A stretch of DNA of 64,000 bases from Massilia rubra (GTDB taxonomy: Bacteria > Pseudomonadota > Gammaproteobacteria > Burkholderiales > Burkholderiaceae_D). The translations under genes were made by a program, and so were the position numbers. The stretch spans positions 62,001 to 126,000 of the forward strand of contig NZ_VUYU01000018.1 in assembly GCF_011682065.1 (NCBI RefSeq), in the 5' to 3' direction. Shown here piece after piece: positions 1 through 64,000 of the stretch. Position 1 is the stretch's first letter. Each line of letters starts with the position of its first letter. The notes beneath the pieces were generated by a model. The model saw nothing but the letters and a program-made list of their open reading frames with translations, did not search any database and was not told where the DNA came from.

Positions 1-97
1 TCCATATGGCCTCGCCCACCAGCAGCGACAGGACCGAGGTCGCGCCAAAGGGAACCCAGGCCCGCGGCGGAGCAAGGGGTCTTTTCTTGCGGCTCAT
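1..97 (-). CDS. N-terminal fragment of a minus-strand membrane protein
   Basis: An ATG on the minus strand at 97 is preceded by a GGAAG Shine-Dalgarno-like sequence about five bases upstream and opens a frame that runs off the window edge. The 32 visible residues begin MSRKKRPLAPPRAW and continue into a hydrophobic stretch (SVLSLLVGEAIW), which fits a basic cytoplasmic tail followed by a first membrane segment. It is divergent from the cyclic glucan synthase gene. Too little is visible to name the family. Confidence 0.5.
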   Translation of the reverse strand, partial: MSRKKRPLAPPRAWVPFGATSVLSLLVGEAIW

Positions 98-162
98 GCA
101 ACTTCCATTCTCTGTTAACGAATTTCATCATTCCGTGCCCGGTGTCATGCTCATGATACAGG

Positions 163-3100
163 GTGCAATTTTACTGGTGCATTTCAGTCCAACTGCTCAG
201 TTGGCTTCTGGTTGACAAGCCCGAAATGTTCGCTGGCGCACAGTCGCGCACGTGTCATCGTTATAAGATTGCAACAGCCGTACGACCCGGTCGCAACTCG
301 CTGTTCCACAGCGTGTTGGCTACTCATGCCCACGCGAGGTCTCTGTTGAACCAAGAAAACACCAAATTAGCCGACACCCTGTATGCCTGGCGCAATGTCC
401 ACGACGGCGAACGCCTTGCCGGCGATGAATTCCCCCTGCGCTCGGAACTGTTCAGTGCCGCACAAATGGCGATGCACGGCAAGCATCTGGCCACCACTCA
501 CCAGCTCAGCGAGCGCGGCGGCCCCGACCGCCTGCTGCCGCGACTGACCGAAAACGCCGCGATCATCACCGACACCTGCTCGGAGCTGACCGCCGCCATC
601 AAGGCGGGGCGACAGATTACGCCGGCCTCCGAATGGCTGCTCGATAACTTCTACCTGGTCGAAGAGCAGATCCGCATCGCCCGGCGCCACCTGCCGAAAG
701 ACTATTCCAAGGAGTTGCCGCGCCTGTCGAATGAAGAGGCGGACGGCAATCCGCGCGTGTACCAGATCGCGCTCGAAATCATCTCGCATGGCGATGGCCG
801 GGTCGATCCCGAGAGCCTGTCGCGTTTCGTGGACGCCTACCAGGAAGTAGCGACCCTCAAACTCGGCGAACTGTGGGCCATTCCGATCATGCTGCGCCTG
901 GCGCTGATCGAGAACCTGCGCCGCGTGGCCGCGCGCGTGTACGACAACCGCGCCCAGCGCGACCGCGCCAACGACTGGGCCGACCAGATGGCCGAGACGG
1001 CCGAAAAAAACCCGAGCGACCTGATTTTGCTGGTGGCCGACATGGCCCGATCCGGCCAGCCGATGAACAGCGGCTTTGTGGCCGAACTGGCGCGCCGCCT
1101 GCAGGGCCAGAGCCCCGCATTGACCCTGGCGCTGCAGTGGGTGACCACGCGCCTGGCCGACGCCGGCTTGACCATCGAACAGCAGATCCAGGCCGAAATC
1201 GGCCAGCAGGCGGCCGACCAGGTCTCGATCAGCAACAGCATCGGCAGCCTGCGCTTCCTCGGCACCATGGACTGGCAGGAGTTCGTCGAGACCATGAGCG
1301 CGGTCGAACAGACCTTGCGCCTGGACCCGGCCGGCACCTACGGCAAGATGGAGTTCGCCACGCGCGACAACTATCGCCACGTCGTCGAAAAGCTAGCCAA
1401 GCGCAGCGACTTCACCGAAGTGCAGGTGGCCGAAATCGCAGTCGAACTGGCGCTGGCGAACCGCTCGGCGGCCGCCGGCGGGCTCGATGAACGCACCCGC
1501 CACATCGGCTACTACCTGGTCGGCAGCGGCCAGCAACAACTCGAAAAGCGCCTGGCCGTGCGCAATCCGCCGCTCGAAGCGTTGAACAAGAGCGGGCGCG
1601 CGTCGCCGCTGTCGACCTATTTGGGCGGCATCGTCGTGCTTACCCTGCTGTTTACCGGCACCGCCATCATCCACGCGCGCGCCGACGGCGTCGACGACTG
1701 GATGCTGGTCGTGCTGGGCGTGCTGGCCCTGCTCGGATCGAGCCAGCTGGCGCTGGCGCTGGTCAACTTCATGGCCACCCAGCTCACGCGCCCGCACCCG
1801 CTGCCGCGCATGGACTTCAAAGAAGGCATTCCGACCGACGCGCGCTCGATGGTGGTGGTGCCGACCTTGCTGTACAGCCGCGACAACGTCGCCTCGCTGT
1901 GCGAAGCGCTGGAAGTGCGCTACCTGGCCAACCGCGATCCGAACCTGCGCTTTTGCCTACTGACCGATTTCGTCGACGCGCCCAAGCAGCACATGCCGGG
2001 CGACGAGGAACTGGTCGAACAGGCGCGCGCCACCATCGCCGAACTCAATGACAAATACGGCTGCGACGTCGACGAGGAAATCCTCGGGGCCGACGGCGAG
2101 CCGACCATGTCGCGCTGCCACCTGCAGCCCTTCCTCCTGCTGCACCGTCCGCGCATGTGGAGCGCCAGCGAAAACGCATGGATCGGCTTCGAGCGCAAGC
2201 GCGGTAAACTCGCCGCCCTCAACGCGTTCCTGCGTGGCGGCGCGCGCGACCAGTTCTCCATGGTCGCCGGTTCCACCGACGGCCTGGCGCACGTGCGCTA
2301 CGTGATCACGCTCGATACCGACACCCAGCTGCCGCGCGACGCCGCGCGCCAGTTCATCGCCACCATGGCGCACCCGCTGAACCGTCCGACCCTCGACAAG
2401 GCCGGCCGCCGCGTGGTCGAAGGCTACGGCATCCTGCAACCGCGCGTGGCGGCGTCGCTGCCGGGCGACACCGCCTCGCGCTACGAGCACCTGTGCGGCG
2501 GCGAACCGGGCATCGACCCGTACACCCGCACCGTCTCCGACGTGTACCAGGACGTGTTCTACGAAGGCTCCTTCGTCGGCAAGGGCATCTACGATGTCGA
2601 CACCTTCGAAACGGTGCTCGGCCACCGCCTGCCCGACAACCAGATTCTCAGCCACGACCTGCTGGAAGGCTGCTACGTGCGCGCCGGCTTGCTGAGCGAC
2701 GCCCAACTGTACGAAGAATACCCGGCGCGCTACAGCGACGACGTGAGCCGGCGCCACCGCTGGATTCGCGGCGACTGGCAACTGGCCGGCTGGCTGCTGC
2801 CGCGCGTGCCCGGCGCGAACGGCAAGCGCGAACCGAATCCTTTGAGCGCGCTGTCGCGCTGGAAGCTGTTCGACAACCTGCGCCGCAGCCTGATCGCCAC
2901 CACCCTCACCGCCTTGCTGATCTTCAGCTGGGCCTTGATGCCAACCCCGCTGTTCTGGACCCTGGGCGTGCTGTCGGTGATCTTTTTGCCGACCTTCTTC
3001 AGCACCATGTTCGACATCATCGAAAAACCGCACGACGTGCTGTGGGAACAGCATCTGGCCACCGCCTCCAAGAGCGCGCGCCTGATGTTCGGCCACTCGG

Positions 3101-6100
3101 CGCTGCAACTGGCGTTCCTGCCGTACGAAGCGCACTTCAGCCTGGACGCCATCGTGCGCGCCTCGTGGCGCATGCTGGTCACGCGCCGGCGCCTGCTGGA
3201 ATGGCGTCCATCGAGCCTGAACCGCTCCAGCACCGACATGGAGAGCAACTGGAAGAGCATGTGGATTTCGCCGCTGCTGGCCGTGGCCACCGCGCTTCTG
3301 CTCGGCTACTTCCACCGCGCCGCGCTGCCGGTCGCCGCACCCGTGCTGCTGCTGTGGTTCTTCGCGCCGGTGGTGGCCTGGTGGATCAGCCTTCCGCAAG
3401 AACGCGCCGCCACCGCCCTGTCGTCGCCGCAAACCATGTTCCTCGAAACGCTGGCGCGCAAAACCTGGAGCTTCTTCGAGACCTTCGTCACGGCGGAAGA
3501 CAACTGGCTCGCGCCCGACAATATGCAGGAGCACCCGGTCAAGGTGGTTGCGCACCGCACCTCGCCGACCAATATCGGCATGGCGCTGCTGGCCAACCTG
3601 ACCGCGTGGGACTTCGGTTTCATCACCACCGGGCGCCTGCTCAAGCGCACCCGCGACACGCTCAACACCATGGCGCGCATGGAACGCCACCAGGGGCACT
3701 TCTATAACTGGTACGACACCCTGACCTTGAATCCGCTGCACCCGATGTACGTGTCGGCGGTCGACAGCGGCAACCTGGCCGGCCACCTGCTCACCCTGGC
3801 GCCGGGCTTGACCGCCTTGGCCGACCAGCCGATCGTGGGCAAGCAAACCTTGGACGGCATCTCGATCACCCTGAACGTGGTGCAGGAGTACGCCGCCGAC
3901 GCCGGGCCGGCCGTCAAGGCGGCGATCGACGCCATGCGCAGCCACCTGTCGGCCGACCGGGTACGCGAAACCGAAAGCCTGCCTGGCATGGCCGCCGAAC
4001 TGGCGCGCCTGTCGGGCTGCGCCGACGCCATCCTGGCCGCCATGCATCCGGTGGGCGAGCCGAACCTGCAAGGCTGGGCCGACAAGCTCGCCGACCAGTG
4101 CCACAGCGCGCGCGACGAACTGCTGCAACTGGCGCCGTGGATGCGTTCGGCCCAGGAGTACGTGGTCGACACCAGCCTGACCCGCATTCCGACCCTGCGC
4201 GAGCTGGCCAACTTCGCCCTCACCGGCAGTGCCAGCACCGACCTGGCCCCGAGCGAGCGCGAACGCCAGCAAACCCTGACCGACCTGGTCGCCCAGGGCA
4301 GCACCCGCGCCGCCCAGCGCATCGAAGACATCAACCGCATGGCGTTTGAAGCGCGCGAGTTCGCGAACATGGACTTCCGCTTCATGTACAACAGCACCAC
4401 CAACCTGCTGGCGATCGGCTACAACGTCTCGGACCGCCGCCTGGATGCGGCCTGTTACGACTTGCTGGCGTCCGAAGTACGCCTGTGCAGCTTCGTCGGC
4501 ATCGCGCAGGGCCAGTTCCCGCAAGAGCACTGGTTCGCGCTGGGCCGCCAGCTGTGCATCATCGGCAACGAGCAACTGCTGTTGTCGTGGAGCGGCTCGA
4601 TGTTCGAGTACCTGATGCCGCTCTTGGTCATGCCGACCTACCAGAACACCTTGCTCGACCAGACCTACCGTTCGGTCGTCAACGCGCAGATCGAGTACGG
4701 CAAACAGCGCGACGTGCCGTGGGGGATTTCCGAATCCGGCTACAACACCGTCGACGCCAGCCTCAATTACCAGTACCGCGCCTTCGGCGTGCCGGGCACG
4801 GGCCTCAAGCGCGGCCTGGCCGATGACCTCGTGGTGGCCCCGTATGCGACCATGATGGGCCTGATGGTCCATCCCGACGCCGCCGTCGAGAACCTGCAGC
4901 GCATGGCCGACCTGGGCTTCATGGGCAAGTACGGTTTTTACGAAGCGATCGACTACACCGCTGCGCGCCTGCCGCGCGGCCAGACCTTCGCCGTAATCCG
5001 CTCCTTCATGGCGCACCACCAGGGCATGGGCTTCCTCGCCCTGAGCTATCTGCTGCACGACCGTCCGATGCAGCGCCGCTTCGAGTCCGACCCGCTGTTC
5101 CAGGCCACCTTGCTGGTGCTGCAGGAACGGGTGCCGCGCGCCGGCGCCTTCTATTCCAACACCGCCGAACTGGCCGCCATGCGCGCCCCGGCGCAGGAAG
5201 TGTCGACCTCCGCGACCCGCATCATCACCCAGACCACCACGGTGCAGCCGGAAGTGCAGCTGCTCTCGAATGGCCGCTACCATGTGATGGTCACCAGCGC
5301 CGGCGGCAGCTACAGCCGCTGGAAAGACCTGGCCGTGACGCGCTGGCGCGAAGATGGCACCTCCGACAACTGGGGTAACTTCTGCTACGTGCGCGATGTC
5401 GACAGCGGCCAATTCTGGTCGACTGCCTTCCAGCCAACCCTGGTCGAGCCGAAATCGTATGAAGTCATCTTCTCGGAAGGACGCGCCGAGTTCCGCCGCC
5501 ATGACCGTGGGCTCGACCTGTACACCGAAATCGTGGTCTCGCCGGAAGACGACATCGAAATGCGGCGTACCCGCATTACCAACAAGTCGAACGTGCGGCG
5601 CACCATCGAGTTCACCAGCTACGCCGAAGTTGTCATGGCGCCGGCCGCCGCCGACAACGCCCACCCGGCGTTCAGCAAACTGTTCGTGCAGACCGAAATC
5701 CTGCGCAACGAGAATGCCATCCTGTGTACCCGCCGTCCGCGCGCCAAGGACGAGCAGATGCCATGGATGCTGAACCTGATGACGGTGCATGACGGCGCGC
5801 TGCTGGACGTCTCGTTCGAAACGAGCCGCAGCGAATTCCTCGGCCGCGCCAACAGCACGGTTGCCCCGCGCGCCATGCTCGAACCCCAGCCGCTGGGCGG
5901 CGGCGAAGGATCGGTGCTCGATCCGGTGGTGGCGATCCGCTACAAGGTCACGCTGGAACCCGACCAGGTGGTCGTGCTCGACGTGGTGACCGGCATGACC
6001 GACACGCGCGAGCAAGCGGTGCACCTGATCGACAAATACCAAGACCGCCATCTGGCCGACCGCGTGTTCGAACTTGCATGGACCCACAGCCAGGTCGTGC

Positions 6101-9081
6101 TGCGTCAACTGAACGCCACCGAATCGGACGCGCAGCTCTACAGCCGCCTGGCCAGCACGGTGATCTATCCGAACGCCTCGCTGCGCGCCGACGCCGGCAT
6201 CCTGATCCGCAACCAGCGCGGCCAGTCCGGCCTGTGGGCCTACGCCATTTCGGGCGACCTGCCGATCGTGCTGATGCAAATCAAGGATCCGGCCAACATC
6301 GACCTGGCGCGCCAGATGGTGCAGGCGCACGCGTACTGGCGCCTCAAGGGGCTGGTGGTCGACCTGGTCATCTGGTACGAAGACCAGTCGGGTTACCGCC
6401 AACTGCTGCACGACCAGATCATGGGCCTGATCGCCTCCGGCATCGACGCGCAAGCGATCGACCGCCCGGGCGGCATCTTCGTGCGCCTGCTCGACCAGAT
6501 CGCGCAGGAAGACCGGGTGCTGATGCAATCGGTGGCGCGCGTCATCATTTCCGACAGCAGCGGCACCTTGGCCGACCAGGTCAAGCGCGCCACGCCGGTC
6601 GTGTCGAAACTGCCGTTGCTGGTGGTCGAATCGCGCGGCGAGCAATACGAGCCACGGGCGAATATCCCTGTGGCCGCACGCGACCTGATCCTGCACAACG
6701 GGCTGGGAGGCTTCAGCGCCGACGGTACCGAATACGTGATCCGCACCGATGCGCAGAACCGCACGCCGGCGCCGTGGGCCAACGTGCTGGCCAACCCGAA
6801 CTTCGGCAGCGTTGTGTCGGAAAGCGGCCAGGCCTACACCTGGAGCGAAAACGCGCACGAGTTCCGCCTCACGCCGTGGGAAAACGACCCTGTGTCGGAC
6901 CGCAGCGGCGAGTCGTTCTATATCCGCGACGAGCAGACCGGCCGTTTCTGGTCGCCCACCGCCTTGCCGGTGCGCGCAGCCGGTGAATACATTACCCGCC
7001 ACGGCTTCGGCTACAGCGTCTTCGAGCACAGCGAAGAGGGCATTCACACCGAGCTGTCCACGTTCGTCGCGCTCGACGCCTCGATCAAGTATTCGGTCAT
7101 CAAGATCCGCAACGACAGCACCGTGGCGCGCCGCCTGTCGGCCACCGGCTACGTGGAGTGGGTGCTGGGCGACCTGCGCGCCAAGTCGGCGATGCACGTC
7201 ACCACCGAGCAGGACCCGATGAGTGGCGCGATCTTTGCGCGCAACGCCTACAACACCGAGTTCACGGGGCGCGTGGGATTCTTCCACGTCGACGCGCAGC
7301 AGAAAACCTTTACCGCCGACCGCAACGAATTCATCGGTCGCAACCGCACCTTGGCCAGTCCGGCGGCGATGGGTCGGGCGCGCCTGTCCGGCAAGATCGG
7401 CGCTGCGCTCGATCCGTGCGCCGCGCTGCAGGTGATGGTGGAACTGCAGCCGGGCCAGGAACGCGAACTGGTGTTCATGCTCGGTGTCGGTGGCCGCCGC
7501 AATGCGGACGCCAGCGGTTTGGTGCAGAAATACAGCGGCAGCGCCGCCGCCGCGGCCTCGCTGGCGATGGTGCGCAAGCACTGGGACCACACGCTCGGCG
7601 CCATCCAGGTGCAAACGCCCGATCCATCGCTCGACGTGATCGCCAACGGTTGGCTGATGTACCAGACCATCGCCTGCCGCCTGTGGGCGCGCAGCGGCTA
7701 CTACCAGTCCGGCGGCGCTTTCGGCTTCCGCGACCAGCTGCAAGATGCGATGTCGATGATCCACACCGAACCGCACCTGCTGCGCGAGCACCTGCTCATG
7801 TGCGCGGCCCACCAGTTCGTGGAAGGCGACGTGCAGCACTGGTGGCATCCGCCGTCGGACCGCGGCGTGCGTACGCATTGTTCGGATGACTATCTGTGGC
7901 TGCCGCTGGCGGCGCACCGTTACGTCATCGGTACGGGCGACCGCAGCGTGCTGACCGAACCGGCGCCGTTCCTCGAAGGGCGCATGCTCAAGCAGGAAGA
8001 AGAGTCCTATTACGACATGCCGGGGCGTTCGAGCCAGACCGGCGACCTGTACGAGCACTGCGTGCGCGCGATCAAACGCGGCCTGCGCTTCGGCGAACAT
8101 GGCTTGCCGCTGATCGGCACCTGCGACTGGAACGACGGCATGGACCGGGTCGGCAACGAAGGCAAGGGCGAGAGCGTGTGGCTGGCGTTCTTCCTGTACG
8201 AAGTGCTGCAGCGCTTCTCGGAAGTGGCGGTGGTGTACGGCGACCATGCGTTTGCCGAAACCTGCAAAACCGAGGCGGCCACCCTGGCGGCCAATGTGGA
8301 AGCGAATGCGTGGGATGGCCAGTGGTACCGCCGCGCCTACTTCGACGATGGCACGCCGCTCGGATCGCACACCAACGACGAATGCCAGATCGATTCGATT
8401 TCGCAGAGCTGGGGCGTGATTTCGGGCGCGGCCAATCCGCAGCGCACGGCGTCGGCCATGAAGGCGGTCGACGAGCGCCTGGTGCGGCGCGACTACGGCC
8501 TGGTGCAGTTGCTCGATCCGCCGTTCGACGACGGCGTGCTCAATCCCGGCTACATCCGCGGCTACGTGCCGGGTGTGCGCGAAAACGGCGGGCAGTACAC
8601 GCACGCCGCGATCTGGACCGCGATGGCGTTCGCCAAGATGGGCGACACCGAGCGCGCCTGGGAGCTGCTGCGCATGATCAATCCGGTGCAGCATGGCAGC
8701 ACGCCCGAAAGCGCGGCCCTGTACAAGGTCGAGCCGTACGTGGTGGCGGCGGACGTGTATGCGGTCTCGCCGCACATCGGCCGTGGCGGGTGGAGCTGGT
8801 ACACCGGTTCGTCGGGATGGATGTATCGCCTGATCGTCGAGTCGCTGCTGGGCGTGAGCCTGGCCGGCGACAAGCTGACCATGACGCCGCATCTGCCGGC
8901 CGACTGGCCGGGCTTCAAGCTGCAGTACCGCTATCGCGAGACGGTGTACGCGATCTCGGTGCAGGCCGGCGACACGGATGCGATGTCGGTCGACGGCGTG
9001 GCGCAGGAAGAAAACGTGATCCGGATGGTCGATGATGGCCGGCCGCACACGGTCGAACTGCGGGTGCGCCGCCCAATCTAA
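163..9081 (+). CDS. ndvB: cyclic beta-1,2-glucan synthase (NdvB/Cgs type)
   Basis: A protein of nearly 3000 residues, the size of rhizobial NdvB and Brucella Cgs. Family members make periplasmic cyclic beta-1,2-glucan from UDP-glucose at the inner membrane: a GT84 domain initiates and elongates the chain and a C-terminal GH94-type phosphorylase domain controls its length. Visible here are two hydrophobic segments around residues 485-540, a glycosyltransferase core with DTDTQ at 718-722, further membrane segments around 930-960 and 1030-1080, and a C-terminal GH94 region with CDWNDG at about 2654-2659, where the catalytic Asp lies. The start is uncertain: 163 is the longest frame, but ATG 226 or GTG 313 would remove an unconvincing N-terminus, and a TATAAG -10-like sequence near 263 would favour 313. 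No ndvA-type exporter lies beside it. The family call is firm. Confidence 0.93.
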   Translation: MQFYWCISVQLLSWLLVDKPEMFAGAQSRTCHRYKIATAVRPGRNSLFHSVLATHAHARSLLNQENTKLADTLYAWRNVHDGERLAGDEFPLRSELFSAAQMAMHGKHLATTHQLSERGGPDRLLPRLTENAAIITDTCSELTAAIKAGRQITPASEWLLDNFYLVEEQIRIARRHLPKDYSKELPRLSNEEADGNPRVYQIALEIISHGDGRVDPESLSRFVDAYQEVATLKLGELWAIPIMLRLALIENLRRVAARVYDNRAQRDRANDWADQMAETAEKNPSDLILLVADMARSGQPMNSGFVAELARRLQGQSPALTLALQWVTTRLADAGLTIEQQIQAEIGQQAADQVSISNSIGSLRFLGTMDWQEFVETMSAVEQTLRLDPAGTYGKMEFATRDNYRHVVEKLAKRSDFTEVQVAEIAVELALANRSAAAGGLDERTRHIGYYLVGSGQQQLEKRLAVRNPPLEALNKSGRASPLSTYLGGIVVLTLLFTGTAIIHARADGVDDWMLVVLGVLALLGSSQLALALVNFMATQLTRPHPLPRMDFKEGIPTDARSMVVVPTLLYSRDNVASLCEALEVRYLANRDPNLRFCLLTDFVDAPKQHMPGDEELVEQARATIAELNDKYGCDVDEEILGADGEPTMSRCHLQPFLLLHRPRMWSASENAWIGFERKRGKLAALNAFLRGGARDQFSMVAGSTDGLAHVRYVITLDTDTQLPRDAARQFIATMAHPLNRPTLDKAGRRVVEGYGILQPRVAASLPGDTASRYEHLCGGEPGIDPYTRTVSDVYQDVFYEGSFVGKGIYDVDTFETVLGHRLPDNQILSHDLLEGCYVRAGLLSDAQLYEEYPARYSDDVSRRHRWIRGDWQLAGWLLPRVPGANGKREPNPLSALSRWKLFDNLRRSLIATTLTALLIFSWALMPTPLFWTLGVLSVIFLPTFFSTMFDIIEKPHDVLWEQHLATASKSARLMFGHSALQLAFLPYEAHFSLDAIVRASWRMLVTRRRLLEWRPSSLNRSSTDMESNWKSMWISPLLAVATALLLGYFHRAALPVAAPVLLLWFFAPVVAWWISLPQERAATALSSPQTMFLETLARKTWSFFETFVTAEDNWLAPDNMQEHPVKVVAHRTSPTNIGMALLANLTAWDFGFITTGRLLKRTRDTLNTMARMERHQGHFYNWYDTLTLNPLHPMYVSAVDSGNLAGHLLTLAPGLTALADQPIVGKQTLDGISITLNVVQEYAADAGPAVKAAIDAMRSHLSADRVRETESLPGMAAELARLSGCADAILAAMHPVGEPNLQGWADKLADQCHSARDELLQLAPWMRSAQEYVVDTSLTRIPTLRELANFALTGSASTDLAPSERERQQTLTDLVAQGSTRAAQRIEDINRMAFEAREFANMDFRFMYNSTTNLLAIGYNVSDRRLDAACYDLLASEVRLCSFVGIAQGQFPQEHWFALGRQLCIIGNEQLLLSWSGSMFEYLMPLLVMPTYQNTLLDQTYRSVVNAQIEYGKQRDVPWGISESGYNTVDASLNYQYRAFGVPGTGLKRGLADDLVVAPYATMMGLMVHPDAAVENLQRMADLGFMGKYGFYEAIDYTAARLPRGQTFAVIRSFMAHHQGMGFLALSYLLHDRPMQRRFESDPLFQATLLVLQERVPRAGAFYSNTAELAAMRAPAQEVSTSATRIITQTTTVQPEVQLLSNGRYHVMVTSAGGSYSRWKDLAVTRWREDGTSDNWGNFCYVRDVDSGQFWSTAFQPTLVEPKSYEVIFSEGRAEFRRHDRGLDLYTEIVVSPEDDIEMRRTRITNKSNVRRTIEFTSYAEVVMAPAAADNAHPAFSKLFVQTEILRNENAILCTRRPRAKDEQMPWMLNLMTVHDGALLDVSFETSRSEFLGRANSTVAPRAMLEPQPLGGGEGSVLDPVVAIRYKVTLEPDQVVVLDVVTGMTDTREQAVHLIDKYQDRHLADRVFELAWTHSQVVLRQLNATESDAQLYSRLASTVIYPNASLRADAGILIRNQRGQSGLWAYAISGDLPIVLMQIKDPANIDLARQMVQAHAYWRLKGLVVDLVIWYEDQSGYRQLLHDQIMGLIASGIDAQAIDRPGGIFVRLLDQIAQEDRVLMQSVARVIISDSSGTLADQVKRATPVVSKLPLLVVESRGEQYEPRANIPVAARDLILHNGLGGFSADGTEYVIRTDAQNRTPAPWANVLANPNFGSVVSESGQAYTWSENAHEFRLTPWENDPVSDRSGESFYIRDEQTGRFWSPTALPVRAAGEYITRHGFGYSVFEHSEEGIHTELSTFVALDASIKYSVIKIRNDSTVARRLSATGYVEWVLGDLRAKSAMHVTTEQDPMSGAIFARNAYNTEFTGRVGFFHVDAQQKTFTADRNEFIGRNRTLASPAAMGRARLSGKIGAALDPCAALQVMVELQPGQERELVFMLGVGGRRNADASGLVQKYSGSAAAAASLAMVRKHWDHTLGAIQVQTPDPSLDVIANGWLMYQTIACRLWARSGYYQSGGAFGFRDQLQDAMSMIHTEPHLLREHLLMCAAHQFVEGDVQHWWHPPSDRGVRTHCSDDYLWLPLAAHRYVIGTGDRSVLTEPAPFLEGRMLKQEEESYYDMPGRSSQTGDLYEHCVRAIKRGLRFGEHGLPLIGTCDWNDGMDRVGNEGKGESVWLAFFLYEVLQRFSEVAVVYGDHAFAETCKTEAATLAANVEANAWDGQWYRRAYFDDGTPLGSHTNDECQIDSISQSWGVISGAANPQRTASAMKAVDERLVRRDYGLVQLLDPPFDDGVLNPGYIRGYVPGVRENGGQYTHAAIWTAMAFAKMGDTERAWELLRMINPVQHGSTPESAALYKVEPYVVAADVYAVSPHIGRGGWSWYTGSSGWMYRLIVESLLGVSLAGDKLTMTPHLPADWPGFKLQYRYRETVYAISVQAGDTDAMSVDGVAQEENVIRMVDDGRPHTVELRVRRPI

Positions 9082-9490
9082 GCCGCTGCTGAACAAACCG
9101 CCGTCATTTTGAGTGGCAGGATCGTTTCCTGCCACTGAAAGTCGCGGCGGTTTTGCATGTGGCGCGTATTTGTGCCGTCATGCCGGTCACCGCCGCCGCC
9201 CGGCATGCGCAACAAAGTGTCTCAATCTGGACATTTTCATGTTTCGCGCAACAAACGGTATATTTAGTTTTCCACAGGCGCATCGCGCTGCTTTAAGGCA
9301 ACAAGTCCCTCGCTCCCTGCTAAGCCCGTCTCCTCGGCGTTGACTGTCGGCAAGTCACGTGTTGCTTCATCTAACGAAATCTCCTCCGCGTCGGAAACTC
9401 ATTTCCAAATGTAAATACTCTGTCACGGTAAGGTCATGCATAGTTGCGAGAATTCAGTTGTCTGTACCTATTCATGTTAACGGGATTCCC
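9082..9490. other. 409-base intergenic region
   Basis: This is non-coding on both strands as far as I can see. The first 75 bases hold a nested hairpin that probably ends the glucan synthase transcript (listed separately). The rest is less GC-rich than its surroundings and must carry the promoter of the exported PHP-family gene; I could not assign a convincing -35/-10 pair. A frame opening at 9359 continues into that gene, but its first 44 codons look untranslated. Confidence 0.6.
9095..9154 (+). terminator. nested hairpin, probable terminator of the glucan synthase gene
   Basis: Outer arms AAACCGCCG (9095-9103) and CGGCGGTTT (9145-9153) enclose a perfect inner stem, AGTGGCAGGA (9112-9121) and TCCTGCCACT (9127-9136). 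A short T run follows the outer stem. It lies just after the stop codon at 9081. Confidence 0.6.
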
Positions 9491-11953
9491 ATGCGCCACC
9501 TCACCACGTTCAAGCTGTTCCGCCCCCTCGCCATCGCCCTGGCCCTGTCCGCCAGCCACGCCGTCATGGCGTCCGAAGCCGACCATCAGGAATTCGAAGC
9601 CACCCTGCATGTGCCGTACGCGGCCGCCAGCGCGGCGCGTACCTTCACGCTCGCCTTCGACTATCCGCACGTCGAGCGCCTGCAAGAGGTGAGCTGGAAG
9701 CTCGAGCTGCTCAGTCCATCGGGCCAGGTGGTCCAGCAATGGCACGGCGTGCAGCGCATGTTCCAGAAGCCGGTCGATGTCAAGGTACGCTGGGCGGGGC
9801 GGGCCGGCCTGCCGGACGGGGTCTACCAGGTGCGCATGCAAGCCGTCTCCAACGATGCCGCCGAGCGCGGCCGCGCGCCGGACCAGTCGCCTGAGTCCGT
9901 GGAGCGCCTGCTGGCGGCCGGCGCCGATGAGATGGTGGAACAAGGTTGGGACTTGGCGATCGGCAAGACCGTCCAGCCCGCCATGCCGGCCTTCCGCGCT
10001 TTGCCCACCAACAAGGTCAATGGCAAGGCGGGCGAACTGTCTTCCGTGCAAATGGCCACGCCAGCGCCGGGTTCGCTGCCGTACACCATCTATTTTGCCA
10101 ACCTGCACAGCCAGACCAATCACAGCGACGGCGGCGGGGCCATCGGCAGTTGCAGCGGCTCGCAAGCACCGCAAAGCGCCGCCTTCGGGCCGGCCGACGC
10201 GTACGCGTACGCCCGCAACAAGGGGCTGGACATCTTGATGACGTCCGAGCACAACCACATGTTCGACGGCTCCGATGGCACCAACACCTCGGCCAGCCCG
10301 GCCACGGCCAAGGCGCTGTTCCAGTCGGGTTTGACGGCCGCGGCCGATTTCAACACCGCCAATCCCGACTTCCTGGGCGTGTACGGCATCGAATGGGGCG
10401 TGATCAACAATGGCGGGCACCTGAACATCTTCAACACGCCGGAACTGTTGCAGTGGGAGCTCAACAGCAGCGGCCAACTGATCGGCGACACGCTCACGCC
10501 CAAGGGCGACTACAGCGGCCTGTACAGCCTGATGCGCCAGCGCGGCTGGGTGGGGCAGTTCAACCATCCCTCGTCGAGCGGGCAATTCCTGGTCGGCGGC
10601 GTGCCGCTCGGCTACAGCGCCGACGGCGACCACGCCATGGCGCTGTGCGAAGTGCTCAATACCTCGGCGTTCTCGACCAACATCAGCGAGACCGAAACCG
10701 GGCGCAGCAGCTTCGAAGGCGCCTGCAACAAGGCGCTCGAGGCGGGCTTTCACATCGCCTTTTCCACCAATCAGGATAATCACTGCGCCAACTGGGGAGC
10801 CTCGTACACCAACCGCACCGGCGTGTTGATTCCCAACGGCACACCACTGACGCAAGCGAGCTTTATCGAGGCGCTGAAGGCGCGGCGCGTGTTCGCCACC
10901 ATGGACAAGACCTCGCAACTGGTGCTCACCGGCAATGGCAAGGTCATGGGCGAGCGCTTCACCAACAGCGGCCCGCTCAAGCTGATCGCCAACTTCGCCA
11001 GCAGCAGCGGCAGGGTGGCGTCGACGGTATCGATCGTCGAAGGCGTGCCGGGGCGCAAGGGCACGGTCAGCCAGCTGGCCAGCACGGCCGACACCACCAT
11101 CACCCCAGCGCTCGGCGAGCACTTTTACTACGCCAAAGTGACGCAGGACGACGGCAAGATCTTGTGGTCGGCCCCGATCTGGGTCACGCAGACGGCGGGC
11201 GGCGGCGGCGACACCACCGCGCCGACGGTCAGCGCGAGCCAGAGCGGCACCAGCGGCACCATTTCCCTGGCGGCGACGGCGAGCGATGCCGGCGGCATCA
11301 GCCGGGTCGAGTTCTATGTGGACAATGTACTGAAAGGAACGGACACCACGGCCCCGTACGTGCTCAGCCTCGACTCGGCGACCCTGAGCAACGGCAGTCA
11401 CCAGTTGACGGCCAAGGCGTATGACGTCGCGCTCAACAGCGCGGTGTCGGCGCCGCTTGGTTTCAGCGTCAGCAATGGCGGCACGGCGCAGCAGCAACTG
11501 CTGACCAATAGCGGATTCGAATCGGGCGTGAGCGGGTGGGTGGCGCCGAGCGGCGTGATCACCTCGGGCGGGCAGGCGGCGCACGGCGGCAGCTGGAAGG
11601 CTGCGCTCAATGGCGAGGGCGCCGCCAACACCGATACCGTGTACCAGCAGGTCGCGATTCCATCGACGGTGACGAGTGCCACGCTGGGATTCTGGCTGAA
11701 GGTGGTCTCGAGCGAAACGACGACGACCAGTTCCTACGACAAGCTCAAGGTACAAGTGAGAAGCGGCAGCAACGCCGTGCTGGCGACCCTGGCCACGTAC
11801 TCCAACCTGAACAAGGGAACGAGTTACGTGCAAAAGACGTTCGACCTGAGCGCCTACAAAGGGCAAACGGTGCGGATCTACTTCGAAGGCGTGGAAGGCT
11901 CGACGATTCCCACAAGCTTCCTGATCGACGACGTCACCCTCACGACCCAATAA
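9491..11953 (+). CDS. exported PHP-family (CehA/McbA-like) protein with Ig-like and lectin-like C-terminal domains
   Basis: The frame opens at 9359, but ATG 9491 begins a clear signal peptide (MRHLTTFKLFRPLAIALAL... ending near AVMA), so the mature protein should be exported. The 820-residue protein has an N-terminal beta-rich part (about 25-195), then a PHP-like metal site: HSQTNHSDG at 206-214, then TSEHNHMFDG and GQFNHPSS further on. PHP proteins are metal-dependent hydrolases of phosphoester or related bonds; the CehA/McbA subgroup includes carbaryl hydrolases. A Gly-rich linker leads to an Ig-like domain (about 575-655) and a C-terminal jelly-roll-like domain starting near LLTNSGFESGVSGW, a pattern typical of carbohydrate or surface binding. 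No PEP-CTERM or LPXTG anchor is visible. The substrate cannot be predicted. Confidence 0.75.
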   Translation: MRHLTTFKLFRPLAIALALSASHAVMASEADHQEFEATLHVPYAAASAARTFTLAFDYPHVERLQEVSWKLELLSPSGQVVQQWHGVQRMFQKPVDVKVRWAGRAGLPDGVYQVRMQAVSNDAAERGRAPDQSPESVERLLAAGADEMVEQGWDLAIGKTVQPAMPAFRALPTNKVNGKAGELSSVQMATPAPGSLPYTIYFANLHSQTNHSDGGGAIGSCSGSQAPQSAAFGPADAYAYARNKGLDILMTSEHNHMFDGSDGTNTSASPATAKALFQSGLTAAADFNTANPDFLGVYGIEWGVINNGGHLNIFNTPELLQWELNSSGQLIGDTLTPKGDYSGLYSLMRQRGWVGQFNHPSSSGQFLVGGVPLGYSADGDHAMALCEVLNTSAFSTNISETETGRSSFEGACNKALEAGFHIAFSTNQDNHCANWGASYTNRTGVLIPNGTPLTQASFIEALKARRVFATMDKTSQLVLTGNGKVMGERFTNSGPLKLIANFASSSGRVASTVSIVEGVPGRKGTVSQLASTADTTITPALGEHFYYAKVTQDDGKILWSAPIWVTQTAGGGGDTTAPTVSASQSGTSGTISLAATASDAGGISRVEFYVDNVLKGTDTTAPYVLSLDSATLSNGSHQLTAKAYDVALNSAVSAPLGFSVSNGGTAQQQLLTNSGFESGVSGWVAPSGVITSGGQAAHGGSWKAALNGEGAANTDTVYQQVAIPSTVTSATLGFWLKVVSSETTTTSSYDKLKVQVRSGSNAVLATLATYSNLNKGTSYVQKTFDLSAYKGQTVRIYFEGVEGSTIPTSFLIDDVTLTTQ

Positions 11954-11972
11954 CCAAAAGCAATAACCCCCT

Positions 11973-12166
11973 CAACCGGGGTCTGACCTCTGATTCGAAA
12001 CTTTTTCGTTGCCTAGCTGAGTTCAGACCTCCGTTAGGCAACGAAATGTCGTCAGCGGGTCAGCCCTAAGCCGAAAAACCATCACAACTCGCACAATCGG
12101 GGACTGTCCTCAGTTTCCCAACGGTTCATTAGGAAATGTTTCGAATCAGAGGTCAGACCCCGGTTG
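11973..12166. repeat. 194-bp element bounded by perfect 29-bp inverted repeats
   Basis: The left arm 11973-12001 and right arm 12138-12166 are exact reverse complements over 29 bases (left arm begins CAACCGGGGTCTGACCTC). Inside is a second hairpin, TTTCGTTGCCTA (12004-12015) and TAGGCAACGAAA (12035-12046). The element fills the space between two convergent genes (stops at 11953 and 12197), so it could terminate both transcripts, but the long arms and 136-base interior look more like a miniature mobile or REP-like element. No coding frame is inside. A shorter relative with a similar core lies at 62455-62491. Confidence 0.8.
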
Positions 12167-12196
12167 TAGGAGTTGGAGGGGGAATTTGGTAGGAAT

Positions 12197-12775
12197 TCAG
12201 AAGCCGAAGCGGGCGCCGGCGCCCAGCAGGGTGGCGATGCCAAGGGCCGCGAAAATGGCGGCGGCGATGCCGTGCACCAGTTTTAACGGTACTTTGTTGG
12301 CAATCCGCTCGCCGAAATACACTGCCGGCACATTCGCCAGCATCATGCCGAACGTGGTGCCGGCCACCACCGCCACCATCGATTCGTAGCGCGCCGCCAG
12401 CGCTACCGTGGCGATCTGGGTCTTGTCGCCCATCTCGGCCAGGAAAAATGCGATCAGGGTCGTCAGGAATACGCCGTAGCGTCCCAATCCCGGCTGTTCG
12501 TCGTCATCGAGCTTGTCGGGCACTAGCGTCCACGCGGCCATCGCCAGGAACGATACGCCCAGCACCCAGCGCATCACGTTCGGTCCGAGCAGGGTGCTGA
12601 CCCACGCCCCTACCGCCGCCGCAAACGCATGGTTGGCCAGCGTCGCCACCAAAATTCCCAGCACGATCGGCACCGGCCGCCGGAATTTGGCCGCCAGCAG
12701 AAATGCCAGCAGCTGCGTCTTGTCGCCAATTTCGGCGAGGGCGACGATGCCCGTTGATACAAGGAAGGCGTCCAT
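12197..12775 (-). CDS. TMEM165/GDT1 family cation (Mn2+/Ca2+) transporter
   Basis: This 192-residue membrane protein carries the two diagnostic E-x-G-D-K-T motifs of the family (UPF0016), EIGDKT near residue 16 and EMGDKT near 115, each in a hydrophobic helix, giving the usual two-times-three helix pseudo-symmetric layout. Bacterial relatives such as MneA/MneP-type exporters move manganese out of the cytoplasm. The start ATG at 12775 is followed at once by the first helix. A -10-like TATGAT lies on the minus strand at 12803-12808. I looked for a yybP-ykoY manganese riboswitch upstream and did not see one. Length is normal for the family. Confidence 0.9.
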   Translation of the reverse strand: MDAFLVSTGIVALAEIGDKTQLLAFLLAAKFRRPVPIVLGILVATLANHAFAAAVGAWVSTLLGPNVMRWVLGVSFLAMAAWTLVPDKLDDDEQPGLGRYGVFLTTLIAFFLAEMGDKTQIATVALAARYESMVAVVAGTTFGMMLANVPAVYFGERIANKVPLKLVHGIAAAIFAALGIATLLGAGARFGF

Positions 12776-12933
12776 ACAGTGTGATCCTAAGGGGAAGCGC
12801 GGATCATAACAGAGCCACCCGTGTGGCTGCGCGCACCACGGCGCCCGTCAATACGCGCCTGCGCGCTTTCGCGCGGCCGGCGGAAGTGATATTCTGCCTG
12901 CGCCAATCCACATGCCACCGACCCGGAAAAACC

Positions 12934-14799
12934 ATGAAGACATCGACCCTCCTGCGCGCCACCGCCTGCGCCGTGTTCTGCCAACTTAGCGCCCACGCGT
13001 ACGCCCTCGATCCCCTGAGCTACGCGCGCTACGACCAGGTGAAAACCAGTGCCCTGCACATGGACCTGAAGGCCGATTTCGCGAAGAAGACGCTGTCCGG
13101 CCACGCCGAACTGACCCTGAACTGGGTCGATAAGTCGGCGCGCATCCTCGATCTCGATACGCGCGCGCTGACCATCTCCAAGGTCCAGGCGCTCGACTCC
13201 GACGGCAAGTGGGTCACCGTGCGCCACACGCTCGACAAGGCCGACGCCGAAAAAGGCCAGGCCATGCACATCGACCTGGCCGCGCTGCCCGCGCAGCCTC
13301 AAAAAGTGCGCATCTATTACCGCACCTCGCCGACCGCCACCGCGTTGCAGTGGCTGGCGCCGGTGCAGACCATGTCGGGCAAGCGCCCCTTCATGTTCAG
13401 CCAGTCCGAGACGATCGAGGCACGCTCCTGGGTGCCGCTGCAGGATACCCCGGCCGTGCGCTTCACCTACAGCGCCCACATCGAAGCGCCCAAGGACCTG
13501 CGCGTGGTCATGAGCGCCGATAACGATCTCAATGCCACCGGCAAGGGCGGCTGGGACTTCAAGATGCCGCAGCCGATTCCATCCTACCTGCTGGCCATCG
13601 GCATCGGCGAAATCGACGTGCGCGCACTCGGTTCGCGTACCGGCGTCTACGCCGAGCCAAAACGCATCGGCGCGGCCGCCTATGAATTCGTCGATACCGA
13701 AAAAATGGTCGCCGCCGCCGAATCGTTGTACGGCCCTTATCGCTGGGGGCGTTACGACATGCTGGTGCTGCCGCCGTCGTTCCCGATCGGCGGCATGGAA
13801 AACCCGCGCCTGACCTTCCTCACGCCGACCATGATCACGGGCGACCGCAGCCTGGTCGACCTGATCGCGCATGAACTGGCGCACAGCTGGTCGGGCAACC
13901 TGGTCACCAACGCGTCGTGGAAGCACTGGTGGCTCAACGAAGGCTTCACCACCTACGTCACCACCCGCATCCTGGAATCCCTGTACGGCCCCGAAGTGGC
14001 GGACATGAACCTGCAGCTCGAGCAGGAAGAAGCCATCGCCTCGCTGGCCACCATCCCGACCGCCAAGCAGGCCTTGCTGACCAAGGACCCGGACACCTCG
14101 TCGGCCAACTACACCGATGAAGGCCTGGCCTATCCGAAAGGCGCGTGGTTCCTGCGCACCCTGGAGCAGCGCGCCGGCCGCACGGTGTTCGATCCCTTCC
14201 TGCGCGGCTGGTTCGACCAGCATGCGTTCCAGAGCGTGACCACCGAGCAGTTCGTGGCCTACCTGCGCAAGAACCTGCTGGCGAAAAATCCCAAGCTCTT
14301 GAGCGAGGCCGAACTCGAAGAGTGGCTGCACGGCTCCGGCATTCCGGCCAGCGCAAAGCGCGTGGTTTCGACCCGCCTGGCCGCACTCGATGCCACTCGC
14401 GCCAGCTGGCTGTCGGGCGCCACGCCAACCGCCAGGCTCGATACCAAAAAATGGAATTCCACCGAGTGGATGAAGTTCCTGAACGATATCGACAACAAGG
14501 CCACGGCCGCCCAGCTCAAGGAACTCGACCAGGCCTTCCACCTCGCCAAGAGCACCAATAACGAAGTGGCCTTCCGCTTCTTCCGCGCGTCGATTAACGC
14601 CGGCTACACCGATGTGCGCATGCCGCTCGAAGCCTTCCTCATGAGCGTGGGCCGCCAGAAGTTCGTGCTGCCGCTATACGCCGCACTGCGCGCCAAGCCG
14701 GCCGACAAGGTCTTTGCGGAGTCGGTCTACAAAAAGGCGCGCGCGCGCTATCACCCGGCCACGCAGGTCGGCGTCGATAAAAAAATGGCAGGCAAATAA
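12934..14799 (+). CDS. exported M1 family (gluzincin) aminopeptidase
   Basis: ATG 12934 starts a signal peptide (MKTSTLLRATACAVFCQLSAHA), so the 621-residue enzyme is probably periplasmic; the frame extends further upstream without support. M1 signatures are complete: the GGMEN exopeptidase loop, the zinc motif HELAHSW with H313, E314 and H317, and the third ligand E336 in WWLNEGF. The C-terminal helical part resembles leukotriene A4 hydrolase-type aminopeptidases, which remove N-terminal residues from peptides. The next gene starts 22 bases downstream on the same strand and is probably co-transcribed. Confidence 0.92.
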   Translation: MKTSTLLRATACAVFCQLSAHAYALDPLSYARYDQVKTSALHMDLKADFAKKTLSGHAELTLNWVDKSARILDLDTRALTISKVQALDSDGKWVTVRHTLDKADAEKGQAMHIDLAALPAQPQKVRIYYRTSPTATALQWLAPVQTMSGKRPFMFSQSETIEARSWVPLQDTPAVRFTYSAHIEAPKDLRVVMSADNDLNATGKGGWDFKMPQPIPSYLLAIGIGEIDVRALGSRTGVYAEPKRIGAAAYEFVDTEKMVAAAESLYGPYRWGRYDMLVLPPSFPIGGMENPRLTFLTPTMITGDRSLVDLIAHELAHSWSGNLVTNASWKHWWLNEGFTTYVTTRILESLYGPEVADMNLQLEQEEAIASLATIPTAKQALLTKDPDTSSANYTDEGLAYPKGAWFLRTLEQRAGRTVFDPFLRGWFDQHAFQSVTTEQFVAYLRKNLLAKNPKLLSEAELEEWLHGSGIPASAKRVVSTRLAALDATRASWLSGATPTARLDTKKWNSTEWMKFLNDIDNKATAAQLKELDQAFHLAKSTNNEVAFRFFRASINAGYTDVRMPLEAFLMSVGRQKFVLPLYAALRAKPADKVFAESVYKKARARYHPATQVGVDKKMAGK

Positions 14800-14821
14800 G
14801 AGGACCGATACTGTGCTCCAT

Positions 14822-16471
14822 ATGAACCGTATTGCGGCAGCGATCCTGCTGGCCTTCAGCAGTGTTGCGGCCCTCGCGCAGGCGCCAGCGGCACCAGCGG
14901 CGCCAGGCGCGGCCAGCGCGCCGGCGCGTGCGTATGACCTCGACGCCGATGTCGCGCGCGTGATGAAGACTTTCGATGTTCCAGGCATGGCGATCGCCAT
15001 CGTCAAGGATGGCAAGGTGGTGGCCACGCGCGGCTTCGGCGTGCGCAAGCTGGGCGAACCGGCGCCGGTCGACGGCAAGACCATCTTCGAGGTGGCCTCG
15101 AACTCCAAGGCGTTTACCGCCGCCGCGCTGGCCATGCTGGTCGACGAGGGCAAGCTGGAATGGGACGACAAGGTCATCAAGCACCTGCCCGACTTCCAGA
15201 TGTACGACGCCTACGTCACCCGCGAGATGACGGTGCGCGACCTGCTGGTGCACCGCAGCGGCCTGGGGCTGGGCGCCGGCGACTTGCTGTGGTGGCCGAC
15301 CACGAGTTTTACCACCGACGAAATCATCGGGCAGCTGCGCTACGTGAAGCCCGCAACGAGTTTTCGCAACAGCTACGCCTACGATAACCTGCTGTACATC
15401 GTGGCCGGGAAGATCATCGCGCAAAAGGCCGGCAAGCCGTGGGGCGATGCGGTGCGCGAGCGCATCCTCAAACCCCTGGGGATGAATACGACCACCACCA
15501 GCCTGGCCGAAAATGCGGGCAACGCCAACGTGTCGGCCCCGCACAGCAAAATCGATGGCAAGATCGCTGCGGTGCGCGCGCTGCCGGTGCCGAACGCCGT
15601 TGGCGCGGTCGGCATCAACACCAACGCCGAGGATATTGCGCGCTGGATGACGGTGCTGCTCGATGGCGGCGCCATCGCGGGGGCGCCCAAGGATGCGCAG
15701 GGAAAGGAAGCGCGTTTGTTCAGCGAGGCGCAAAGCCGCGAAATGTGGACCGCGCAAACGCCGATGAAAATCAGCGAGCCGAAACCGACGCTGGCGGCCA
15801 CCAGGCCGAACTTCTTCGCCTATGGCCTGGGCTTCCAGCTGCGCGACTACAAGGGCCGCAAGCTGGCCTTGCACGGCGGCGCGCTGCAGGGCTTCTATTC
15901 GCGCGTGGTGATGGTGCCGGAAGCGAAGCTGGGCATCGCGATTTTGACCAATGCCGAAAGCGGCGGGGCCATGACGTCGCTGCAGTATCGCCTGCTCGAT
16001 CATTATCTCGGTGATTCCCTCAATCCGGCGCCGAGCGACTGGATCAAGTTGATCGGCGATGTGGAAACCGAGATGCGCAACAAGGACCTGGCGAAACAGA
16101 AGACGGCCAGCGCCACCCGCGCCGCCGCCTCGCGCCCGTCGCTGCCGCTGGCCGCCTACGACGGCGAGTACAACGACGCCTGGTACGGCGCGGTGACCAT
16201 CAAGCCGGCCGGCGGCAAGCGGGTGATGAGCTTTACCCGCACGCCCGACCTGACCGGGGAACTGGAGCACTTCCAGCACGATACCTTCATCGTGCGCTGG
16301 AAGGAGCGCAACTTCAACGCCGACGCTTACGTCACGTTTTCGCTGAACCCGGACGGCAGCATCGAACGCATGAAGATGGCGCCGGTGTCGTCCGAGACCG
16401 ATTTCAGCTACGACTTTGCGGACCTGCTGTTCACGCCCGCGAAGAAGAAGGACGTCAAGGACGCGAAGTAA
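14822..16471 (+). CDS. exported class C beta-lactamase-like serine hydrolase
   Basis: ATG 14822 opens a signal peptide (MNRIAAAILLAFSSVAALAQA), giving a 549-residue protein. The beta-lactamase/DD-peptidase fold is shown by S93-N94-S95-K96 (SxxK) after FEVA, Y187-D188-N189 (YxN) and a later HGG in place of KTG. The last 120 or so residues form a separate beta-rich domain like DUF3471. Such proteins are usually peptidases or esterases rather than true beta-lactamases. It follows the M1 aminopeptidase by 22 bases, suggesting a shared role in peptide turnover outside the cytoplasm. Confidence 0.88.
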   Translation: MNRIAAAILLAFSSVAALAQAPAAPAAPGAASAPARAYDLDADVARVMKTFDVPGMAIAIVKDGKVVATRGFGVRKLGEPAPVDGKTIFEVASNSKAFTAAALAMLVDEGKLEWDDKVIKHLPDFQMYDAYVTREMTVRDLLVHRSGLGLGAGDLLWWPTTSFTTDEIIGQLRYVKPATSFRNSYAYDNLLYIVAGKIIAQKAGKPWGDAVRERILKPLGMNTTTTSLAENAGNANVSAPHSKIDGKIAAVRALPVPNAVGAVGINTNAEDIARWMTVLLDGGAIAGAPKDAQGKEARLFSEAQSREMWTAQTPMKISEPKPTLAATRPNFFAYGLGFQLRDYKGRKLALHGGALQGFYSRVVMVPEAKLGIAILTNAESGGAMTSLQYRLLDHYLGDSLNPAPSDWIKLIGDVETEMRNKDLAKQKTASATRAAASRPSLPLAAYDGEYNDAWYGAVTIKPAGGKRVMSFTRTPDLTGELEHFQHDTFIVRWKERNFNADAYVTFSLNPDGSIERMKMAPVSSETDFSYDFADLLFTPAKKKDVKDAK

Positions 16472-16478
16472 GCTTCGC

Positions 16479-17630
16479 TCATCCCTTCGGCAGTGCGGCG
16501 GTCAGGTCAACCCAGCTTTTCGGCTGCGGTTGGCCGCGTTCGCGCACCCCGAAAAAGCTCACCACCTGTTCGCCCTCGTTGTCGTAGAACTCGACCGAGG
16601 TCACGCCCGCGCGCCGCACCACCCAGCCGCTCTTGAAGGCACTGTCGCGCAGGTGCAGGTTAAACGCCGGATCGAGCACGTTGTACCATCCCGCGCTGGC
16701 CGCCGTCTTGGTGATTTTGCCGCTGAAGATCTGGATCAGCGCGCCGTTGCCGAGGAAGGACATGATCGGCAGCTGCTGTTTGGCCGCTTCGTCGAGCAGG
16801 GTGCGTACCGCTTCGGGTTTGAGGCGCTGCACCATGCCGGCCGGCGCCAGGCGCATCGCCTGTTCGCGCGTGATCTTGAATTCGGTCAGCAGGCGGTTGA
16901 ACTGGTGTACGTCGCTCATCTCATTCCAGGCCTGCTGGAATTCCTTGACATCGACCTTGCTGTCGGCCAGTTCGGCCGCTTTCGGCGCGCGCGCAGCCAC
17001 TTTGAGCGCGGCGTTCTGATCGGGGTGGCGGAAGTCGGCCACCAGCTTGTCGAACACGGCCACGCCGGCGGCGTCTTTCGGATAGATCTTGTGGATCGCG
17101 ACGCCGTTCTCGTCGAAGAACTGCAGGCTGCGTTTGACCACGCCGTCGGCGCCCGGCTGCGCTACCGCAAAGGCATGCTTCCATTTCGAGAAGGTGAAGC
17201 GCAGATCGATCTCGCCACCGAGGTAGCCGCCGGCGATGTTGCGCTGGCGCGCTTCGCGCTCTTCATCCTTCACCACCTCTTTATCGTCGTCGGGCTGCGG
17301 TTTGACCTTGGTCGCCACGCCGGTGCGTTCGATCACGCCATTCTCGTTGCGCGTCAGTGCCAGCACGGTGCCCAGGTCGAGCGCGCGGCGCATGATTTCG
17401 CGCGGGTCGTTGCCGTCGCTGCGCAGGCGCGTGACGGTGCTGCCGATGCCAGTCGCCAGCAGGTCGGCTTCGGATACGCCGAGCGTGCGCGCGGCGTCGC
17501 GGATCATCACCTTGGGCTGTTCGGCGCGGAGCAGGCTCCAGCGCTCGGTCAGGGTGGCGGCGCCGGCGTGGCCGGCCAGCACAAGCAGGGCGCCGGCAAT
17601 GGCCAGCGGAAGGGTGCGTAAGCGTTTCAT
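16479..17630 (-). CDS. hmuS: HemS/HmuS-like haem-degrading or haem-carrier protein with a signal peptide
   Basis: The 383-residue protein shows the two tandem repeats of the HemS/ChuS/HmuS family (about 25-195 and 220-380), including RWSLLRAEQPKVMIRDAA near the start and W..VLDPAFNLHLR near the end. Family members bind haem after uptake and either store it or open the ring to release iron. It lies 29 bases after a haem-type TonB receptor, so the two form one operon under the Fur box at 20080. The oddity is the N-terminus: MKRLRTLPLAIAGALLVLAG...AGAA is a good signal peptide, preceded by GGAG at correct spacing, whereas the usual family member is cytoplasmic. Confidence 0.88.
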   Translation of the reverse strand: MKRLRTLPLAIAGALLVLAGHAGAATLTERWSLLRAEQPKVMIRDAARTLGVSEADLLATGIGSTVTRLRSDGNDPREIMRRALDLGTVLALTRNENGVIERTGVATKVKPQPDDDKEVVKDEEREARQRNIAGGYLGGEIDLRFTFSKWKHAFAVAQPGADGVVKRSLQFFDENGVAIHKIYPKDAAGVAVFDKLVADFRHPDQNAALKVAARAPKAAELADSKVDVKEFQQAWNEMSDVHQFNRLLTEFKITREQAMRLAPAGMVQRLKPEAVRTLLDEAAKQQLPIMSFLGNGALIQIFSGKITKTAASAGWYNVLDPAFNLHLRDSAFKSGWVVRRAGVTSVEFYDNEGEQVVSFFGVRERGQPQPKSWVDLTAALPKG

Positions 17631-17659
17631 GAAAGTCTCCGGGTGGTGAAAAAGAGTGG

Positions 17660-19990
17660 TTAGTATTGGAACGTCAGCATGGCCGCGGCATTGCGGCCGG
17701 GGCGTGTCTGGCGTTCGATGTCGGCCAGCGTGGCGGCGTCACCGCCTGCGGCCAGCGAGCGCGATGTCGCGTAGTCCCAATAGCGCTTGTCGCCCAGGTT
17801 GTAGATGCCAACGTTGAGTTTGACGTTCTTGCCGATGTTCCAGTAGGCGGCCAGGTCGGCCACGGTGGCGCCGGCGATCCGGAAGCGCGCCACGCTGGTG
17901 TCGCCGATGGTGTCCGAGGCCGGCCGCTTGCCGGCGGTTGCCACGGCGCTCAGCGAAACGCCCCAGGCATCGCCCGGCGCATCGTAGGCGAGGGTGGCGC
18001 TGGCCTTGCGCGGCAGGGTGGAGGCCAGTTCGCCTTCCTTGCCGGTGCTGCTGTCGCGCGCCTTGCCGTGCGAGACACCGGCGGCCGCCGCAACGCTGTA
18101 GCCGGCCAGCGCCGGCGTCCACGTACCCAGTTCCGCGCGAAGCGACGCTTCGCCGCCCCAGGTGCGCGCGCTGCCGTTGTTCTCCGGCCGGTACAGGCCG
18201 CGCGTGACGGTCGGGTAGTTCACCGGGTCCGGCGCTTGCGCCACGTAGTCGATGAAGTTCTTGTACTCGGTGCGGAACACCGATGCGCTGACCTGCATAC
18301 CTTTGGCCGGGCTGCTTTTCACGCCTGCCTCGAACGCCTGGCTGGTTTCCTTTTTGAGGTTCGGATTGCCCAGGACCGCGTAGCCGACGCCCGATCCGGT
18401 GTAGCTGAACGAGTCGTAGGTGCCGGTGCGTTCGGCCGCCGTCGGCAGGCGCGCGCCGCGATTGATGCGGGCATACACCGACAGGTCGTCGCGCAAGGCG
18501 ACCGACAGGTTCAGGCTCGGGGTGGCGTAGGCGTCGCTCTCGGTCTTGATCTCGCCGGCCGCCGATGGCACGGCGACCACGTAGCCGCCCAGGTTCTTGG
18601 GCGTGAGCTTGCGGTATTCGGCACGCAGGCCTGGCGTGAGCGTGGCCTTGTAGCCGCCCAGCGCGAAGCCGAATTCGCCGCGCAGGTAGGCGCTCGCCTT
18701 GTCGCTGTCCATGTCGGCCATGCGGTTCTTCATCGTGAACTGGTGCGCACCCGTGGCGACGACGGTGCGGTCTTCCAGCCACGGACGGCGCGTCTCGGTT
18801 TGCTCCCAGGCTGCGCCGTAGGCCAGGCTGAGCGAGTCGCCTAGCTTGACGGTGGCGTCGGCGCCCGCGCCGGCGCTCTTGTTGAAGTAGCCGGTATCGA
18901 TATTGCGCAGGTACGGTTGGTTGCCGGTGATGTAGCGCGCGCGGGTGCGATCAATCACGCTGGCGTCCTGCACATACAGGCGGCTTTCGAGTGTGTCGAA
19001 GAAGCCATTGGTGGCGCCGCTCATGCGGTGCTCCAGGCTGACCCGGGTGCGCTTGGTGTGCGAATCCTGCAGCACGCCGTCCGGATACAGGCCGCCGGTC
19101 TTGTTGACGTAACTGCGCGCGTTATCGCGCTCGTAGCCGTCCAGGGTCAGGCCGATGCGTTGGCCCCGCACTGGCGTCCACTGGAACTTGGCCAGCACCG
19201 CGTTCGAATCCCAGTCGTCCGGATTTTCCGTCACGCTGCCCTTGTTTTCAAGCTCCTTGCCGCTGCGGTGCACGGCCACGGCCAGCGCGTCGAGGGCACC
19301 GATGCGCGCGGCGCCCGTCAGGCTGTGCGAGCGGCTCTTGTTGGCGGCGCTGTATCCGAGCGCATAGGCCAGGTAGCTGCGCTTGTCGTCGCTCAGGTAG
19401 TCGCCCGGCGACTTGGTGACAAAGGCCACGCTGCCGGCCAGGCCCGGCGTGCCGGCCGCCGCCGGACCGGTGCCGGAGCCGATGCGCACTTCGCGGAACA
19501 TGGCCGGGTCAAAATAGTCACGGCCGATGCCGAAGGTGTTCATGGCGGTGCCGTCCGGCTTGGGCGCGGCGTCGGGCAGGGCGATGCCGTCGATATCGAG
19601 GCTGACCCGATTGCCTTCGACGCCGCGGATATTGAAGCCGGTGTTGCCCGCGCCATCCCACACGCTGCCGCTGCCGCTGAAGGCGGCCGGCACCGACACC
19701 AGCGGCTCGTAGCGCGCGATGGCGCTCATGTCGCCGGCGTTGCGGCGCGCCAGTTCCTCGGCGCTGATGACGGTCACGCTGCCTTGCAGCGCATCGGGCG
19801 CTTTCTCGCGCAAGGGCGTGACGACGATGCCGGACAATTGCTGCGGCTCGCGCGGGCCTTGCGCATGCGCCGCGCCGGCGCCCAGCACTGCCAGCATGGC
19901 CGCGTTGAGGGTGGTGTGGACAAGGCGGCGCGATGGTGCGGCAGGCCGGCGCGCAATCGCGCGTGCCGGCAACGGGGTCGAAGTGATCAT
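17660..19990 (-). CDS. hmuR: TonB-dependent haem/haemoglobin-type outer-membrane receptor
   Basis: The 776-residue protein has a long N-terminal export signal ending near AHAQ, a TonB box-like stretch (SGIVVTPLRE), a plug domain with NIRGVEGNRVSLDIDGI, and a C-terminal beta barrel ending in F-Q-Y. The NPNL box is present (GNPNLKKETSQAFEAG), which with the adjoining hmuS-like gene assigns it to the haem/haemoglobin/transferrin receptor group. The FRAP box is degenerate (ARLPTAAERTG) and I see no histidine between it and NPNL, where several haem receptors have one. A Fur box lies 90 bases upstream. Confidence 0.9.
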   Translation of the reverse strand: MITSTPLPARAIARRPAAPSRRLVHTTLNAAMLAVLGAGAAHAQGPREPQQLSGIVVTPLREKAPDALQGSVTVISAEELARRNAGDMSAIARYEPLVSVPAAFSGSGSVWDGAGNTGFNIRGVEGNRVSLDIDGIALPDAAPKPDGTAMNTFGIGRDYFDPAMFREVRIGSGTGPAAAGTPGLAGSVAFVTKSPGDYLSDDKRSYLAYALGYSAANKSRSHSLTGAARIGALDALAVAVHRSGKELENKGSVTENPDDWDSNAVLAKFQWTPVRGQRIGLTLDGYERDNARSYVNKTGGLYPDGVLQDSHTKRTRVSLEHRMSGATNGFFDTLESRLYVQDASVIDRTRARYITGNQPYLRNIDTGYFNKSAGAGADATVKLGDSLSLAYGAAWEQTETRRPWLEDRTVVATGAHQFTMKNRMADMDSDKASAYLRGEFGFALGGYKATLTPGLRAEYRKLTPKNLGGYVVAVPSAAGEIKTESDAYATPSLNLSVALRDDLSVYARINRGARLPTAAERTGTYDSFSYTGSGVGYAVLGNPNLKKETSQAFEAGVKSSPAKGMQVSASVFRTEYKNFIDYVAQAPDPVNYPTVTRGLYRPENNGSARTWGGEASLRAELGTWTPALAGYSVAAAAGVSHGKARDSSTGKEGELASTLPRKASATLAYDAPGDAWGVSLSAVATAGKRPASDTIGDTSVARFRIAGATVADLAAYWNIGKNVKLNVGIYNLGDKRYWDYATSRSLAAGGDAATLADIERQTRPGRNAAAMLTFQY

Positions 19991-20079
19991 GGTGGTCCAG
20001 GTCGGAGAGTGTCAGGCTGGCTCTCGGACCTGGCGACGCGATGGCGTCGGGCAGGGACACTTGCTGGCGGGTGTCAGAT

Positions 20080-20098
20080 GATAACAAGAATCATTATC
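20080..20098 (-). promoter_or_regulatory. Fur box upstream of the haem uptake operon
   Basis: The 19 bases GATAACAAGAATCATTATC match the classical Fur consensus at 16 of 19 positions and lie about 90 bases upstream of the TonB receptor start. Iron-dependent repression of the receptor and HemS-like gene is the natural reading. Confidence 0.85.
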
Positions 20099-20137
20099 AT
20101 TTGCAATGCGCCCCGCCTCACAGGTTTGACAGGTGGC

Positions 20138-21691
20138 TTACTTGCGGTTCCAGACGTCCATCATGTCCTGGCTGCCCTGCAGGCGGATGCCGTTATCGGA
20201 CAAGATACTTTCGGTCGCATCGACCATCTCCTTGCGTCGCACCACCATGGTCTCGCCGCCGCGCTGGTCGAAATGGATCACGATCAGGTCGTCCTTCGAG
20301 TCGCGCAGCAGCTGCACCATGTGGGCCAGGCTGCGTACCGGGACCTTGTTGACCGAGTAGATCACCGAGCCGAAACGGTTGGAGTAGCCGCTTACCGATT
20401 TATGCGGGAAGAAGGGCGAGCTGACCACCACCAGTTCCTGGCGCTCCGGCGTCGGCGCATCGCCCCGGCGCGTCACCAGCGGGCTGGCGATGTAGCTGGC
20501 CGCCGCCATGACGTTGACGCTGGAGCTGAGGAAGGCCAGGAAGTCGGTACTGGCGCGCGAGAACACGATCGGGCCGTAGATGAAGTACGACGGATAGCCG
20601 TTGTTCAGGTCCGGAATGAGCAGCTTGCGCCCGCCCACCGCCGGCACCTTGACGTTCATGCTCTTGCCGGCGCGGACAATCGTCAGCGGCACCGCGCCAT
20701 CCTTGGTCACCTGCTGCACGCGGTACTGGAAGCGCACGCGCAGGTTGGCGCCCAGCTTGACCATGCCCTGGTTGTCGATGGGCGAGTCGCCGATGTGGGT
20801 GATGACGTCCCATTCCTTGAGCGGATAGGCCGCGTCGTTCTGGTTGGGGCGCTGCACCACGGCGCCGGCGACGTCTTTATCGAGCTTGAGGAATTCGCGC
20901 AGGACCGGGTTTTCCAGCGTCTGCACTTCGTCGGTCAGCGAGGGCTTGCCGTCGTATTTGCCGTCGGCGACATCGCGCAGGAACAGGTCCACTTCTTCGT
21001 TCGGGATGATGTAGCCGATGTTCTGGGTGTTGGCGGCGCCGCCGAAGGCCAGCCCCACCATCTTGTCGTTGGCGATCGCCGGGCCGCCGCTGTTACCAGG
21101 GTTGATGGCGGCGTCGATCTGGATGCGCAGGCCGGTGGTGCCCATGCTGTAGTTGGCAAATTCGATGCGCGAGACGATGCCCTTGGTGATCGACAGCGAG
21201 GTGCCGCCGGTCGGGTAGCCGTACGCGAAGACCTGGTCGCGCACATCCGGCAGCACGCTCGCGCGCGCGACCGGCGCATGGGTGTCGAAAAACGATTCGT
21301 CGTCGAGCTTGAGGATGGCCAGGTCGATCCCGCGCGCGACCGCCACTACCGTGGCCGAGACCTTGCCGCCGGCCTGGCTGGCCTGCACCTGGACCTGGCT
21401 GGCGTAGCCGACCACGTGGGCGTTGGTGAGGATGCGCTTGCCGTCGATGACCACGCCGGAGCCGGTCACCTCCAGCGGCGAGGCCTTGGTCCATGGCTTG
21501 TACGGGTCCGGGCGGCGCAAAGAGGCGAACACCTTGACCACCGAATTTTCGAGGTTGGCGGGAATGGCGGCCACCGGTGCGGCCGGTGTCGAGCCACTCG
21601 TGACGTCCTGAGCTGCCTGGGCCAGTGAAGCATGGGCCAGCAGGCTTGCCGCGGCAAGGGCGACGGCGACGGCGATACGCGATATGTTCAT
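20138..21691 (-). CDS. exported HtrA/Deg-like trypsin-type serine protease with PDZ domain
   Basis: A signal peptide (MNISRIAVAVALAAASLLAHA) precedes an S1C-type protease domain. The triad is visible: H92 in LTNAHVV, D123 in GIDLAIL and S201 in NPGNSGGP. After it come a PDZ-like region (about 280-350) and a long C-terminal region with a second degenerate PDZ-like segment (about 430-517). The 517-residue length and the C-terminal organisation recall plant Deg9-like and related bacterial proteases more than DegP. It probably acts in periplasmic protein quality control. It is transcribed toward the haem operon, but the Fur box lies between them. Confidence 0.88.
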   Translation of the reverse strand: MNISRIAVAVALAAASLLAHASLAQAAQDVTSGSTPAAPVAAIPANLENSVVKVFASLRRPDPYKPWTKASPLEVTGSGVVIDGKRILTNAHVVGYASQVQVQASQAGGKVSATVVAVARGIDLAILKLDDESFFDTHAPVARASVLPDVRDQVFAYGYPTGGTSLSITKGIVSRIEFANYSMGTTGLRIQIDAAINPGNSGGPAIANDKMVGLAFGGAANTQNIGYIIPNEEVDLFLRDVADGKYDGKPSLTDEVQTLENPVLREFLKLDKDVAGAVVQRPNQNDAAYPLKEWDVITHIGDSPIDNQGMVKLGANLRVRFQYRVQQVTKDGAVPLTIVRAGKSMNVKVPAVGGRKLLIPDLNNGYPSYFIYGPIVFSRASTDFLAFLSSSVNVMAAASYIASPLVTRRGDAPTPERQELVVVSSPFFPHKSVSGYSNRFGSVIYSVNKVPVRSLAHMVQLLRDSKDDLIVIHFDQRGGETMVVRRKEMVDATESILSDNGIRLQGSQDMMDVWNRK

Positions 21692-21767
21692 TGGGTAATT
21701 TCTGGTTGGGAGAAGGGCGGCGAGCGTTAATCATACACGCGCGCGGCGCGCCATTCCAGCGGCCCTG

Positions 21768-21855
21768 CGTCGCTCCCGCGCAGGCGGGAGCCCAAGTTAT
21801 CGGCGTTTGCGGAGACGCATGAAGTACTTGGGCTCCCGCCTTCGCGGGAGAGACG
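21768..21855. repeat. inverted pair of REP-like palindromes (copy 1)
   Basis: Two 30-base units, 21768-21797 and 21826-21855, are reverse complements at 28 of 30 positions. Each contains its own stem of the form CCCGCG-CAGG/AAGG-CGGGAG. The right unit ends three bases before the methyltransferase stop codon, so it may act as its terminator. The same family occurs at 26043-26137. Confidence 0.85.
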
Positions 21856-21857
21856 AA

Positions 21858-22655
21858 TCACTGTTTCACGAACTTGAGCGTCATGCGGTCGCTTTCGCCG
21901 ATTGCCATGTACTTCTCGCGGTCGACATCTTTATTGGCCAGCACTGGCGGCAGTGCCCACACGCCCTTGTTGTGGTCAGCCTTGTCCTTGGGATTGGCGT
22001 TCACTTCCGACTTGGCGGCCAGCTTGAAGCCGGCGCTTTCGGCGATCTTGATCACGTACGCTTCCTGTACGTAGCCGCTGTCCGGGTTTGGCGCCTTGCC
22101 GGCCGGCGCGCGGTGTTCCACCACGCCGAACACGCCGCCCGGTTTCAGGCTCTCGTGGACCTTCTTGAAGATCTCCTTGACCTTGTCGTCGCCGTTGCCG
22201 GTCCAGTTATGGATGTTGCGGAAGGTGACCACCAGGTCGGCCGTACCCGGCTTGGCGAAGTCGTACGTGGTCGGCACTTCGAACACGCCGCGCTGCACCT
22301 TGTCGAACATGGCCGGTTTCGATTCGAGCTTCTTGGTCAGGTTGGCGGCGTATTTGCGCGCGCCTTCCTTGGCCGACGTGGGCGACTCGCCGGCGGCGAT
22401 CAGCTTGCCCTTCTCGCGCAGGTAGGGCGCCAGGATTTCGGTGTACCAGCCGCCGCCCGGCGACAGCTCGACCACGGTCATGGTCGGCTTGATGCCGAAG
22501 AAGGTCAGCGTTTCGTAAGGATGGCGGGCGCTGTCGCGCGCGGCGTTGGCAGGGGTGCGCTCGGTGTTGGCGATAGCTGCCTTGAGTGCGTCGTCGGCGT
22601 GGGCTGCGCCGGCCATGCCTGCGGCCAGCATCGCGGCCAGGATCAATCGTTTCAT
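21858..22655 (-). CDS. exported class I SAM-dependent methyltransferase-like protein
   Basis: The ATG at 22655 with GGAG eight bases upstream starts a 265-residue protein with a signal peptide (MKRLILAAMLAAGMAGAAHA); the longer frame to 22847 has no supporting start. Motif I of the Rossmann methyltransferases is VVELSPGGGWYTEIL, and the later DLVVTFRNIHNW and LKPGGVFGVVEH match motifs II-III. It resembles the COG4798 group of predicted methyltransferases. A signal peptide on a SAM enzyme is puzzling because SAM is not expected in the periplasm, so the activity is uncertain. It is divergent from the TldD/TldE cluster; a TTGACC and GATCAT pair 17 bases apart could be its promoter. Confidence 0.8.
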   Translation of the reverse strand: MKRLILAAMLAAGMAGAAHADDALKAAIANTERTPANAARDSARHPYETLTFFGIKPTMTVVELSPGGGWYTEILAPYLREKGKLIAAGESPTSAKEGARKYAANLTKKLESKPAMFDKVQRGVFEVPTTYDFAKPGTADLVVTFRNIHNWTGNGDDKVKEIFKKVHESLKPGGVFGVVEHRAPAGKAPNPDSGYVQEAYVIKIAESAGFKLAAKSEVNANPKDKADHNKGVWALPPVLANKDVDREKYMAIGESDRMTLKFVKQ

Positions 22656-22764
22656 GTTGTCGTCTCCGATATCGGTGAGTACTGCGGGGGCGATGCAATA
22701 TCGCCAACTAGCGCGATGATCGAGTATGCACGCTTGAAGGTCAAGCCGAATTTCATATGTACAT

Positions 22765-22811
22765 ACTGTCCGCCAGAGCGAGCGGACAGTGCTCCGGACA
22801 GTGCGGACAGC
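22765..22811 (+). promoter_or_regulatory. upstream activator block for the TldD/TldE cluster
   Basis: The block reads ACTGTCCG, 20 bases, TCCGGACAG, T, GCGGACAGC. It also holds a perfect 9-bp dyad (ACTGTCCGC 22765-22773, GCGGACAGT 22782-22790), and GTCCGCCGGAC follows at 22812-22822. It matches 48819-48865 in content and internal spacing. Relative to the sigma-54 promoter it covers about -117 to -71, where enhancer-binding proteins usually sit. Confidence 0.8.
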
Positions 22812-22855
22812 GTCCGCCGGACACTCGCGGAATCGCGAATCAAGCACTTAGGAAA

Positions 22856-22870
22856 TGGCATAAGTTTTGC
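22856..22870 (+). promoter_or_regulatory. sigma-54 (-24/-12) promoter of the TldD/TldE-MoxR cluster
   Basis: TGGCATAAGTTTTGC has the invariant GG and GC separated by exactly 10 bases and the TTGC of the -12 element. Predicted transcription start is near 22882. It directs transcription toward tldD at 23018. Confidence 0.8.
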
Positions 22871-23017
22871 GTATTCTTTTCGCCATTTTGCTGGTAAGGT
22901 TCCTGTTGATTTTTTGGTTCAGGCCAGCGATCGGCATGGCCCGGGTGAGCAGAAAAACAAAGAGCGCTCGCGCAGTGCGGCGGGACGCTCCCTTCGTGGT
23001 GATTGTCAGGAGATACT

Positions 23018-24655
23018 ATGGAACGACGTGCTTTTCTCAATATCAGCGGGCTCGCACTGGGCACGATGCTGGTGCCGGTGTTCGGCAACGCCATCGCCGC
23101 TGAAGAATTACTCAATCCCCTTGCAGCAAAGTTCAAGAAGACCCTGGCCGACACGGCCCTCAGCGCCGCCACCGGCGCCGGCGCCAGCTACTGCGACGTG
23201 CGCATCGGCCGCTACCTGAACCAGTTCATCACCACGCGCGACCTGAACGTCGAAAGCGTGACCAATACCGAATCGGCAGGCGTCGGCGTGCGGGTCATCT
23301 GCAACGGCGCCTACGGCTTTGCCGCCACTTCCGACATGTCGCCCGACGCGGTGGCCGGCGCCGCGCGCCAGGCGGTCGCCATCGCCAAGGCCAACGCCAA
23401 ACTCCAATCCGAACCGGTGCGCCTTGCGAGCGTCAAGGGCGTGGGCGAAGTGGCCTGGGCCACCCCGATCAAGAAGGACTGGCGCACGGTCCCCATCAAG
23501 GAAAAAGCCGAGCTGCTGATCGCCGCCAACAAGGCCGGCATGGACGGCGGCGCGAGTTTCATGCAGTCGCTGATGTTCCAGGTGAACCAGCAAAAATACT
23601 TCGCCTCCACCGACGGCTCCTACATCGACCAGGACGTGCACCGCATGTGGATGCCGGTGTTCGCCACCGCCGTCGACAAGGCCAGCAACAAGTTCCGCTC
23701 GCGCCAGGGCTTGTCCACGCCGGTCGGCATGGGCTACGAATACCTCGATGCGCGTTCCGAGGACAAGATCAAGGCCGCCGGGGGCGTGTGCACCCTGTAC
23801 AAGAATTCCTACGACCTGATTGAAGACGCGCGCGCCTGCGGGCGCCAGGCCAAGGAAAAGCTGACCGCCAAGTCGGTCGCGCCGGGCAAATACGACCTGG
23901 TGCTCTCGCCCGAGCACCTGTGGCTGACGATCCACGAATCGGTGGGCCACCCGACCGAACTCGATCGGGTGCTGGGTTACGAGGCCAATTTCGCCGGTAC
24001 CAGCTTCGCCACGCTCGACAAGTGGGAAACCAGGAAATTCAAGTACGGCTCCGAGCGCGTGAACATCGTCGCCGACAAGACCGCGCCAGGCTCGCTGGGC
24101 GCGGTCGGCTACGACGACGAAGGCGTGCCGGGCAAGCGCTGGGACATCATCAAGGACGGCATCCTGGTCAACTACCAGGCCACGCGCGACCAGGCCCACA
24201 TCATCGGCGAAAAAGAATCGCACGGCTGCTCGTACGCCGACAGCTGGAGCAGCGTGCAGTTCCAGCGCATGCCCAACATCTCGCTGCAAGCCGGCAAAGC
24301 CAAGCTCACGCCGGACCAGATGGTCAAGGATGTCAAGAAGGGCATCTACATCGTCGGCGCGGGTTCGTTCTCGATCGACCAGCAGCGCTACAACTTCCAG
24401 TTCGGCGGCCAGCTGTTCTACGAAATCAACAACGGCAAGATCGGTGCGCCACTGGAGGACGTGGCCTACCAGTCGAACACCCAGGAATTCTGGAACGCCT
24501 GCGGCGCCATCTGCGACGAGAGCGACTGGCGCATGGGCGGCTCCTTTTTCGACGGCAAAGGCCAGCCGAGCCAGGTCAGCACGGTGTCGCACGGCTCGAG
24601 CACGGCGCGCTTCAATGGCATCAACGTCATCAACACCGCACGCAAGATCGGCTAA
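23018..24655 (+). CDS. tldD: TldD-like metalloprotease with Tat signal (copy 1)
   Basis: ATG 23018 (AGGAG upstream) starts a 545-residue TldD/PmbA-family protein. The N-terminus MERRAFLN plus a hydrophobic stretch and AIAAEE is a twin-arginine signal, which ordinary TldD lacks. The metalloprotease motif HESVGH is at 306-311. TldD forms a heterodimer with TldE and cleaves unstructured peptides; it is known for maturing microcin B17 and degrading CcdA. The C-terminal SFFDGKGQP (D512) appears to sit where typical TldD has its zinc-binding Cys. It is the first gene of a ten-gene cluster with a sigma-54 promoter. The second copy at 26210 is colinear along its whole length. Confidence 0.92.
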   Translation: MERRAFLNISGLALGTMLVPVFGNAIAAEELLNPLAAKFKKTLADTALSAATGAGASYCDVRIGRYLNQFITTRDLNVESVTNTESAGVGVRVICNGAYGFAATSDMSPDAVAGAARQAVAIAKANAKLQSEPVRLASVKGVGEVAWATPIKKDWRTVPIKEKAELLIAANKAGMDGGASFMQSLMFQVNQQKYFASTDGSYIDQDVHRMWMPVFATAVDKASNKFRSRQGLSTPVGMGYEYLDARSEDKIKAAGGVCTLYKNSYDLIEDARACGRQAKEKLTAKSVAPGKYDLVLSPEHLWLTIHESVGHPTELDRVLGYEANFAGTSFATLDKWETRKFKYGSERVNIVADKTAPGSLGAVGYDDEGVPGKRWDIIKDGILVNYQATRDQAHIIGEKESHGCSYADSWSSVQFQRMPNISLQAGKAKLTPDQMVKDVKKGIYIVGAGSFSIDQQRYNFQFGGQLFYEINNGKIGAPLEDVAYQSNTQEFWNACGAICDESDWRMGGSFFDGKGQPSQVSTVSHGSSTARFNGINVINTARKIG

Positions 24656-24670
24656 GCCAGGGGACCGCAC

Positions 24671-26008
24671 ATGAAAATGTTGACTCAAGAAGAAAGCAAG
24701 CGTATCGCCGAGCGTGTGATGGCTTTGTCCAAGGCCGACGAATGCACCGTCCGCGTCTCGGGCGGGCGCACCGGTAACATCCGCTACGCGCGCAATAACG
24801 TCTCCACGGCCGGCTTGGTGGACAACGCCGAGCTGGTGGTGCAGGTCGCCTTCGGCAAGCGCCAGGGCACCGCCAGTATCAACGAATTCGACGACAAGTC
24901 GCTCGAAAAAGCCGTGCGCCGCGCCGAGGACCTGGCGCGCCTGGCGCCGGAAAACCCGGAGTTCATGCCGGCCGTCGGCAAGCAGGCGTTCAAGGCGTCC
25001 GAGACATTCAGCCGCGCCAGCGCCGCCATCGACCCGGAGTTTCGCGCACAGACGGCGGCCTACAGCATCGAGGCGAGCCGCAAGAACAAGCTGGTATGCG
25101 CGGGCTTTTTCACCGACAGCCATGCGTTCCAGACCATCGTCAATTCGAACGGCGTGTTCGGCCACCAGGAAGAAACCAACGTCGACTTCACCTGCACCGT
25201 GCGCACCGAAGACGGGCGCGGGTCGGGTTGGGTAAAACGCTCGGCCACCGACGTGGCGCGCTTCGATGCGCGCGAAGCGTCCGACGTGGCGATCGAAAAG
25301 GCCCTGCGCTCGGTCGACGCCAGGGCGCTCGAGCCGGGCCGCTACACGGTGATTTTGGAACCTGCCGCCACGTCGGACCTGATCGGCTTCATGCTCGGTG
25401 GATTCGACGCGCGCCAGGCCGACGAGGGCCGCAGCTTTTTGTCGAAGAAGGGCGGCGGTACGCGCCTGGGCGACAAGCTGTTCGACGCGCAGGTCAATAT
25501 CTGGTCCGACCCGTGGGACAAGGACGTGCCGGTACTGCCATGGGATGTGAACACCATGCTGGCGCGCGAGCGCATGAACCTGATCAAGGACGGCAAGGTG
25601 TCGGCGCTCGACTATTCGCTGTTCTGGGCCAAGAAGAAAGGCGTGCGCGCCATTGGCGCGCCGGGGAATATGATCATGGGCGGGACCGACAAATCGACGG
25701 CGGAACTGATCGCCAGTACCAAGAAGGGCGTGCTGGTCACGCGCACCTGGTACATCCGCGAGGTGGACCCGCAGTCGGTACTGCTGACCGGCCTGACGCG
25801 CGACGGTACCTTCTATATCGAGAACGGCAAGATCAAGCATCCGATCAAGAACTTCCGGTTTAACGAAAGCCCGGTGACGATGTTGAACAATATCGAGGCG
25901 ATCGGCAAGCCGCAGGTGATCGCGGGCGACGAGGTGCCGTATTCGATGCTCATTCCGCCGATGAAGGTCAGGGATTTTAACTTTACGTCTTTGTCGGACG
26001 CGGTGTAA
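24671..26008 (+). CDS. tldE: TldE/PmbA-like partner subunit (copy 1)
   Basis: A 445-residue member of the TldE (PmbA) side of the family. It has the family fold but no HExxxH motif, as expected for the non-catalytic subunit that completes the TldD active-site cavity. It starts 15 bases after tldD and must be co-transcribed. There is no signal peptide (MKMLTQEESKRIAERV is soluble and charged), in contrast to its Tat-bearing partner. Export as a folded complex with TldD is therefore possible. A near-duplicate follows at 27862. Confidence 0.9.
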   Translation: MKMLTQEESKRIAERVMALSKADECTVRVSGGRTGNIRYARNNVSTAGLVDNAELVVQVAFGKRQGTASINEFDDKSLEKAVRRAEDLARLAPENPEFMPAVGKQAFKASETFSRASAAIDPEFRAQTAAYSIEASRKNKLVCAGFFTDSHAFQTIVNSNGVFGHQEETNVDFTCTVRTEDGRGSGWVKRSATDVARFDAREASDVAIEKALRSVDARALEPGRYTVILEPAATSDLIGFMLGGFDARQADEGRSFLSKKGGGTRLGDKLFDAQVNIWSDPWDKDVPVLPWDVNTMLARERMNLIKDGKVSALDYSLFWAKKKGVRAIGAPGNMIMGGTDKSTAELIASTKKGVLVTRTWYIREVDPQSVLLTGLTRDGTFYIENGKIKHPIKNFRFNESPVTMLNNIEAIGKPQVIAGDEVPYSMLIPPMKVRDFNFTSLSDAV

Positions 26009-26042
26009 ATACGGACTTCATTGTTTCGGCCACCGGCCAACA

Positions 26043-26137
26043 AACCGTCGTTCCCGCGCAGGCGGGAACCCAATTTCGTGCCATAGCCACAGGACGTTCA
26101 ACAAAATTAGATTCCCGCCTTCGCGGGAAAGACGGTT
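26043..26137. repeat. inverted pair of REP-like palindromes (copy 2)
   Basis: Units 26043-26074 and 26106-26137 are reverse complements at 28 of 32 positions, with the same CCCGCG-CAGG/AAGG-CGGGAA core as the pair at 21768-21855. They lie between tldE copy 1 and tldD copy 2, at the junction of the duplicated modules. A further imperfect dyad (GTGTAGCGG 26142-26150, CCGTTACAC 26169-26177) follows. Confidence 0.85.
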
Positions 26138-26209
26138 CTAAGTGTAGCGGCCCAAACGACCGAATCGACCGTTACACGTAATACCTATTCGTACTAGCAG
26201 GAGCAAACA

Positions 26210-27847
26210 GTGGAACGACGTACCTTCCTCAAGATCAGCAGCGGCGCCGCAGGCGCCATTCTGGTCCCGGTCTTCGGCAACGCCATCGCGGCCGAAGAAT
26301 TAATGAATCCGGTCGCCATCGCCTTCAAGAAGTCGCTGGCCGACGCCGCCATGAACGCCGCCACCAAGGCCGGCGCCACCTACTGCGACGTGCGCATCGG
26401 CCGCTACCTGAACCAGTTCATCACCACGCGCGACCTGAACGTGGAAAACATCGTCAACACCGAGTCGTCCGGCGTGGGCGTGCGCGTGATCGCCAACGGC
26501 GCCTACGGCTTCGCTTCGACCAACGACATGTCGCCGGACAGCATCGCCGCCGCCGCGCGCCAGGCCGTAGCCATCGCCCGCGCCAACAGCAAGCTGCAAA
26601 GCGAGCCGCTGCAAATGGCGCCGGTCAAGGGCGTCGGCGAAGTGGCATGGGCCACGCCATTCACCCGCGACTGGCGCACGGTCCCCATCAAGGACAAGGC
26701 CGAGATGCTCATCGCCGCCAACAAGGCCGGCCTGGACGCGGGCGCCAGCTTCATGACCTCGACCCTGTTCCAGGTCAACCAGCAAAAGTACTTCGCCTCC
26801 ACCGACGGCTCCTACATCGACCAGGACATCCATCGCCTGTGGGCGCCTTTGACTGCGACCGCCGTCGATAAGACCAGCAACAAATTCCGCACCCGCGACG
26901 GCCTGGCCTCGCCGGCCGGCATGGGCTACGAGTACTTCGACGCCCGCCCGGCCGACAAGATCAAGGCCGCTGGCGGCGTCGCCACGCTCTACACCAAGTC
27001 CTACGACATGGTGGAAGATGCGCGCGCCGCCGGCCGCCAGGCGCGCGAAAAGCTGGGCGCCAAAACCGTCGAACCGGGCAAGTACGACCTGGTGCTCTCG
27101 CCCGAACACTTGTTCCTGACCATTCACGAATCGGTCGGCCACCCGACGGAGCTGGACCGGGTGCTGGGTTACGAGGCCAATTACGCCGGCACCAGCTTCG
27201 CCACGCTCGATAAATGGAAGACCAGGCAATTCAAGTTCGGCGCCGACAGGGTTAACTTCATCGCCGACAAAAACGAACCCGGTTCTCTCGGCGCGGTCGG
27301 CTACGACGACGAAGGCGTGCCCGCCAAGCGCTGGGACATCATCAAGAACGGGGTGCTGGTGAACTACCAGGCCACGCGCGACCAGGCCCACATCATCGGT
27401 GAAAAAGAATCGCACGGCTGTTCGTACGCCGACAGCTGGAACAGCGTGCAATTCCAGCGCATGCCGAACGTGTCGCTACAAGCCGGCCAGGAGCGCCTCA
27501 CGCCCGACGAGATGGTCAAGGACGTCAAGAAGGGCATCTACATCCTCGGACGCGGCTCTTACTCGATCGACCAGCAGCGCTACAACTTCCAGTTCGGCGG
27601 CCAGTTGTACTTCGAGATCAAGAACGGCAAGATCACCGGTCCCCTGGAAGACGTGGCCTACCAGTCCAACACCCAGGAGTTCTGGAACGCGTGCAGCGCC
27701 ATTTGCGACCAGCGCGACTGGCGCATGGGTGGCTCGTTCTTCGATGGAAAAGGGCAGCCCAGCCAGGTCAGCGCGGTGTCGCACGGATCGAGCACTACGC
27801 GTTTTAACGGCATCAACGTCATCAACACCGCTCGCAAGATCGGCTAA
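26210..27847 (+). CDS. tldD: TldD-like metalloprotease with Tat signal (copy 2)
   Basis: It starts at GTG 26210 with AGGAG six bases upstream. The 545 residues align end to end with copy 1 without gaps at the landmarks: HESVGH at 306-311 and D512 in SFFDGKGQP. Its N-terminus MERRTFLKIS is an even better twin-arginine motif (RRxFLK), followed by a hydrophobic segment and AIAAEE. Copy 2 differs from copy 1 at many scattered positions, so the duplication is not recent. The 200-base gap before it holds a REP-like pair. Both copies keep the catalytic motif, so both are probably active. Confidence 0.92.
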   Translation: MERRTFLKISSGAAGAILVPVFGNAIAAEELMNPVAIAFKKSLADAAMNAATKAGATYCDVRIGRYLNQFITTRDLNVENIVNTESSGVGVRVIANGAYGFASTNDMSPDSIAAAARQAVAIARANSKLQSEPLQMAPVKGVGEVAWATPFTRDWRTVPIKDKAEMLIAANKAGLDAGASFMTSTLFQVNQQKYFASTDGSYIDQDIHRLWAPLTATAVDKTSNKFRTRDGLASPAGMGYEYFDARPADKIKAAGGVATLYTKSYDMVEDARAAGRQAREKLGAKTVEPGKYDLVLSPEHLFLTIHESVGHPTELDRVLGYEANYAGTSFATLDKWKTRQFKFGADRVNFIADKNEPGSLGAVGYDDEGVPAKRWDIIKNGVLVNYQATRDQAHIIGEKESHGCSYADSWNSVQFQRMPNVSLQAGQERLTPDEMVKDVKKGIYILGRGSYSIDQQRYNFQFGGQLYFEIKNGKITGPLEDVAYQSNTQEFWNACSAICDQRDWRMGGSFFDGKGQPSQVSAVSHGSSTTRFNGINVINTARKIG

Positions 27848-27861
27848 GGAGAAAGCGCAGC

Positions 27862-29199
27862 ATGAAACAGTTGAACCAGGAAGAAGCAAAACGCATGTGC
27901 GAGCGCGTGCTCGGGTTTTCCAAGGCCGACGAATGCCGCGTGGCGATCAACGGCACCCGCACCGGCAATATCCGCTACGCGCAAAACAGCGTGTCGACCG
28001 CGGGCCTGAACGAAGACATGCAGATGACGGTGAGCGTGGCCTTCGGCAAGCGCCAGGGAACCGCCTCGATCAATGAGTTCGACGATAAGTCGCTCGAAAA
28101 AGCCGTGCGCCGCGCCGAAGACGTGGCCCGCCTGGCGCCTGAAAACCCCGAATTCATCGCCGCCATCGGCAAGCAGGAATACAAGGCGTCGAACGCGTTT
28201 GCGCGCGAGACTGCCGCCATCGATCCGGAATTTCGCGCCGATGTCGCCTCGCACAGCATTCTGGCGGGGCGCAAGAACAAGCTGGTGACGGCCGGTTTCT
28301 TTGTCGATAACACCGGTTTCGAAACCATCGCCAATTCGAATGGCGTGTTCGGCCACCACGAATTCACCAACGTCAGCTTCACTTGCACCGCGCGCACCGA
28401 AGATGGCCGCGGCTCCGGCTGGGTGACCCGTTCGGCCAACGACGTGCGCAATTTCGACGCGCGCGAAGCGTCCGCCGTGGCGATCGAAAAGGCGCTGCGT
28501 TCGGTCGACGCCAGGGCGCTGGAACCGGGCCGCTACACGGTGATCCTGGAGCCGGCCGCCACATCGGACCTGGTCGGGCGCATGTTCGGCGCGTTCGACG
28601 CGCGCCGCGCCGACGAGGGCCGCAGCTTCCTGTCGAAAAAAGGCGGCGGCAACCGCCTCGGCGAAAAACTCTTCGACGAGCAGGTCAACGTCTGGGCCGA
28701 TCCATGGAACAAGGATGTTCCGGTGCGCCCATGGGACACCGAATCGATGCTGCCGCGCGAACGCACCGACATCATCAAGAATGGCAAGATCGTCTCGCTC
28801 GACTACTCGCTGTTCTGGGCCAACAAGCAAAAGATGAAGGCGCGCGGCCGTCACGGCAATATGATCATGGCGGGCGGGTCCAAGTCGCTCGACGAGATGA
28901 TCGCCTCGACCAAGAAGGGCATCGTCGTCACCCGCACCTGGTACATCCGCGACGTCGATCCGCAATCGCTGCTGCTCACGGGGCTCACGCGCGACGGCAC
29001 CTTCTACGTCGAAAACGGCAAGATCAAGCATCCGGTCAAGAACTTCCGCTTTAACGAAAGCCCGGTCTCGATGCTCAATAATCTCGATGAACTGGGCAAG
29101 CCGCAGATTCTCGGCGGCGATGGCATGAACTTCCAGATGATGATCCCGCCGATGAAGATCCGCGACTTCAACTTCACGTCGCTGTCGGACGCGGTGTAA
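27862..29199 (+). CDS. tldE: TldE/PmbA-like partner subunit (copy 2)
   Basis: A second 445-residue TldE-like protein, colinear with copy 1 (for example the shared AFGKRQGTASINEFDDKSLE, and a C-terminus ending FNFTSLSDAV in both). It lacks HExxxH and any export signal. AAGGAG lies upstream at normal spacing, 14 bases after the tldD copy 2 stop. The arrangement tldD-tldE-tldD-tldE suggests duplication of a two-gene unit, with two dedicated heterodimers or mixed complexes. Confidence 0.9.
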   Translation: MKQLNQEEAKRMCERVLGFSKADECRVAINGTRTGNIRYAQNSVSTAGLNEDMQMTVSVAFGKRQGTASINEFDDKSLEKAVRRAEDVARLAPENPEFIAAIGKQEYKASNAFARETAAIDPEFRADVASHSILAGRKNKLVTAGFFVDNTGFETIANSNGVFGHHEFTNVSFTCTARTEDGRGSGWVTRSANDVRNFDAREASAVAIEKALRSVDARALEPGRYTVILEPAATSDLVGRMFGAFDARRADEGRSFLSKKGGGNRLGEKLFDEQVNVWADPWNKDVPVRPWDTESMLPRERTDIIKNGKIVSLDYSLFWANKQKMKARGRHGNMIMAGGSKSLDEMIASTKKGIVVTRTWYIRDVDPQSLLLTGLTRDGTFYVENGKIKHPVKNFRFNESPVSMLNNLDELGKPQILGGDGMNFQMMIPPMKIRDFNFTSLSDAV

Positions 29200-29213
29200 G
29201 GCGGGGCCGGACG

Positions 29214-29834
29214 ATGCGCAGCTACGACTTCTACTTCACGCGCCTGATGTACGAGTCGGGCGACTGGGACGTGGATATCCGCATGCCCAGCAACGTGCTC
29301 AATTCGCTGGTGGAGTACACCACCTTGCGCGTCGATCCGGTCGAGCGGGTGATTGCGCTGTCCGACGCCAAGATGCTGGAGGCCCCCTTTTGCTACCTGG
29401 CCGGGCACAAGCTGGTGCAGTTCACGCCGGCCGAGCGCAAGAACTTCGAGCGCTACGTGCGTGGCGGCGGCTTCGTGTTCGTCGACGACTGCAATCACGA
29501 CATCGACGGCCTGTTCGCCAAGTCCTTCGAGGCCGAACTGGCGCGCATCTTCGGCCCGAAAGCGCTGAAGAAAATCCCCAACAACCACCCGATCTATTCG
29601 AGCTTCTTCCAGTTCGACGGCCCGCCCAACACCGGCAATGAGCTCAATGGCTGGGGCGACGACCTGGTACACGACTACCTCAAGGCGATCGACATCAACG
29701 GGCGCGTGCGCGTGCTGTATTCGAACAAGGACTATGGCTGCGAGTGGGATTACGACTTCCGCAACAAACGCTGGCTGGTGGTCGACAACACCCGCTTTGC
29801 GGTCAATATTATTCAGTATGCTTTGGGAGCGTGA
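29214..29834 (+). CDS. DUF4159 domain protein
   Basis: A 206-residue protein with the DUF4159 pattern: a Rossmann-like, glutamine-amidotransferase-related fold with FVFVDDCNHD near the centre and a YGCEWDYDFRNKRW stretch near the end. In many bacteria DUF4159 proteins are encoded beside MoxR, DUF58 and BatA-like genes, as here. No catalytic function is established. It starts 14 bases after tldE copy 2 and is followed almost without gap by moxR. No signal peptide or membrane segment is visible. Confidence 0.8.
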   Translation: MRSYDFYFTRLMYESGDWDVDIRMPSNVLNSLVEYTTLRVDPVERVIALSDAKMLEAPFCYLAGHKLVQFTPAERKNFERYVRGGGFVFVDDCNHDIDGLFAKSFEAELARIFGPKALKKIPNNHPIYSSFFQFDGPPNTGNELNGWGDDLVHDYLKAIDINGRVRVLYSNKDYGCEWDYDFRNKRWLVVDNTRFAVNIIQYALGA

Positions 29835-29836
29835 CA

Positions 29837-30835
<999 letters not shown>

Positions 30836-30842
30836 CCATCGC

Positions 30843-31730
30843 ATGCTGTCGACGTCCGCGCTGCTCGCGCACACCAATGACCTGAACCTGATCATCCGCC
30901 ATGTGCTGGCGGGGCTCGGTCACGGCATCCATGCGGGGCGCGAGCGCGGCGCCGGGGTCGAATTTTCCGAATACCGCGCCTACACGCCGGGCGACGAATG
31001 GCGCCGCATCGACTGGAAGCTGCTGGCGCGCGCCGACCGTTACTACGTGCGCGAAGCGGAGCGCGACAGCCATGTGGCGGTCTGGCTCTGGTTGGATGCC
31101 ACCGCATCGATGGCCGAACCGAGCCGCAGCGGTGTATCGGGACTGGATAAACTCTGGTACGCGCGCACCGTGCTGGCCTGCATCGCCGCCATCGCCCAGC
31201 GCCAGGGCGACGCCTTTGGGCTGGTCATCTGCGGCGGGGAGCGCGTGCAGTTCACGCCCGCCGCGCGCGGTCCGCGCCAGATGCAGCGCGTGCTGGCGCA
31301 ATTGCAGCGCATCGAAGCCGGCGGCGCGCTGCCCGATAGCGAGACCCTGCGCGCCAGCATGCCGTTCGTGCGTTCGCCCGGCCTGGTGTTCGCCGCCAGC
31401 GATTTCCTGGACTGGCCGTCAAGCCAGGCCGAAGCCCTGCTGCGCCTGCGCCGCATGCGCCACGACGTGCGCCTTCTGTGCCTGCAAACGCGCGCCGAGT
31501 GCGACGCCAGCTTTGCGCTCGACACCATCTGGCGCGATCCCGAGAACGCCGACGGCGTGTTCCGCTTCGCTCCCGATACGGTCGGCATCTATCGCAAGAA
31601 CCGCGACGAACACGTCGAGCGCATGCTGGCGCAATGCCGCCATAACGACCTGCCGCTGCTGGCCGCCTGCATCGAAGAGCCGCTGCCCGCCGTGCTGCGT
31701 ACCTGGCTGCGCCGGGGCGCACGCGCATGA
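30843..31730 (+). CDS. DUF58 domain protein (VWA-related MoxR partner)
   Basis: ATG 30843 gives 295 residues with the DUF58 hallmark EFSEYRAYTPGDEWRRIDWK near the N-terminus, followed by a VWA-like fold with a partial MIDAS-type DATASM motif. DUF58 proteins are almost always encoded beside MoxR and are thought to be its partner or target. Unlike many relatives it lacks N-terminal membrane helices. It begins seven bases after moxR and its stop overlaps the next start (ATGA). Confidence 0.88.
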   Translation: MLSTSALLAHTNDLNLIIRHVLAGLGHGIHAGRERGAGVEFSEYRAYTPGDEWRRIDWKLLARADRYYVREAERDSHVAVWLWLDATASMAEPSRSGVSGLDKLWYARTVLACIAAIAQRQGDAFGLVICGGERVQFTPAARGPRQMQRVLAQLQRIEAGGALPDSETLRASMPFVRSPGLVFAASDFLDWPSSQAEALLRLRRMRHDVRLLCLQTRAECDASFALDTIWRDPENADGVFRFAPDTVGIYRKNRDEHVERMLAQCRHNDLPLLAACIEEPLPAVLRTWLRRGARA

Positions 31731-32710
31731 ATACCTTGTGGTGGCTCGGACTGGCCCTGTTGGCGCTGCCGATGTTGTGGCATCGCCAGCGGCGCCAGCG
31801 CATCCGCCAGGAGCCGCTGGCCACCGCGCGCTTCCTGCCGCGCACCGATCCGCAGCAACTGCGCGTGTGGCGCTGGACCGAGCGCCTGCTGCTGCTCGCA
31901 CGCTGCCTGCTGATCATCGCCGTACTTGCCTGGCTGGCCGACCTGGTACTGCCGTGGCGGCGCGACGCGGTGCTCATTGCGGCCGGTACGGACAGCGACT
32001 GGGCCGAGCGCCAGATCAAGCAGGCCGGCTTTTACGACGCCAGCTGGATCGCGGTGCCCGGCAGCGATCCGCTGGCCTGGCTGGCGCGCCACGACCGCGA
32101 ATGGCGCTCCGATTCGCGCCTGCTGGTGCTCGGTAACGTGCCGATGCCGGCCGCGCCGCCACGCTCGCGCCACCAGATCGAGGTGCGCAGCAAGGCGCCG
32201 GCGTTCGCGCAGACCGAACAACGCGTGGTCATCATCAGCAAGCGCGCGGCGCAGTGGCGCGCCATGTTCACCGCGCTCGATGGGCCGCGCCGCTACAAAG
32301 TCGATGAGGCGCCGCAAGGCATTGCCGAACTGGTAATCTGGGATATGCCGCAAGCGCCGCCCGCAAGCCTGCGCGCGCCGCTCTGGTGGGCTGGCGACAC
32401 GACCTCGTTCCCGGAACTGGAAAAGGCGGCGCAGGTCGACGGCATTCGCTACGCCGGCAGCGCGCGCGGTCGCGTCTGGGCCTCCGGCGCATGGCCGCCC
32501 GCCGGGCCGGACGCGGCGCGCCGCCTGTTCGAAACCTGGCAGGAACTGCACTACGCGCCGCTGCCCTACACGATGTCGCCGCAAGTCATCGCCGCCACGG
32601 CGACGGCCACGCCAGCACAGTCCAGCGGCGCCTTGCGCTATCTGCTCACGCTCGTGCTGCTCGGCCTTTTTGCGACGGAACGGATACTGGCCCATGCAAG
32701 CCGACGCTGA
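31727..32710 (+). CDS. BatA-like membrane protein
   Basis: The 327-residue protein opens with the BatA N-terminal pattern: a first helix (MNTLWWLGLALLALPMLWHR), a basic cytoplasmic loop, and a second helix near 58-76. A periplasmic or cytoplasmic domain of about 210 residues follows, with a last helix near residue 305. No intact VWA MIDAS motif is visible, so only the membrane anchor part resembles BatA. It overlaps the DUF58 gene by four bases and the next gene by 17 bases, so translation is probably coupled. Confidence 0.75.
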   Translation: MNTLWWLGLALLALPMLWHRQRRQRIRQEPLATARFLPRTDPQQLRVWRWTERLLLLARCLLIIAVLAWLADLVLPWRRDAVLIAAGTDSDWAERQIKQAGFYDASWIAVPGSDPLAWLARHDREWRSDSRLLVLGNVPMPAAPPRSRHQIEVRSKAPAFAQTEQRVVIISKRAAQWRAMFTALDGPRRYKVDEAPQGIAELVIWDMPQAPPASLRAPLWWAGDTTSFPELEKAAQVDGIRYAGSARGRVWASGAWPPAGPDAARRLFETWQELHYAPLPYTMSPQVIAATATATPAQSSGALRYLLTLVLLGLFATERILAHASRR

Positions 32711-34649
32711 CATTCTCGGCCAGTTGCAGTTTGCCGCCACGCGCCGGCGCGCGCCGCTGTGGATCGCGGCGATCCTGCCGTGGGTGCTGCTGCTCTCGGT
32801 CCCAGGCATCGTGGTGTGGAGCGCCTGGGCGGCATGGGATTGCCGGCGCCTGCGCGCGCGCGTGCAGCGCGACTGGACCGGCTGGATCGACGCCACCGTG
32901 CCCGCGCTGGAAGACAGCACCGCGCTGCTGGCCGGCGCCACCAGCGCCATCGGCCAGCTGCAGCGCCGCCGCCTGCTGGCGCGCCTGGCCACCACGCTTA
33001 CCGACGACGTGCTGGCGGCCATCGCCAGGGAACGCGTGCGGTTCGATGCGCGCTGGGTCGCTTTAAGCGTGTGCGCGGCGCTGGCCTTGTTCGCGTGGCG
33101 CCAGGTGCGCGATGCACCGCCCACACCGCACGAAGTCAAAGCCCTGATTGCGAAGCAGACCAGCGAGATTACCGTGCACGTGACGCCGCCCAAATACACC
33201 GGCGTCGCCCGGTCCGAGGGCGCACCGCGTGAGCTGCAGGTGCCCGAGCATAGCGTCGTCGAATGGTGCCTGCGGGCGCCGCAGCCGGTCGATACGCCGA
33301 TTGAGCTGAGCGACGGCCAGTCGCTCAAGATCGGCCGTGAATGCGCGCGCTGGAGTGCGACCGAGTCGGTGTTCTGGCGCTGGCGCGGCGCGCGCTACAA
33401 GCTGCGCGTGATTCCCGACCAGGCGCCCGAAGTCACCTTGTCCGCACCGCGCGAGATGATTCACACGCTGGCGCCCGACGCCGCCAGCGCCACCATCACG
33501 CTGGCGGTGCATGACGATTACCAGGTGCGGCGCGCCACCTTGCACCTGACACTGGCGCGCGGCAGCGGCGAGAATATCCGCTTCAGCGACCGCGAACTGC
33601 CGCTGCCCGAATCAAGCAACCCGCGCACGCGTAACTGGCACAAGCAATGGACGCTGGCCGAATTGGGCATGGAGCCCGGCGACGAACTGTATTTTTTTGT
33701 GCGCGCGACCGATAATGCCGAACGGGCGCACACCACCGTCTCGCCCACCTACACCCTGCGCCTGCCAGGGCCGGTGGAAGAAACCGACGACTCGTCGGCC
33801 CAGCCGATGCTGGTCAAGCCCGAGAACCTGCGCAGCCAGCGCCAGATCATCATCGACACCGAGCAGTTGCTGGCCGACCTGAAGGCCACGCCCGGCATGA
33901 ACCCGGCTACCGTGCGCGCGCGCAGCGAGTCCATCGCCGACGACCAGGCCCAGTTGCGGCGCCGCTACGGCCAGTTCCTCGGTGAGGAGTCGACCCTGTT
34001 CGGCGGCGAAGAGCATCACGACGATCATGAAAAACACGACGTGGTGGCCGAATTCGGCCACATGCACGACCAGGCTGAAAGCGCGACCCTGTTCGACGAG
34101 TCGACCAAGAAGATCCTGCGGCGCGCCCTGGGTGCGATGTGGGACGCCGAAAAAGCCCTGCGCGCGATCGTGCCGAAAACCGCGCTGGCGCCCGAACACA
34201 AGGCGCTTGAAGCGATCAAGCAGTTGCAGCAGGCCGACCGCATCTACCTGCACAAGACCGCTTTTGTGCCGCCGCCGCTCAAGGAAGAGATCCGCATGAC
34301 CGGCGACGTTGTCGGCGCCAAAAGCTACCGGCGCGAACAGGCCACGGCGGCCGTGCCGATTCCCGACGAGGTGCGGCGCCTGATCGAAGCGCTCGATGGC
34401 GATGGCGCCTTGCCCGCCCTGTGGAGCCGTGGCGCGCACGAGTGGATTCGCGAGCGCATCGCCAGCGACGAGCAGCGCCTCGAAGCGCAGCGCGCTGTGC
34501 AGGATGTGGCGGACGGCTGCGTCGCGTGCCGCCCGGTGCTGCGCGCCTGGCTGCGCGGCGCCATCACCCGGGCCCCGGTCCTGTTACAGGCCAAAGCCAC
34601 CCCGCAAACCCCATTCACGCGCGCGCTGCGCAAGGAAGCCCCACGATGA
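32694..34649 (+). CDS. DUF4175-like membrane protein
   Basis: ATG 32694 gives 651 residues: two N-terminal membrane helices (about 25-46 and 123-135), an extracytoplasmic beta-rich region (about 150-375), then a long helical region (380-640) with a His/Asp/Glu-rich stretch EEHHDDHEKHD near 442-452 that could bind metal. DUF4175 proteins are known only from MoxR/BatA-type clusters. The gene overlaps its neighbours at both ends (17 bases upstream, four bases downstream). Confidence 0.7.
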   Translation: MQADADILGQLQFAATRRRAPLWIAAILPWVLLLSVPGIVVWSAWAAWDCRRLRARVQRDWTGWIDATVPALEDSTALLAGATSAIGQLQRRRLLARLATTLTDDVLAAIARERVRFDARWVALSVCAALALFAWRQVRDAPPTPHEVKALIAKQTSEITVHVTPPKYTGVARSEGAPRELQVPEHSVVEWCLRAPQPVDTPIELSDGQSLKIGRECARWSATESVFWRWRGARYKLRVIPDQAPEVTLSAPREMIHTLAPDAASATITLAVHDDYQVRRATLHLTLARGSGENIRFSDRELPLPESSNPRTRNWHKQWTLAELGMEPGDELYFFVRATDNAERAHTTVSPTYTLRLPGPVEETDDSSAQPMLVKPENLRSQRQIIIDTEQLLADLKATPGMNPATVRARSESIADDQAQLRRRYGQFLGEESTLFGGEEHHDDHEKHDVVAEFGHMHDQAESATLFDESTKKILRRALGAMWDAEKALRAIVPKTALAPEHKALEAIKQLQQADRIYLHKTAFVPPPLKEEIRMTGDVVGAKSYRREQATAAVPIPDEVRRLIEALDGDGALPALWSRGAHEWIRERIASDEQRLEAQRAVQDVADGCVACRPVLRAWLRGAITRAPVLLQAKATPQTPFTRALRKEAPR

Positions 34650-36175
34650 TCGCTGCCGGCCTGATTTTCTTGATGGGCATCGGCAGCGCCGCGGTCTACC
34701 TGTGGCGACGCCAGTGGCTCGACGCCTTGCTGATCCTTGTCGCTGCGGCGGCGCTGGGCGTGATGGTCGGCGACTTCAGGCTGCCGGCGGGGGTGGGTGG
34801 AACGCTGTCGATCGATGCCGACGCCGAAGCGATCGACCTGAATGAGGCTGCGGCCGTGCGGCTCAGCGGCGACGGCCTGTCCGCCGCGCAGTGGCGCGAC
34901 CTGCCGGCGCGGCCCTTGCTGTGGGAAGCACCGGCCAGCGAAGTGCTGCACCTCGATTTTCCGCGCGAGCTGACCTTGGGACGCATGTTCGCGCTGACCG
35001 TGCGCCGCAGCCAGGCATCGAGCTGGCGCCTGCAACTGCTGGCCGAGAACAAGCAGGTGATTGCGGACGTCGCCGGCGACGGCGCGGCCCTGACGGTGCA
35101 CTGGCTGCCGCCGGTGGCCGAAACGCTGGTGCTCAGCGCGCGCGTGCTCGACGCCAGCGGCAAGGTGATGGCGCAGGGACCGGTGCCGTTTTCGGTGTCG
35201 GCCCCGATGCCGCTGCAAGTGGTGGGGCGATTTGGCGCGCCGTCGTTCGATGCGCGCACGCTCAACGAACTGCTGGTCAACAGCCATGCGGCGCTCGACT
35301 GGCAGGTCGTGCTGGGCAAAACGGTGACCCGTAGCGAAAACGCGCGCGCGGCGCTCACGCAGCCCAATGTGCTGGTGGCCGATGCCGCCCACGTGGAACG
35401 CGTGGGTGACGCTGCGCGCACGGCGCTGCTGGCCCAGGTGGCGGCGGGTACGCCGCTGGTGATCCTGGCGGCCAACGCCGAGGACAAGCAGGTATGGTCA
35501 CGCGCGCTGCAGCTCGAACTGCGCGAGCAGGCCGAGGCCAGGCCGTCCGGCGTCCCGCTGGCGCTGGCCTCGGCCCCGCTCAATCCCTCGACTGCCTTGG
35601 GCCCGTGGCGTGCGGCTGGCGACAGGATCTGGACGCGGCCGTGGGAAAAGGGCCGCATCGTCTGGCTTGGCGTGGCCGACTGGCACCGCTATGCCATCAG
35701 CGAACCGCAGGCGCTCGCGCTGTGGTGGCAGGGTGTGCTCGACCACGCCGGCGTCGAGCGCGCGCAGGATGTGGCCTGGCTCGATCCGCAAGAGATGCCG
35801 CTGCCCGGCCGGCGCCTGGAAGTGTGCGCGCTCGGGGTGCAGGGCAACGTCACCTTCCCTGAATTGAAACAGACGCTTGCCTGGCAGCGCCGCCCGGACA
35901 AGGCCGACGCCTCCTGCGTGGCCGTGTGGCCGCGCAAGGCTGGCTGGCTGGCGATGGAAACCCAGGGCGCAAAGCCCGTCACGGGCAAGCTGTACGTGTA
36001 CGAGAAGGCCGACTGGCCCCTGTGGCAAAAGGCGCAGCGGCGCGAGGCTACTGCGCGTTACGCGGCGCGTACGCCGGCTGCCGTGGCGGCGGGTACGGTG
36101 CCGCTGCCGGCGTGGCCGTTCGCGCTGCTGTTCGCGGCGGCGCTGCTGCCGCTGTGGTGGCGCGAGCGGCGCTGA
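34646..36175 (+). CDS. membrane protein with glutamine-amidotransferase-like domain, end of the cluster
   Basis: ATG 34646 overlaps the previous stop (ATGA). The 509-residue protein has two N-terminal helices (about 3-22 and 24-42), a large soluble part and a C-terminal helix (WPFALLFAAALLPLWW). The soluble part has Ig-like and class I amidotransferase-like features, as found in the last gene of MoxR-BatA clusters, but I see no Cys-His-Glu triad, so it is unlikely to be enzymatic. Overlaps at 31727-31730, 32694-32710 and 34646-34649 show that the last genes of this cluster form one operon. Confidence 0.65.
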   Translation: MIAAGLIFLMGIGSAAVYLWRRQWLDALLILVAAAALGVMVGDFRLPAGVGGTLSIDADAEAIDLNEAAAVRLSGDGLSAAQWRDLPARPLLWEAPASEVLHLDFPRELTLGRMFALTVRRSQASSWRLQLLAENKQVIADVAGDGAALTVHWLPPVAETLVLSARVLDASGKVMAQGPVPFSVSAPMPLQVVGRFGAPSFDARTLNELLVNSHAALDWQVVLGKTVTRSENARAALTQPNVLVADAAHVERVGDAARTALLAQVAAGTPLVILAANAEDKQVWSRALQLELREQAEARPSGVPLALASAPLNPSTALGPWRAAGDRIWTRPWEKGRIVWLGVADWHRYAISEPQALALWWQGVLDHAGVERAQDVAWLDPQEMPLPGRRLEVCALGVQGNVTFPELKQTLAWQRRPDKADASCVAVWPRKAGWLAMETQGAKPVTGKLYVYEKADWPLWQKAQRREATARYAARTPAAVAAGTVPLPAWPFALLFAAALLPLWWRERR

Positions 36176-36254
36176 CTGCTTGGCAAGTTCGCAACTTCGG
36201 GTAAGATGCCGTTGCCAATCCGCCCATCCCCCTTCATCCTGGAGTTTCGCCCGC

Positions 36255-37133
36255 ATGGCCGCCCACATCCTGTCACGGCTGTTTTCCTTGCGCCCAAGCG
36301 CGGTCGATGCGCATCTGCTGGGTTTTCAGGCGCGGCCCGGACTCACCGGCCTGGCGCGCTTTGCGATGGAATTTCTCTACTTCGGCCTCAAGGAAGCGCG
36401 CGCCTGCCTGTTCGCGGGGCTGTTTTTTGCGGCCGTGTTCCTGGTGCCGCGTACGGGTTTGTGGGGCGTTGCGCGTTACGACGCGCTGCTGGTTGTCGCC
36501 CTCGCGATCCAGGCAGCGATGATCTGGTCGCGGCTGGAGACGGTCGATGAACTCAAGGCGATCACCCTGTTTCACGTGGTCGGCTTCGCGCTGGAAGTGT
36601 TCAAGACATCCGGGGCGATACAGTCATGGTCGTATCCGGATTTTGCTTACACCAAGCTGTTCGGCGTGCCGCTGTTCTCGGGATTCATGTACGCGGCCGT
36701 CGGCAGCTACATCATCCAGGCGTGGCGCTTGTTCGACCTGCGCGTCGAGCACCATCCGCCGTTCTGGATGGGGGTGGTGATCGCGCTTCTCATCTATATC
36801 AATTTTTTCACGCACCACTACATCGGCGACTATCGCTGGTATGTGGCGGCGTGCGCGCTCGGGCTGTATGCGCGGTCTTCGGTGATCTTCCGGCCGCTCG
36901 ATGTCGAGCGCCGCATGCCCTTGCTGCTGTCCTTCGTGCTGATTGGTTTTTTCATCTGGCTGGCCGAAAATATCAGCACCTTCTTCGGCATCTGGAAGTA
37001 CCCCAACCAGCTCGGTGCATGGTCGATGGTGCATGTCGGGAAGTGGAGTTCGTGGTCCCTGCTGGTCGTGATGACGTTTACGATTATCGTCAACCTCAAG
37101 CACATCAAGGCGCGGATTCACGTGCCGGCATAA
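36255..37133 (+). CDS. DUF817 family integral membrane protein
   Basis: ATG 36255 starts a 292-residue polytopic membrane protein with about eight hydrophobic helices and the DUF817 signatures F.Y.KEA near residue 43 and KTSGAIQSWSYPDFAYTKLF in the middle. The family has no known function. The 79-base gap after the MoxR cluster and the unrelated family suggest its own transcription unit, although read-through is possible. Confidence 0.85.
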   Translation: MAAHILSRLFSLRPSAVDAHLLGFQARPGLTGLARFAMEFLYFGLKEARACLFAGLFFAAVFLVPRTGLWGVARYDALLVVALAIQAAMIWSRLETVDELKAITLFHVVGFALEVFKTSGAIQSWSYPDFAYTKLFGVPLFSGFMYAAVGSYIIQAWRLFDLRVEHHPPFWMGVVIALLIYINFFTHHYIGDYRWYVAACALGLYARSSVIFRPLDVERRMPLLLSFVLIGFFIWLAENISTFFGIWKYPNQLGAWSMVHVGKWSSWSLLVVMTFTIIVNLKHIKARIHVPA

Positions 37134-37149
37134 GTCCCGATATTCTCAA

Positions 37150-37431
37150 TCAGCGCTGAGGAGGCCATCGGCGCGACGTGTTCACGAGTGCTAACACCCA
37201 GATTGCATCATCATTGATCTCGTATACGAGGCGATAGCTTTCGTGAACAATGAGTTCGAGCGTGCCTCGAATTTTTCCCGGATGCCCGAGAAATGGAAAA
37301 TCCGCCAATTTTGCCGCCGCTTGCGAAAAGAGTTCGTCCATGTCCACCGCTGCTGTTACTTTGTCTTTGGCGATATATTCCAATACATCCCATCGATCTT
37401 GTTCAGCTTGCGGCGTCCAGTAAACGTTCAC
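37150..37431 (-). CDS. parE: ParE/RelE superfamily toxin
   Basis: A 93-residue protein with the ParE/RelE fold pattern: W.PQAEQDRWDVLEYIAKD at the N-terminus, a central FPFLGHPGKIRGTLELIVHESYRLVYEI, and a short C-terminal strand. ParE toxins poison DNA gyrase; RelE toxins cleave mRNA. The ...LGHPG...R.L...SYRLVYEI arrangement is closer to ParE. Its start overlaps the stop of the upstream antitoxin (ATGA), the standard toxin-antitoxin order. Confidence 0.88.
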   Translation of the reverse strand: MNVYWTPQAEQDRWDVLEYIAKDKVTAAVDMDELFSQAAAKLADFPFLGHPGKIRGTLELIVHESYRLVYEINDDAIWVLALVNTSRRWPPQR

Positions 37432-37712
37432 TTCTTGCCTGCGTTGGCTAATTCAGCGCGGCGCGCGGCGAATCGCGCTTCGACGTCGTCGCTGGAGCTT
37501 CCTTTTCCGGCTTTCATGGATTGGCGCGCGGCTTCCACTTTCAGTCGTAGAAATTCGTCGTATTCCCGTGCTTCTTGTTGTTTTACGACAAATTCGCGCA
37601 TCATTTCGCGAACGATCTGAGAGGCGGACCGATGCACTGCCGCTGCTTCAGCCATGAAGTCTTCTCTCAACTCGGACTCAAGTTTCATTGTAAAAACAGC
37701 TTCCTTTTGCAT
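37428..37712 (-). CDS. parD: ribbon-helix-helix (CopG/ParD-like) antitoxin
   Basis: A 94-residue protein with an N-terminal beta strand and two helices of the ribbon-helix-helix type (VFTMKLESELREDFMAEAAA, then SASQIVREMMREFV), followed by a charged C-terminal tail that would wrap the toxin. It overlaps the toxin gene by four bases. Twin palindromes immediately upstream (37738-37764) are its likely autoregulatory operators. Confidence 0.87.
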   Translation of the reverse strand: MQKEAVFTMKLESELREDFMAEAAAVHRSASQIVREMMREFVVKQQEAREYDEFLRLKVEAARQSMKAGKGSSSDDVEARFAARRAELANAGKK

Positions 37713-37737
37713 CTTTCACCTCACGAGAATGATCGTA

Positions 37738-37764
37738 TATACAAAGTGTATACTTCGTAAGTAT
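37738..37764 (-). promoter_or_regulatory. twin palindromic operators of the toxin-antitoxin operon
   Basis: TATACA-AAG-TGTATA (37738-37752) and ATACTT-CGT-AAGTAT (37750-37764) are both perfect 6-bp dyads with a 3-base centre, and the centres are 12 bases apart. They lie 26-52 bases upstream of the antitoxin start, where an RHH antitoxin would repress its own promoter. Confidence 0.75.
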
Positions 37765-37806
37765 GAACCGCAAGTTTGCGATTCGGTGAAAGCGACGTTC
37801 CTGAAT

Positions 37807-37839
37807 GAAAAAAGGCCACGCCGTCGCCGGCGTGGCCTT
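37807..37839 (-). terminator. rho-independent terminator of the TonB receptor gene
   Basis: On the minus strand, AAGGCCACGCC pairs with GGCGTGGCCTT around a six-base loop (arms 37829-37839 and 37812-37822), and the stem runs directly into a T6 tract. It lies 20 bases after the receptor stop codon. Confidence 0.92.
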
Positions 37840-37859
37840 GTCATGCAAGGTGGACCAGC

Positions 37860-40337
37860 TTAGAAAGCCCAGTCAACCTTGGCGTACATCTGGCGACCGT
37901 TGATGCCGATCGGGCAGGTTTCCCAGCAACGGGTGAAACCCAGTTGCGGGAACGGCGCGGCGCGCGTCTTGTCCCACTCGGTCGGGTAGGTGTTGAACAG
38001 GTTGTTCACGCCGAACGAGGCGCTGAGCTTCTTGGTGAACGAGTAGCGCAGCGACATGTCGACCAGCCATTTGGCTTCCCAGGTCTGGATGAACGGGGCG
38101 GTAAAGCCCTGGCCCTGCACTGGGCCGTAGTAGTTGGCGCGGGTGTTCACATTCCATGCGCCGGTCGTGTAGTCGGCCGCGATCACGTGCTTCTTGCGCG
38201 GCTGGCCGCGTTCGATCAGGGTCACCTGGGCGTCGTCGAACAGCTGGGCGCCAGTCAGCACCGGCGACTGCGATTTGCGGTTCTTGACTTCGGTCTTGTT
38301 GAAGCCCATCTGGCCCGACAGCACCAGGGTCGAGCCGCTCCACTTGGTGGTGTGCTCGGCCACGATGTCCAGGCCATCCGTGGTGGTGTCGATCGCGTTG
38401 GTGAAGAACTGGGCCTGGCCGACCTTGAGCGGATCGAGGATGGCCTTGATCGGGCACTTGGAGGCCGGCACGCAGTTGCCCGATTCCGGCGCGATGTTAC
38501 TCGAGAAAACGATGCGGTCGTCGATGTCGATGCGGTACAAGTCGGCGGTGACCGAGAAGTTCGGCATCGGGCGCAGGATCATGCCGATGCTGGCGCTTTT
38601 CGAGGTTTCTTCCTTGAGCGGAGAGATGCCGAAGGCGCGCGTGACGGTGCTGCCTTCGCGCGCGGTCAGCGTTTCGGTCAGCACGCCGGCCGAATTGAGG
38701 TTGGTCGACACGGAGCTGTAGAACTTCTGCTGCACGCTCGGTGCGCGGAAACCGGTCGAGACGCTGCCGCGCATGCCGAACTGGCGCGTCGGATCGTAGC
38801 GCATGCTCAATTTGCCGGTGGTGGTGTTACCGAAGTCCGAGTATTTTTCGAAGCGCACCGCGGCGGCTACCAGCAGTTTCTCGGTGATGTTGTGTTCCGC
38901 ATCGAGGTACATGGCGATGTTGTGACGGCCCTGGTCCACTTCGGTGCCCGGCGTGTAGCCCGGGAAGCCTTGCGCGCCCGATGCCGCAATGCCGCCGACC
39001 TGGTCGAAGATCTTGATGGCCGGGTTGTTCGTGCGGCCGTACTGGTACGAGACCGGGTCGCCCGCTTCGATCGCGTAGTTATCGCTGCGGTACTCGAAAC
39101 CGGTCGCCAGCTGCACCGTACGGTCGCCGAACTTGAGCGGGCCGCGGATATCGGCGTTGAAGGTGGTCTGGTTGAATTTGAGCGTGCCGGTGTCGGCTTC
39201 GAAGGGCGACTCGGCGTAGATGCCGCCACCCGGTTTCGGTTCGTACCAGTAGCTGACGTTGATCGAGTTACGTTCGTGGAAACCAAGCTGGCTGCGGCCG
39301 TGGTTCACGCTCACGTCGAACTTCCAGTCGTTGGCCAGGTCGCGTTTGTAGCCGACGGCGAACGAGGCATCCTTCACGGTGGTCATGATGTTCGGCAGGA
39401 AGCCGTTCGGGTACACGGCCGGCACGGTGCGGCCGTCGCCCGCCGAGCGGAAAAAGCCCGCCGAGTCGCCGGTACGCTTGGAGACGCCGCCGAAGGCGTA
39501 GAACTCGCTGCTGTCGTCGATCGGCAAGCCCGCATTCCACCACAGGTAGGCGTCTTTGGCCAGGCTGTCGCCGATGCGCTGGGTCACGCGCGGTGGATTG
39601 ACGCGCTCGGAGTCGACGCCGGCGCGGTTGGTTTCGTTGCGGCGGCGGCCTTCGACCGACAGGTTCAGGTAGCCGCTTTCGCCCAGCTTGAAGCCGGTGT
39701 TGGCGCTGCCGGAGATCAGGTCGCCGTCGCCTTCGGAGGTGGTGCCGACGCTGCTGCTCACTTGCGTTTCGTTGGTCTGCTTCTTGAGGACGATGTTGAT
39801 CACGCCGGCGATCGCGTCCGAACCGTATTGGGCGGCCGCGCCATCGCGCAGCACTTCAATGTGGTGGATGGCCGACAGCGGAATGGCGTTGATGTCGGTG
39901 CCGGCCGAGCCGCGTCCGATGGTTTGCTGTACGTTGACCAGCGCCTGCTGGTGGCGCCGCTTGCCGTTTACGAGCACCAGCAACTGGTCGGGACCGAGGC
40001 CGCGCAGGGTGGCGGGGCGGATGATGTCGGTGCCGTCGCTGATAAAGGTCGAGGTGAAGTTGAACGAGGGGTCCAGCGTTTGCAGCAGCTTGCCCAGTTC
40101 CAGGGGGCCGGCGGTCTGCATGTCCTTGATGTTGATCAGGCCAACCGGCGCGGCGGTATCGAGCGAGGTCTTGGCGGTCGAGCGCGAGCCGAGGATCACG
40201 ACGGAAGCGGGGCTGTCTTCGCCACTGCGGGCGGCGGGTGCCGCGCCCTGCTGCGCGTAGGTGCTGTTAAGCGCGAGCAGGAGCGCCGATGCGAGCAAGG
40301 TGCGTTTAAGGTGCGGGCTGCCTGGGGTATTCGTCAT
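37860..40337 (-). CDS. TonB-dependent outer-membrane receptor
   Basis: An 825-residue receptor with signal peptide (ending near STYAQQ), an N-terminal plug with the VVILGSRS TonB-box region, TLRGLGPDQLLVLVNGKRRH and EVLRDGAAAQYGSDAIAGVINIVLKK, followed by a beta barrel ending in VDWAF with a terminal Phe. It resembles the iron-complex receptor group common in Massilia and Xanthomonas, many of which take up carbohydrates or siderophores. There is no Fur box upstream and no transport gene next to it, so the ligand is unknown. A strong terminator follows. Confidence 0.9.
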   Translation of the reverse strand: MTNTPGSPHLKRTLLASALLLALNSTYAQQGAAPAARSGEDSPASVVILGSRSTAKTSLDTAAPVGLINIKDMQTAGPLELGKLLQTLDPSFNFTSTFISDGTDIIRPATLRGLGPDQLLVLVNGKRRHQQALVNVQQTIGRGSAGTDINAIPLSAIHHIEVLRDGAAAQYGSDAIAGVINIVLKKQTNETQVSSSVGTTSEGDGDLISGSANTGFKLGESGYLNLSVEGRRRNETNRAGVDSERVNPPRVTQRIGDSLAKDAYLWWNAGLPIDDSSEFYAFGGVSKRTGDSAGFFRSAGDGRTVPAVYPNGFLPNIMTTVKDASFAVGYKRDLANDWKFDVSVNHGRSQLGFHERNSINVSYWYEPKPGGGIYAESPFEADTGTLKFNQTTFNADIRGPLKFGDRTVQLATGFEYRSDNYAIEAGDPVSYQYGRTNNPAIKIFDQVGGIAASGAQGFPGYTPGTEVDQGRHNIAMYLDAEHNITEKLLVAAAVRFEKYSDFGNTTTGKLSMRYDPTRQFGMRGSVSTGFRAPSVQQKFYSSVSTNLNSAGVLTETLTAREGSTVTRAFGISPLKEETSKSASIGMILRPMPNFSVTADLYRIDIDDRIVFSSNIAPESGNCVPASKCPIKAILDPLKVGQAQFFTNAIDTTTDGLDIVAEHTTKWSGSTLVLSGQMGFNKTEVKNRKSQSPVLTGAQLFDDAQVTLIERGQPRKKHVIAADYTTGAWNVNTRANYYGPVQGQGFTAPFIQTWEAKWLVDMSLRYSFTKKLSASFGVNNLFNTYPTEWDKTRAAPFPQLGFTRCWETCPIGINGRQMYAKVDWAF

Positions 40338-40615
40338 GTAGATGTCTCGTTTTCGTTTTCATTTTTAGGGAATTCACTGGACACACCCTCGTGGGGCCAG
40401 CCAATGTGAAAACGATACTACCCGACGAGTTTTGTGACGCGCAACGAGTCATGCGAGAGTGTTGTAAATGCGTGCAATGGCAGCAATCCGTAGCAAAATT
40501 TAGTGCTTGTACCCACAAAACGCTGTAATCTCGACTACGTACCCCGCGCGCGCGCATCACTTATGCGCCCACGCTATATGCTTAGAACCTGGCCCGGTAG
40601 AACGGCGTCAGGTGC

Positions 40616-41389
40616 TTATCCCTGCTGGTCCTGCATCCAGCCTTTCAAACCCGCCACCCAGTTCTTGGCCGGCAGGTTCATGCTCTTTTTAATGGCCCCG
40701 GCGCGTTCGTACAACACGCTAAAGTCGATCGACGGCGCGCGCTTGAACGCAACCACGATGATGTTCGCGTCATGCACTTCGGGTAGCCACACCACCGCAT
40801 CGAACACCAGCTCCATGTTTTGCAGGTTCTTGTCGTAGTTGGCAAAGTCGCCGAAGACATTGGTGGTCATGATGCCGTCCTCGGACAGGCAATCCATGCA
40901 GGCCTGGTAGAACTCGGGCGAATCGAGCACCGGGCCGCGCGCGTCTTCGTCGTACAGGTCCACCTGCAGCACGTCGACCTTGCCGTGGTTGGCCGGGTCC
41001 AGTACGAAATCCATCGCATCCATCTGGCGCACATCCAGCCGCGCGTCGTTCGGCGGCAGGCCGAAATGGGCGTGGCAGACGTCGATCACGTTGGGATTGA
41101 GCTCGGCCACCGTCACCCGCGCTTGCGGAAAACGCTGGTAACTGAATTTGGTCAGCGCCGCGCTGCCCAATCCCAGCTGGACGATGTGCTTCGGATGGTC
41201 GAGGAAGAGCATCCACATCATCATCATCTGCACGTATTCGAGCTCGATGTTGTCCGGCTTGGCCAGGCGCATGGCGCCCTGCACCCACGAGGTGCCCAGG
41301 TGCATGAAGCGCACGCCTTTGAATTCGGTGATGGTGGCCGGCGGATGGCCGGGTGCGTCGAAGCGGGTGGAAGCAGGGGTGGCGGACAT
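40616..41389 (-). CDS. spermidine-synthase-like methyltransferase-fold protein
   Basis: The 257-residue protein has the spermidine synthase/methyltransferase Rossmann core: IVQLGLGSAALTKF (motif I), VTVAELNPNVIDVCHAHF, DARLDVRQMDAMDFV and VDVLQVDLYDEDARGP. It lacks the N-terminal beta domain of classical SpeE, so whether it makes polyamines is doubtful. It is transcribed in the same direction as the exporter operon, with a 46-base gap after the kinase gene, and could be its last gene. Confidence 0.75.
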   Translation of the reverse strand: MSATPASTRFDAPGHPPATITEFKGVRFMHLGTSWVQGAMRLAKPDNIELEYVQMMMMWMLFLDHPKHIVQLGLGSAALTKFSYQRFPQARVTVAELNPNVIDVCHAHFGLPPNDARLDVRQMDAMDFVLDPANHGKVDVLQVDLYDEDARGPVLDSPEFYQACMDCLSEDGIMTTNVFGDFANYDKNLQNMELVFDAVVWLPEVHDANIIVVAFKRAPSIDFSVLYERAGAIKKSMNLPAKNWVAGLKGWMQDQQG

Positions 41390-41435
41390 CGCGGGCGGGG
41401 AAGAAAAGGGAACCCGATCTTACCATTCCGAGGGC

Positions 41436-42779
41436 CTAGGCCGGCAGGATCAGGGTCACCACCAGGCCGCCGCCGTCGCGGTTGCCGAGTGTGATGCGCC
41501 CGCCGTGCGCTTCGGCGATTTCGCGCGCCAGCGCCAGTCCCAGGCCGGTGCCACTGCGCTTGGTGGAGTAGAACGGCACCAGCGCATTGGTCAGCACCGC
41601 GTCGTTCATGCCCTGGCCGCGGTCCATCACCTCGATGCGCAGCGTGCCATGCGCCTGGCGCACCTGCAGCGTCACATCGGCCGCTGGCGAACCCGATTCG
41701 TGGGCGTTCTTGAGCAGGTTGAGCAAGGCTTGCTCCATCTGGGCCGGGTCGATGCGGGCCGCTTCGACCGGCAGCGCGCCGCTCACCGTCAGCGCTACCT
41801 GCGAGGCCAGCCGGCTGACAAAAGCCGGCCATGGGCATGCTTCGATGCGCGGCGAGGGCAGCTTGGCGAAGCGCGCGTAGCCGAGGATGAAGCTCTCCAG
41901 GTGGCGCGTACGTTCTTCGATGGTTTCCAGGATCTGCGGCAGGCGCTCGGTCTGGCCGCGCCGCACCAGTTCCGCGCCCGAGTGGGCCAGCGAAGCGAGG
42001 GGAGCGAGCGAATTATTCAGTTCGTGGCTGATGACGCGAATGACCTTTTTCCAGGTCTGCACTTCCTGGCGCCGCAGTTCGTGGGTCAGCTGGCGCAGCA
42101 GCAGCAGTTCGTGCTTGCGGCCATTGAGGCTGAAGCTGCGGCGCGCCAGGTGGTACACCTCTTCTTCTTCGCCGTCACCGGCTGTGAACAAGCCGTCCCC
42201 GCCACGCGCCAGCGCGTCCACCAGCGCCGGCAAGGCCTGGCTGAGAATCGCGGACAGGCGCAGTCCTTCGAGTTTGCGGCCGTCGCCCAGCATCTGGCGC
42301 GCCGACAGGTTGGCGTAGACGATCGCCCCCGCGCCGTCGCCGGGCGCGTCGGCCACCAGCAGCATGGCCACCGGCGTGTTCTGGACCATGGTGTCGAGCA
42401 GCAGTTCGCGCTGCACCAGCGCCAGGCGCTGTTCGCGCAGCACGTTGCCGAGCGCGTTGTGGGCCGCCACCAGGTCGGCCAGTTCGTCGTTGCGCGGCCA
42501 GTGCAGGCTGAAGGAAAAGTCGCCATCCTTGTAGCTGGCGACGGTGCCTTCGAGCGCGCGAAACATCGACAGGATCGGCCGCAGCTGGGCGCGCACGGCG
42601 ATCAGCGCAAGCGGCGCCACGCACACCAGCGACAGGGCCAGCACCACCAGCACACGCCCCGGCAGCAGGTGGTCGAGCCCGAGCGCGATCAGGATGCCCA
42701 GCGCAAGCAGGGCGCCCACCAGGGCCGAGCAGCGCGTGATGAGCGAAAAACGCAGGGGCAAGCGCAGCGACTGGCGCAT
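41436..42779 (-). CDS. NtrY-like sensor histidine kinase
   Basis: A 447-residue kinase with two N-terminal membrane helices (about 18-35 and 42-62) separated by only about six residues, so it has no periplasmic sensor domain. A HAMP-like stretch and a PAS-like domain (about 125-215) follow, then the phospho-acceptor H252 in VISHELNNSLAP and an ATPase domain with LLNLLKNAHES, DRGQGM and GTGLGLALAREI. It starts three bases after the response regulator, forming a two-component pair with it. Confidence 0.9.
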   Translation of the reverse strand: MRQSLRLPLRFSLITRCSALVGALLALGILIALGLDHLLPGRVLVVLALSLVCVAPLALIAVRAQLRPILSMFRALEGTVASYKDGDFSFSLHWPRNDELADLVAAHNALGNVLREQRLALVQRELLLDTMVQNTPVAMLLVADAPGDGAGAIVYANLSARQMLGDGRKLEGLRLSAILSQALPALVDALARGGDGLFTAGDGEEEEVYHLARRSFSLNGRKHELLLLRQLTHELRRQEVQTWKKVIRVISHELNNSLAPLASLAHSGAELVRRGQTERLPQILETIEERTRHLESFILGYARFAKLPSPRIEACPWPAFVSRLASQVALTVSGALPVEAARIDPAQMEQALLNLLKNAHESGSPAADVTLQVRQAHGTLRIEVMDRGQGMNDAVLTNALVPFYSTKRSGTGLGLALAREIAEAHGGRITLGNRDGGGLVVTLILPA

Positions 42780-42782
42780 CGG

Positions 42783-44111
42783 CTAGCGCGCGATCCCGAG
42801 GCGTTCCATGCGGCGGTACAGCGCCTGGCGCGACAGGCCAAGATCGGCCGCCGCCTGGGCCACCACGCCGTTGGTGCGCGCCATGGCCTGCACGATGGCG
42901 TCGCGGTCCGGTTCCACCTCGACGCCGGGGGCCAGCGTCACCGGCAGCCCCAGGTCGGTCGCCTTGATGATGTCGCCGGCGGCCAGCAGGCTGGCGCGCG
43001 CCATCACGTTTTTGAGTTCGCGCACATTGCCGGGCCAGGCGTGCGCCAGCAGCGCGGCCTGGGCGCAGTGGTGCAGGCTCTTGCCGCGCGCCAGGAAACT
43101 GCTTGCCAACGGCAGAATGTCGGCCGGGCGCGCCGCCAGCGCCGGCAGGCGCAGTTCGATCACGTTCAGGCGGTAGAACAGGTCTTCGCGGAAGGTGCCG
43201 GCGCGGATCATCGCACCCAGGTTGGCGTTGGTGGCGCTGATCACGCGTACCTTGACCTGGCGTTCGCGGTTCGATCCAAGGCGCTCGAAGCGCCCGGTCT
43301 CGAGCACGCGCAGGAGTTTCATCTGGCCGGCCAGCGGCAGGTTGCCGATTTCATCCAAAAACAGGGTGCCGCCGTCGGCCGCTTCGAACTTGCCTTCGCG
43401 CGCGCGCGAGGCGCCGGTGTAGGCGCCCGCTTCGGCGCCGAACAGTTCGGCCTCGATCAGTTCGGCCGGCAGCGCGCCGCAATTGAGCACGACGAACGGG
43501 CCGCCGGCCACCAGCGAATTGGCCTGGATGATCTCGGCGATGCGTTCCTTGCCGGTGCCGTTGGGACCACTGATCAGCACCGGCACGTCGGCCCGCGCCA
43601 CCTGGCAGGCCAGGTGCAACACGCGTTCGGTGGCGGCGTCCTGCCACACCATGCCGCGCAGGTCGAAGCCCTGTTCCAGGTCGCGCCGCACGCGCCGCTC
43701 CTGCTGCACGCGCTGGCGCAGGGAGCGGTTGGCCTGTCCCAGTTCGATCAGGTTGGTCACCGTGGCGATCAGGCGGTTGTCGTTCCAGGGCTTGGACAAA
43801 TAGTCGGCCGCGCCCGACTTGACCAGGTCGACCGCCGCGTCCAGGTGGGTCCAGGCGGTCAAGAGGATCACCGGCAGGTCGGGATGGCGCTGGCGGATGG
43901 CGCGAAACAGCGCCCTGCCTTCCTCGCCTGAGGTGGTGTCGGCCGAAAAATTCATGTCCTGGATGACCAGGTCCACGCGGGTGGCGTCCAGGATGGCCAG
44001 GCCTTCTTCGGGCGAGGTGGCGCGCAGCGCACCGATGTCGTGCAGCGAAAACAGGACATCGAGTGCGATGGCGACGGCGGCGTTGTCGTCGATGATCAAT
44101 ACAGTAGGCAT
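42783..44111 (-). CDS. NtrC-family sigma-54 activator (response regulator)
   Basis: Starts at ATG 44111 (MPTVLIIDD); another ATG at 44123 is possible. The 442 residues are a receiver domain with phospho-acceptor D52, an AAA+ domain with Walker A GPNGTGKE (182-189), a GAYTGA loop (229-234) in place of the usual GAFTGA, Walker B LFLDE (D253, E254), and a C-terminal Fis-type helix-turn-helix (about 403-440). It lies in the same operon as the ABC exporter and its partner kinase. The exporter promoter is of the sigma-54 type with an upstream half-site block, so autoregulation is very likely. Confidence 0.93.
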   Translation of the reverse strand: MPTVLIIDDNAAVAIALDVLFSLHDIGALRATSPEEGLAILDATRVDLVIQDMNFSADTTSGEEGRALFRAIRQRHPDLPVILLTAWTHLDAAVDLVKSGAADYLSKPWNDNRLIATVTNLIELGQANRSLRQRVQQERRVRRDLEQGFDLRGMVWQDAATERVLHLACQVARADVPVLISGPNGTGKERIAEIIQANSLVAGGPFVVLNCGALPAELIEAELFGAEAGAYTGASRAREGKFEAADGGTLFLDEIGNLPLAGQMKLLRVLETGRFERLGSNRERQVKVRVISATNANLGAMIRAGTFREDLFYRLNVIELRLPALAARPADILPLASSFLARGKSLHHCAQAALLAHAWPGNVRELKNVMARASLLAAGDIIKATDLGLPVTLAPGVEVEPDRDAIVQAMARTNGVVAQAAADLGLSRQALYRRMERLGIAR

Positions 44112-44133
44112 GGCCGCTAGCATACCATCGCCG

Positions 44134-45372
44134 TCAGGCACTGCGGGTGGCCGTGGCCGGCGAAATCGAGGCGGCGCGCCAGGCCGGCCCGTACACGGCG
44201 GCGACGCCGAGCACCCAGAACACGCCCGCGCCCACCACCAGGTAGGCCAGCGGCAGCCTTTCCATCTCCAGTTTGCTGACCAGCAGCTGGTTGAGCGCGA
44301 TCGACCCGAGCACGCCGCACGCCACGCCAACGCTGGTGATCATGAAGTTCTCGGTGATGAAGTAGCGCAGGATATCGACCCGGCGCGCCCCCAGTGCGCG
44401 TCGTACCCCGATCTGCTTGCGGCGCTGCGTGACCCACAGGCTGGCCATGCCGACGATGCCGCTGGCGGTAATGAGCAGCAGCAGCACGCTGACCGCGATC
44501 AGCATCCACGACAGCGCCATGTCGGCCCGATAGCGTTCCTTGCGGTCGTCAGTCACGCGCTTCATGGTGACGATCGCGCGGCCCTGATTAGTGGCGCGCA
44601 TCGCGGCTTCGGCTTCTTTCATGACGCGCTCGAACTGCCCGGCGTCGGCCCGTACCGTGTACATGGTGCTGGAGAAGGTCTTACGCATCGGGACAATCAG
44701 CGCATAGCCGCCGCGCGCGGCCACTTCGGCGCTCTGGGTCTGCAGCGTCGCGATGACGCCGACCACGGTCGCGCTATTGGCTTCCTCGCCGATGCCGAAG
44801 TAAAGCGTCTTGCCGACCGCGTTGCCGCTCCCTGGCCACAGTTTGTCGGCCAGGGCCCTGGTAATGAGTACCGCTTTGGGGAACAGGTCGTCGGGCGCGG
44901 TCTTGCCATCGATGTCGATGACATCTTCCGGCTTCAGGTCGCGCCCTTGCGCCAGCTCCAGAGCCCAGGTCTTGACCAGCGAATCGCTTGAGTAGTACAT
45001 GGCGGCGGGCGGAATGTCGTCGCCTGCGCTGCGCGATGGCGCCACGCTGGACGACCAGCCCGATTGCGACATCGGCGCCTGGTTGACGAAAGCGGCCGAG
45101 AGCACCCCGCCGATGGCGCGCAGGGCCTGCGTCTCGAGCTGCTGGCGCGCCAGCTGCTCCTGGTGGCTGCCTTCGACCAGGTGGCGCACGCGCATGTGGA
45201 AGACGCTGCTCTCGTCGGCGATGCCGCTGGCACGCGCGGCCACCGCCTGGCGCACGCTGACGATGTGCAGCGCATTGGTGAGGATCGCCAGGCTGATCGC
45301 CACTTGCAGCGCCACCAGGATGGCGCCGGTCTTGCTGCGCAGGAGCGCGGAAAGGATGGGACGGATTTCCAT
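44134..45372 (-). CDS. FtsX/MacB-type ABC transporter permease (second)
   Basis: ATG 45372 gives 412 residues: one helix near 18-38, a large periplasmic MacB_PCD-like domain, and three C-terminal helices (near 290-310, 340-360 and 375-395) with RRKQIGVRRALGARR between them, the FtsX signature. A longer open frame running to 46134 is an artefact in another frame of its neighbour. It starts 17 bases after the first permease. With that protein it probably makes a heterodimeric MacB-like channel. Confidence 0.88.
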   Translation of the reverse strand: MEIRPILSALLRSKTGAILVALQVAISLAILTNALHIVSVRQAVAARASGIADESSVFHMRVRHLVEGSHQEQLARQQLETQALRAIGGVLSAAFVNQAPMSQSGWSSSVAPSRSAGDDIPPAAMYYSSDSLVKTWALELAQGRDLKPEDVIDIDGKTAPDDLFPKAVLITRALADKLWPGSGNAVGKTLYFGIGEEANSATVVGVIATLQTQSAEVAARGGYALIVPMRKTFSSTMYTVRADAGQFERVMKEAEAAMRATNQGRAIVTMKRVTDDRKERYRADMALSWMLIAVSVLLLLITASGIVGMASLWVTQRRKQIGVRRALGARRVDILRYFITENFMITSVGVACGVLGSIALNQLLVSKLEMERLPLAYLVVGAGVFWVLGVAAVYGPAWRAASISPATATRSA

Positions 45373-45389
45373 GTGTAGTCTTTCGAATG

Positions 45390-46706
45390 TTACTGCGATT
45401 TGAGTTGGATCGCGGGCGTGACCTGGCAGGCGCGCCAGGTCGGCAGCAGGCCGGCCAGCATGGCCGCGGCGAGCGACATCAGGAACGTCAGGCCAAGCAT
45501 TTGCCAGTCCATGTGGGCGGCGACCTTGAGCTCCTTCGATTGCATGCCGATCAGGGCCAGCGCGCCGAAGGCCAGCACCAGTCCGAGCAGGCCGCCGGCC
45601 AGGCCGATGACCGCGGTCTCGGTCAGGAACTGGCGGAAGATATCCCTGCGCGAGGCGCCCAGCGCGCGCCGGATGCCGACCTCGGAGGCGCGTACCGAGA
45701 ATTTGGCCAGCAGCAGGCCGACCGTGTTGACCAGGCAAAGCAGCAGGAAGCCGAACGCCAGCCAGGCCGACAGGCGGCTGTCGTTGCCGACCACCTTGCG
45801 AAATTCGAGCCATTGCATGACATCGAAGAGGCGGTTCGGCTGCTTGCGCTTGAGGCGTCCCAGCTTGCGCTGTTCGGCCGCGTAGTTGTCCAGGTAATCC
45901 TGCAGTTCGGCGCGTCCGGCCGACGATTTGGTCTCGAAGAAGACCTGCAGCCAGGTGCATTCCGAATCGAGGAAGCCTTGCCATCCCGGTTCGGCGCGTC
46001 CGCGGCAACTGAAGCTGCCCTCCGGGTTCGTCTCGTGGCGCAGCGCGGTGGCGAAGGGGATGATGATCTCTTCCTCCACGCCGAAGCTGCCGCCGCCGCC
46101 AATCAATTTGTAAAACTTCGGCACCGGCCGCCACGGCTTGAGCACGCCGACCACCTGGAATTGCGCCTCCAGCAGGCGGATGCGCTTGCCGACCGGGTCG
46201 ACCGCGCCGAACAGCTTTTCGGCCAGCGCCTGGCTCAGTACCACCACATCGGCGCCGGCGCGTTCGTCCGCTTCGCTCCAGGGCTGGCCGTGCAGGAAGG
46301 GCACTTCCATCATCGGAAAAAAGTCGCGCGTCAGGGCCATGCCCTTGACCGCCATGACCGGCAAGTCCTTGCGCTCGGGCTCGAGCGGCGCGGACACGCC
46401 GTACAGCACCGCGCGCCGCTCTCCCTGGCCGCTCTTGAGGAAATTGATGGCGTCGGTGTAGGTCGACTGCGGGTCGCTGCGGTCCTCGGCCTGCGGGTTG
46501 AAGCCGTTGAGCGGGCCGTTGTCGATTTTCGGGACGAACAGGCGCTCGCTTTTTTGCGGAATCGGATTGCTCGACATGACGTGCAAGATCGTCAGCGTGG
46601 CGACGCTGGCGGCCACGCCGATGGCCAGGGTCAGCACCATCAGCGCGGTCAGGGCCGGATTGCGGCGCAGGCTGCGCACGCCCAGCATGAAGTAATACGA
46701 AAACAT
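45390..46706 (-). CDS. FtsX/MacB-type ABC transporter permease (first)
   Basis: The 438-residue protein has an N-terminal helix (about 18-40), a periplasmic MacB_PCD domain and three C-terminal helices, with SEVGIRRALGASRRDIF as the FtsX signature. Unlike MacB itself the ATPase is a separate protein, encoded 9 bases upstream. Pumps of this kind move peptides, lipoproteins or amphipathic compounds from the periplasmic side using mechanical force. Confidence 0.9.
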   Translation of the reverse strand: MFSYYFMLGVRSLRRNPALTALMVLTLAIGVAASVATLTILHVMSSNPIPQKSERLFVPKIDNGPLNGFNPQAEDRSDPQSTYTDAINFLKSGQGERRAVLYGVSAPLEPERKDLPVMAVKGMALTRDFFPMMEVPFLHGQPWSEADERAGADVVVLSQALAEKLFGAVDPVGKRIRLLEAQFQVVGVLKPWRPVPKFYKLIGGGGSFGVEEEIIIPFATALRHETNPEGSFSCRGRAEPGWQGFLDSECTWLQVFFETKSSAGRAELQDYLDNYAAEQRKLGRLKRKQPNRLFDVMQWLEFRKVVGNDSRLSAWLAFGFLLLCLVNTVGLLLAKFSVRASEVGIRRALGASRRDIFRQFLTETAVIGLAGGLLGLVLAFGALALIGMQSKELKVAAHMDWQMLGLTFLMSLAAAMLAGLLPTWRACQVTPAIQLKSQ

Positions 46707-46715
46707 GGGTTCTCC

Positions 46716-47432
46716 TTATGCGGCCTGGCCGGATGCCCTGGCGCCGGCCAGGGTGGACGGTGCGCGTACCAGGTCGGACACCTGGCCGTCGATGATGTGG
46801 ACGTTGCGCTGCGCGCGCACCGCCAGCTCGGGGTCGTGGGTGACCATCAAAATGGTGGTTCCCTGGGAGTTGATCTCCTCTAGCAGTTCCATCACCCCGC
46901 GCGCCATTTGGGTGTCGAGATTGCCGGTCGGTTCATCGGCCAGCAGCAGCTTGGGCGAGCCGGCCAGCGCGCGCGCGATCGCCACGCGCTGTTGCTGGCC
47001 GCCCGACAGTTCGGCCGGATAGTGCTTCATGCGCGACGCCAGGCCGACCTTGGAGAGCGCGTCTTCGATGCGCTCCTTGCGTTCGGCGGCGTTGAAACCG
47101 CGGTAGCGCAGCGGCACGTCGACGTTGTCGAACAGCGACAGGTCGGCAATCAGGTTAAAGCCCTGGAAGATGAAGCCCAGCTTTTCGTTGCGCAGGCGCG
47201 AGCGGGCGTTGTCGTCCATGCCCTTGACGTTGACGCCGTCGAGCACATACTCGCCGTCGTTAAATTCTTCGAGCAGGCCGGCGATGTTCAAGAAGCTGGT
47301 CTTGCCCGAGCCGGATGGGCCGGTGACGGTGACGAATTCGCCCTGGCGGACGTGGATTTCGAAGCCGCGCAGCGCGTGCGTTTCGATCATGTGGGTGCGG
47401 TACACCTTGCTCAGATTGGTCATGCGCAGCAT
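46716..47432 (-). CDS. MacB/LolD-type ABC transporter ATPase
   Basis: A 238-residue ATPase of the MacB/LolD/FtsE class: Walker A GPSGSGKT (38-45), Q-loop near Q90, signature LSGGQQQR (142-149), Walker B LLLADEPTGNLD (D166, E167) and switch H199. It lies between the adaptor and the first permease in one operon. Confidence 0.93.
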   Translation of the reverse strand: MLRMTNLSKVYRTHMIETHALRGFEIHVRQGEFVTVTGPSGSGKTSFLNIAGLLEEFNDGEYVLDGVNVKGMDDNARSRLRNEKLGFIFQGFNLIADLSLFDNVDVPLRYRGFNAAERKERIEDALSKVGLASRMKHYPAELSGGQQQRVAIARALAGSPKLLLADEPTGNLDTQMARGVMELLEEINSQGTTILMVTHDPELAVRAQRNVHIIDGQVSDLVRAPSTLAGARASGQAA

Positions 47433-47454
47433 GGAAGTTCCTTTCGTTGAAATG

Positions 47455-48723
47455 TTAGTTGTTGATGACGACGCGGGCGGCGTTGGCGAAGCTGTCGGTG
47501 CCGGCGATGACGACCTTGTCGCCCGGTTTCAGGCCGCTCAGGATCTCGACCGAGGACACGCTGGTCGCGCCCAGTTTGATCGGGGTGCGCACGGCCACGC
47601 CGTCCTGCATGACGTAGGCGAAGCGCCCGCCCTCGCTCTCGACGAAGGGGCCGCGCGGCAGCAGGATGACATCGCGTTTTTCTTCGATCAGCAGGCGTGC
47701 GCTGACGCGCTGGCTCTGGCGCAGGCCCTTGGGCTGGGCGCCGTCGAAGCGCACCCGCGCCAGTACCTGGTTCTTGACCACTTCGGGCGAGAGGGCCGAC
47801 AGCTTGCCGCTGGCGCTGGCGTTGCCGAGCGCGATGTCGGCGCTCATGCCCAGGCCCATGTCGTCGACGTAGGTTTCCGGGACTTCGAGTTCGACTTCGA
47901 GGCGCGACAGGTCGACCAGGGTCATGAGGGCCGCGTTGGCCGCCACCACGCTGCGGTTCTGCACCGACAGCGTGCCGATAAAACCATCGACCGGCGCGCG
48001 CACCGACAGTTCATCGACGCGGCGCTGGGCGTTGGCCATCGACAGGCGCTGGCGATCGAGTTCGGCCACCTTGGTTTGCAGCGCCAGGCCGACGTCGTCG
48101 CCCTCGAGCGTGGCCGCCTGCGTGGCGTGGCGCGCGCGGATGCCGGCCGAGTTGAGCGCGTCCTTGGCTTTCTGGTAGTCGATCTTGGCGATGATGCCTT
48201 CCTGGACCACGCTGTCGTAGCGCTCGAGCGTGCGCTGGGCCGACAGGCGGTCGATTTCGGCGGTGTCGGCTTCGCGCTGGGCCAGCAGTTTCTGTTTCTT
48301 GGCCAGGATGCGCTGGCGCGCCACTTCCGCTTCGAGCTGCTGGTAGCTCGATTGCTCGCGTTTGAGCGCGTCCGACAGGTCGGGCGATTCGAGCAGGGCC
48401 AGCACCTGGCCTTTCTTGACCGTGTCGCCGGCGGCCACCTTGAGCGTGACCGTGGCCGGCGCGGTGGCGTACAGGGTGGGACTGACGGCGGCCACCACGC
48501 GGCCGTTGACCGAGGCGTCGCGCACCAGCGTGCCGCGCGTGACTTCGGCCACGCGCAGGCGCGCCGCGCTGACCGCATGCTCGCTGCCGCGCCAGGCCGA
48601 CAGCAGCAGCGCCGCGCCGCCAAGGGCGAGCGCCGCCAGCGCGGCGGCGAGGATGCGGCGCTTGGCCTTGTGCGCCGGCGGCGCGCTGATGGTGGCGTCC
48701 TGGGAAGAGGTATCTCGAATCAT
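47455..48723 (-). CDS. periplasmic adaptor (membrane fusion protein, MacA/HlyD type)
   Basis: The open frame reaches TTG 48744, but ATG 48723 is preferred because the sigma-54 promoter should start transcription near 48748. The 422-residue protein has an N-terminal membrane anchor (RRILAAALAALALGGAALLL), barrel-sandwich halves flanking a coiled-coil hairpin (about 110-220), and a beta-barrel domain. It is the first gene of the exporter operon and would link the permeases to an outer-membrane channel. No TolC-type gene is in the window. Confidence 0.9.
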   Translation of the reverse strand: MIRDTSSQDATISAPPAHKAKRRILAAALAALALGGAALLLSAWRGSEHAVSAARLRVAEVTRGTLVRDASVNGRVVAAVSPTLYATAPATVTLKVAAGDTVKKGQVLALLESPDLSDALKREQSSYQQLEAEVARQRILAKKQKLLAQREADTAEIDRLSAQRTLERYDSVVQEGIIAKIDYQKAKDALNSAGIRARHATQAATLEGDDVGLALQTKVAELDRQRLSMANAQRRVDELSVRAPVDGFIGTLSVQNRSVVAANAALMTLVDLSRLEVELEVPETYVDDMGLGMSADIALGNASASGKLSALSPEVVKNQVLARVRFDGAQPKGLRQSQRVSARLLIEEKRDVILLPRGPFVESEGGRFAYVMQDGVAVRTPIKLGATSVSSVEILSGLKPGDKVVIAGTDSFANAARVVINN

Positions 48724-48758
48724 GGGGCTGGTCTGTTGGGTCAATGTTCATCGACTAA

Positions 48759-48774
48759 TGCAGGAAACGTGCCA
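48759..48774 (-). promoter_or_regulatory. sigma-54 (-24/-12) promoter of the exporter/two-component operon
   Basis: On the minus strand TGGCACGTTTCCTGCA has the TGGCACG -24 element and a TGC -12 element, with the invariant GG and GC exactly 10 bases apart. Predicted start is near 48748. Confidence 0.85.
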
Positions 48775-48818
48775 CCACTTAAGTCATTGATTGATATGAA
48801 TTTCTTTTTTAGCGCAAG

Positions 48819-48865
48819 GCTGTCCGCGCTGTCCGGACGGCGTGCCTGGACGGCGCCCGGACAGT
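48819..48865 (-). promoter_or_regulatory. upstream activator block for the exporter operon
   Basis: On the minus strand: ACTGTCCG, 20 bases, TCCGGACAG, C, GCGGACAGC. It ends 46 bases before the GG of the sigma-54 promoter. Both the motif spacing and the 46-base distance equal those of the block at 22765-22811, and the final 19 bases differ at one position. Confidence 0.85.
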
Positions 48866-48942
48866 GCGGTCTTGCATTTTGTTAATTAATCCGCATCTTG
48901 CAGGCAGGCTGCGCGACCCGCGCCGCCGCCCAGAAAGGCCGT

Positions 48943-50589
48943 ATGTCCGCGTTCGTATCGAAGTTGTCCGCCCTGTGTCGCCGTGTCGTGAAGTCCTTGC
49001 GCGTCTTGCTCGTCATTCCCGACAGGGAGCCGGTCGATTACGGCTTTGCCGCCAGCGACGTGGCGCAGTTGCACCGGCTCTGTCCAGACCCGGCGCGCGG
49101 CGCGCTCGACGACGCCACCTGGAAGGACCTGCTGCTCGATACCTACCGCGCGCAGTTGTCGGGTGAGGTCAGCATCTTCGGCCAGCAGGTGCTGTACCGG
49201 CGCCTGCGCGAAGGGCTGGGCGACCAGGACTGCGCCGCCGTGGGCGAGCGCGTGCGCGAGTTGATGCGCGACCCGGCCCGCCTGGCCGCCCTGCAGCGCG
49301 ACTGCGCTTCGCTGCGCCATGCGGACAAGGAGATCGCCACCTTGCTGTTCGAAGACGCCGCGCCGGCCGCGCCCTGGTGGGTGGGCAAGACCTGGCCGCT
49401 GCCGATCCTGCTGCTGGCGTCGATCGCGGCCGTCATCGTCACGCCGGCCGCCTGGCTGGCCACCGGCGTGGTGGCCTATATATTAATGAGCACCCAGATG
49501 CGCTACTACGAGCGGGTGGACGAATGGGACCGCTCGATGAATGCGCTGCAGATGCTGCTGCGCACGGCCAGCATCCTGGGCGCGCGCGCCGATGCGGGTG
49601 CGCTGCTGCTGCCGTTCGCCGGGCCGGCGGCGGAGGCCGGCAAACTCAATCGCCAGCTTTCGCGCCCGCCGATGGTGATGATGACGCCCGGCGCGCGCAC
49701 CTACCTGGACTGGTTCATGCTCGACAACGTGAACCATTACTACAAGGGCGTGCGGCTGGTGCACGGTCATCTGGACTTTTTGCGCGCCTGCTTTGCGCGG
49801 GTGGGCGAACTGGAAGCCGATATCGCACTGGCGCGCCATCTGCTGGCCGCGCCGGCGCTGTGCTGGGCCGAACGGCATGCGCACCAGGCGCTGGCGCTGG
49901 ACGATACCGTGCATCCCTTGCTGCCGCAGGCGCAGGCGCTGTCGGTCAGCCTGTCCGGGGGCGGGGCCTTCATCTCGGGCCAGAACGGGATCGGCAAGAG
50001 CACCTTGCTGCGCACCGTCGGCGTGAACCTGGTGGCGGCGCGGGCCTTCGGCTTTTGCTATGCGCGCCAGGCCAGGGTACCCGACCTGCCGGTCTACACC
50101 AGCATGCAGAGCGAGGATTCGCTGTTCGGCGGCGAGAGCCTGTACATGGCCGAACTGCGGCGCGCGCAGGAACTGCTGGCGGCGGCCGACGGCCCGCATC
50201 CGGGCATCTGCATCATCGACGAGATTTTCCGGGGCACCAATCACCTCGAATCGGTGTCGGCGGCGGCCGCGGTGCTCGACGTGCTGGCGGCGAAGGGGCT
50301 GGTGATGGTCTCGTCGCACAACCTGGTGCTGGCGTCCTTGCTGGCGCAGCGGCTCGCGCCCCTGTGCGTGCGCCTGGACGGCGCCGGGCGGCTGGTGCTG
50401 GAACCGGGCGTGCTGGCCCACACCAACGGCATCGCCCTGCTGGCGCAGCGCGGTTTTGGCGCCGCCATCGAAGACAGGGCGGGGCGGGTGTTCGACTGGC
50501 TCGATGGCTATCTGGCGCATCCGGGCGATTGCGATGGCGTGCTGGCCGATACTGCAGCATCGGGAGTTCGGGCGGGCGCGGGTCGTTAA
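48943..50589 (+). CDS. membrane-anchored MutS-like ATPase
   Basis: ATG 48943 gives 548 residues. Only the MutS C-terminal ATPase region is recognisable: Walker A SGQNGIGKST (K352), SEDSLFGGESLYMAELRR, Walker B CIIDEIFRGTNH and the MVSSHN switch. The N-terminal mismatch-recognition domains are absent and two hydrophobic segments (about 145-185) replace them. It belongs to the membrane MutS-like group of unknown role rather than to mismatch repair. It is divergent from the sigma-54-driven exporter operon, and the half-site block lies between the two genes. Confidence 0.85.
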   Translation: MSAFVSKLSALCRRVVKSLRVLLVIPDREPVDYGFAASDVAQLHRLCPDPARGALDDATWKDLLLDTYRAQLSGEVSIFGQQVLYRRLREGLGDQDCAAVGERVRELMRDPARLAALQRDCASLRHADKEIATLLFEDAAPAAPWWVGKTWPLPILLLASIAAVIVTPAAWLATGVVAYILMSTQMRYYERVDEWDRSMNALQMLLRTASILGARADAGALLLPFAGPAAEAGKLNRQLSRPPMVMMTPGARTYLDWFMLDNVNHYYKGVRLVHGHLDFLRACFARVGELEADIALARHLLAAPALCWAERHAHQALALDDTVHPLLPQAQALSVSLSGGGAFISGQNGIGKSTLLRTVGVNLVAARAFGFCYARQARVPDLPVYTSMQSEDSLFGGESLYMAELRRAQELLAAADGPHPGICIIDEIFRGTNHLESVSAAAAVLDVLAAKGLVMVSSHNLVLASLLAQRLAPLCVRLDGAGRLVLEPGVLAHTNGIALLAQRGFGAAIEDRAGRVFDWLDGYLAHPGDCDGVLADTAASGVRAGAGR

Positions 50590-50855
50590 CGATCGCGCTT
50601 GCGCAGCGAATGCCAGGTTCCCAGCGCCAGCGCCGCCGCCACGATCAGCAGCGCGATGATGTTCGCGGCCGAGGCGCGGCCTTCCAGGATCGCCTTGATC
50701 CATACCAAAGGCCCGAGCGGCGAGAGCACCATGAACAGGCCGCCCGAAACGTGCGCGTGCGGCGGTTCGAGCACCAGCCACAGTTGGGTGGCGATGAAGG
50801 TGGCGGCCAGATACCACAACAGCAGCTTGAAGCCGGTTTCTACGTATTTGCTCAT
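50586..50855 (-). CDS. small membrane protein next to the phosphoethanolamine-transferase-like gene
   Basis: An 89-residue protein (start ATG 50855) with two or three hydrophobic segments: WYLAATFIATQLWLVL, GGLFMVLSPLGPLVWI and NIIALLIVAAALALG. It starts 8 bases after the upstream transferase stop and is probably co-transcribed with it. I do not recognise a family. Its tail overlaps the convergent MutS-like gene by four bases. Confidence 0.7.
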   Translation of the reverse strand: MSKYVETGFKLLLWYLAATFIATQLWLVLEPPHAHVSGGLFMVLSPLGPLVWIKAILEGRASAANIIALLIVAAALALGTWHSLRKRDR

Positions 50856-50863
50856 GGTCTTTT

Positions 50864-52678
50864 CTATTTGTCGCGTTTGAGCGGCGTGCCCTTGTCGATC
50901 ACTTCGCGGCAGTCGCCTTTGAAGGTGGAATTGTCGTAGTCGCTCCAGCCATAGCTGTCGACGTAGCGCTTGTGCTCTTTGAAACCGGGGTTGACGAAGC
51001 TCCATTCCAGGCGCTCGTCGGGGTAGCGGATGTCGGCCAGGTCGAGCAGGGTGTGGAACATGTTTTCGGTCGCCAGGCGCGCCTTGCCGTGGCGCCGCAG
51101 TTGTTCCACCTTGGCGGGATAGCGCCCCTGGTACTGGTCCGAATACCACACCAGCGCCGGCACGTGGAATTCGTACTGGGTATTGTGGCCGTGAAAGGCC
51201 TGCTTGCAGCTGTTGTCGTACAGCGTCTGGCCGTGGTCGGACACGTACAGCATGGCGCTGCGCTGCTGCGATCCCTTGAGTTGTCCGATCACGCTGGCCA
51301 GGAACCAGTCGGTATACAAGATGCTGCTGTCGTAGCTGTTATTGAGCTGCGCCTTGAGCGCCGGGTTGGTGTAGACCGGTTTGTCGATGCCGAACAGCGA
51401 TGGCTGCCAGCGGTCGAACTGCTTGGGATAGCGCTGGCTGTAGTTCCAGTGGCTGCCCAGCGAGTGCAGCACGATCAGCTTTTTCGGGGCCGGGTCGGCA
51501 ATCGCGCGGCGCAGGGGATCGAACAAAATCTCGTCGAAGTTTGAATTGTTGGTAAAGCCGCCCAGGTTGAGGAACTGGATCACGTCCGCTTCCCTGGCAA
51601 ACACCGAGACCGGCGTGTCGAATTCGCCGAACGAGATCTGGTTCGACAGCCACCAGGTCTTGAAGCCGGCTTCCTTGTAGGCGGTCAGGAAGGATTTTTC
51701 GGCGAAGCCGTCCTTCAGGCTCTGGGTGGCCGGTTTGCGCGAGACGATCACCGGCACCGACAGGCGCGTGGCCGACACCGAGGTGATCACGTCGGGCAGG
51801 GTGACCAGGTTGGTTTCCTTGCCCAGCAGCGGATTGGTCTCGCGCGCGTAGCCATTCAGGCTCCAGCGGTCGAAGCGCGACGATTCGCCGATCACCATCA
51901 CCACGATTTCGGGCTCGGTGTCGGGCGCGCCCTGGCGCGCGCCGAAGCGGAAGTGGCTGTTGCGCTGGCCCAGTTCGGCCAGGTGCTTGTGTTCCTTGTA
52001 GAAGTCGACGCCGCGCGCCGTGATGCCGAAGGGCCAGCTTTGCGCGAACGCGCCAAATTCCAGCGGCAGCGCGGCCCAGTGCGGCAGGGGGGCCCACTTC
52101 CAGCCGGTGTAGGCGGCGCCCGAGGCGGCTTTGGCGGCGCTGGCGGAGGCTTTGACGGCGGCCGTCGTGGCGGCGCGCGGGGCGACACCGAATTCGTGGC
52201 CGTAGGCCCACAGGCTGGCGCCGATGGCCAGCAGGCCCAGGCTCAGCGGGCGCGAGCCGTCGTCCCAGTCGAGTTCGCGCGTGCGGCGGGCCGCCTGGAA
52301 GCTGGTGACCCACCAGGCGATGACGGCGGCCATCACGGCCAGCATCAGCCACACCGTGTTGCCCAGAAACTCGAGTGCTTCCTTGGGGCTGGTTTCGGCG
52401 ATGATGCCGAGGTGGTGGGTGGAAATGCTTTGTCCGTAGAAACTGAACAGGTAGAGCTCGGTCGGCAGCGCCAGGAAGGCCGGAATCAGCAGCCAGTGGA
52501 ACCAGGCGGGACGCTTGAACAGCGCCCATACCGCCACCCAGGCCACCGCTTCGATGCCGAGCACCTGCCACGGGCGCTCGAGTCGCTTGCCCAGCAGCAT
52601 GGGAAAGAAGGGGATGGCCGACAACGCCGCGTAGGTCAGCAGCAGGTAGAGCGGGGCGGGGCGCAGCAGGTGTCGCAT
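50864..52678 (-). CDS. phosphoethanolamine transferase-like (EptA/CptA family) membrane enzyme
   Basis: The 604-residue protein has about five N-terminal membrane helices and a C-terminal periplasmic sulfatase-fold domain. The active-site motif is VIGESSRFDRWSLNGYARETN (split here as VIGESSRFDRW, SLNGY), with SDHGQTLYDN and HGHNTQYEFHVP as later metal ligands. Family members attach phosphoethanolamine to lipid A, core sugars or other envelope glycans. The residue after GES is Ser, where EptA has its nucleophilic Thr. A small membrane protein follows in the same operon. The target is unknown. Confidence 0.87.
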   Translation of the reverse strand: MRHLLRPAPLYLLLTYAALSAIPFFPMLLGKRLERPWQVLGIEAVAWVAVWALFKRPAWFHWLLIPAFLALPTELYLFSFYGQSISTHHLGIIAETSPKEALEFLGNTVWLMLAVMAAVIAWWVTSFQAARRTRELDWDDGSRPLSLGLLAIGASLWAYGHEFGVAPRAATTAAVKASASAAKAASGAAYTGWKWAPLPHWAALPLEFGAFAQSWPFGITARGVDFYKEHKHLAELGQRNSHFRFGARQGAPDTEPEIVVMVIGESSRFDRWSLNGYARETNPLLGKETNLVTLPDVITSVSATRLSVPVIVSRKPATQSLKDGFAEKSFLTAYKEAGFKTWWLSNQISFGEFDTPVSVFAREADVIQFLNLGGFTNNSNFDEILFDPLRRAIADPAPKKLIVLHSLGSHWNYSQRYPKQFDRWQPSLFGIDKPVYTNPALKAQLNNSYDSSILYTDWFLASVIGQLKGSQQRSAMLYVSDHGQTLYDNSCKQAFHGHNTQYEFHVPALVWYSDQYQGRYPAKVEQLRRHGKARLATENMFHTLLDLADIRYPDERLEWSFVNPGFKEHKRYVDSYGWSDYDNSTFKGDCREVIDKGTPLKRDK

Positions 52679-52948
52679 CAGGGAAATGTGGGGGCGGCGA
52701 AAGCGGCCATTATCCGGGGTTTTTAGTTCTCATTGCCAAATATTCGAGCCGGTAGCGCGATCAGCGACGAGCGATTGCGCGCCGGGTCCGGGCGCGACAG
52801 CATCCGGTGATCGCCAATGCACATTTTTTAATAGTCGAATAAACATTTATATAATGATATTATTTGGCGGTTCACCTGGCGGCGGCAATGGCGGAAACAT
52901 GGCTGGCCCCCGGGATCTTGCAATCAACAACTTCGCTGAAGGGCTGCT

Positions 52949-53332
52949 ATGCCAATCGATTTGGACAAATTTGTAAAACACTTGAAGGACAATGCGCTGC
53001 CGGGATTCGGCGATGCAAAGTGCGCCCTTTATGTACGGAAAGCGCTGCAAGCTGGCGGGGCCTTCGTTACGCCGAACGTCGCGTCCGCAAAAGACTATGG
53101 CCCGGTTCTGCTTCAGATCGGCTTCCGTGAAATCGAGGTAAAGGACCCGGGCAGCTTCCGGTTTATCAAGGGCGACGTGATGGTCATGCAACCATTTACC
53201 AACGGTAATGTCAATGGACATGTGGCCGGGTATTCCGGAAACAAATGGATTTCAGATTTCGTGCAAACCGATTTCTGGTCCGGTCCCGGATACCGCGCAC
53301 ACAAACCGGCCTATGTCGTCTACCGTTATTAA
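52949..53332 (+). CDS. BPSL0067-family amidase, probable type VI secretion effector
   Basis: The 127-residue protein has the BPSL0067/Tae-type papain-like layout: C25 in GDAKCALYVRKAL, H91 in VNGHVAGY and D103 in WISDF, the expected Cys-His-Asp order. Such proteins cut peptidoglycan peptides in rival cells after T6SS delivery. It has no signal peptide, as expected for an effector. AAGGG is properly spaced before ATG 52949. The preceding 130 bases include an AT-rich stretch unlike the rest of the window. A gene for an exported protein overlaps its end by 20 bases. Confidence 0.82.
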   Translation: MPIDLDKFVKHLKDNALPGFGDAKCALYVRKALQAGGAFVTPNVASAKDYGPVLLQIGFREIEVKDPGSFRFIKGDVMVMQPFTNGNVNGHVAGYSGNKWISDFVQTDFWSGPGYRAHKPAYVVYRY

Positions 53333-53906
53333 GCGCCTGTGCGCAGCCGTCTTTTTTGCGGCAATGAGCGCCGTTGCGGGCGCCGCCGAGAGCAACCATG
53401 CTCCCGCATTCGTGCCCGATCCCATGCTGGGCCTTCGGCTGCCTGTCGCCAGGCTGAAACTCGATCCGGTACCTGACGAGATCCGCGCCCTGTGCGAGCA
53501 GATGGCCGACAATGAGGCCTGGACCGGGCGCCAATGGATTTTCGGCGTCGCAAAATCGCCGACGGCGACGTATTACCTCGCGAACGGGTATTTCAAGCGG
53601 CGTCATCCGCAACGTGGCCAAGGCCGGTATTTCCAGCCGGACGAGGGCGGCGTCTATCAAGTTGCAGACGGCAAGTGCAGTGGCGACCCGGCACGGGAAA
53701 CCTTCGCTGTGCGCGACCCCAAGCAAATTCCTCACGAGGTGCTGCAACAACTTGCCGCCGACCTGGTCACGCGGCTGGTGCAGGCCGGCGGCGGCGGCGA
53801 TCGTTTGCGTGCCGACATCAAGAAGCGCAAGATCGACTTCGACCAGCTCTCGCCCGAGATGCAGGAAGCGTTCAAACCCTACTTCGCGCCTGCCTCTGTA
53901 AACTAG
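53313..53906 (+). CDS. exported protein, probable immunity partner of the amidase
   Basis: ATG 53313 overlaps the amidase gene by 20 bases. The 197-residue product has a signal peptide (MSSTVIKRLCAAVFFAAMSAVAGAA), which fits a periplasmic immunity protein guarding against a peptidoglycan amidase. I recognise no named family in the mature part, which has Cys residues near 64 and 119 and a basic C-terminal helix. The functional call rests on position and localisation, not on homology. Confidence 0.65.
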   Translation: MSSTVIKRLCAAVFFAAMSAVAGAAESNHAPAFVPDPMLGLRLPVARLKLDPVPDEIRALCEQMADNEAWTGRQWIFGVAKSPTATYYLANGYFKRRHPQRGQGRYFQPDEGGVYQVADGKCSGDPARETFAVRDPKQIPHEVLQQLAADLVTRLVQAGGGGDRLRADIKKRKIDFDQLSPEMQEAFKPYFAPASVN

Positions 53907-53918
53907 GCATCGCGCGGC

Positions 53919-53957
53919 GGGCCAATCATGGGGCCGGGCCGGGCCCATGATTGGCCC
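53919..53957 (+). terminator. strong hairpin after the immunity-like gene
   Basis: GGGCCAATCATGGG (53919-53932) pairs perfectly with CCCATGATTGGCCC (53944-53957). A second stem CCGGGCG-TCA-CGCCCGG follows at 53962-53978. No T tract directly follows either, so this may be a barrier or bidirectional signal rather than a simple intrinsic terminator. Confidence 0.6.
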
Positions 53958-54019
53958 CGATCCGGGCGTCACGCCCGGCCCTCGCCCCCACCTTTTTGCA
54001 TTGCCGAGCGTTAAACTGT

Positions 54020-54048
54020 TTGACTGCCTGTCACTTCGCGTCTATACT
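54020..54048 (+). promoter_or_regulatory. sigma-70 promoter of the rpsL-rpsG-fusA-tuf-rpsJ operon
   Basis: TTGACT (54020-54025), a 17-base spacer and TATACT (54043-54048) form a near-consensus promoter. Start is expected near 54055. Confidence 0.85.
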
Positions 54049-54156
54049 CGCGAGTTCTCGATTTTATTCTGCGCATTGTTTACGCATTCAGTGCCGCTCC
54101 TCGCAGGGCGGCTGTCGGTGCCTCCCCTGCGCAGTGCTCGAGACTCCGTTTCAGTC

Positions 54157-54175
54157 CCCGGACAGTTTGTCCGGG
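54157..54175 (+). promoter_or_regulatory. hairpin in the rpsL leader
   Basis: CCCGGACA (54157-54164) and TGTCCGGG (54168-54175) form a perfect 8-bp stem with a three-base loop, 34 bases before rpsL. No T tract follows at once, so its role (attenuation, stability or none) is open. Confidence 0.55.
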
Positions 54176-54209
54176 TTATTCATGTTGTAATTTTGTTGGA
54201 TTTATAACG

Positions 54210-54593
54210 ATGCCAACCATCAATCAACTGATTCGCAATCCACGCGTCGCTCTGACCGTGAAAAGCAAATCGCCGGCGCTGGAAAACAGCCCGCAAAAAC
54301 GTGGTGTTTGCACCCGTGTGTATACAACGACTCCAAAGAAGCCAAACTCGGCTCTGCGTAAAGTCGCCAAAGTTCGCCTGACCAACGGTTTCGAAGTCAT
54401 TTCGTACATCGGCGGTGAAGGCCACAACCTGCAAGAACACAGTGTCGTGCTGCTGCGCGGCGGTCGTGTAAAAGATTTGCCGGGTGTGCGTTACCACATG
54501 GTTCGCGGTGCACTGGATACCCAGGGCGTTAAAGACCGTAAGCAAGCTCGTTCGAAATACGGTACGAAGCGCGCTAAAGCAGGCAAGAAGTAA
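54210..54593 (+). CDS. rpsL: 30S ribosomal protein S12
   Basis: A typical S12 of 127 residues. The decoding-site segment [12 protein letters not shown] carries lysines at 43-44 (streptomycin-sensitive type), and the second conserved loop [17 protein letters not shown] is intact with the methylthiolated Asp at 89. It is the first gene of the str operon, followed by rpsG after 127 bases. Confidence 0.99.
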
Positions 54594-54720
54594 TTTTTCG
54601 CCCCGCTTTCACTAGAAGTTTAACGAGTTGAACCGACCGTAATGGTCGAGTAAGTGGATGGCTATGATGGCCTCCGCGAGTGCGCACAGCGCGCTCAACT
54701 GAAGATAGGAAGGAATTGAT

Positions 54721-55191
54721 ATGCCACGTCGTCGTGAAGTACCCAAGCGCGAAATCTTGCCAGATCCAAAGTTCGGTAACCAAGATGTCGCCAAATTCGT
54801 CAACGTACTGATGTTGTCCGGTAAAAAATCGGTCGCAGAAAACATCATTTACGGTGCATTTGAGCACATCAAGCAAAAGTCCGGCAAAGACCCGCTCGAA
54901 GTGTTTGCAACCGCGATCAACAATGCCAAGCCGATGGTCGAGGTTAAGTCCCGCCGCGTCGGTGGCGCCAACTACCAGGTGCCAGTTGAAGTTCGTCCGG
55001 TTCGTCGTATGGCGCTGTCCATGCGTTGGTTGCGCGAAGCCGCAAACAAGCGCAGCGAAAAATCCATGCCGCAACGCCTCGGTGGCGAATTGATGGAAGC
55101 CGCTGAAATGCGCGGTGGTGCTATGAAGAAGCGGGATGAAGTTCACCGCATGGCAGAAGCGAACAAAGCGTTCTCGCATTTCCGCTTCTAA
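54721..55191 (+). CDS. rpsG: 30S ribosomal protein S7
   Basis: A normal 156-residue S7 ([19 protein letters not shown]...). It starts assembly of the 30S head. AGGAAGG precedes the ATG. The 127-base gap from rpsL is where S7 binds mRNA to control its own operon in enterobacteria; I see possible stems but cannot show that site here. Confidence 0.99.
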
Positions 55192-55323
55192 TCAATTGGC
55201 CACGTCCCGGTTTGCACGATTGTGCAAGCCAGGATGCGGCCATGTATCTGTTGTTCGAGGCCGGGCTCATTTTGTTCACAAAATGCCGCTCGGTTTTGTC
55301 CATTAAAAGATTTAGGAATAATT

Positions 55324-57429
55324 ATGGCACGCAAGACCCCCATTGAGCGCTACCGCAATATCGGTATCTCGGCTCACATCGATGCTGGCAAGACGACCAC
55401 GACCGAGCGCGTCCTGTTCTACACGGGCGTGAACCACAAGATCGGCGAAGTGCATGATGGCGCGGCCACCATGGACTGGATGGAGCAAGAGCAGGAACGC
55501 GGTATCACGATTACCTCGGCTGCAACGACCTGCTTCTGGAAAGGGATGGCTAACAATTTCCCTGAGCACCACATCAACATCATCGACACCCCGGGCCACG
55601 TTGACTTCACGATTGAAGTTGAACGCTCGATGCGCGTACTCGACGGTGCTTGCATGGTTTACTGCGCTGTGGGCGGTGTTCAGCCACAGTCGGAAACCGT
55701 ATGGCGCCAGGCTAACAAGTACAAGGTTCCACGTCTGGCTTTTGTGAACAAGATGGACCGTACCGGCGCCAACTTCTTCAAGGTCTACGAGCAGATGCGC
55801 GCGCGCCTGAAGGCGAACCCGATTCCGCTGCAGATTCCAATCGGCGCCGAAGACAACTTCAAGGGCGTGGTCGATCTGGTCAAGATGAAAGCCATCTACT
55901 GGGACGACGCGTCGCAGGGCATGAAGTTCGACTACCGCGACATTCCTGCTGAGCTGCAAGAGCAGGCTGCCGAGTGGCGTCTGAAGTTGGTCGAAACCGC
56001 TGCTGAAGCGAACGACGAACTGATGAACAAGTACCTGGAAGAAGGCGATCTGTCGGAAGAAGAGATCAAGGCCGCCCTGCGCCAGCGTACCATCGCGTCG
56101 GAAATCGTCCCGATGATGTGCGGCACCGCGTTCAAGAACAAGGGCGTGCAAGCCATGCTCGACGGCGTGATCGAATACCTGCCATCGCCAGTCGACATCC
56201 CGCCAGTCAAGGGCATGGACGAAGATGACCAGCCGACCACGCGTAAAGCGGAAGACACCGAGAAATTCTCGGCGCTGGCATTCAAGATCATGACCGACCC
56301 GTTCGTGGGCCAGCTGATCTTCTTCCGCGTCTACTCGGGCATGATCAAGTCGGGCGACACCGTCTACAATCCGATCAAGAACAAGAAAGAACGTCTTGGC
56401 CGTATTTTGCAGATGCACGCGAATCAGCGCGAAGAAATCAAGGAAGTCCACGCCGGCGACATCGCCGCCGCGGTCGGCCTGAAAGACGCGACCACGGGCG
56501 AAACCCTGTGCGATCCATCGTCGATCATCACGCTGGAAAAAATGGTCTTCCCTGAGCCGGTGATTCAACAAGCTGTTGAGCCAAAAACCAAGGCTGACCA
56601 GGAAAAAATGGGCCTGGCGCTGAACCGCCTGGCACAGGAAGATCCTTCGTTCCGCGTCAAGACCGATGAAGAATCGGGCCAGACCATCATCGGTGGTATG
56701 GGCGAGTTGCACCTGGAAATTATCGTTGACCGCATGAAGCGCGAATTCGGCGTCGAAGCGACCGTCGGCAAGCCACAAGTGGCTTACCGCGAAACGATCC
56801 GCAAGGTGTGCGAAGAATCCGAAGGCAAGTTCGTCAAGCAGTCGGGCGGTCGTGGTCAGTACGGTCACGTTGTCCTGAAGATCGAGCCGCAAGAAGCCGG
56901 TAAAGGTTTCGAATTCGTCGACGCGATCAAGGGCGGCACCGTTCCACGCGAATACATCCCTGCGGTTGAAAAGGGTGTGCGCGGTACGCTCAACGCCGGC
57001 GTGATGGCTGGTTATCCAGTGGTCGACGTCAAGGTCACGCTGTTCTTCGGTTCGTACCACGATGTGGACTCGAACGAAAACGCGTTCCAGATGGCCGCTT
57101 CGATGGCATTCAAAGATGGCTGCCGTAAAGCATCGCCAGTCATCCTCGAGCCAATGATGGCCGTGGAAGTGGAAACGCCGGAAGACTACGCCGGTACCGT
57201 GATGGGCGATCTGTCGTCCCGCCGCGGTATGGTGCAGGGCATGGACGAGATTCCAGGCGGCGGCGGCAAGATCATCAAAGCCGAAGTGCCACTGTCCGAA
57301 ATGTTCGGTTACTCGACCTCGCTGCGTTCCGCAACGCAAGGCCGTGCTACCTACACGATGGAATTCAAGCACTATTCGGAAGCGCCTAAGCACGTTACCG
57401 ATGCGATCATCACGGCCAAGGCCAAGTAA
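55324..57429 (+). CDS. fusA: elongation factor G
   Basis: ATG 55324 gives 701 residues with AHIDAGKT (17-24), DTPGHVDF and NKMDRTGA GTPase motifs and all EF-G domains through the C-terminal alpha-beta domain. EF-G drives translocation. The open frame begins earlier at 55222 without support. Third gene of the str operon. Confidence 0.99.
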
Positions 57430-57443
57430 TTACGCTTGATCTT

Positions 57444-57546
57444 TTGCGGGACAGGGCAGGGTTCATCGCCGTTGCCCAGTCCTCAACGGATCAACGCGAT
57501 TGCGGGACAGAGCAGGGTTCACTGCCTTTGCTCTGTCCTCAACTGA
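57444..57546 (+). repeat. tandem 47-base hairpin repeats between fusA and tuf
   Basis: Two 47-base copies (57444-57490 and 57500-57546) match at 40 of 47 positions with a 56-base period. Each folds into a stem: GACAGGGCA/TGCCCAGTC in copy 1 (one mismatch) and GACAGAGCA/TGCTCTGTC in copy 2 (perfect). The difference at the central pair is compensated (G-C versus A-T), which suggests a conserved RNA structure in the 199-base spacer. Confidence 0.75.
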
Positions 57547-57628
57547 ATAATCGATTTGCCGGGCGCAGCCATAAGCCGCGCTGGCAACAAACAAAAATTG
57601 TAAAAATAGTCTTTAAAGGAAGATCAAA

Positions 57629-58834
57629 ATGGCAAAAGGTAAATTCGAACGGACCAAGCCGCACGTCAACGTGGGCACCATCGGTCACGTCGATCACGGT
57701 AAAACCACCCTGACGGCTGCGATTGCAACCGTTCTGTCGAAAAAATTCGGCGGCGAAGCAAAAGCATACGACCAGATCGATGCAGCGCCGGAAGAAAAAG
57801 CACGCGGCATCACCATCAACACTGCGCACGTCGAGTACGAAACGGCTAACCGCCACTACGCTCACGTCGATTGCCCAGGCCACGCCGATTACATCAAAAA
57901 CATGATCACCGGCGCAGCGCAGATGGACGGCGCGATCCTGGTTTGCTCCGCAGCTGACGGCCCAATGCCACAGACCCGCGAGCACATCTTGCTGGCACGC
58001 CAGGTTGGCGTTCCTTACATCATCGTGTTCCTGAACAAGTGCGACCTGGTCGATGACGCAGAGCTGCTGGAACTGGTTGAAATGGAAGTGCGTGAGCTCT
58101 TGTCGAAATACGAGTTCCCAGGCGACGACCTGCCAATCATCAAGGGTTCGGCACGTATGGCCCTCGAAGGCAACACCGGCGAAATGGGCGAAGTCGCGAT
58201 CATGGCCCTGGCCGACGCGCTGGACACCTACATCCCAACGCCAGAGCGCGCTATCGACGGCGCCTTCCTGATGCCAGTGGAAGACGTGTTCTCGATCTCG
58301 GGTCGCGGCACCGTTGTGACCGGTCGTATCGAGCGCGGTATCGTTAAAGTCGGCGAAGAGATCGAAATCGTCGGCATCTCCGACACCGTCAAGACCACTT
58401 GCACCGGCGTGGAAATGTTCCGCAAGCTGCTGGACCAGGGTCAAGCTGGCGACAACGTCGGTCTGCTGCTGCGCGGCACCAAGCGTGAAGACGTCCAGCG
58501 TGGTCAAGTTCTGGCCAAGCCGAACTCGATCAAGCCGCACAATCACTTCACCGGTGAGATCTACGTCCTGTCGAAAGACGAAGGCGGCCGTCACACCCCG
58601 TTCTTCAACAACTATCGCCCACAGTTCTACTTCCGTACCACGGACGTGACTGGTTCGATCGAGTTGCCAGCGGACAAAGAAATGGTTATGCCAGGCGATA
58701 ACGTGTCGATCACCGTCAAGCTGATCAACCCGATCGCAATGGAAGAAGGCCTGCGTTTCGCAATCCGCGAAGGTGGCCGTACCGTTGGTGCAGGTGTTGT
58801 TGCAAAGATTCTCAGCGAAGTCGCTGGTAAGTAA
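57629..58834 (+). CDS. tuf: elongation factor Tu
   Basis: A 401-residue EF-Tu with GHVDHGKT (19-26), DCPGHADY and NKCDLVDD motifs and complete domains 2 and 3 ending [15 protein letters not shown] precedes the ATG. The str-operon copy (tufA by position); whether a second tuf gene exists elsewhere cannot be seen. Confidence 0.99.
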
Positions 58835-58845
58835 TTCGTAGTCAA

Positions 58846-58879
58846 AGGCGGGAAAGCAGGTATACTTGCTTTCTTGCCT
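58846..58879 (+). promoter_or_regulatory. hairpin between tuf and rpsJ
   Basis: AGGC, then GAAAGCA (58852-58858), an 8-base loop, TGCTTTC (58867-58873), then GCCT: an 11-bp stem with one internal bulge. There is no T tract, so it may be a partial terminator, a processing site or an S10 leader structure. Confidence 0.5.
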
Positions 58880-58946
58880 GATGTGCCCAAGCAAAAAATT
58901 CATATTGCCGGCTTCATGCCGGTTCGTTCTTTTTAAGGGAATTACC

Positions 58947-59264
58947 ATGTCCGCACCAAACCAGAAAATCCGCATTCGCCTCAAAGCGTTCGACTACAAG
59001 CTGATCGACCAGTCCGCACTGGAAATCGTTGACACCGCCAAGCGTACCGGCGCTGTTGTCAAAGGCCCAGTCCCACTGCCAACCCGCATCCAGCGTTTTG
59101 ACGTCCTGCGTTCGCCGCACGTCAACAAAACCTCGCGCGACCAGTTCGAAATCCGTACGCACCAGCGTCTGATGGACATCGTGGACCCAACGGACAAGAC
59201 CGTTGACGCGCTGATGAAGCTGGACCTGCCAGCTGGCGTCGACGTCGAAATCAAACTGCAATAA
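58947..59264 (+). CDS. rpsJ: 30S ribosomal protein S10
   Basis: ATG 58947 gives the usual 105 residues ([22 protein letters not shown]... VDVEIKLQ). S10 is part of the 30S head and, as NusE, of transcription antitermination complexes. In most bacteria rplC, rplD and the rest of the S10 operon follow; here the next gene is an unrelated PEP-CTERM protein on the opposite strand. Confidence 0.99.
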
Positions 59265-59307
59265 TCATTGCAGTGTTGCCGCCAGCGCATTCATGTGCGC
59301 GGGCGAG

Positions 59308-59352
59308 TCAGGGCCGGGCGAGTTCGCTGTCAGCGAACGGACCCGGCCCTGA
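59308..59352 (+). terminator. nested hairpin after rpsJ
   Basis: Outer arms TCAGGGCCGGG (59308-59318) and CCCGGCCCTGA (59342-59352) enclose a perfect inner stem GTTCGCT/AGCGAAC (59322-59328, 59332-59338). It probably ends the str transcript, although the following T run is weak. Confidence 0.6.
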
Positions 59353-59421
59353 TGCGTTTACGTCAATCAATAGAATAGCGTTCGGCCGCGATCGGCGCCG
59401 GCACGTCGAGGACCCGACCAA

Positions 59422-60117
59422 TCAAGCGCGGCCACTGGCTGTGCGGCGGCGCGCCCCCAGCATGGCCAGCGCGCCCAGCCCCAGCAAGCCCAGGCTGACC
59501 GGCTCCGGCACCGCCACGGTACTCATCGAAAACTCCGCGATCTCGCCGTAGAACACCGTCGAGCGTCCCGAGAGCACGTCGGTATGGCCAAACTGCGCCT
59601 GCTTCGTCATGTACTCGTACAGGTCCGGCCGCAGCGTGGCCGAGAAGGGCGTGGTCAGGCTGGCCTTGGCGCCCGCAAAAAAGTGATTCATCGATTCGAT
59701 GCCGTGATAGGCGTAGATGCTTTCCTCGCGCGTGGTCCAGTTCACGCCGGCAAACGCCTGGTCCGATCCCGACGGCATCCCGGCCGAGGCGCCGTTGGCG
59801 GTCTGCTGCTGGAAATTGCCGGTGCGCTGGTAGTCGCGCGTCACGCCATCGACGGTAACACGCGCGCTGAACAGATTGAGGCCGTACAGCGCTTCATACT
59901 GGTTCAGGTAGCTGTCGCGGGTCGCGCTGCTATCGTCGAAGGTGAGCGTTATCTGGAATTTCTTGTCGACCAGGTTGCCTGGGCCGAAGTCGTCGAGGGT
60001 GTTCTGGTACACGCTGCTGACCACGCCGCGCGAGGTGGTGGTGAGAATGGTGGCCTGGGCGCTGGAGATCCAGGCCGAAGCGAGCAGGGCGATTGCGAAG
60101 AATGATTTTGAGGACAA
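59422..60117 (-). CDS. PEP-CTERM exported protein
   Basis: The protein ends in the PEP-CTERM sorting signal: VPEP, a hydrophobic helix (SLGLLGLGALAMLG) and ARRR, recognised by exosortase. I prefer TTG 60117, which gives a compact signal peptide (SSKSFFAIALLASAWISSAQA); ATG 60171 in the same frame adds 18 odd residues and has no ribosome site. The mature part (about 190 residues) is beta-rich and of unknown function. Such proteins are exported and anchored or released with exopolysaccharide. No exosortase gene is in the window. Confidence 0.83.
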   Translation of the reverse strand: MSSKSFFAIALLASAWISSAQATILTTTSRGVVSSVYQNTLDDFGPGNLVDKKFQITLTFDDSSATRDSYLNQYEALYGLNLFSARVTVDGVTRDYQRTGNFQQQTANGASAGMPSGSDQAFAGVNWTTREESIYAYHGIESMNHFFAGAKASLTTPFSATLRPDLYEYMTKQAQFGHTDVLSGRSTVFYGEIAEFSMSTVAVPEPVSLGLLGLGALAMLGARRRTASGRA

Positions 60118-60331
60118 GATATTCTTTCTTATACTTTGGTTAAGGTAGCATGGTGTGCAAGCAAAGAACATGCCATTTGGAAATTAACGTTTGGTATCAT
60201 CGGCTTATGATTTTCCGTTAAGAAATTTCATGATCAACTGTAAGATTTCCCGACAAGCAGGCCGGGCGCCCGGTTGACTGACCCGGCCCCGGCCCGGATA
60301 CTGTCGCCATGACCAATCCCGACGCCTGCGC

Positions 60332-61036
60332 ATGCCCGTAACGATCCTGATAGTGGAAGATGAGCTGGCCATTGCCGACAGCATCGCCTACGCCCTGCGC
60401 ACGGACGGCTTCGTACCGCGCCACGTGAGCCTGGGCGCGCAGGCGCTGCAAGCGATGCGCGATGCCGATCCGGCCACCTTGCCCGCGCTGGTGGTGCTCG
60501 ACGTCGGCCTGCCCGACATGAACGGCTTCGAGGTGTGCCGCCAGCTGCGCCAGTTCTGCAATGCCCCGGTGATCTTTCTGACCGCGCGCAGCGACGAGAT
60601 CGACCGCATCGTCGGGCTCGAAATCGGGGCCGACGATTACGTCACCAAGCCGTTCTCGCCGCGCGAACTGGTGGCGCGCATCCGGGTCGTGCTGCGCCGC
60701 CTGGCGCCGCCGGCCGCGTCCATTGCGCCGGGCGCCGCCGCGCCCGCCGCGCGCTTCGAGATCCGCGAGGCCGAGGCGCGCATCCTGTACCGCGCCCGGG
60801 CGCTCGAACTGACCCGCTACGAATACCTGCTGCTCAAGGCCCTGTGCGAGCGGCCCGGCCATGTGCTCTCGCGTGCGCAGCTGATGGACCGGGTCTGGGC
60901 CGACGCGCCCGATACGCTCGACCGCACCGTCGACGCCCATATCAAGTCGCTGCGCGCCAAGCTGCGCCTGGTCGATGCCGATGACGATCCGATCCAGACC
61001 CATCGCGGCATGGGCTACAGCCTGGCGGGCACATGA
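60332..61036 (+). CDS. creB: CreB-like response regulator
   Basis: A 234-residue OmpR-type regulator: receiver domain with D57 (VVLDVGLPDMNGFEVC) and K near 105, then a winged-helix DNA-binding domain (about 140-230). It overlaps creC by four bases and creD follows, so the CreBCD identity is supported by order. In gamma-proteobacteria CreBC responds to carbon source and beta-lactam stress. Confidence 0.9.
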   Translation: MPVTILIVEDELAIADSIAYALRTDGFVPRHVSLGAQALQAMRDADPATLPALVVLDVGLPDMNGFEVCRQLRQFCNAPVIFLTARSDEIDRIVGLEIGADDYVTKPFSPRELVARIRVVLRRLAPPAASIAPGAAAPAARFEIREAEARILYRARALELTRYEYLLLKALCERPGHVLSRAQLMDRVWADAPDTLDRTVDAHIKSLRAKLRLVDADDDPIQTHRGMGYSLAGT

Positions 61037-62463
61037 GAATCGGCCTGCGCATCCTGCTCGGCTATTTTTTGATTGTCGGGCTCGCTGCGTGGTTTTTGCT
61101 GAACGTGTTCGTGGCCCAGGTCAAGCCGGGCGTGCGCTCGACCCTCGAAGACGCCCTGCTCGACACCGCCTACCTGCTGGCCGAGGTCGTCGCCGACGAT
61201 GTCAAGGCCGGCAGCATGGACGACTCCCGGATTCTCGCGCGTCTGCAGTCGTTCGGACGGCGCCATATGGACGTCTCGATCGATGGCTTGAACAAGCGCA
61301 GCCTGAACTACCGCGTCTACATCACCGATGTACAAGGGCGCGTCACCTTCGACTCCAGCGGGCACGATCTGGGCAAGGATTATTCGCGCTGGAACGATGT
61401 CTACCTGACCCTGCGCGGCGAATACGGCGCGCGCAGCACGCGCGATGCCAGGTCCGACGACGCCAGCGCCGTGATGCACGTGGCCGCGCCGATCATGGAT
61501 GGCGAGCGCATCATCGGCGTGCTGACCGTCGCCAAGCCGGTCTCGACCGTGCAACCCTTCGTCGAGCGCAGCCAGCGCATCATCCTCACGCGCGGCGCCG
61601 TGCTGCTGGTGCTGTCGCTGCTGATCGGGATGGCCTTCGCGTACTGGCTCAACCGCGCCCTGCAAATGCTGATGCGCTACATCGCCGATGTCGAGGCGGG
61701 CCGCAAGGCCACCTTGCCGGCCCTCGGCAACAACGAAATCGGCACGCTCGGGCGCGCGCTCGAAGCGATGCGCAACAAGCTCGAAGGCAAGGAATACGTG
61801 GAAGAGCTGATGCACACCCTGGCGCATGAGCTCAAGAGCCCGATCGCGGCGATCCAGGGCTCGGCTGAGCTGATGCAGGAAGACATGCCGGCCGCCGAGC
61901 GCCAGCATTTCCTGAACAATATCCTGAACCAGAACCTGCGCCAGAAGCAACTGATCGACAAGTTGCTGGCCCTGATCCGGGTGGAAAAGCAGCAACGCCT
62001 GAGCGCGCCGGAGACGGTCGCGCTGCGCGGCCTGGCCGAAGAGGTGCGGGCCGATGTGTCGGCGCGCTTGCTGGCGCGCGGGCTGACCTTGGAAACCTTT
62101 ATCGACAAGCTGATCGTGAAAGGCGACCCGCTGCTGCTGCGCCAGGCGGTGGGCAACCTGCTCGACAACGCCATCGACTTCTCTCCGCCGGGCGGGGTGA
62201 TCACCATGCGCGCCGAGACAGTGGGGGACGAGGTGATCATCAGCGTGAGCGACTGCGGCGCCGGCATTCCCGCGTTCGCGCGCGAGCGGCTGTTCGAGCG
62301 TTTCTACTCGCTGCCGCGCCCGGACGGCGCCAAAAGCACGGGCCTGGGCTTGCCCTTCGTGCGCGAGGTGATGGCCTTGCATGGTGGCACGGTGACGGTT
62401 GAGAATGCTCAGTCGGGCGGTGTGCGCGCCCAATTACACTTGCCGCTGGTGTTAGTTTCCTAA
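61033..62463 (+). CDS. creC: CreC-like sensor histidine kinase
   Basis: A 476-residue kinase with an N-terminal helix (about 8-28), a periplasmic sensor domain (about 30-190), a second helix (about 192-212), HAMP, phospho-acceptor H265 in LAHELKSPIAAIQG, and an ATPase domain with GNLLDNAIDFSPPGG, SDCGAGIP and STGLGLPFV. It overlaps creB (ATGA). Its stop codon lies in a hairpin of the repeat family seen at 12 kb. Confidence 0.92.
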   Translation: MRIGLRILLGYFLIVGLAAWFLLNVFVAQVKPGVRSTLEDALLDTAYLLAEVVADDVKAGSMDDSRILARLQSFGRRHMDVSIDGLNKRSLNYRVYITDVQGRVTFDSSGHDLGKDYSRWNDVYLTLRGEYGARSTRDARSDDASAVMHVAAPIMDGERIIGVLTVAKPVSTVQPFVERSQRIILTRGAVLLVLSLLIGMAFAYWLNRALQMLMRYIADVEAGRKATLPALGNNEIGTLGRALEAMRNKLEGKEYVEELMHTLAHELKSPIAAIQGSAELMQEDMPAAERQHFLNNILNQNLRQKQLIDKLLALIRVEKQQRLSAPETVALRGLAEEVRADVSARLLARGLTLETFIDKLIVKGDPLLLRQAVGNLLDNAIDFSPPGGVITMRAETVGDEVIISVSDCGAGIPAFARERLFERFYSLPRPDGAKSTGLGLPFVREVMALHGGTVTVENAQSGGVRAQLHLPLVLVS

Positions 62464-62491
62464 CCGGGGTTCAGAGCTCCGGTTAGAAAAC
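62455..62491. repeat. hairpin spanning the creC stop codon
   Basis: GTTTCCTAACCGG (62455-62467) pairs with CCGGTTAGAAAAC (62479-62491) at 12 of 13 positions around GGTTCAGAGCT. The core resembles the inner and outer arms of the element at 11973-12166 (GTTCAGACCTCCGTTAG there, GTTCAGAGCTCCGGTTAG here). It could separate creBC from creD transcription. Confidence 0.7.
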
Positions 62492-62575
62492 TTTTATGCG
62501 GGCGACTTCACACGCAGCGCATGCCCAGCGCACACAGGCTCCCTACACTGGCTCCACCATCAATCGGGAGCTTCC

Positions 62576-63988
62576 ATGCAAAAAACACTGTTGTACAAGA
62601 TACTCGCCATCCTGGCGCTCACTGTGCTGATCTGCCTGCCTTTGGCGATGATCCAGAGCACCATCCGCGAACGCAGCGATTTCCGCGCCGAGGCGGTCGC
62701 CAGCATCGCCGCCGATTCGGTGCGCGAACAGTCGATCATCGGCCCGGTCATGGTCATTCCCTACACCGACGAGTTCGACGTCACGGTGCCCGTTGCCAAC
62801 GACGCCACCAAATCGGAAACCGTGAAACGCTCGGTCAGCCGCGTACACCTGGTGTTCCCCAACCAGCTCAACGTCGAGGGCAAGTTCGATACCGATTACC
62901 GCTATCGCGGCATCCACCGGGTACTGTTCTACAGCGGCCAGCACAAGCTGACGGGCGACTTCGACCTGCCGCTGAAATCAGCGCTGCCACGCGCCAACTC
63001 GCTTTCGCGCATCACGCTCGGCCAGGTCAGCATCGCGGTCGGCATCGAGGATGTGCGCGGGATCCGGAATATCCCCACCATCGCCTGGGGCAAGCAGTCG
63101 ATCGAATTCCAGCAGGGTACCGGTTCCATCGCCCTCGGCAGCGGCCTGCATGCCGACCTGCCGGCCATGGACCTCGAACAGACCGCGCGCGTTCCCTTCG
63201 CCTTCAACCTCGGCCTGGACGGCATCGAACGCCAGCATTTTTCGCCGGTCGGACGCAATAACCAGGTCAGCCTGACGTCGAAGTGGCCCCACCCTCAGTT
63301 CGCCGGTAACTTCTTGCCGTCGACCAAGGACCGCGTCATCAACGATGATGGCTTCAAGGCCAATTGGGCGATCTCGTCCTTGTCGACTGCCGCCCAGCAG
63401 CAGTTGCTGGCCCTGCAGAACGGGGCGGCCAGCGCCGATGCGGCGCAGGCCGGGCAAGCCGCCGCCGCGCGTGCGGCGGTGCAGGTGGACCGCTTCAGCG
63501 TGGCCTTCATCGAACCGGTGAATGTCTATTCGCTGGCCGAGCGCGCCACCAAGTATGGCTTGCTGTTCGTGGCGCTGACCTTTGCCGCCTTCTTCATCTT
63601 CGAAATCCTCAAGCGCCTGCCGATCCACCCGGTGCAATATCTGCTGGTCGGGATGGCGCTGGTGCTGTTCTTCCTGTTGCTGGTGGGCTTGTCGGAACAT
63701 ATCCAGTTTGTCGTCGCGTATGCCATCGCCAGCACGGCGTGCATCTTGCTGCTGGGGTTTTACCTGAGTTTCGTGCTGCGCAACTGGATGCGCGGACTGG
63801 GTTTCGGCGTGGCGCTGACCGTGCTCTACGGCGCGCTGTACGGCTTGCTGGTGTCGGAGAATAATGCGTTGGTGCTGGGCAGTATCCTGCTGTTCGCGGT
63901 GCTCGGCGCGATCATGGTGGCAACCCGCAAGGTGGACTGGTACCAGGTCGGCAAGACCGACGCGGAGCCGGTCACGGTGGTGTCCTGA
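62576..63988 (+). CDS. creD: inner-membrane protein CreD
   Basis: A 470-residue CreD with an N-terminal helix (about 8-28), a large periplasmic domain (SIIGPVMVIPYTDE... to about 310) and five or six C-terminal helices starting near YGLLFVALTFAAFFIFEILKRLPIHPVQY, the most conserved family segment. CreD is an envelope integrity protein controlled by CreBC. A 112-base gap with a hairpin separates it from creC, so it may have its own promoter; I did not find the cre-tag repeat TTCAC-N6-TTCAC. Confidence 0.92.
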   Translation: MQKTLLYKILAILALTVLICLPLAMIQSTIRERSDFRAEAVASIAADSVREQSIIGPVMVIPYTDEFDVTVPVANDATKSETVKRSVSRVHLVFPNQLNVEGKFDTDYRYRGIHRVLFYSGQHKLTGDFDLPLKSALPRANSLSRITLGQVSIAVGIEDVRGIRNIPTIAWGKQSIEFQQGTGSIALGSGLHADLPAMDLEQTARVPFAFNLGLDGIERQHFSPVGRNNQVSLTSKWPHPQFAGNFLPSTKDRVINDDGFKANWAISSLSTAAQQQLLALQNGAASADAAQAGQAAAARAAVQVDRFSVAFIEPVNVYSLAERATKYGLLFVALTFAAFFIFEILKRLPIHPVQYLLVGMALVLFFLLLVGLSEHIQFVVAYAIASTACILLLGFYLSFVLRNWMRGLGFGVALTVLYGALYGLLVSENNALVLGSILLFAVLGAIMVATRKVDWYQVGKTDAEPVTVVS

Positions 63989-64000
63989 CGAACCGCCGCC

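Follow-up and report, generated by a model that had tools for sequence, protein, structure and literature searches.

A sigma-54 promoter architecture shared by a tldD/tldE operon and a MacB-like exporter operon in Massilia rubra, and its candidate activator

The stretch of DNA analyzed here, 64,000 nucleotides from Massilia rubra (the window), carries two operons preceded by promoters of similar layout, one encoding TldD and TldE/PmbA-like proteins and the other an exporter together with a kinase and a response regulator. This resemblance raises the question of whether the two gene clusters answer to one regulatory switch and, if so, which protein would operate it. An earlier note on this DNA had described the operons as distant from each other; they lie within one 26-kb neighbourhood, where they are convergent.

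Layout of the two promoters and their operons

The tld promoter and operon comprise the following features, in which distances are given to the TGG of the sigma-54 box:

22767..22772, minus strand: inverted half-site TGTCCG, 89 bp before TGG
22783..22823, plus strand: four direct half-sites CGGACA, starting at 22783, 22795, 22804 and 22818 (73, 61, 52 and 38 bp before TGG)
22838..22850, plus strand: IHF consensus AATCAAGCACTTA, 9/9 specified positions
22856..22870, plus strand: sigma-54 -24/-12 box TGGCATAAGTTTTGC
22892..22901, plus strand: TGnTAnnGTT element, 36 bp after TGG, one copy in the window counting both strands
23018..24655, plus strand: TldD 1, PmbA/TldD family, Tat-like N terminus (MERRAFLNIS..., by eye)
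24671..26008, plus strand: TldE/PmbA-like 1, no signal peptide by eye
26210..27847, plus strand: TldD 2, Tat-like N terminus by eye
27862..29199, plus strand: TldE/PmbA-like 2
29214..34649, plus strand: genes for DUF4159, MoxR AAA, DUF58, BatA-like and DUF4175 proteins, starts approximate

The exporter promoter and operon are read on the other strand:

48821..48863, minus strand: half-sites, TGTCCG 89 bp and CGGACA 61 and 52 bp before TGG
48780..48792, minus strand: IHF consensus AATCAATGACTTA, 9/9
48760..48774, minus strand: sigma-54 box TGGCACGTTTCCTGC
47455..48723, minus strand: HlyD-type periplasmic adaptor, ATG at 48723, above the NCBIfam RND_mfp cut-off
46716..47432, minus strand: ABC ATPase, MacB/LolD/DarD-like
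45390..46706, minus strand: MacB/FtsX permease 1, sub-cut-off match to the ADOP permease model (first half)
44134..45393, minus strand: FtsX permease 2, sub-cut-off match to the ADOP permease model (second half)
42783..44123, minus strand: NtrC-type response regulator with receiver, sigma-54 AAA domain with GAYTGA loop, and HTH_8
41436..42779, minus strand: histidine kinase, two membrane helices joined by some 7 residues as judged by eye

Direct reading confirms the coordinates given for the two stretches and yields an identical layout for both promoters, with ACTGTCCG at position 1, TCCGGACAG at 29 and GCGGACAGC at 39 from the first A, followed by TGGCA at 92 and TGC at 104; re-counting 29, 39 and 92 in both stretches showed the equal spacing claimed in the earlier note to be exact. 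Each box has GG and GC 10 bp apart in a TGGCAY-N5-TTGCW context, with agreement at 7/8 further positions. Between enhancer and -24 element, both promoters carry WATCARNNNNTTR at 9/9 positions, starting 18 bp before TGG, which is the IHF consensus as quoted in PMC7962754. Neither this site nor the regulator in the exporter operon nor the TGnTAnnGTT element formed part of the earlier description. The sequence between half-site block and box had been called unrelated, a description which suits positions 48-73 (4/26 identical) but not positions 74-86 (AATCAAGCACTTA in one promoter, AATCAATGACTTA in the other), where 11/13 are identical and the full IHF consensus is found. With a full IHF site lying between half-sites and box, each promoter therefore has the standard enhancer - IHF - sigma-54 arrangement. 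Sigma-54 is encoded in the genome by one rpoN gene. As for the products of the tld operon, a Tat-like start on both TldD proteins and not on TldE 1, as judged by eye, would be compatible with a folded pair being exported by means of a single signal.

Occurrence in the genome, the family and beyond

The half-site block TCCGGACAGNGCGGACAG has two perfect matches in the 7,572,464-base genome, both of them in these promoters, so that the block did not turn out to be widespread without sigma-54 promoters, an outcome which would have counted against the earlier proposal. When one or two mismatches are allowed, 7 more places are found, a number near the 4 of the reversed control. A single half-site with a weak box is not specific, since CGGACA followed by 35-64 bases and TGGC-N8-TGC occurs at 34 genomic places as compared to 18 for the reversed pattern. 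With two half-sites (CGGACA-N3..6-CGGACA-N35..64-TGGCA-N7-TGC), 38 rows were obtained in 26/145 genomes of the family, the reversed pattern giving 0 matches in the same 145 genomes. These rows collapse to 32 distinct promoters, of which 18 precede the exporter, 11 precede tldD (one of them, in G108, counted by its sequence only) and 3 lie elsewhere. A match in G113 (contig C82) lies inside an open frame of 435 codons and is probably due to chance. A gene of G089 (L126:1300-1600, minus strand), which by its look we take to encode an M61-type peptidase, likewise has this architecture in front of it; in G069 (L127:1000-1600, minus), a small ORF is preceded by the same half-sites together with a sigma-54 box and a near-IHF site, and an ABC ATPase gene lies further on.

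A stricter pattern including the IHF site matched 4/399 genomes at the order level, all from the window's family, to which 13 of the 399 belong, and its reversed control matched none of the 399. At the class level 3/369 genomes matched, that of Massilia rubra among them; the matches in G786 and G869 lie inside open frames of 394 and 299 codons and are probably chance. The strict pattern skips real sites with a weak IHF core, such as the exporter promoters of G018 and G063, both sampled, and the order-level zeros hold for that pattern only.

Exporter promoters of the family were retrieved by protein homology and not by motif. HlyD was detected at E <= 1e-30 in 39/145 genomes, of which 38 were used, G009 being dropped at a contig start and two weak HlyD paralogues (G089:C13 and G045:C1; 24-27%) being left out. 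A sigma-54 box and an IHF site are present in 38/38, with IHF scores of 9/9 in 30, 8/9 in 6 and 7/9 in 2; in shuffled segments, 9/9 is reached in 0.18% of cases. The IHF site starts 17-19 bp before TGG in 33/38 and 28-30 bp in 5/38, with none in between, and the difference between the two groups is one helical turn. At least one exact half-site occurs within 170 bp in 38/38, three of which (G104, G063 and G044) have TGTCCG only, and in 29/38 a CGGACA begins 49-53 bp ahead of TGG. Overall, the main clusters of CGGACA are centred around 52 and 61 bp, minor ones around 45, 72 and 79. In 4/38 genomes (G107, G104, G063 and G044; L076-L079), promoter and hlyD are separated by a small ORF which appears by eye to encode a membrane-type protein.

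The tld side is far more variable. TldD was found at E <= 1e-50 in 41/145 genomes; the 26 with two close orthologues each were used, and the 15 with matches of 31-36% identity were excluded. The TldD of G111 is 97% identical to that of the window. As the tld locus of G108 is cut at a contig end, 25 genomes including that of Massilia rubra remain for the promoter comparison; the G108 promoter, located on another contig, has half-sites, box and downstream element, with no IHF site by eye. The full set (CGGACA at 50-52, IHF 9/9 at -18, and box) occurs in 9/25, Massilia rubra included. Box and half-sites are found in a further 6/25, with an IHF site of only 5-6 of 9 (7 of 9 at -28 in G098) and the nearest half-site at 49 bp in G125, 92 in G144, 67 in G089, 39 in G106, 80 in G139 and 73 in G098. 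Three of the 25 have a box with no exact half-site (G120, G056 and G126), and in 7/25 the box is eroded or absent (G003, G113, G040, G027, G018, G132 and G079). Automatic scoring had assigned boxes to G027 (score 7; AGGCACGCACCTTGCA, 349 bp upstream) and to G040 (score 6; GGGAATACATATTGCT), both of which were counted as having no box or an eroded one on reading and were kept out of the promoter set. The exporter is still present in 5 of these 7 genomes; the only tld genomes lacking it, G027 and G079, are both among the 7, an association of exporter absence with box loss (2/2 vs 5/23) that is not significant (0.07).

The TGnTAnnGTT element is present in 19/25 tld upstream regions. It lies 36 bp after TGG in 14/15 promoters having both box and element (37 in G125) and is retained in four genomes that have no sigma-54 box (G003, G018, G027 and G079). 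Its resemblance to an extended -10 sequence suggests that it is possibly a second promoter of the housekeeping type, and this element alone may carry tld expression.

The role of spacing itself has to be stated with care. Equal spacing had been taken in the earlier note as a sign of shared function; the shared sigma-54 architecture and a probable shared function stand, but exact equality is not supported as the conserved feature. Among the nine genomes with the full tld set, the CGGACA of the 50-52 cluster is equidistant in both promoters in two (G000 and G111) and differs by 1 bp between exporter and tld in six; in G045, the sole exporter CGGACA is at 72. Spacing alone was rejected as a conserved trait because distances shift by 1-2 bp and by larger steps. 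Retention of the genes with loss of the spacing, named beforehand as an argument against the proposal, is seen for part of the tld side, where the half-site lies at 39-92 bp or is lost, but not for most exporters. Helical phase, which had also been invoked, is borne out only approximately: elements are spaced in roughly helical-turn steps (IHF at 17-19 or 28-30, half-sites mostly at about 52 and 61). For CGGACA, the period is strongest at 9.0-9.5 bp, which fits these direct half-sites better than 10.5, and for TGTCCG at about 10.5-11 bp; the smaller CGGACA group near 45 bp falls outside the helical pattern. Since the periods differ and the sequences are related, the half-sites can be placed on one face of the helix only approximately.

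Across about 85,000 species genomes, a scan yielded at least 119 stretches with the architecture, 80 of which were listed; as the pattern requires half-site and IHF site, it indicates which genes carry the architecture and not how frequently it is conserved. By tblastn, 57 of the 80 listed matches immediately precede HlyD and 6 precede TldD, the HlyD match being only 22-24% in two of the 57 (L198 and L223). L166 and L186, where the locus ends early, are also exporter promoters as judged by contig and protein start. An XAC0231-like gene follows in 6 of the 80 (L157, L172, L178, L188, L206 and L216), assigned by NCBIfam match in four and by eye in L172 and L216. Other genes follow in 9 of the 80, which we take to be two FtsX/ADOP-like permeases, a TolC-like gene of Acidobacteria, two hydrolase-like genes, a nifV-like gene, a nifE-like gene and two of unclear kind. 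The acidobacterial matches (L160, L163 and L211) stand before the ADOP/FtsX-like permeases and the TolC-like gene, which hints that the exporter regulon may extend further still. The matches before the nifV-like (L177) and nifE-like (L219) genes were read as NifA-type promoters, an assumption drawn from the sequence together with the likely gene names.

The listed matches show the same exporter preceded by the architecture in Xanthomonadaceae. From their record titles, 29 exporter loci among the listed matches were taken as Lysobacterales (L202 being titled Proteobacteria). CGGACA lies at 49-53 bp in 25/29 of them, a count to be read against the scan pattern, which already requires one at 41-73 bp. 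Within this Lysobacterales group, HlyD is 39-53% identical to that of the window, with the exception of L153 (63%), and in the four loci that reach the regulator gene its product is 69-72% identical. A match to XAC0231 (NCBIfam) was detected in 18/26 Lysobacterales genomes, 7/26 over the cut-off of 140, all 26 having been pre-selected by the scan and four of them through the XAC0231-like gene itself. In 17/18 cases, a box lies 160-174 bp upstream of the gene and is accompanied by an IHF-like site at -17 (6-9 of 9) and by CGGACA at 48-51; the X. nasturtii gene has half-sites and a broken box. By eye, the protein starts with a sequence resembling a signal peptide and contains about 3-4 repeats like IVDLPAVTVRPSAEDLA, which may resemble TonB boxes. 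The small secreted XAC0231 proteins with tandem repeats of the IVDLPxVTVRPSAEDLA type, whose genes have the promoter architecture of the exporter, are those of the six listed loci named above and of L269-L276 and L278-L287.

TldD homologues (E <= 1e-80) occur in 16/26 Lysobacterales genomes. Box, IHF site and half-sites together were found in none of the 30 Lysobacterales tldD loci returned, leaving tld unsupported as a target common to both orders. With tld loci lacking the architecture and XAC0231 having it in Lysobacterales, the exporter is the constant target, while tld and XAC0231 are lineage-specific partners. The exporter target is common to the window's family and Xanthomonadaceae; the tld target was seen in the window's family only, and several relatives have partly lost it.

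Candidate activator and competing explanations

The exporter operon itself encodes a protein of the kind which such promoters call for. Its regulator has a receiver, a sigma-54 AAA domain (Pfam), a GAFTGA-type loop read GAYTGA and a Fis-type HTH, and is thus of the NtrC type. Assignment as an NtrC, PrsR, GlrR or ZraR equivalog was considered and dropped, scores being below the NCBIfam cut-offs (25 of 82 families listed); it is for this reason that an NtrC or PrsR identity is rejected. Of the regulator C-termini compared, 8/10 retain the stretch SRQALYRRM(E/D)RxG of the recognition helix, these being from Massilia, Undibacterium and Pseudoxanthomonas; the regulator of a gammaproteobacterial MAG has the close variant SRQALYRRMEHYG, and that of L198 differs more. 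The kinase may be one of the intramembrane-sensing kinases, in which a very short loop joins two helices; its loop of about 7 residues is alike by eye in four relatives (L152, L197, L218 and L229). A regulator located inside the conserved target operon, with a conserved recognition helix, points to this protein as the binder of the half-sites without proving it, and makes it the candidate activator of both promoters.

From the observed elements, spacing, conservation and gene content, we infer protein binding, activation, a signal and a cargo along the following lines. The exporter-operon kinase would phosphorylate the adjoining NtrC-type response regulator, which would assemble on TGTCCG/CGGACA half-sites some 50-90 bp upstream, mostly on one helix face. 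IHF, bound between the half-sites and the -24/-12 box, would bend the DNA, and the regulator would then open the sigma-54 polymerase. In this manner the regulator would switch on its own exporter operon, constituting positive autoregulation, and in Massilia-type bacteria would also activate the tldD/tldE-MoxR operon with its Tat-exported-looking TldD. Both promoters are thus probably targets of one autoregulated sigma-54/IHF/response-regulator switch, which in Massilia-type bacteria includes tldD/tldE. The same switch at both clusters, together with an exporter copy kept in distant bacteria, indicates that one sensor probably controls both. The promoter pair is real and very probably functional, and would be what shows here of a larger sigma-54 regulon under autoregulation.

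The half-sites of these real sigma-54 promoters might be bound by an NtrC-type activator other than the exporter-operon regulator, as the genome has 13 NtrC-type hits at E <= 1e-30, that regulator included. This is unlikely: among the 80 listed matches the architecture stands mostly before the exporter operon, with the regulator aboard where the locus is long enough, and the recognition-helix stretch, conserved alongside the half-site, is absent from the 7 other readable NtrC-type C-termini of the genome (5/13 being unreadable). About equally improbable is a switch that works at the exporter only, the tld copy being a decaying relic and tld expression coming from the housekeeping promoter that would lie 36 bp further down. 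Loss or displacement of half-sites, IHF site or box in 16/25 genomes and the spread of TGnTAnnGTT, which extends to the four genomes devoid of a sigma-54 box, speak for such a relic; however, Massilia rubra and 8 relatives keep the box, an IHF site of 9/9 and half-sites at the exporter geometry, which would be unexpected of one.

As the half-site blocks are very alike in the Massilia rubra genome, chance similarity, or recent copying of one promoter, has also to be considered. This reading is most improbable and is already contradicted, chance by the zeros of the reversed pattern across the 145 genomes, a recent copy by the low identity of spacer positions 48-73, and both by the occurrence of tld and exporter promoters in relatives. 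An old duplication of one promoter could still be the origin of the pair. A further proposal, doubtful though conceivable, is that the switch governs a peptide secretion and turnover system with a constant sensor-regulator-exporter core. Its exchangeable partners would be periplasmic TldD/TldE peptidases in Massilia-type bacteria and the secreted tandem-repeat protein XAC0231 in Xanthomonadaceae, and the repeat protein or its fragments would be exporter cargo or signal.

Significance and relation to known systems

For a sigma-54 regulon seen in two bacterial orders, these results provide a half-site, a rule of spacing and a candidate activator, and they tie three protein groups without an assigned role to one signal, namely the MacB-like exporter, the exported-looking TldD/TldE and the XAC0231 repeat protein. 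Helical phasing and regulon gain or loss are directly testable through natural variants in which the IHF site is displaced by a helical turn or the tld promoter has decayed to different degrees.

The component parts are of known kinds. A description of their combination, of the half-site motif and its targets, of the tld link or of XAC0231 was not found in the literature searched, outside which most subscription papers lie and which includes the accessible parts of PMC3162934, PMC7280030, PMC6075780, PMC6085468, PMC8657755 and PMC7962754. Two reports are neighbouring in subject: COG1136 (antimicrobial-peptide-type ABC transporter ATPases) is enriched among predicted sigma-54 targets in Opitutia (PMC12316311), and a sigma-54 box has been predicted 263 bp before the Xylella HlyD-family gene XF2093, termed an RND pump (PMC3224663).

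In comparison to the QseE/QseF (GlrK/GlrR)-glmY system of E. coli, the half-site here is TGTCCG/CGGACA in mixed direct and inverted order, the targets are an exporter operon and peptidases, and the exporter regulator reaches 266.9 bits against a GlrR cut-off of 763. PrsK/PrsR of PEP-CTERM/exosortase systems likewise combine a kinase with an NtrC-type regulator acting with sigma-54, and TIGR02915 is among the best-scoring NCBIfam models; nonetheless, the regulator scores 318.6 bits (PrsR cut-off 502.6) and the kinase 71.8 (PrsK cut-off 300). The exporter resembles MacAB and the darobactin exporter DarBCD in its HlyD-type adaptor, MacB-like ATPase and FtsX permeases, and differs from both in having two separate permeases. 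It falls short of the darobactin models, with 259.8 bits for the ATPase (DarD cut-off 375) and 55.2 for the adaptor (DarC cut-off 450), and no precursor peptide was identified in the window on non-systematic inspection. Bce-type peptide-resistance modules are self-regulating and pair an exporter with its own kinase, which has a very short extracellular loop. The present switch differs from them in its sigma-54/NtrC control, its HlyD adaptor and its Gram-negative setting, with sensing through the transporter being putative, and shares with them an exporter operon that carries its own kinase with a very short loop, as judged by eye.
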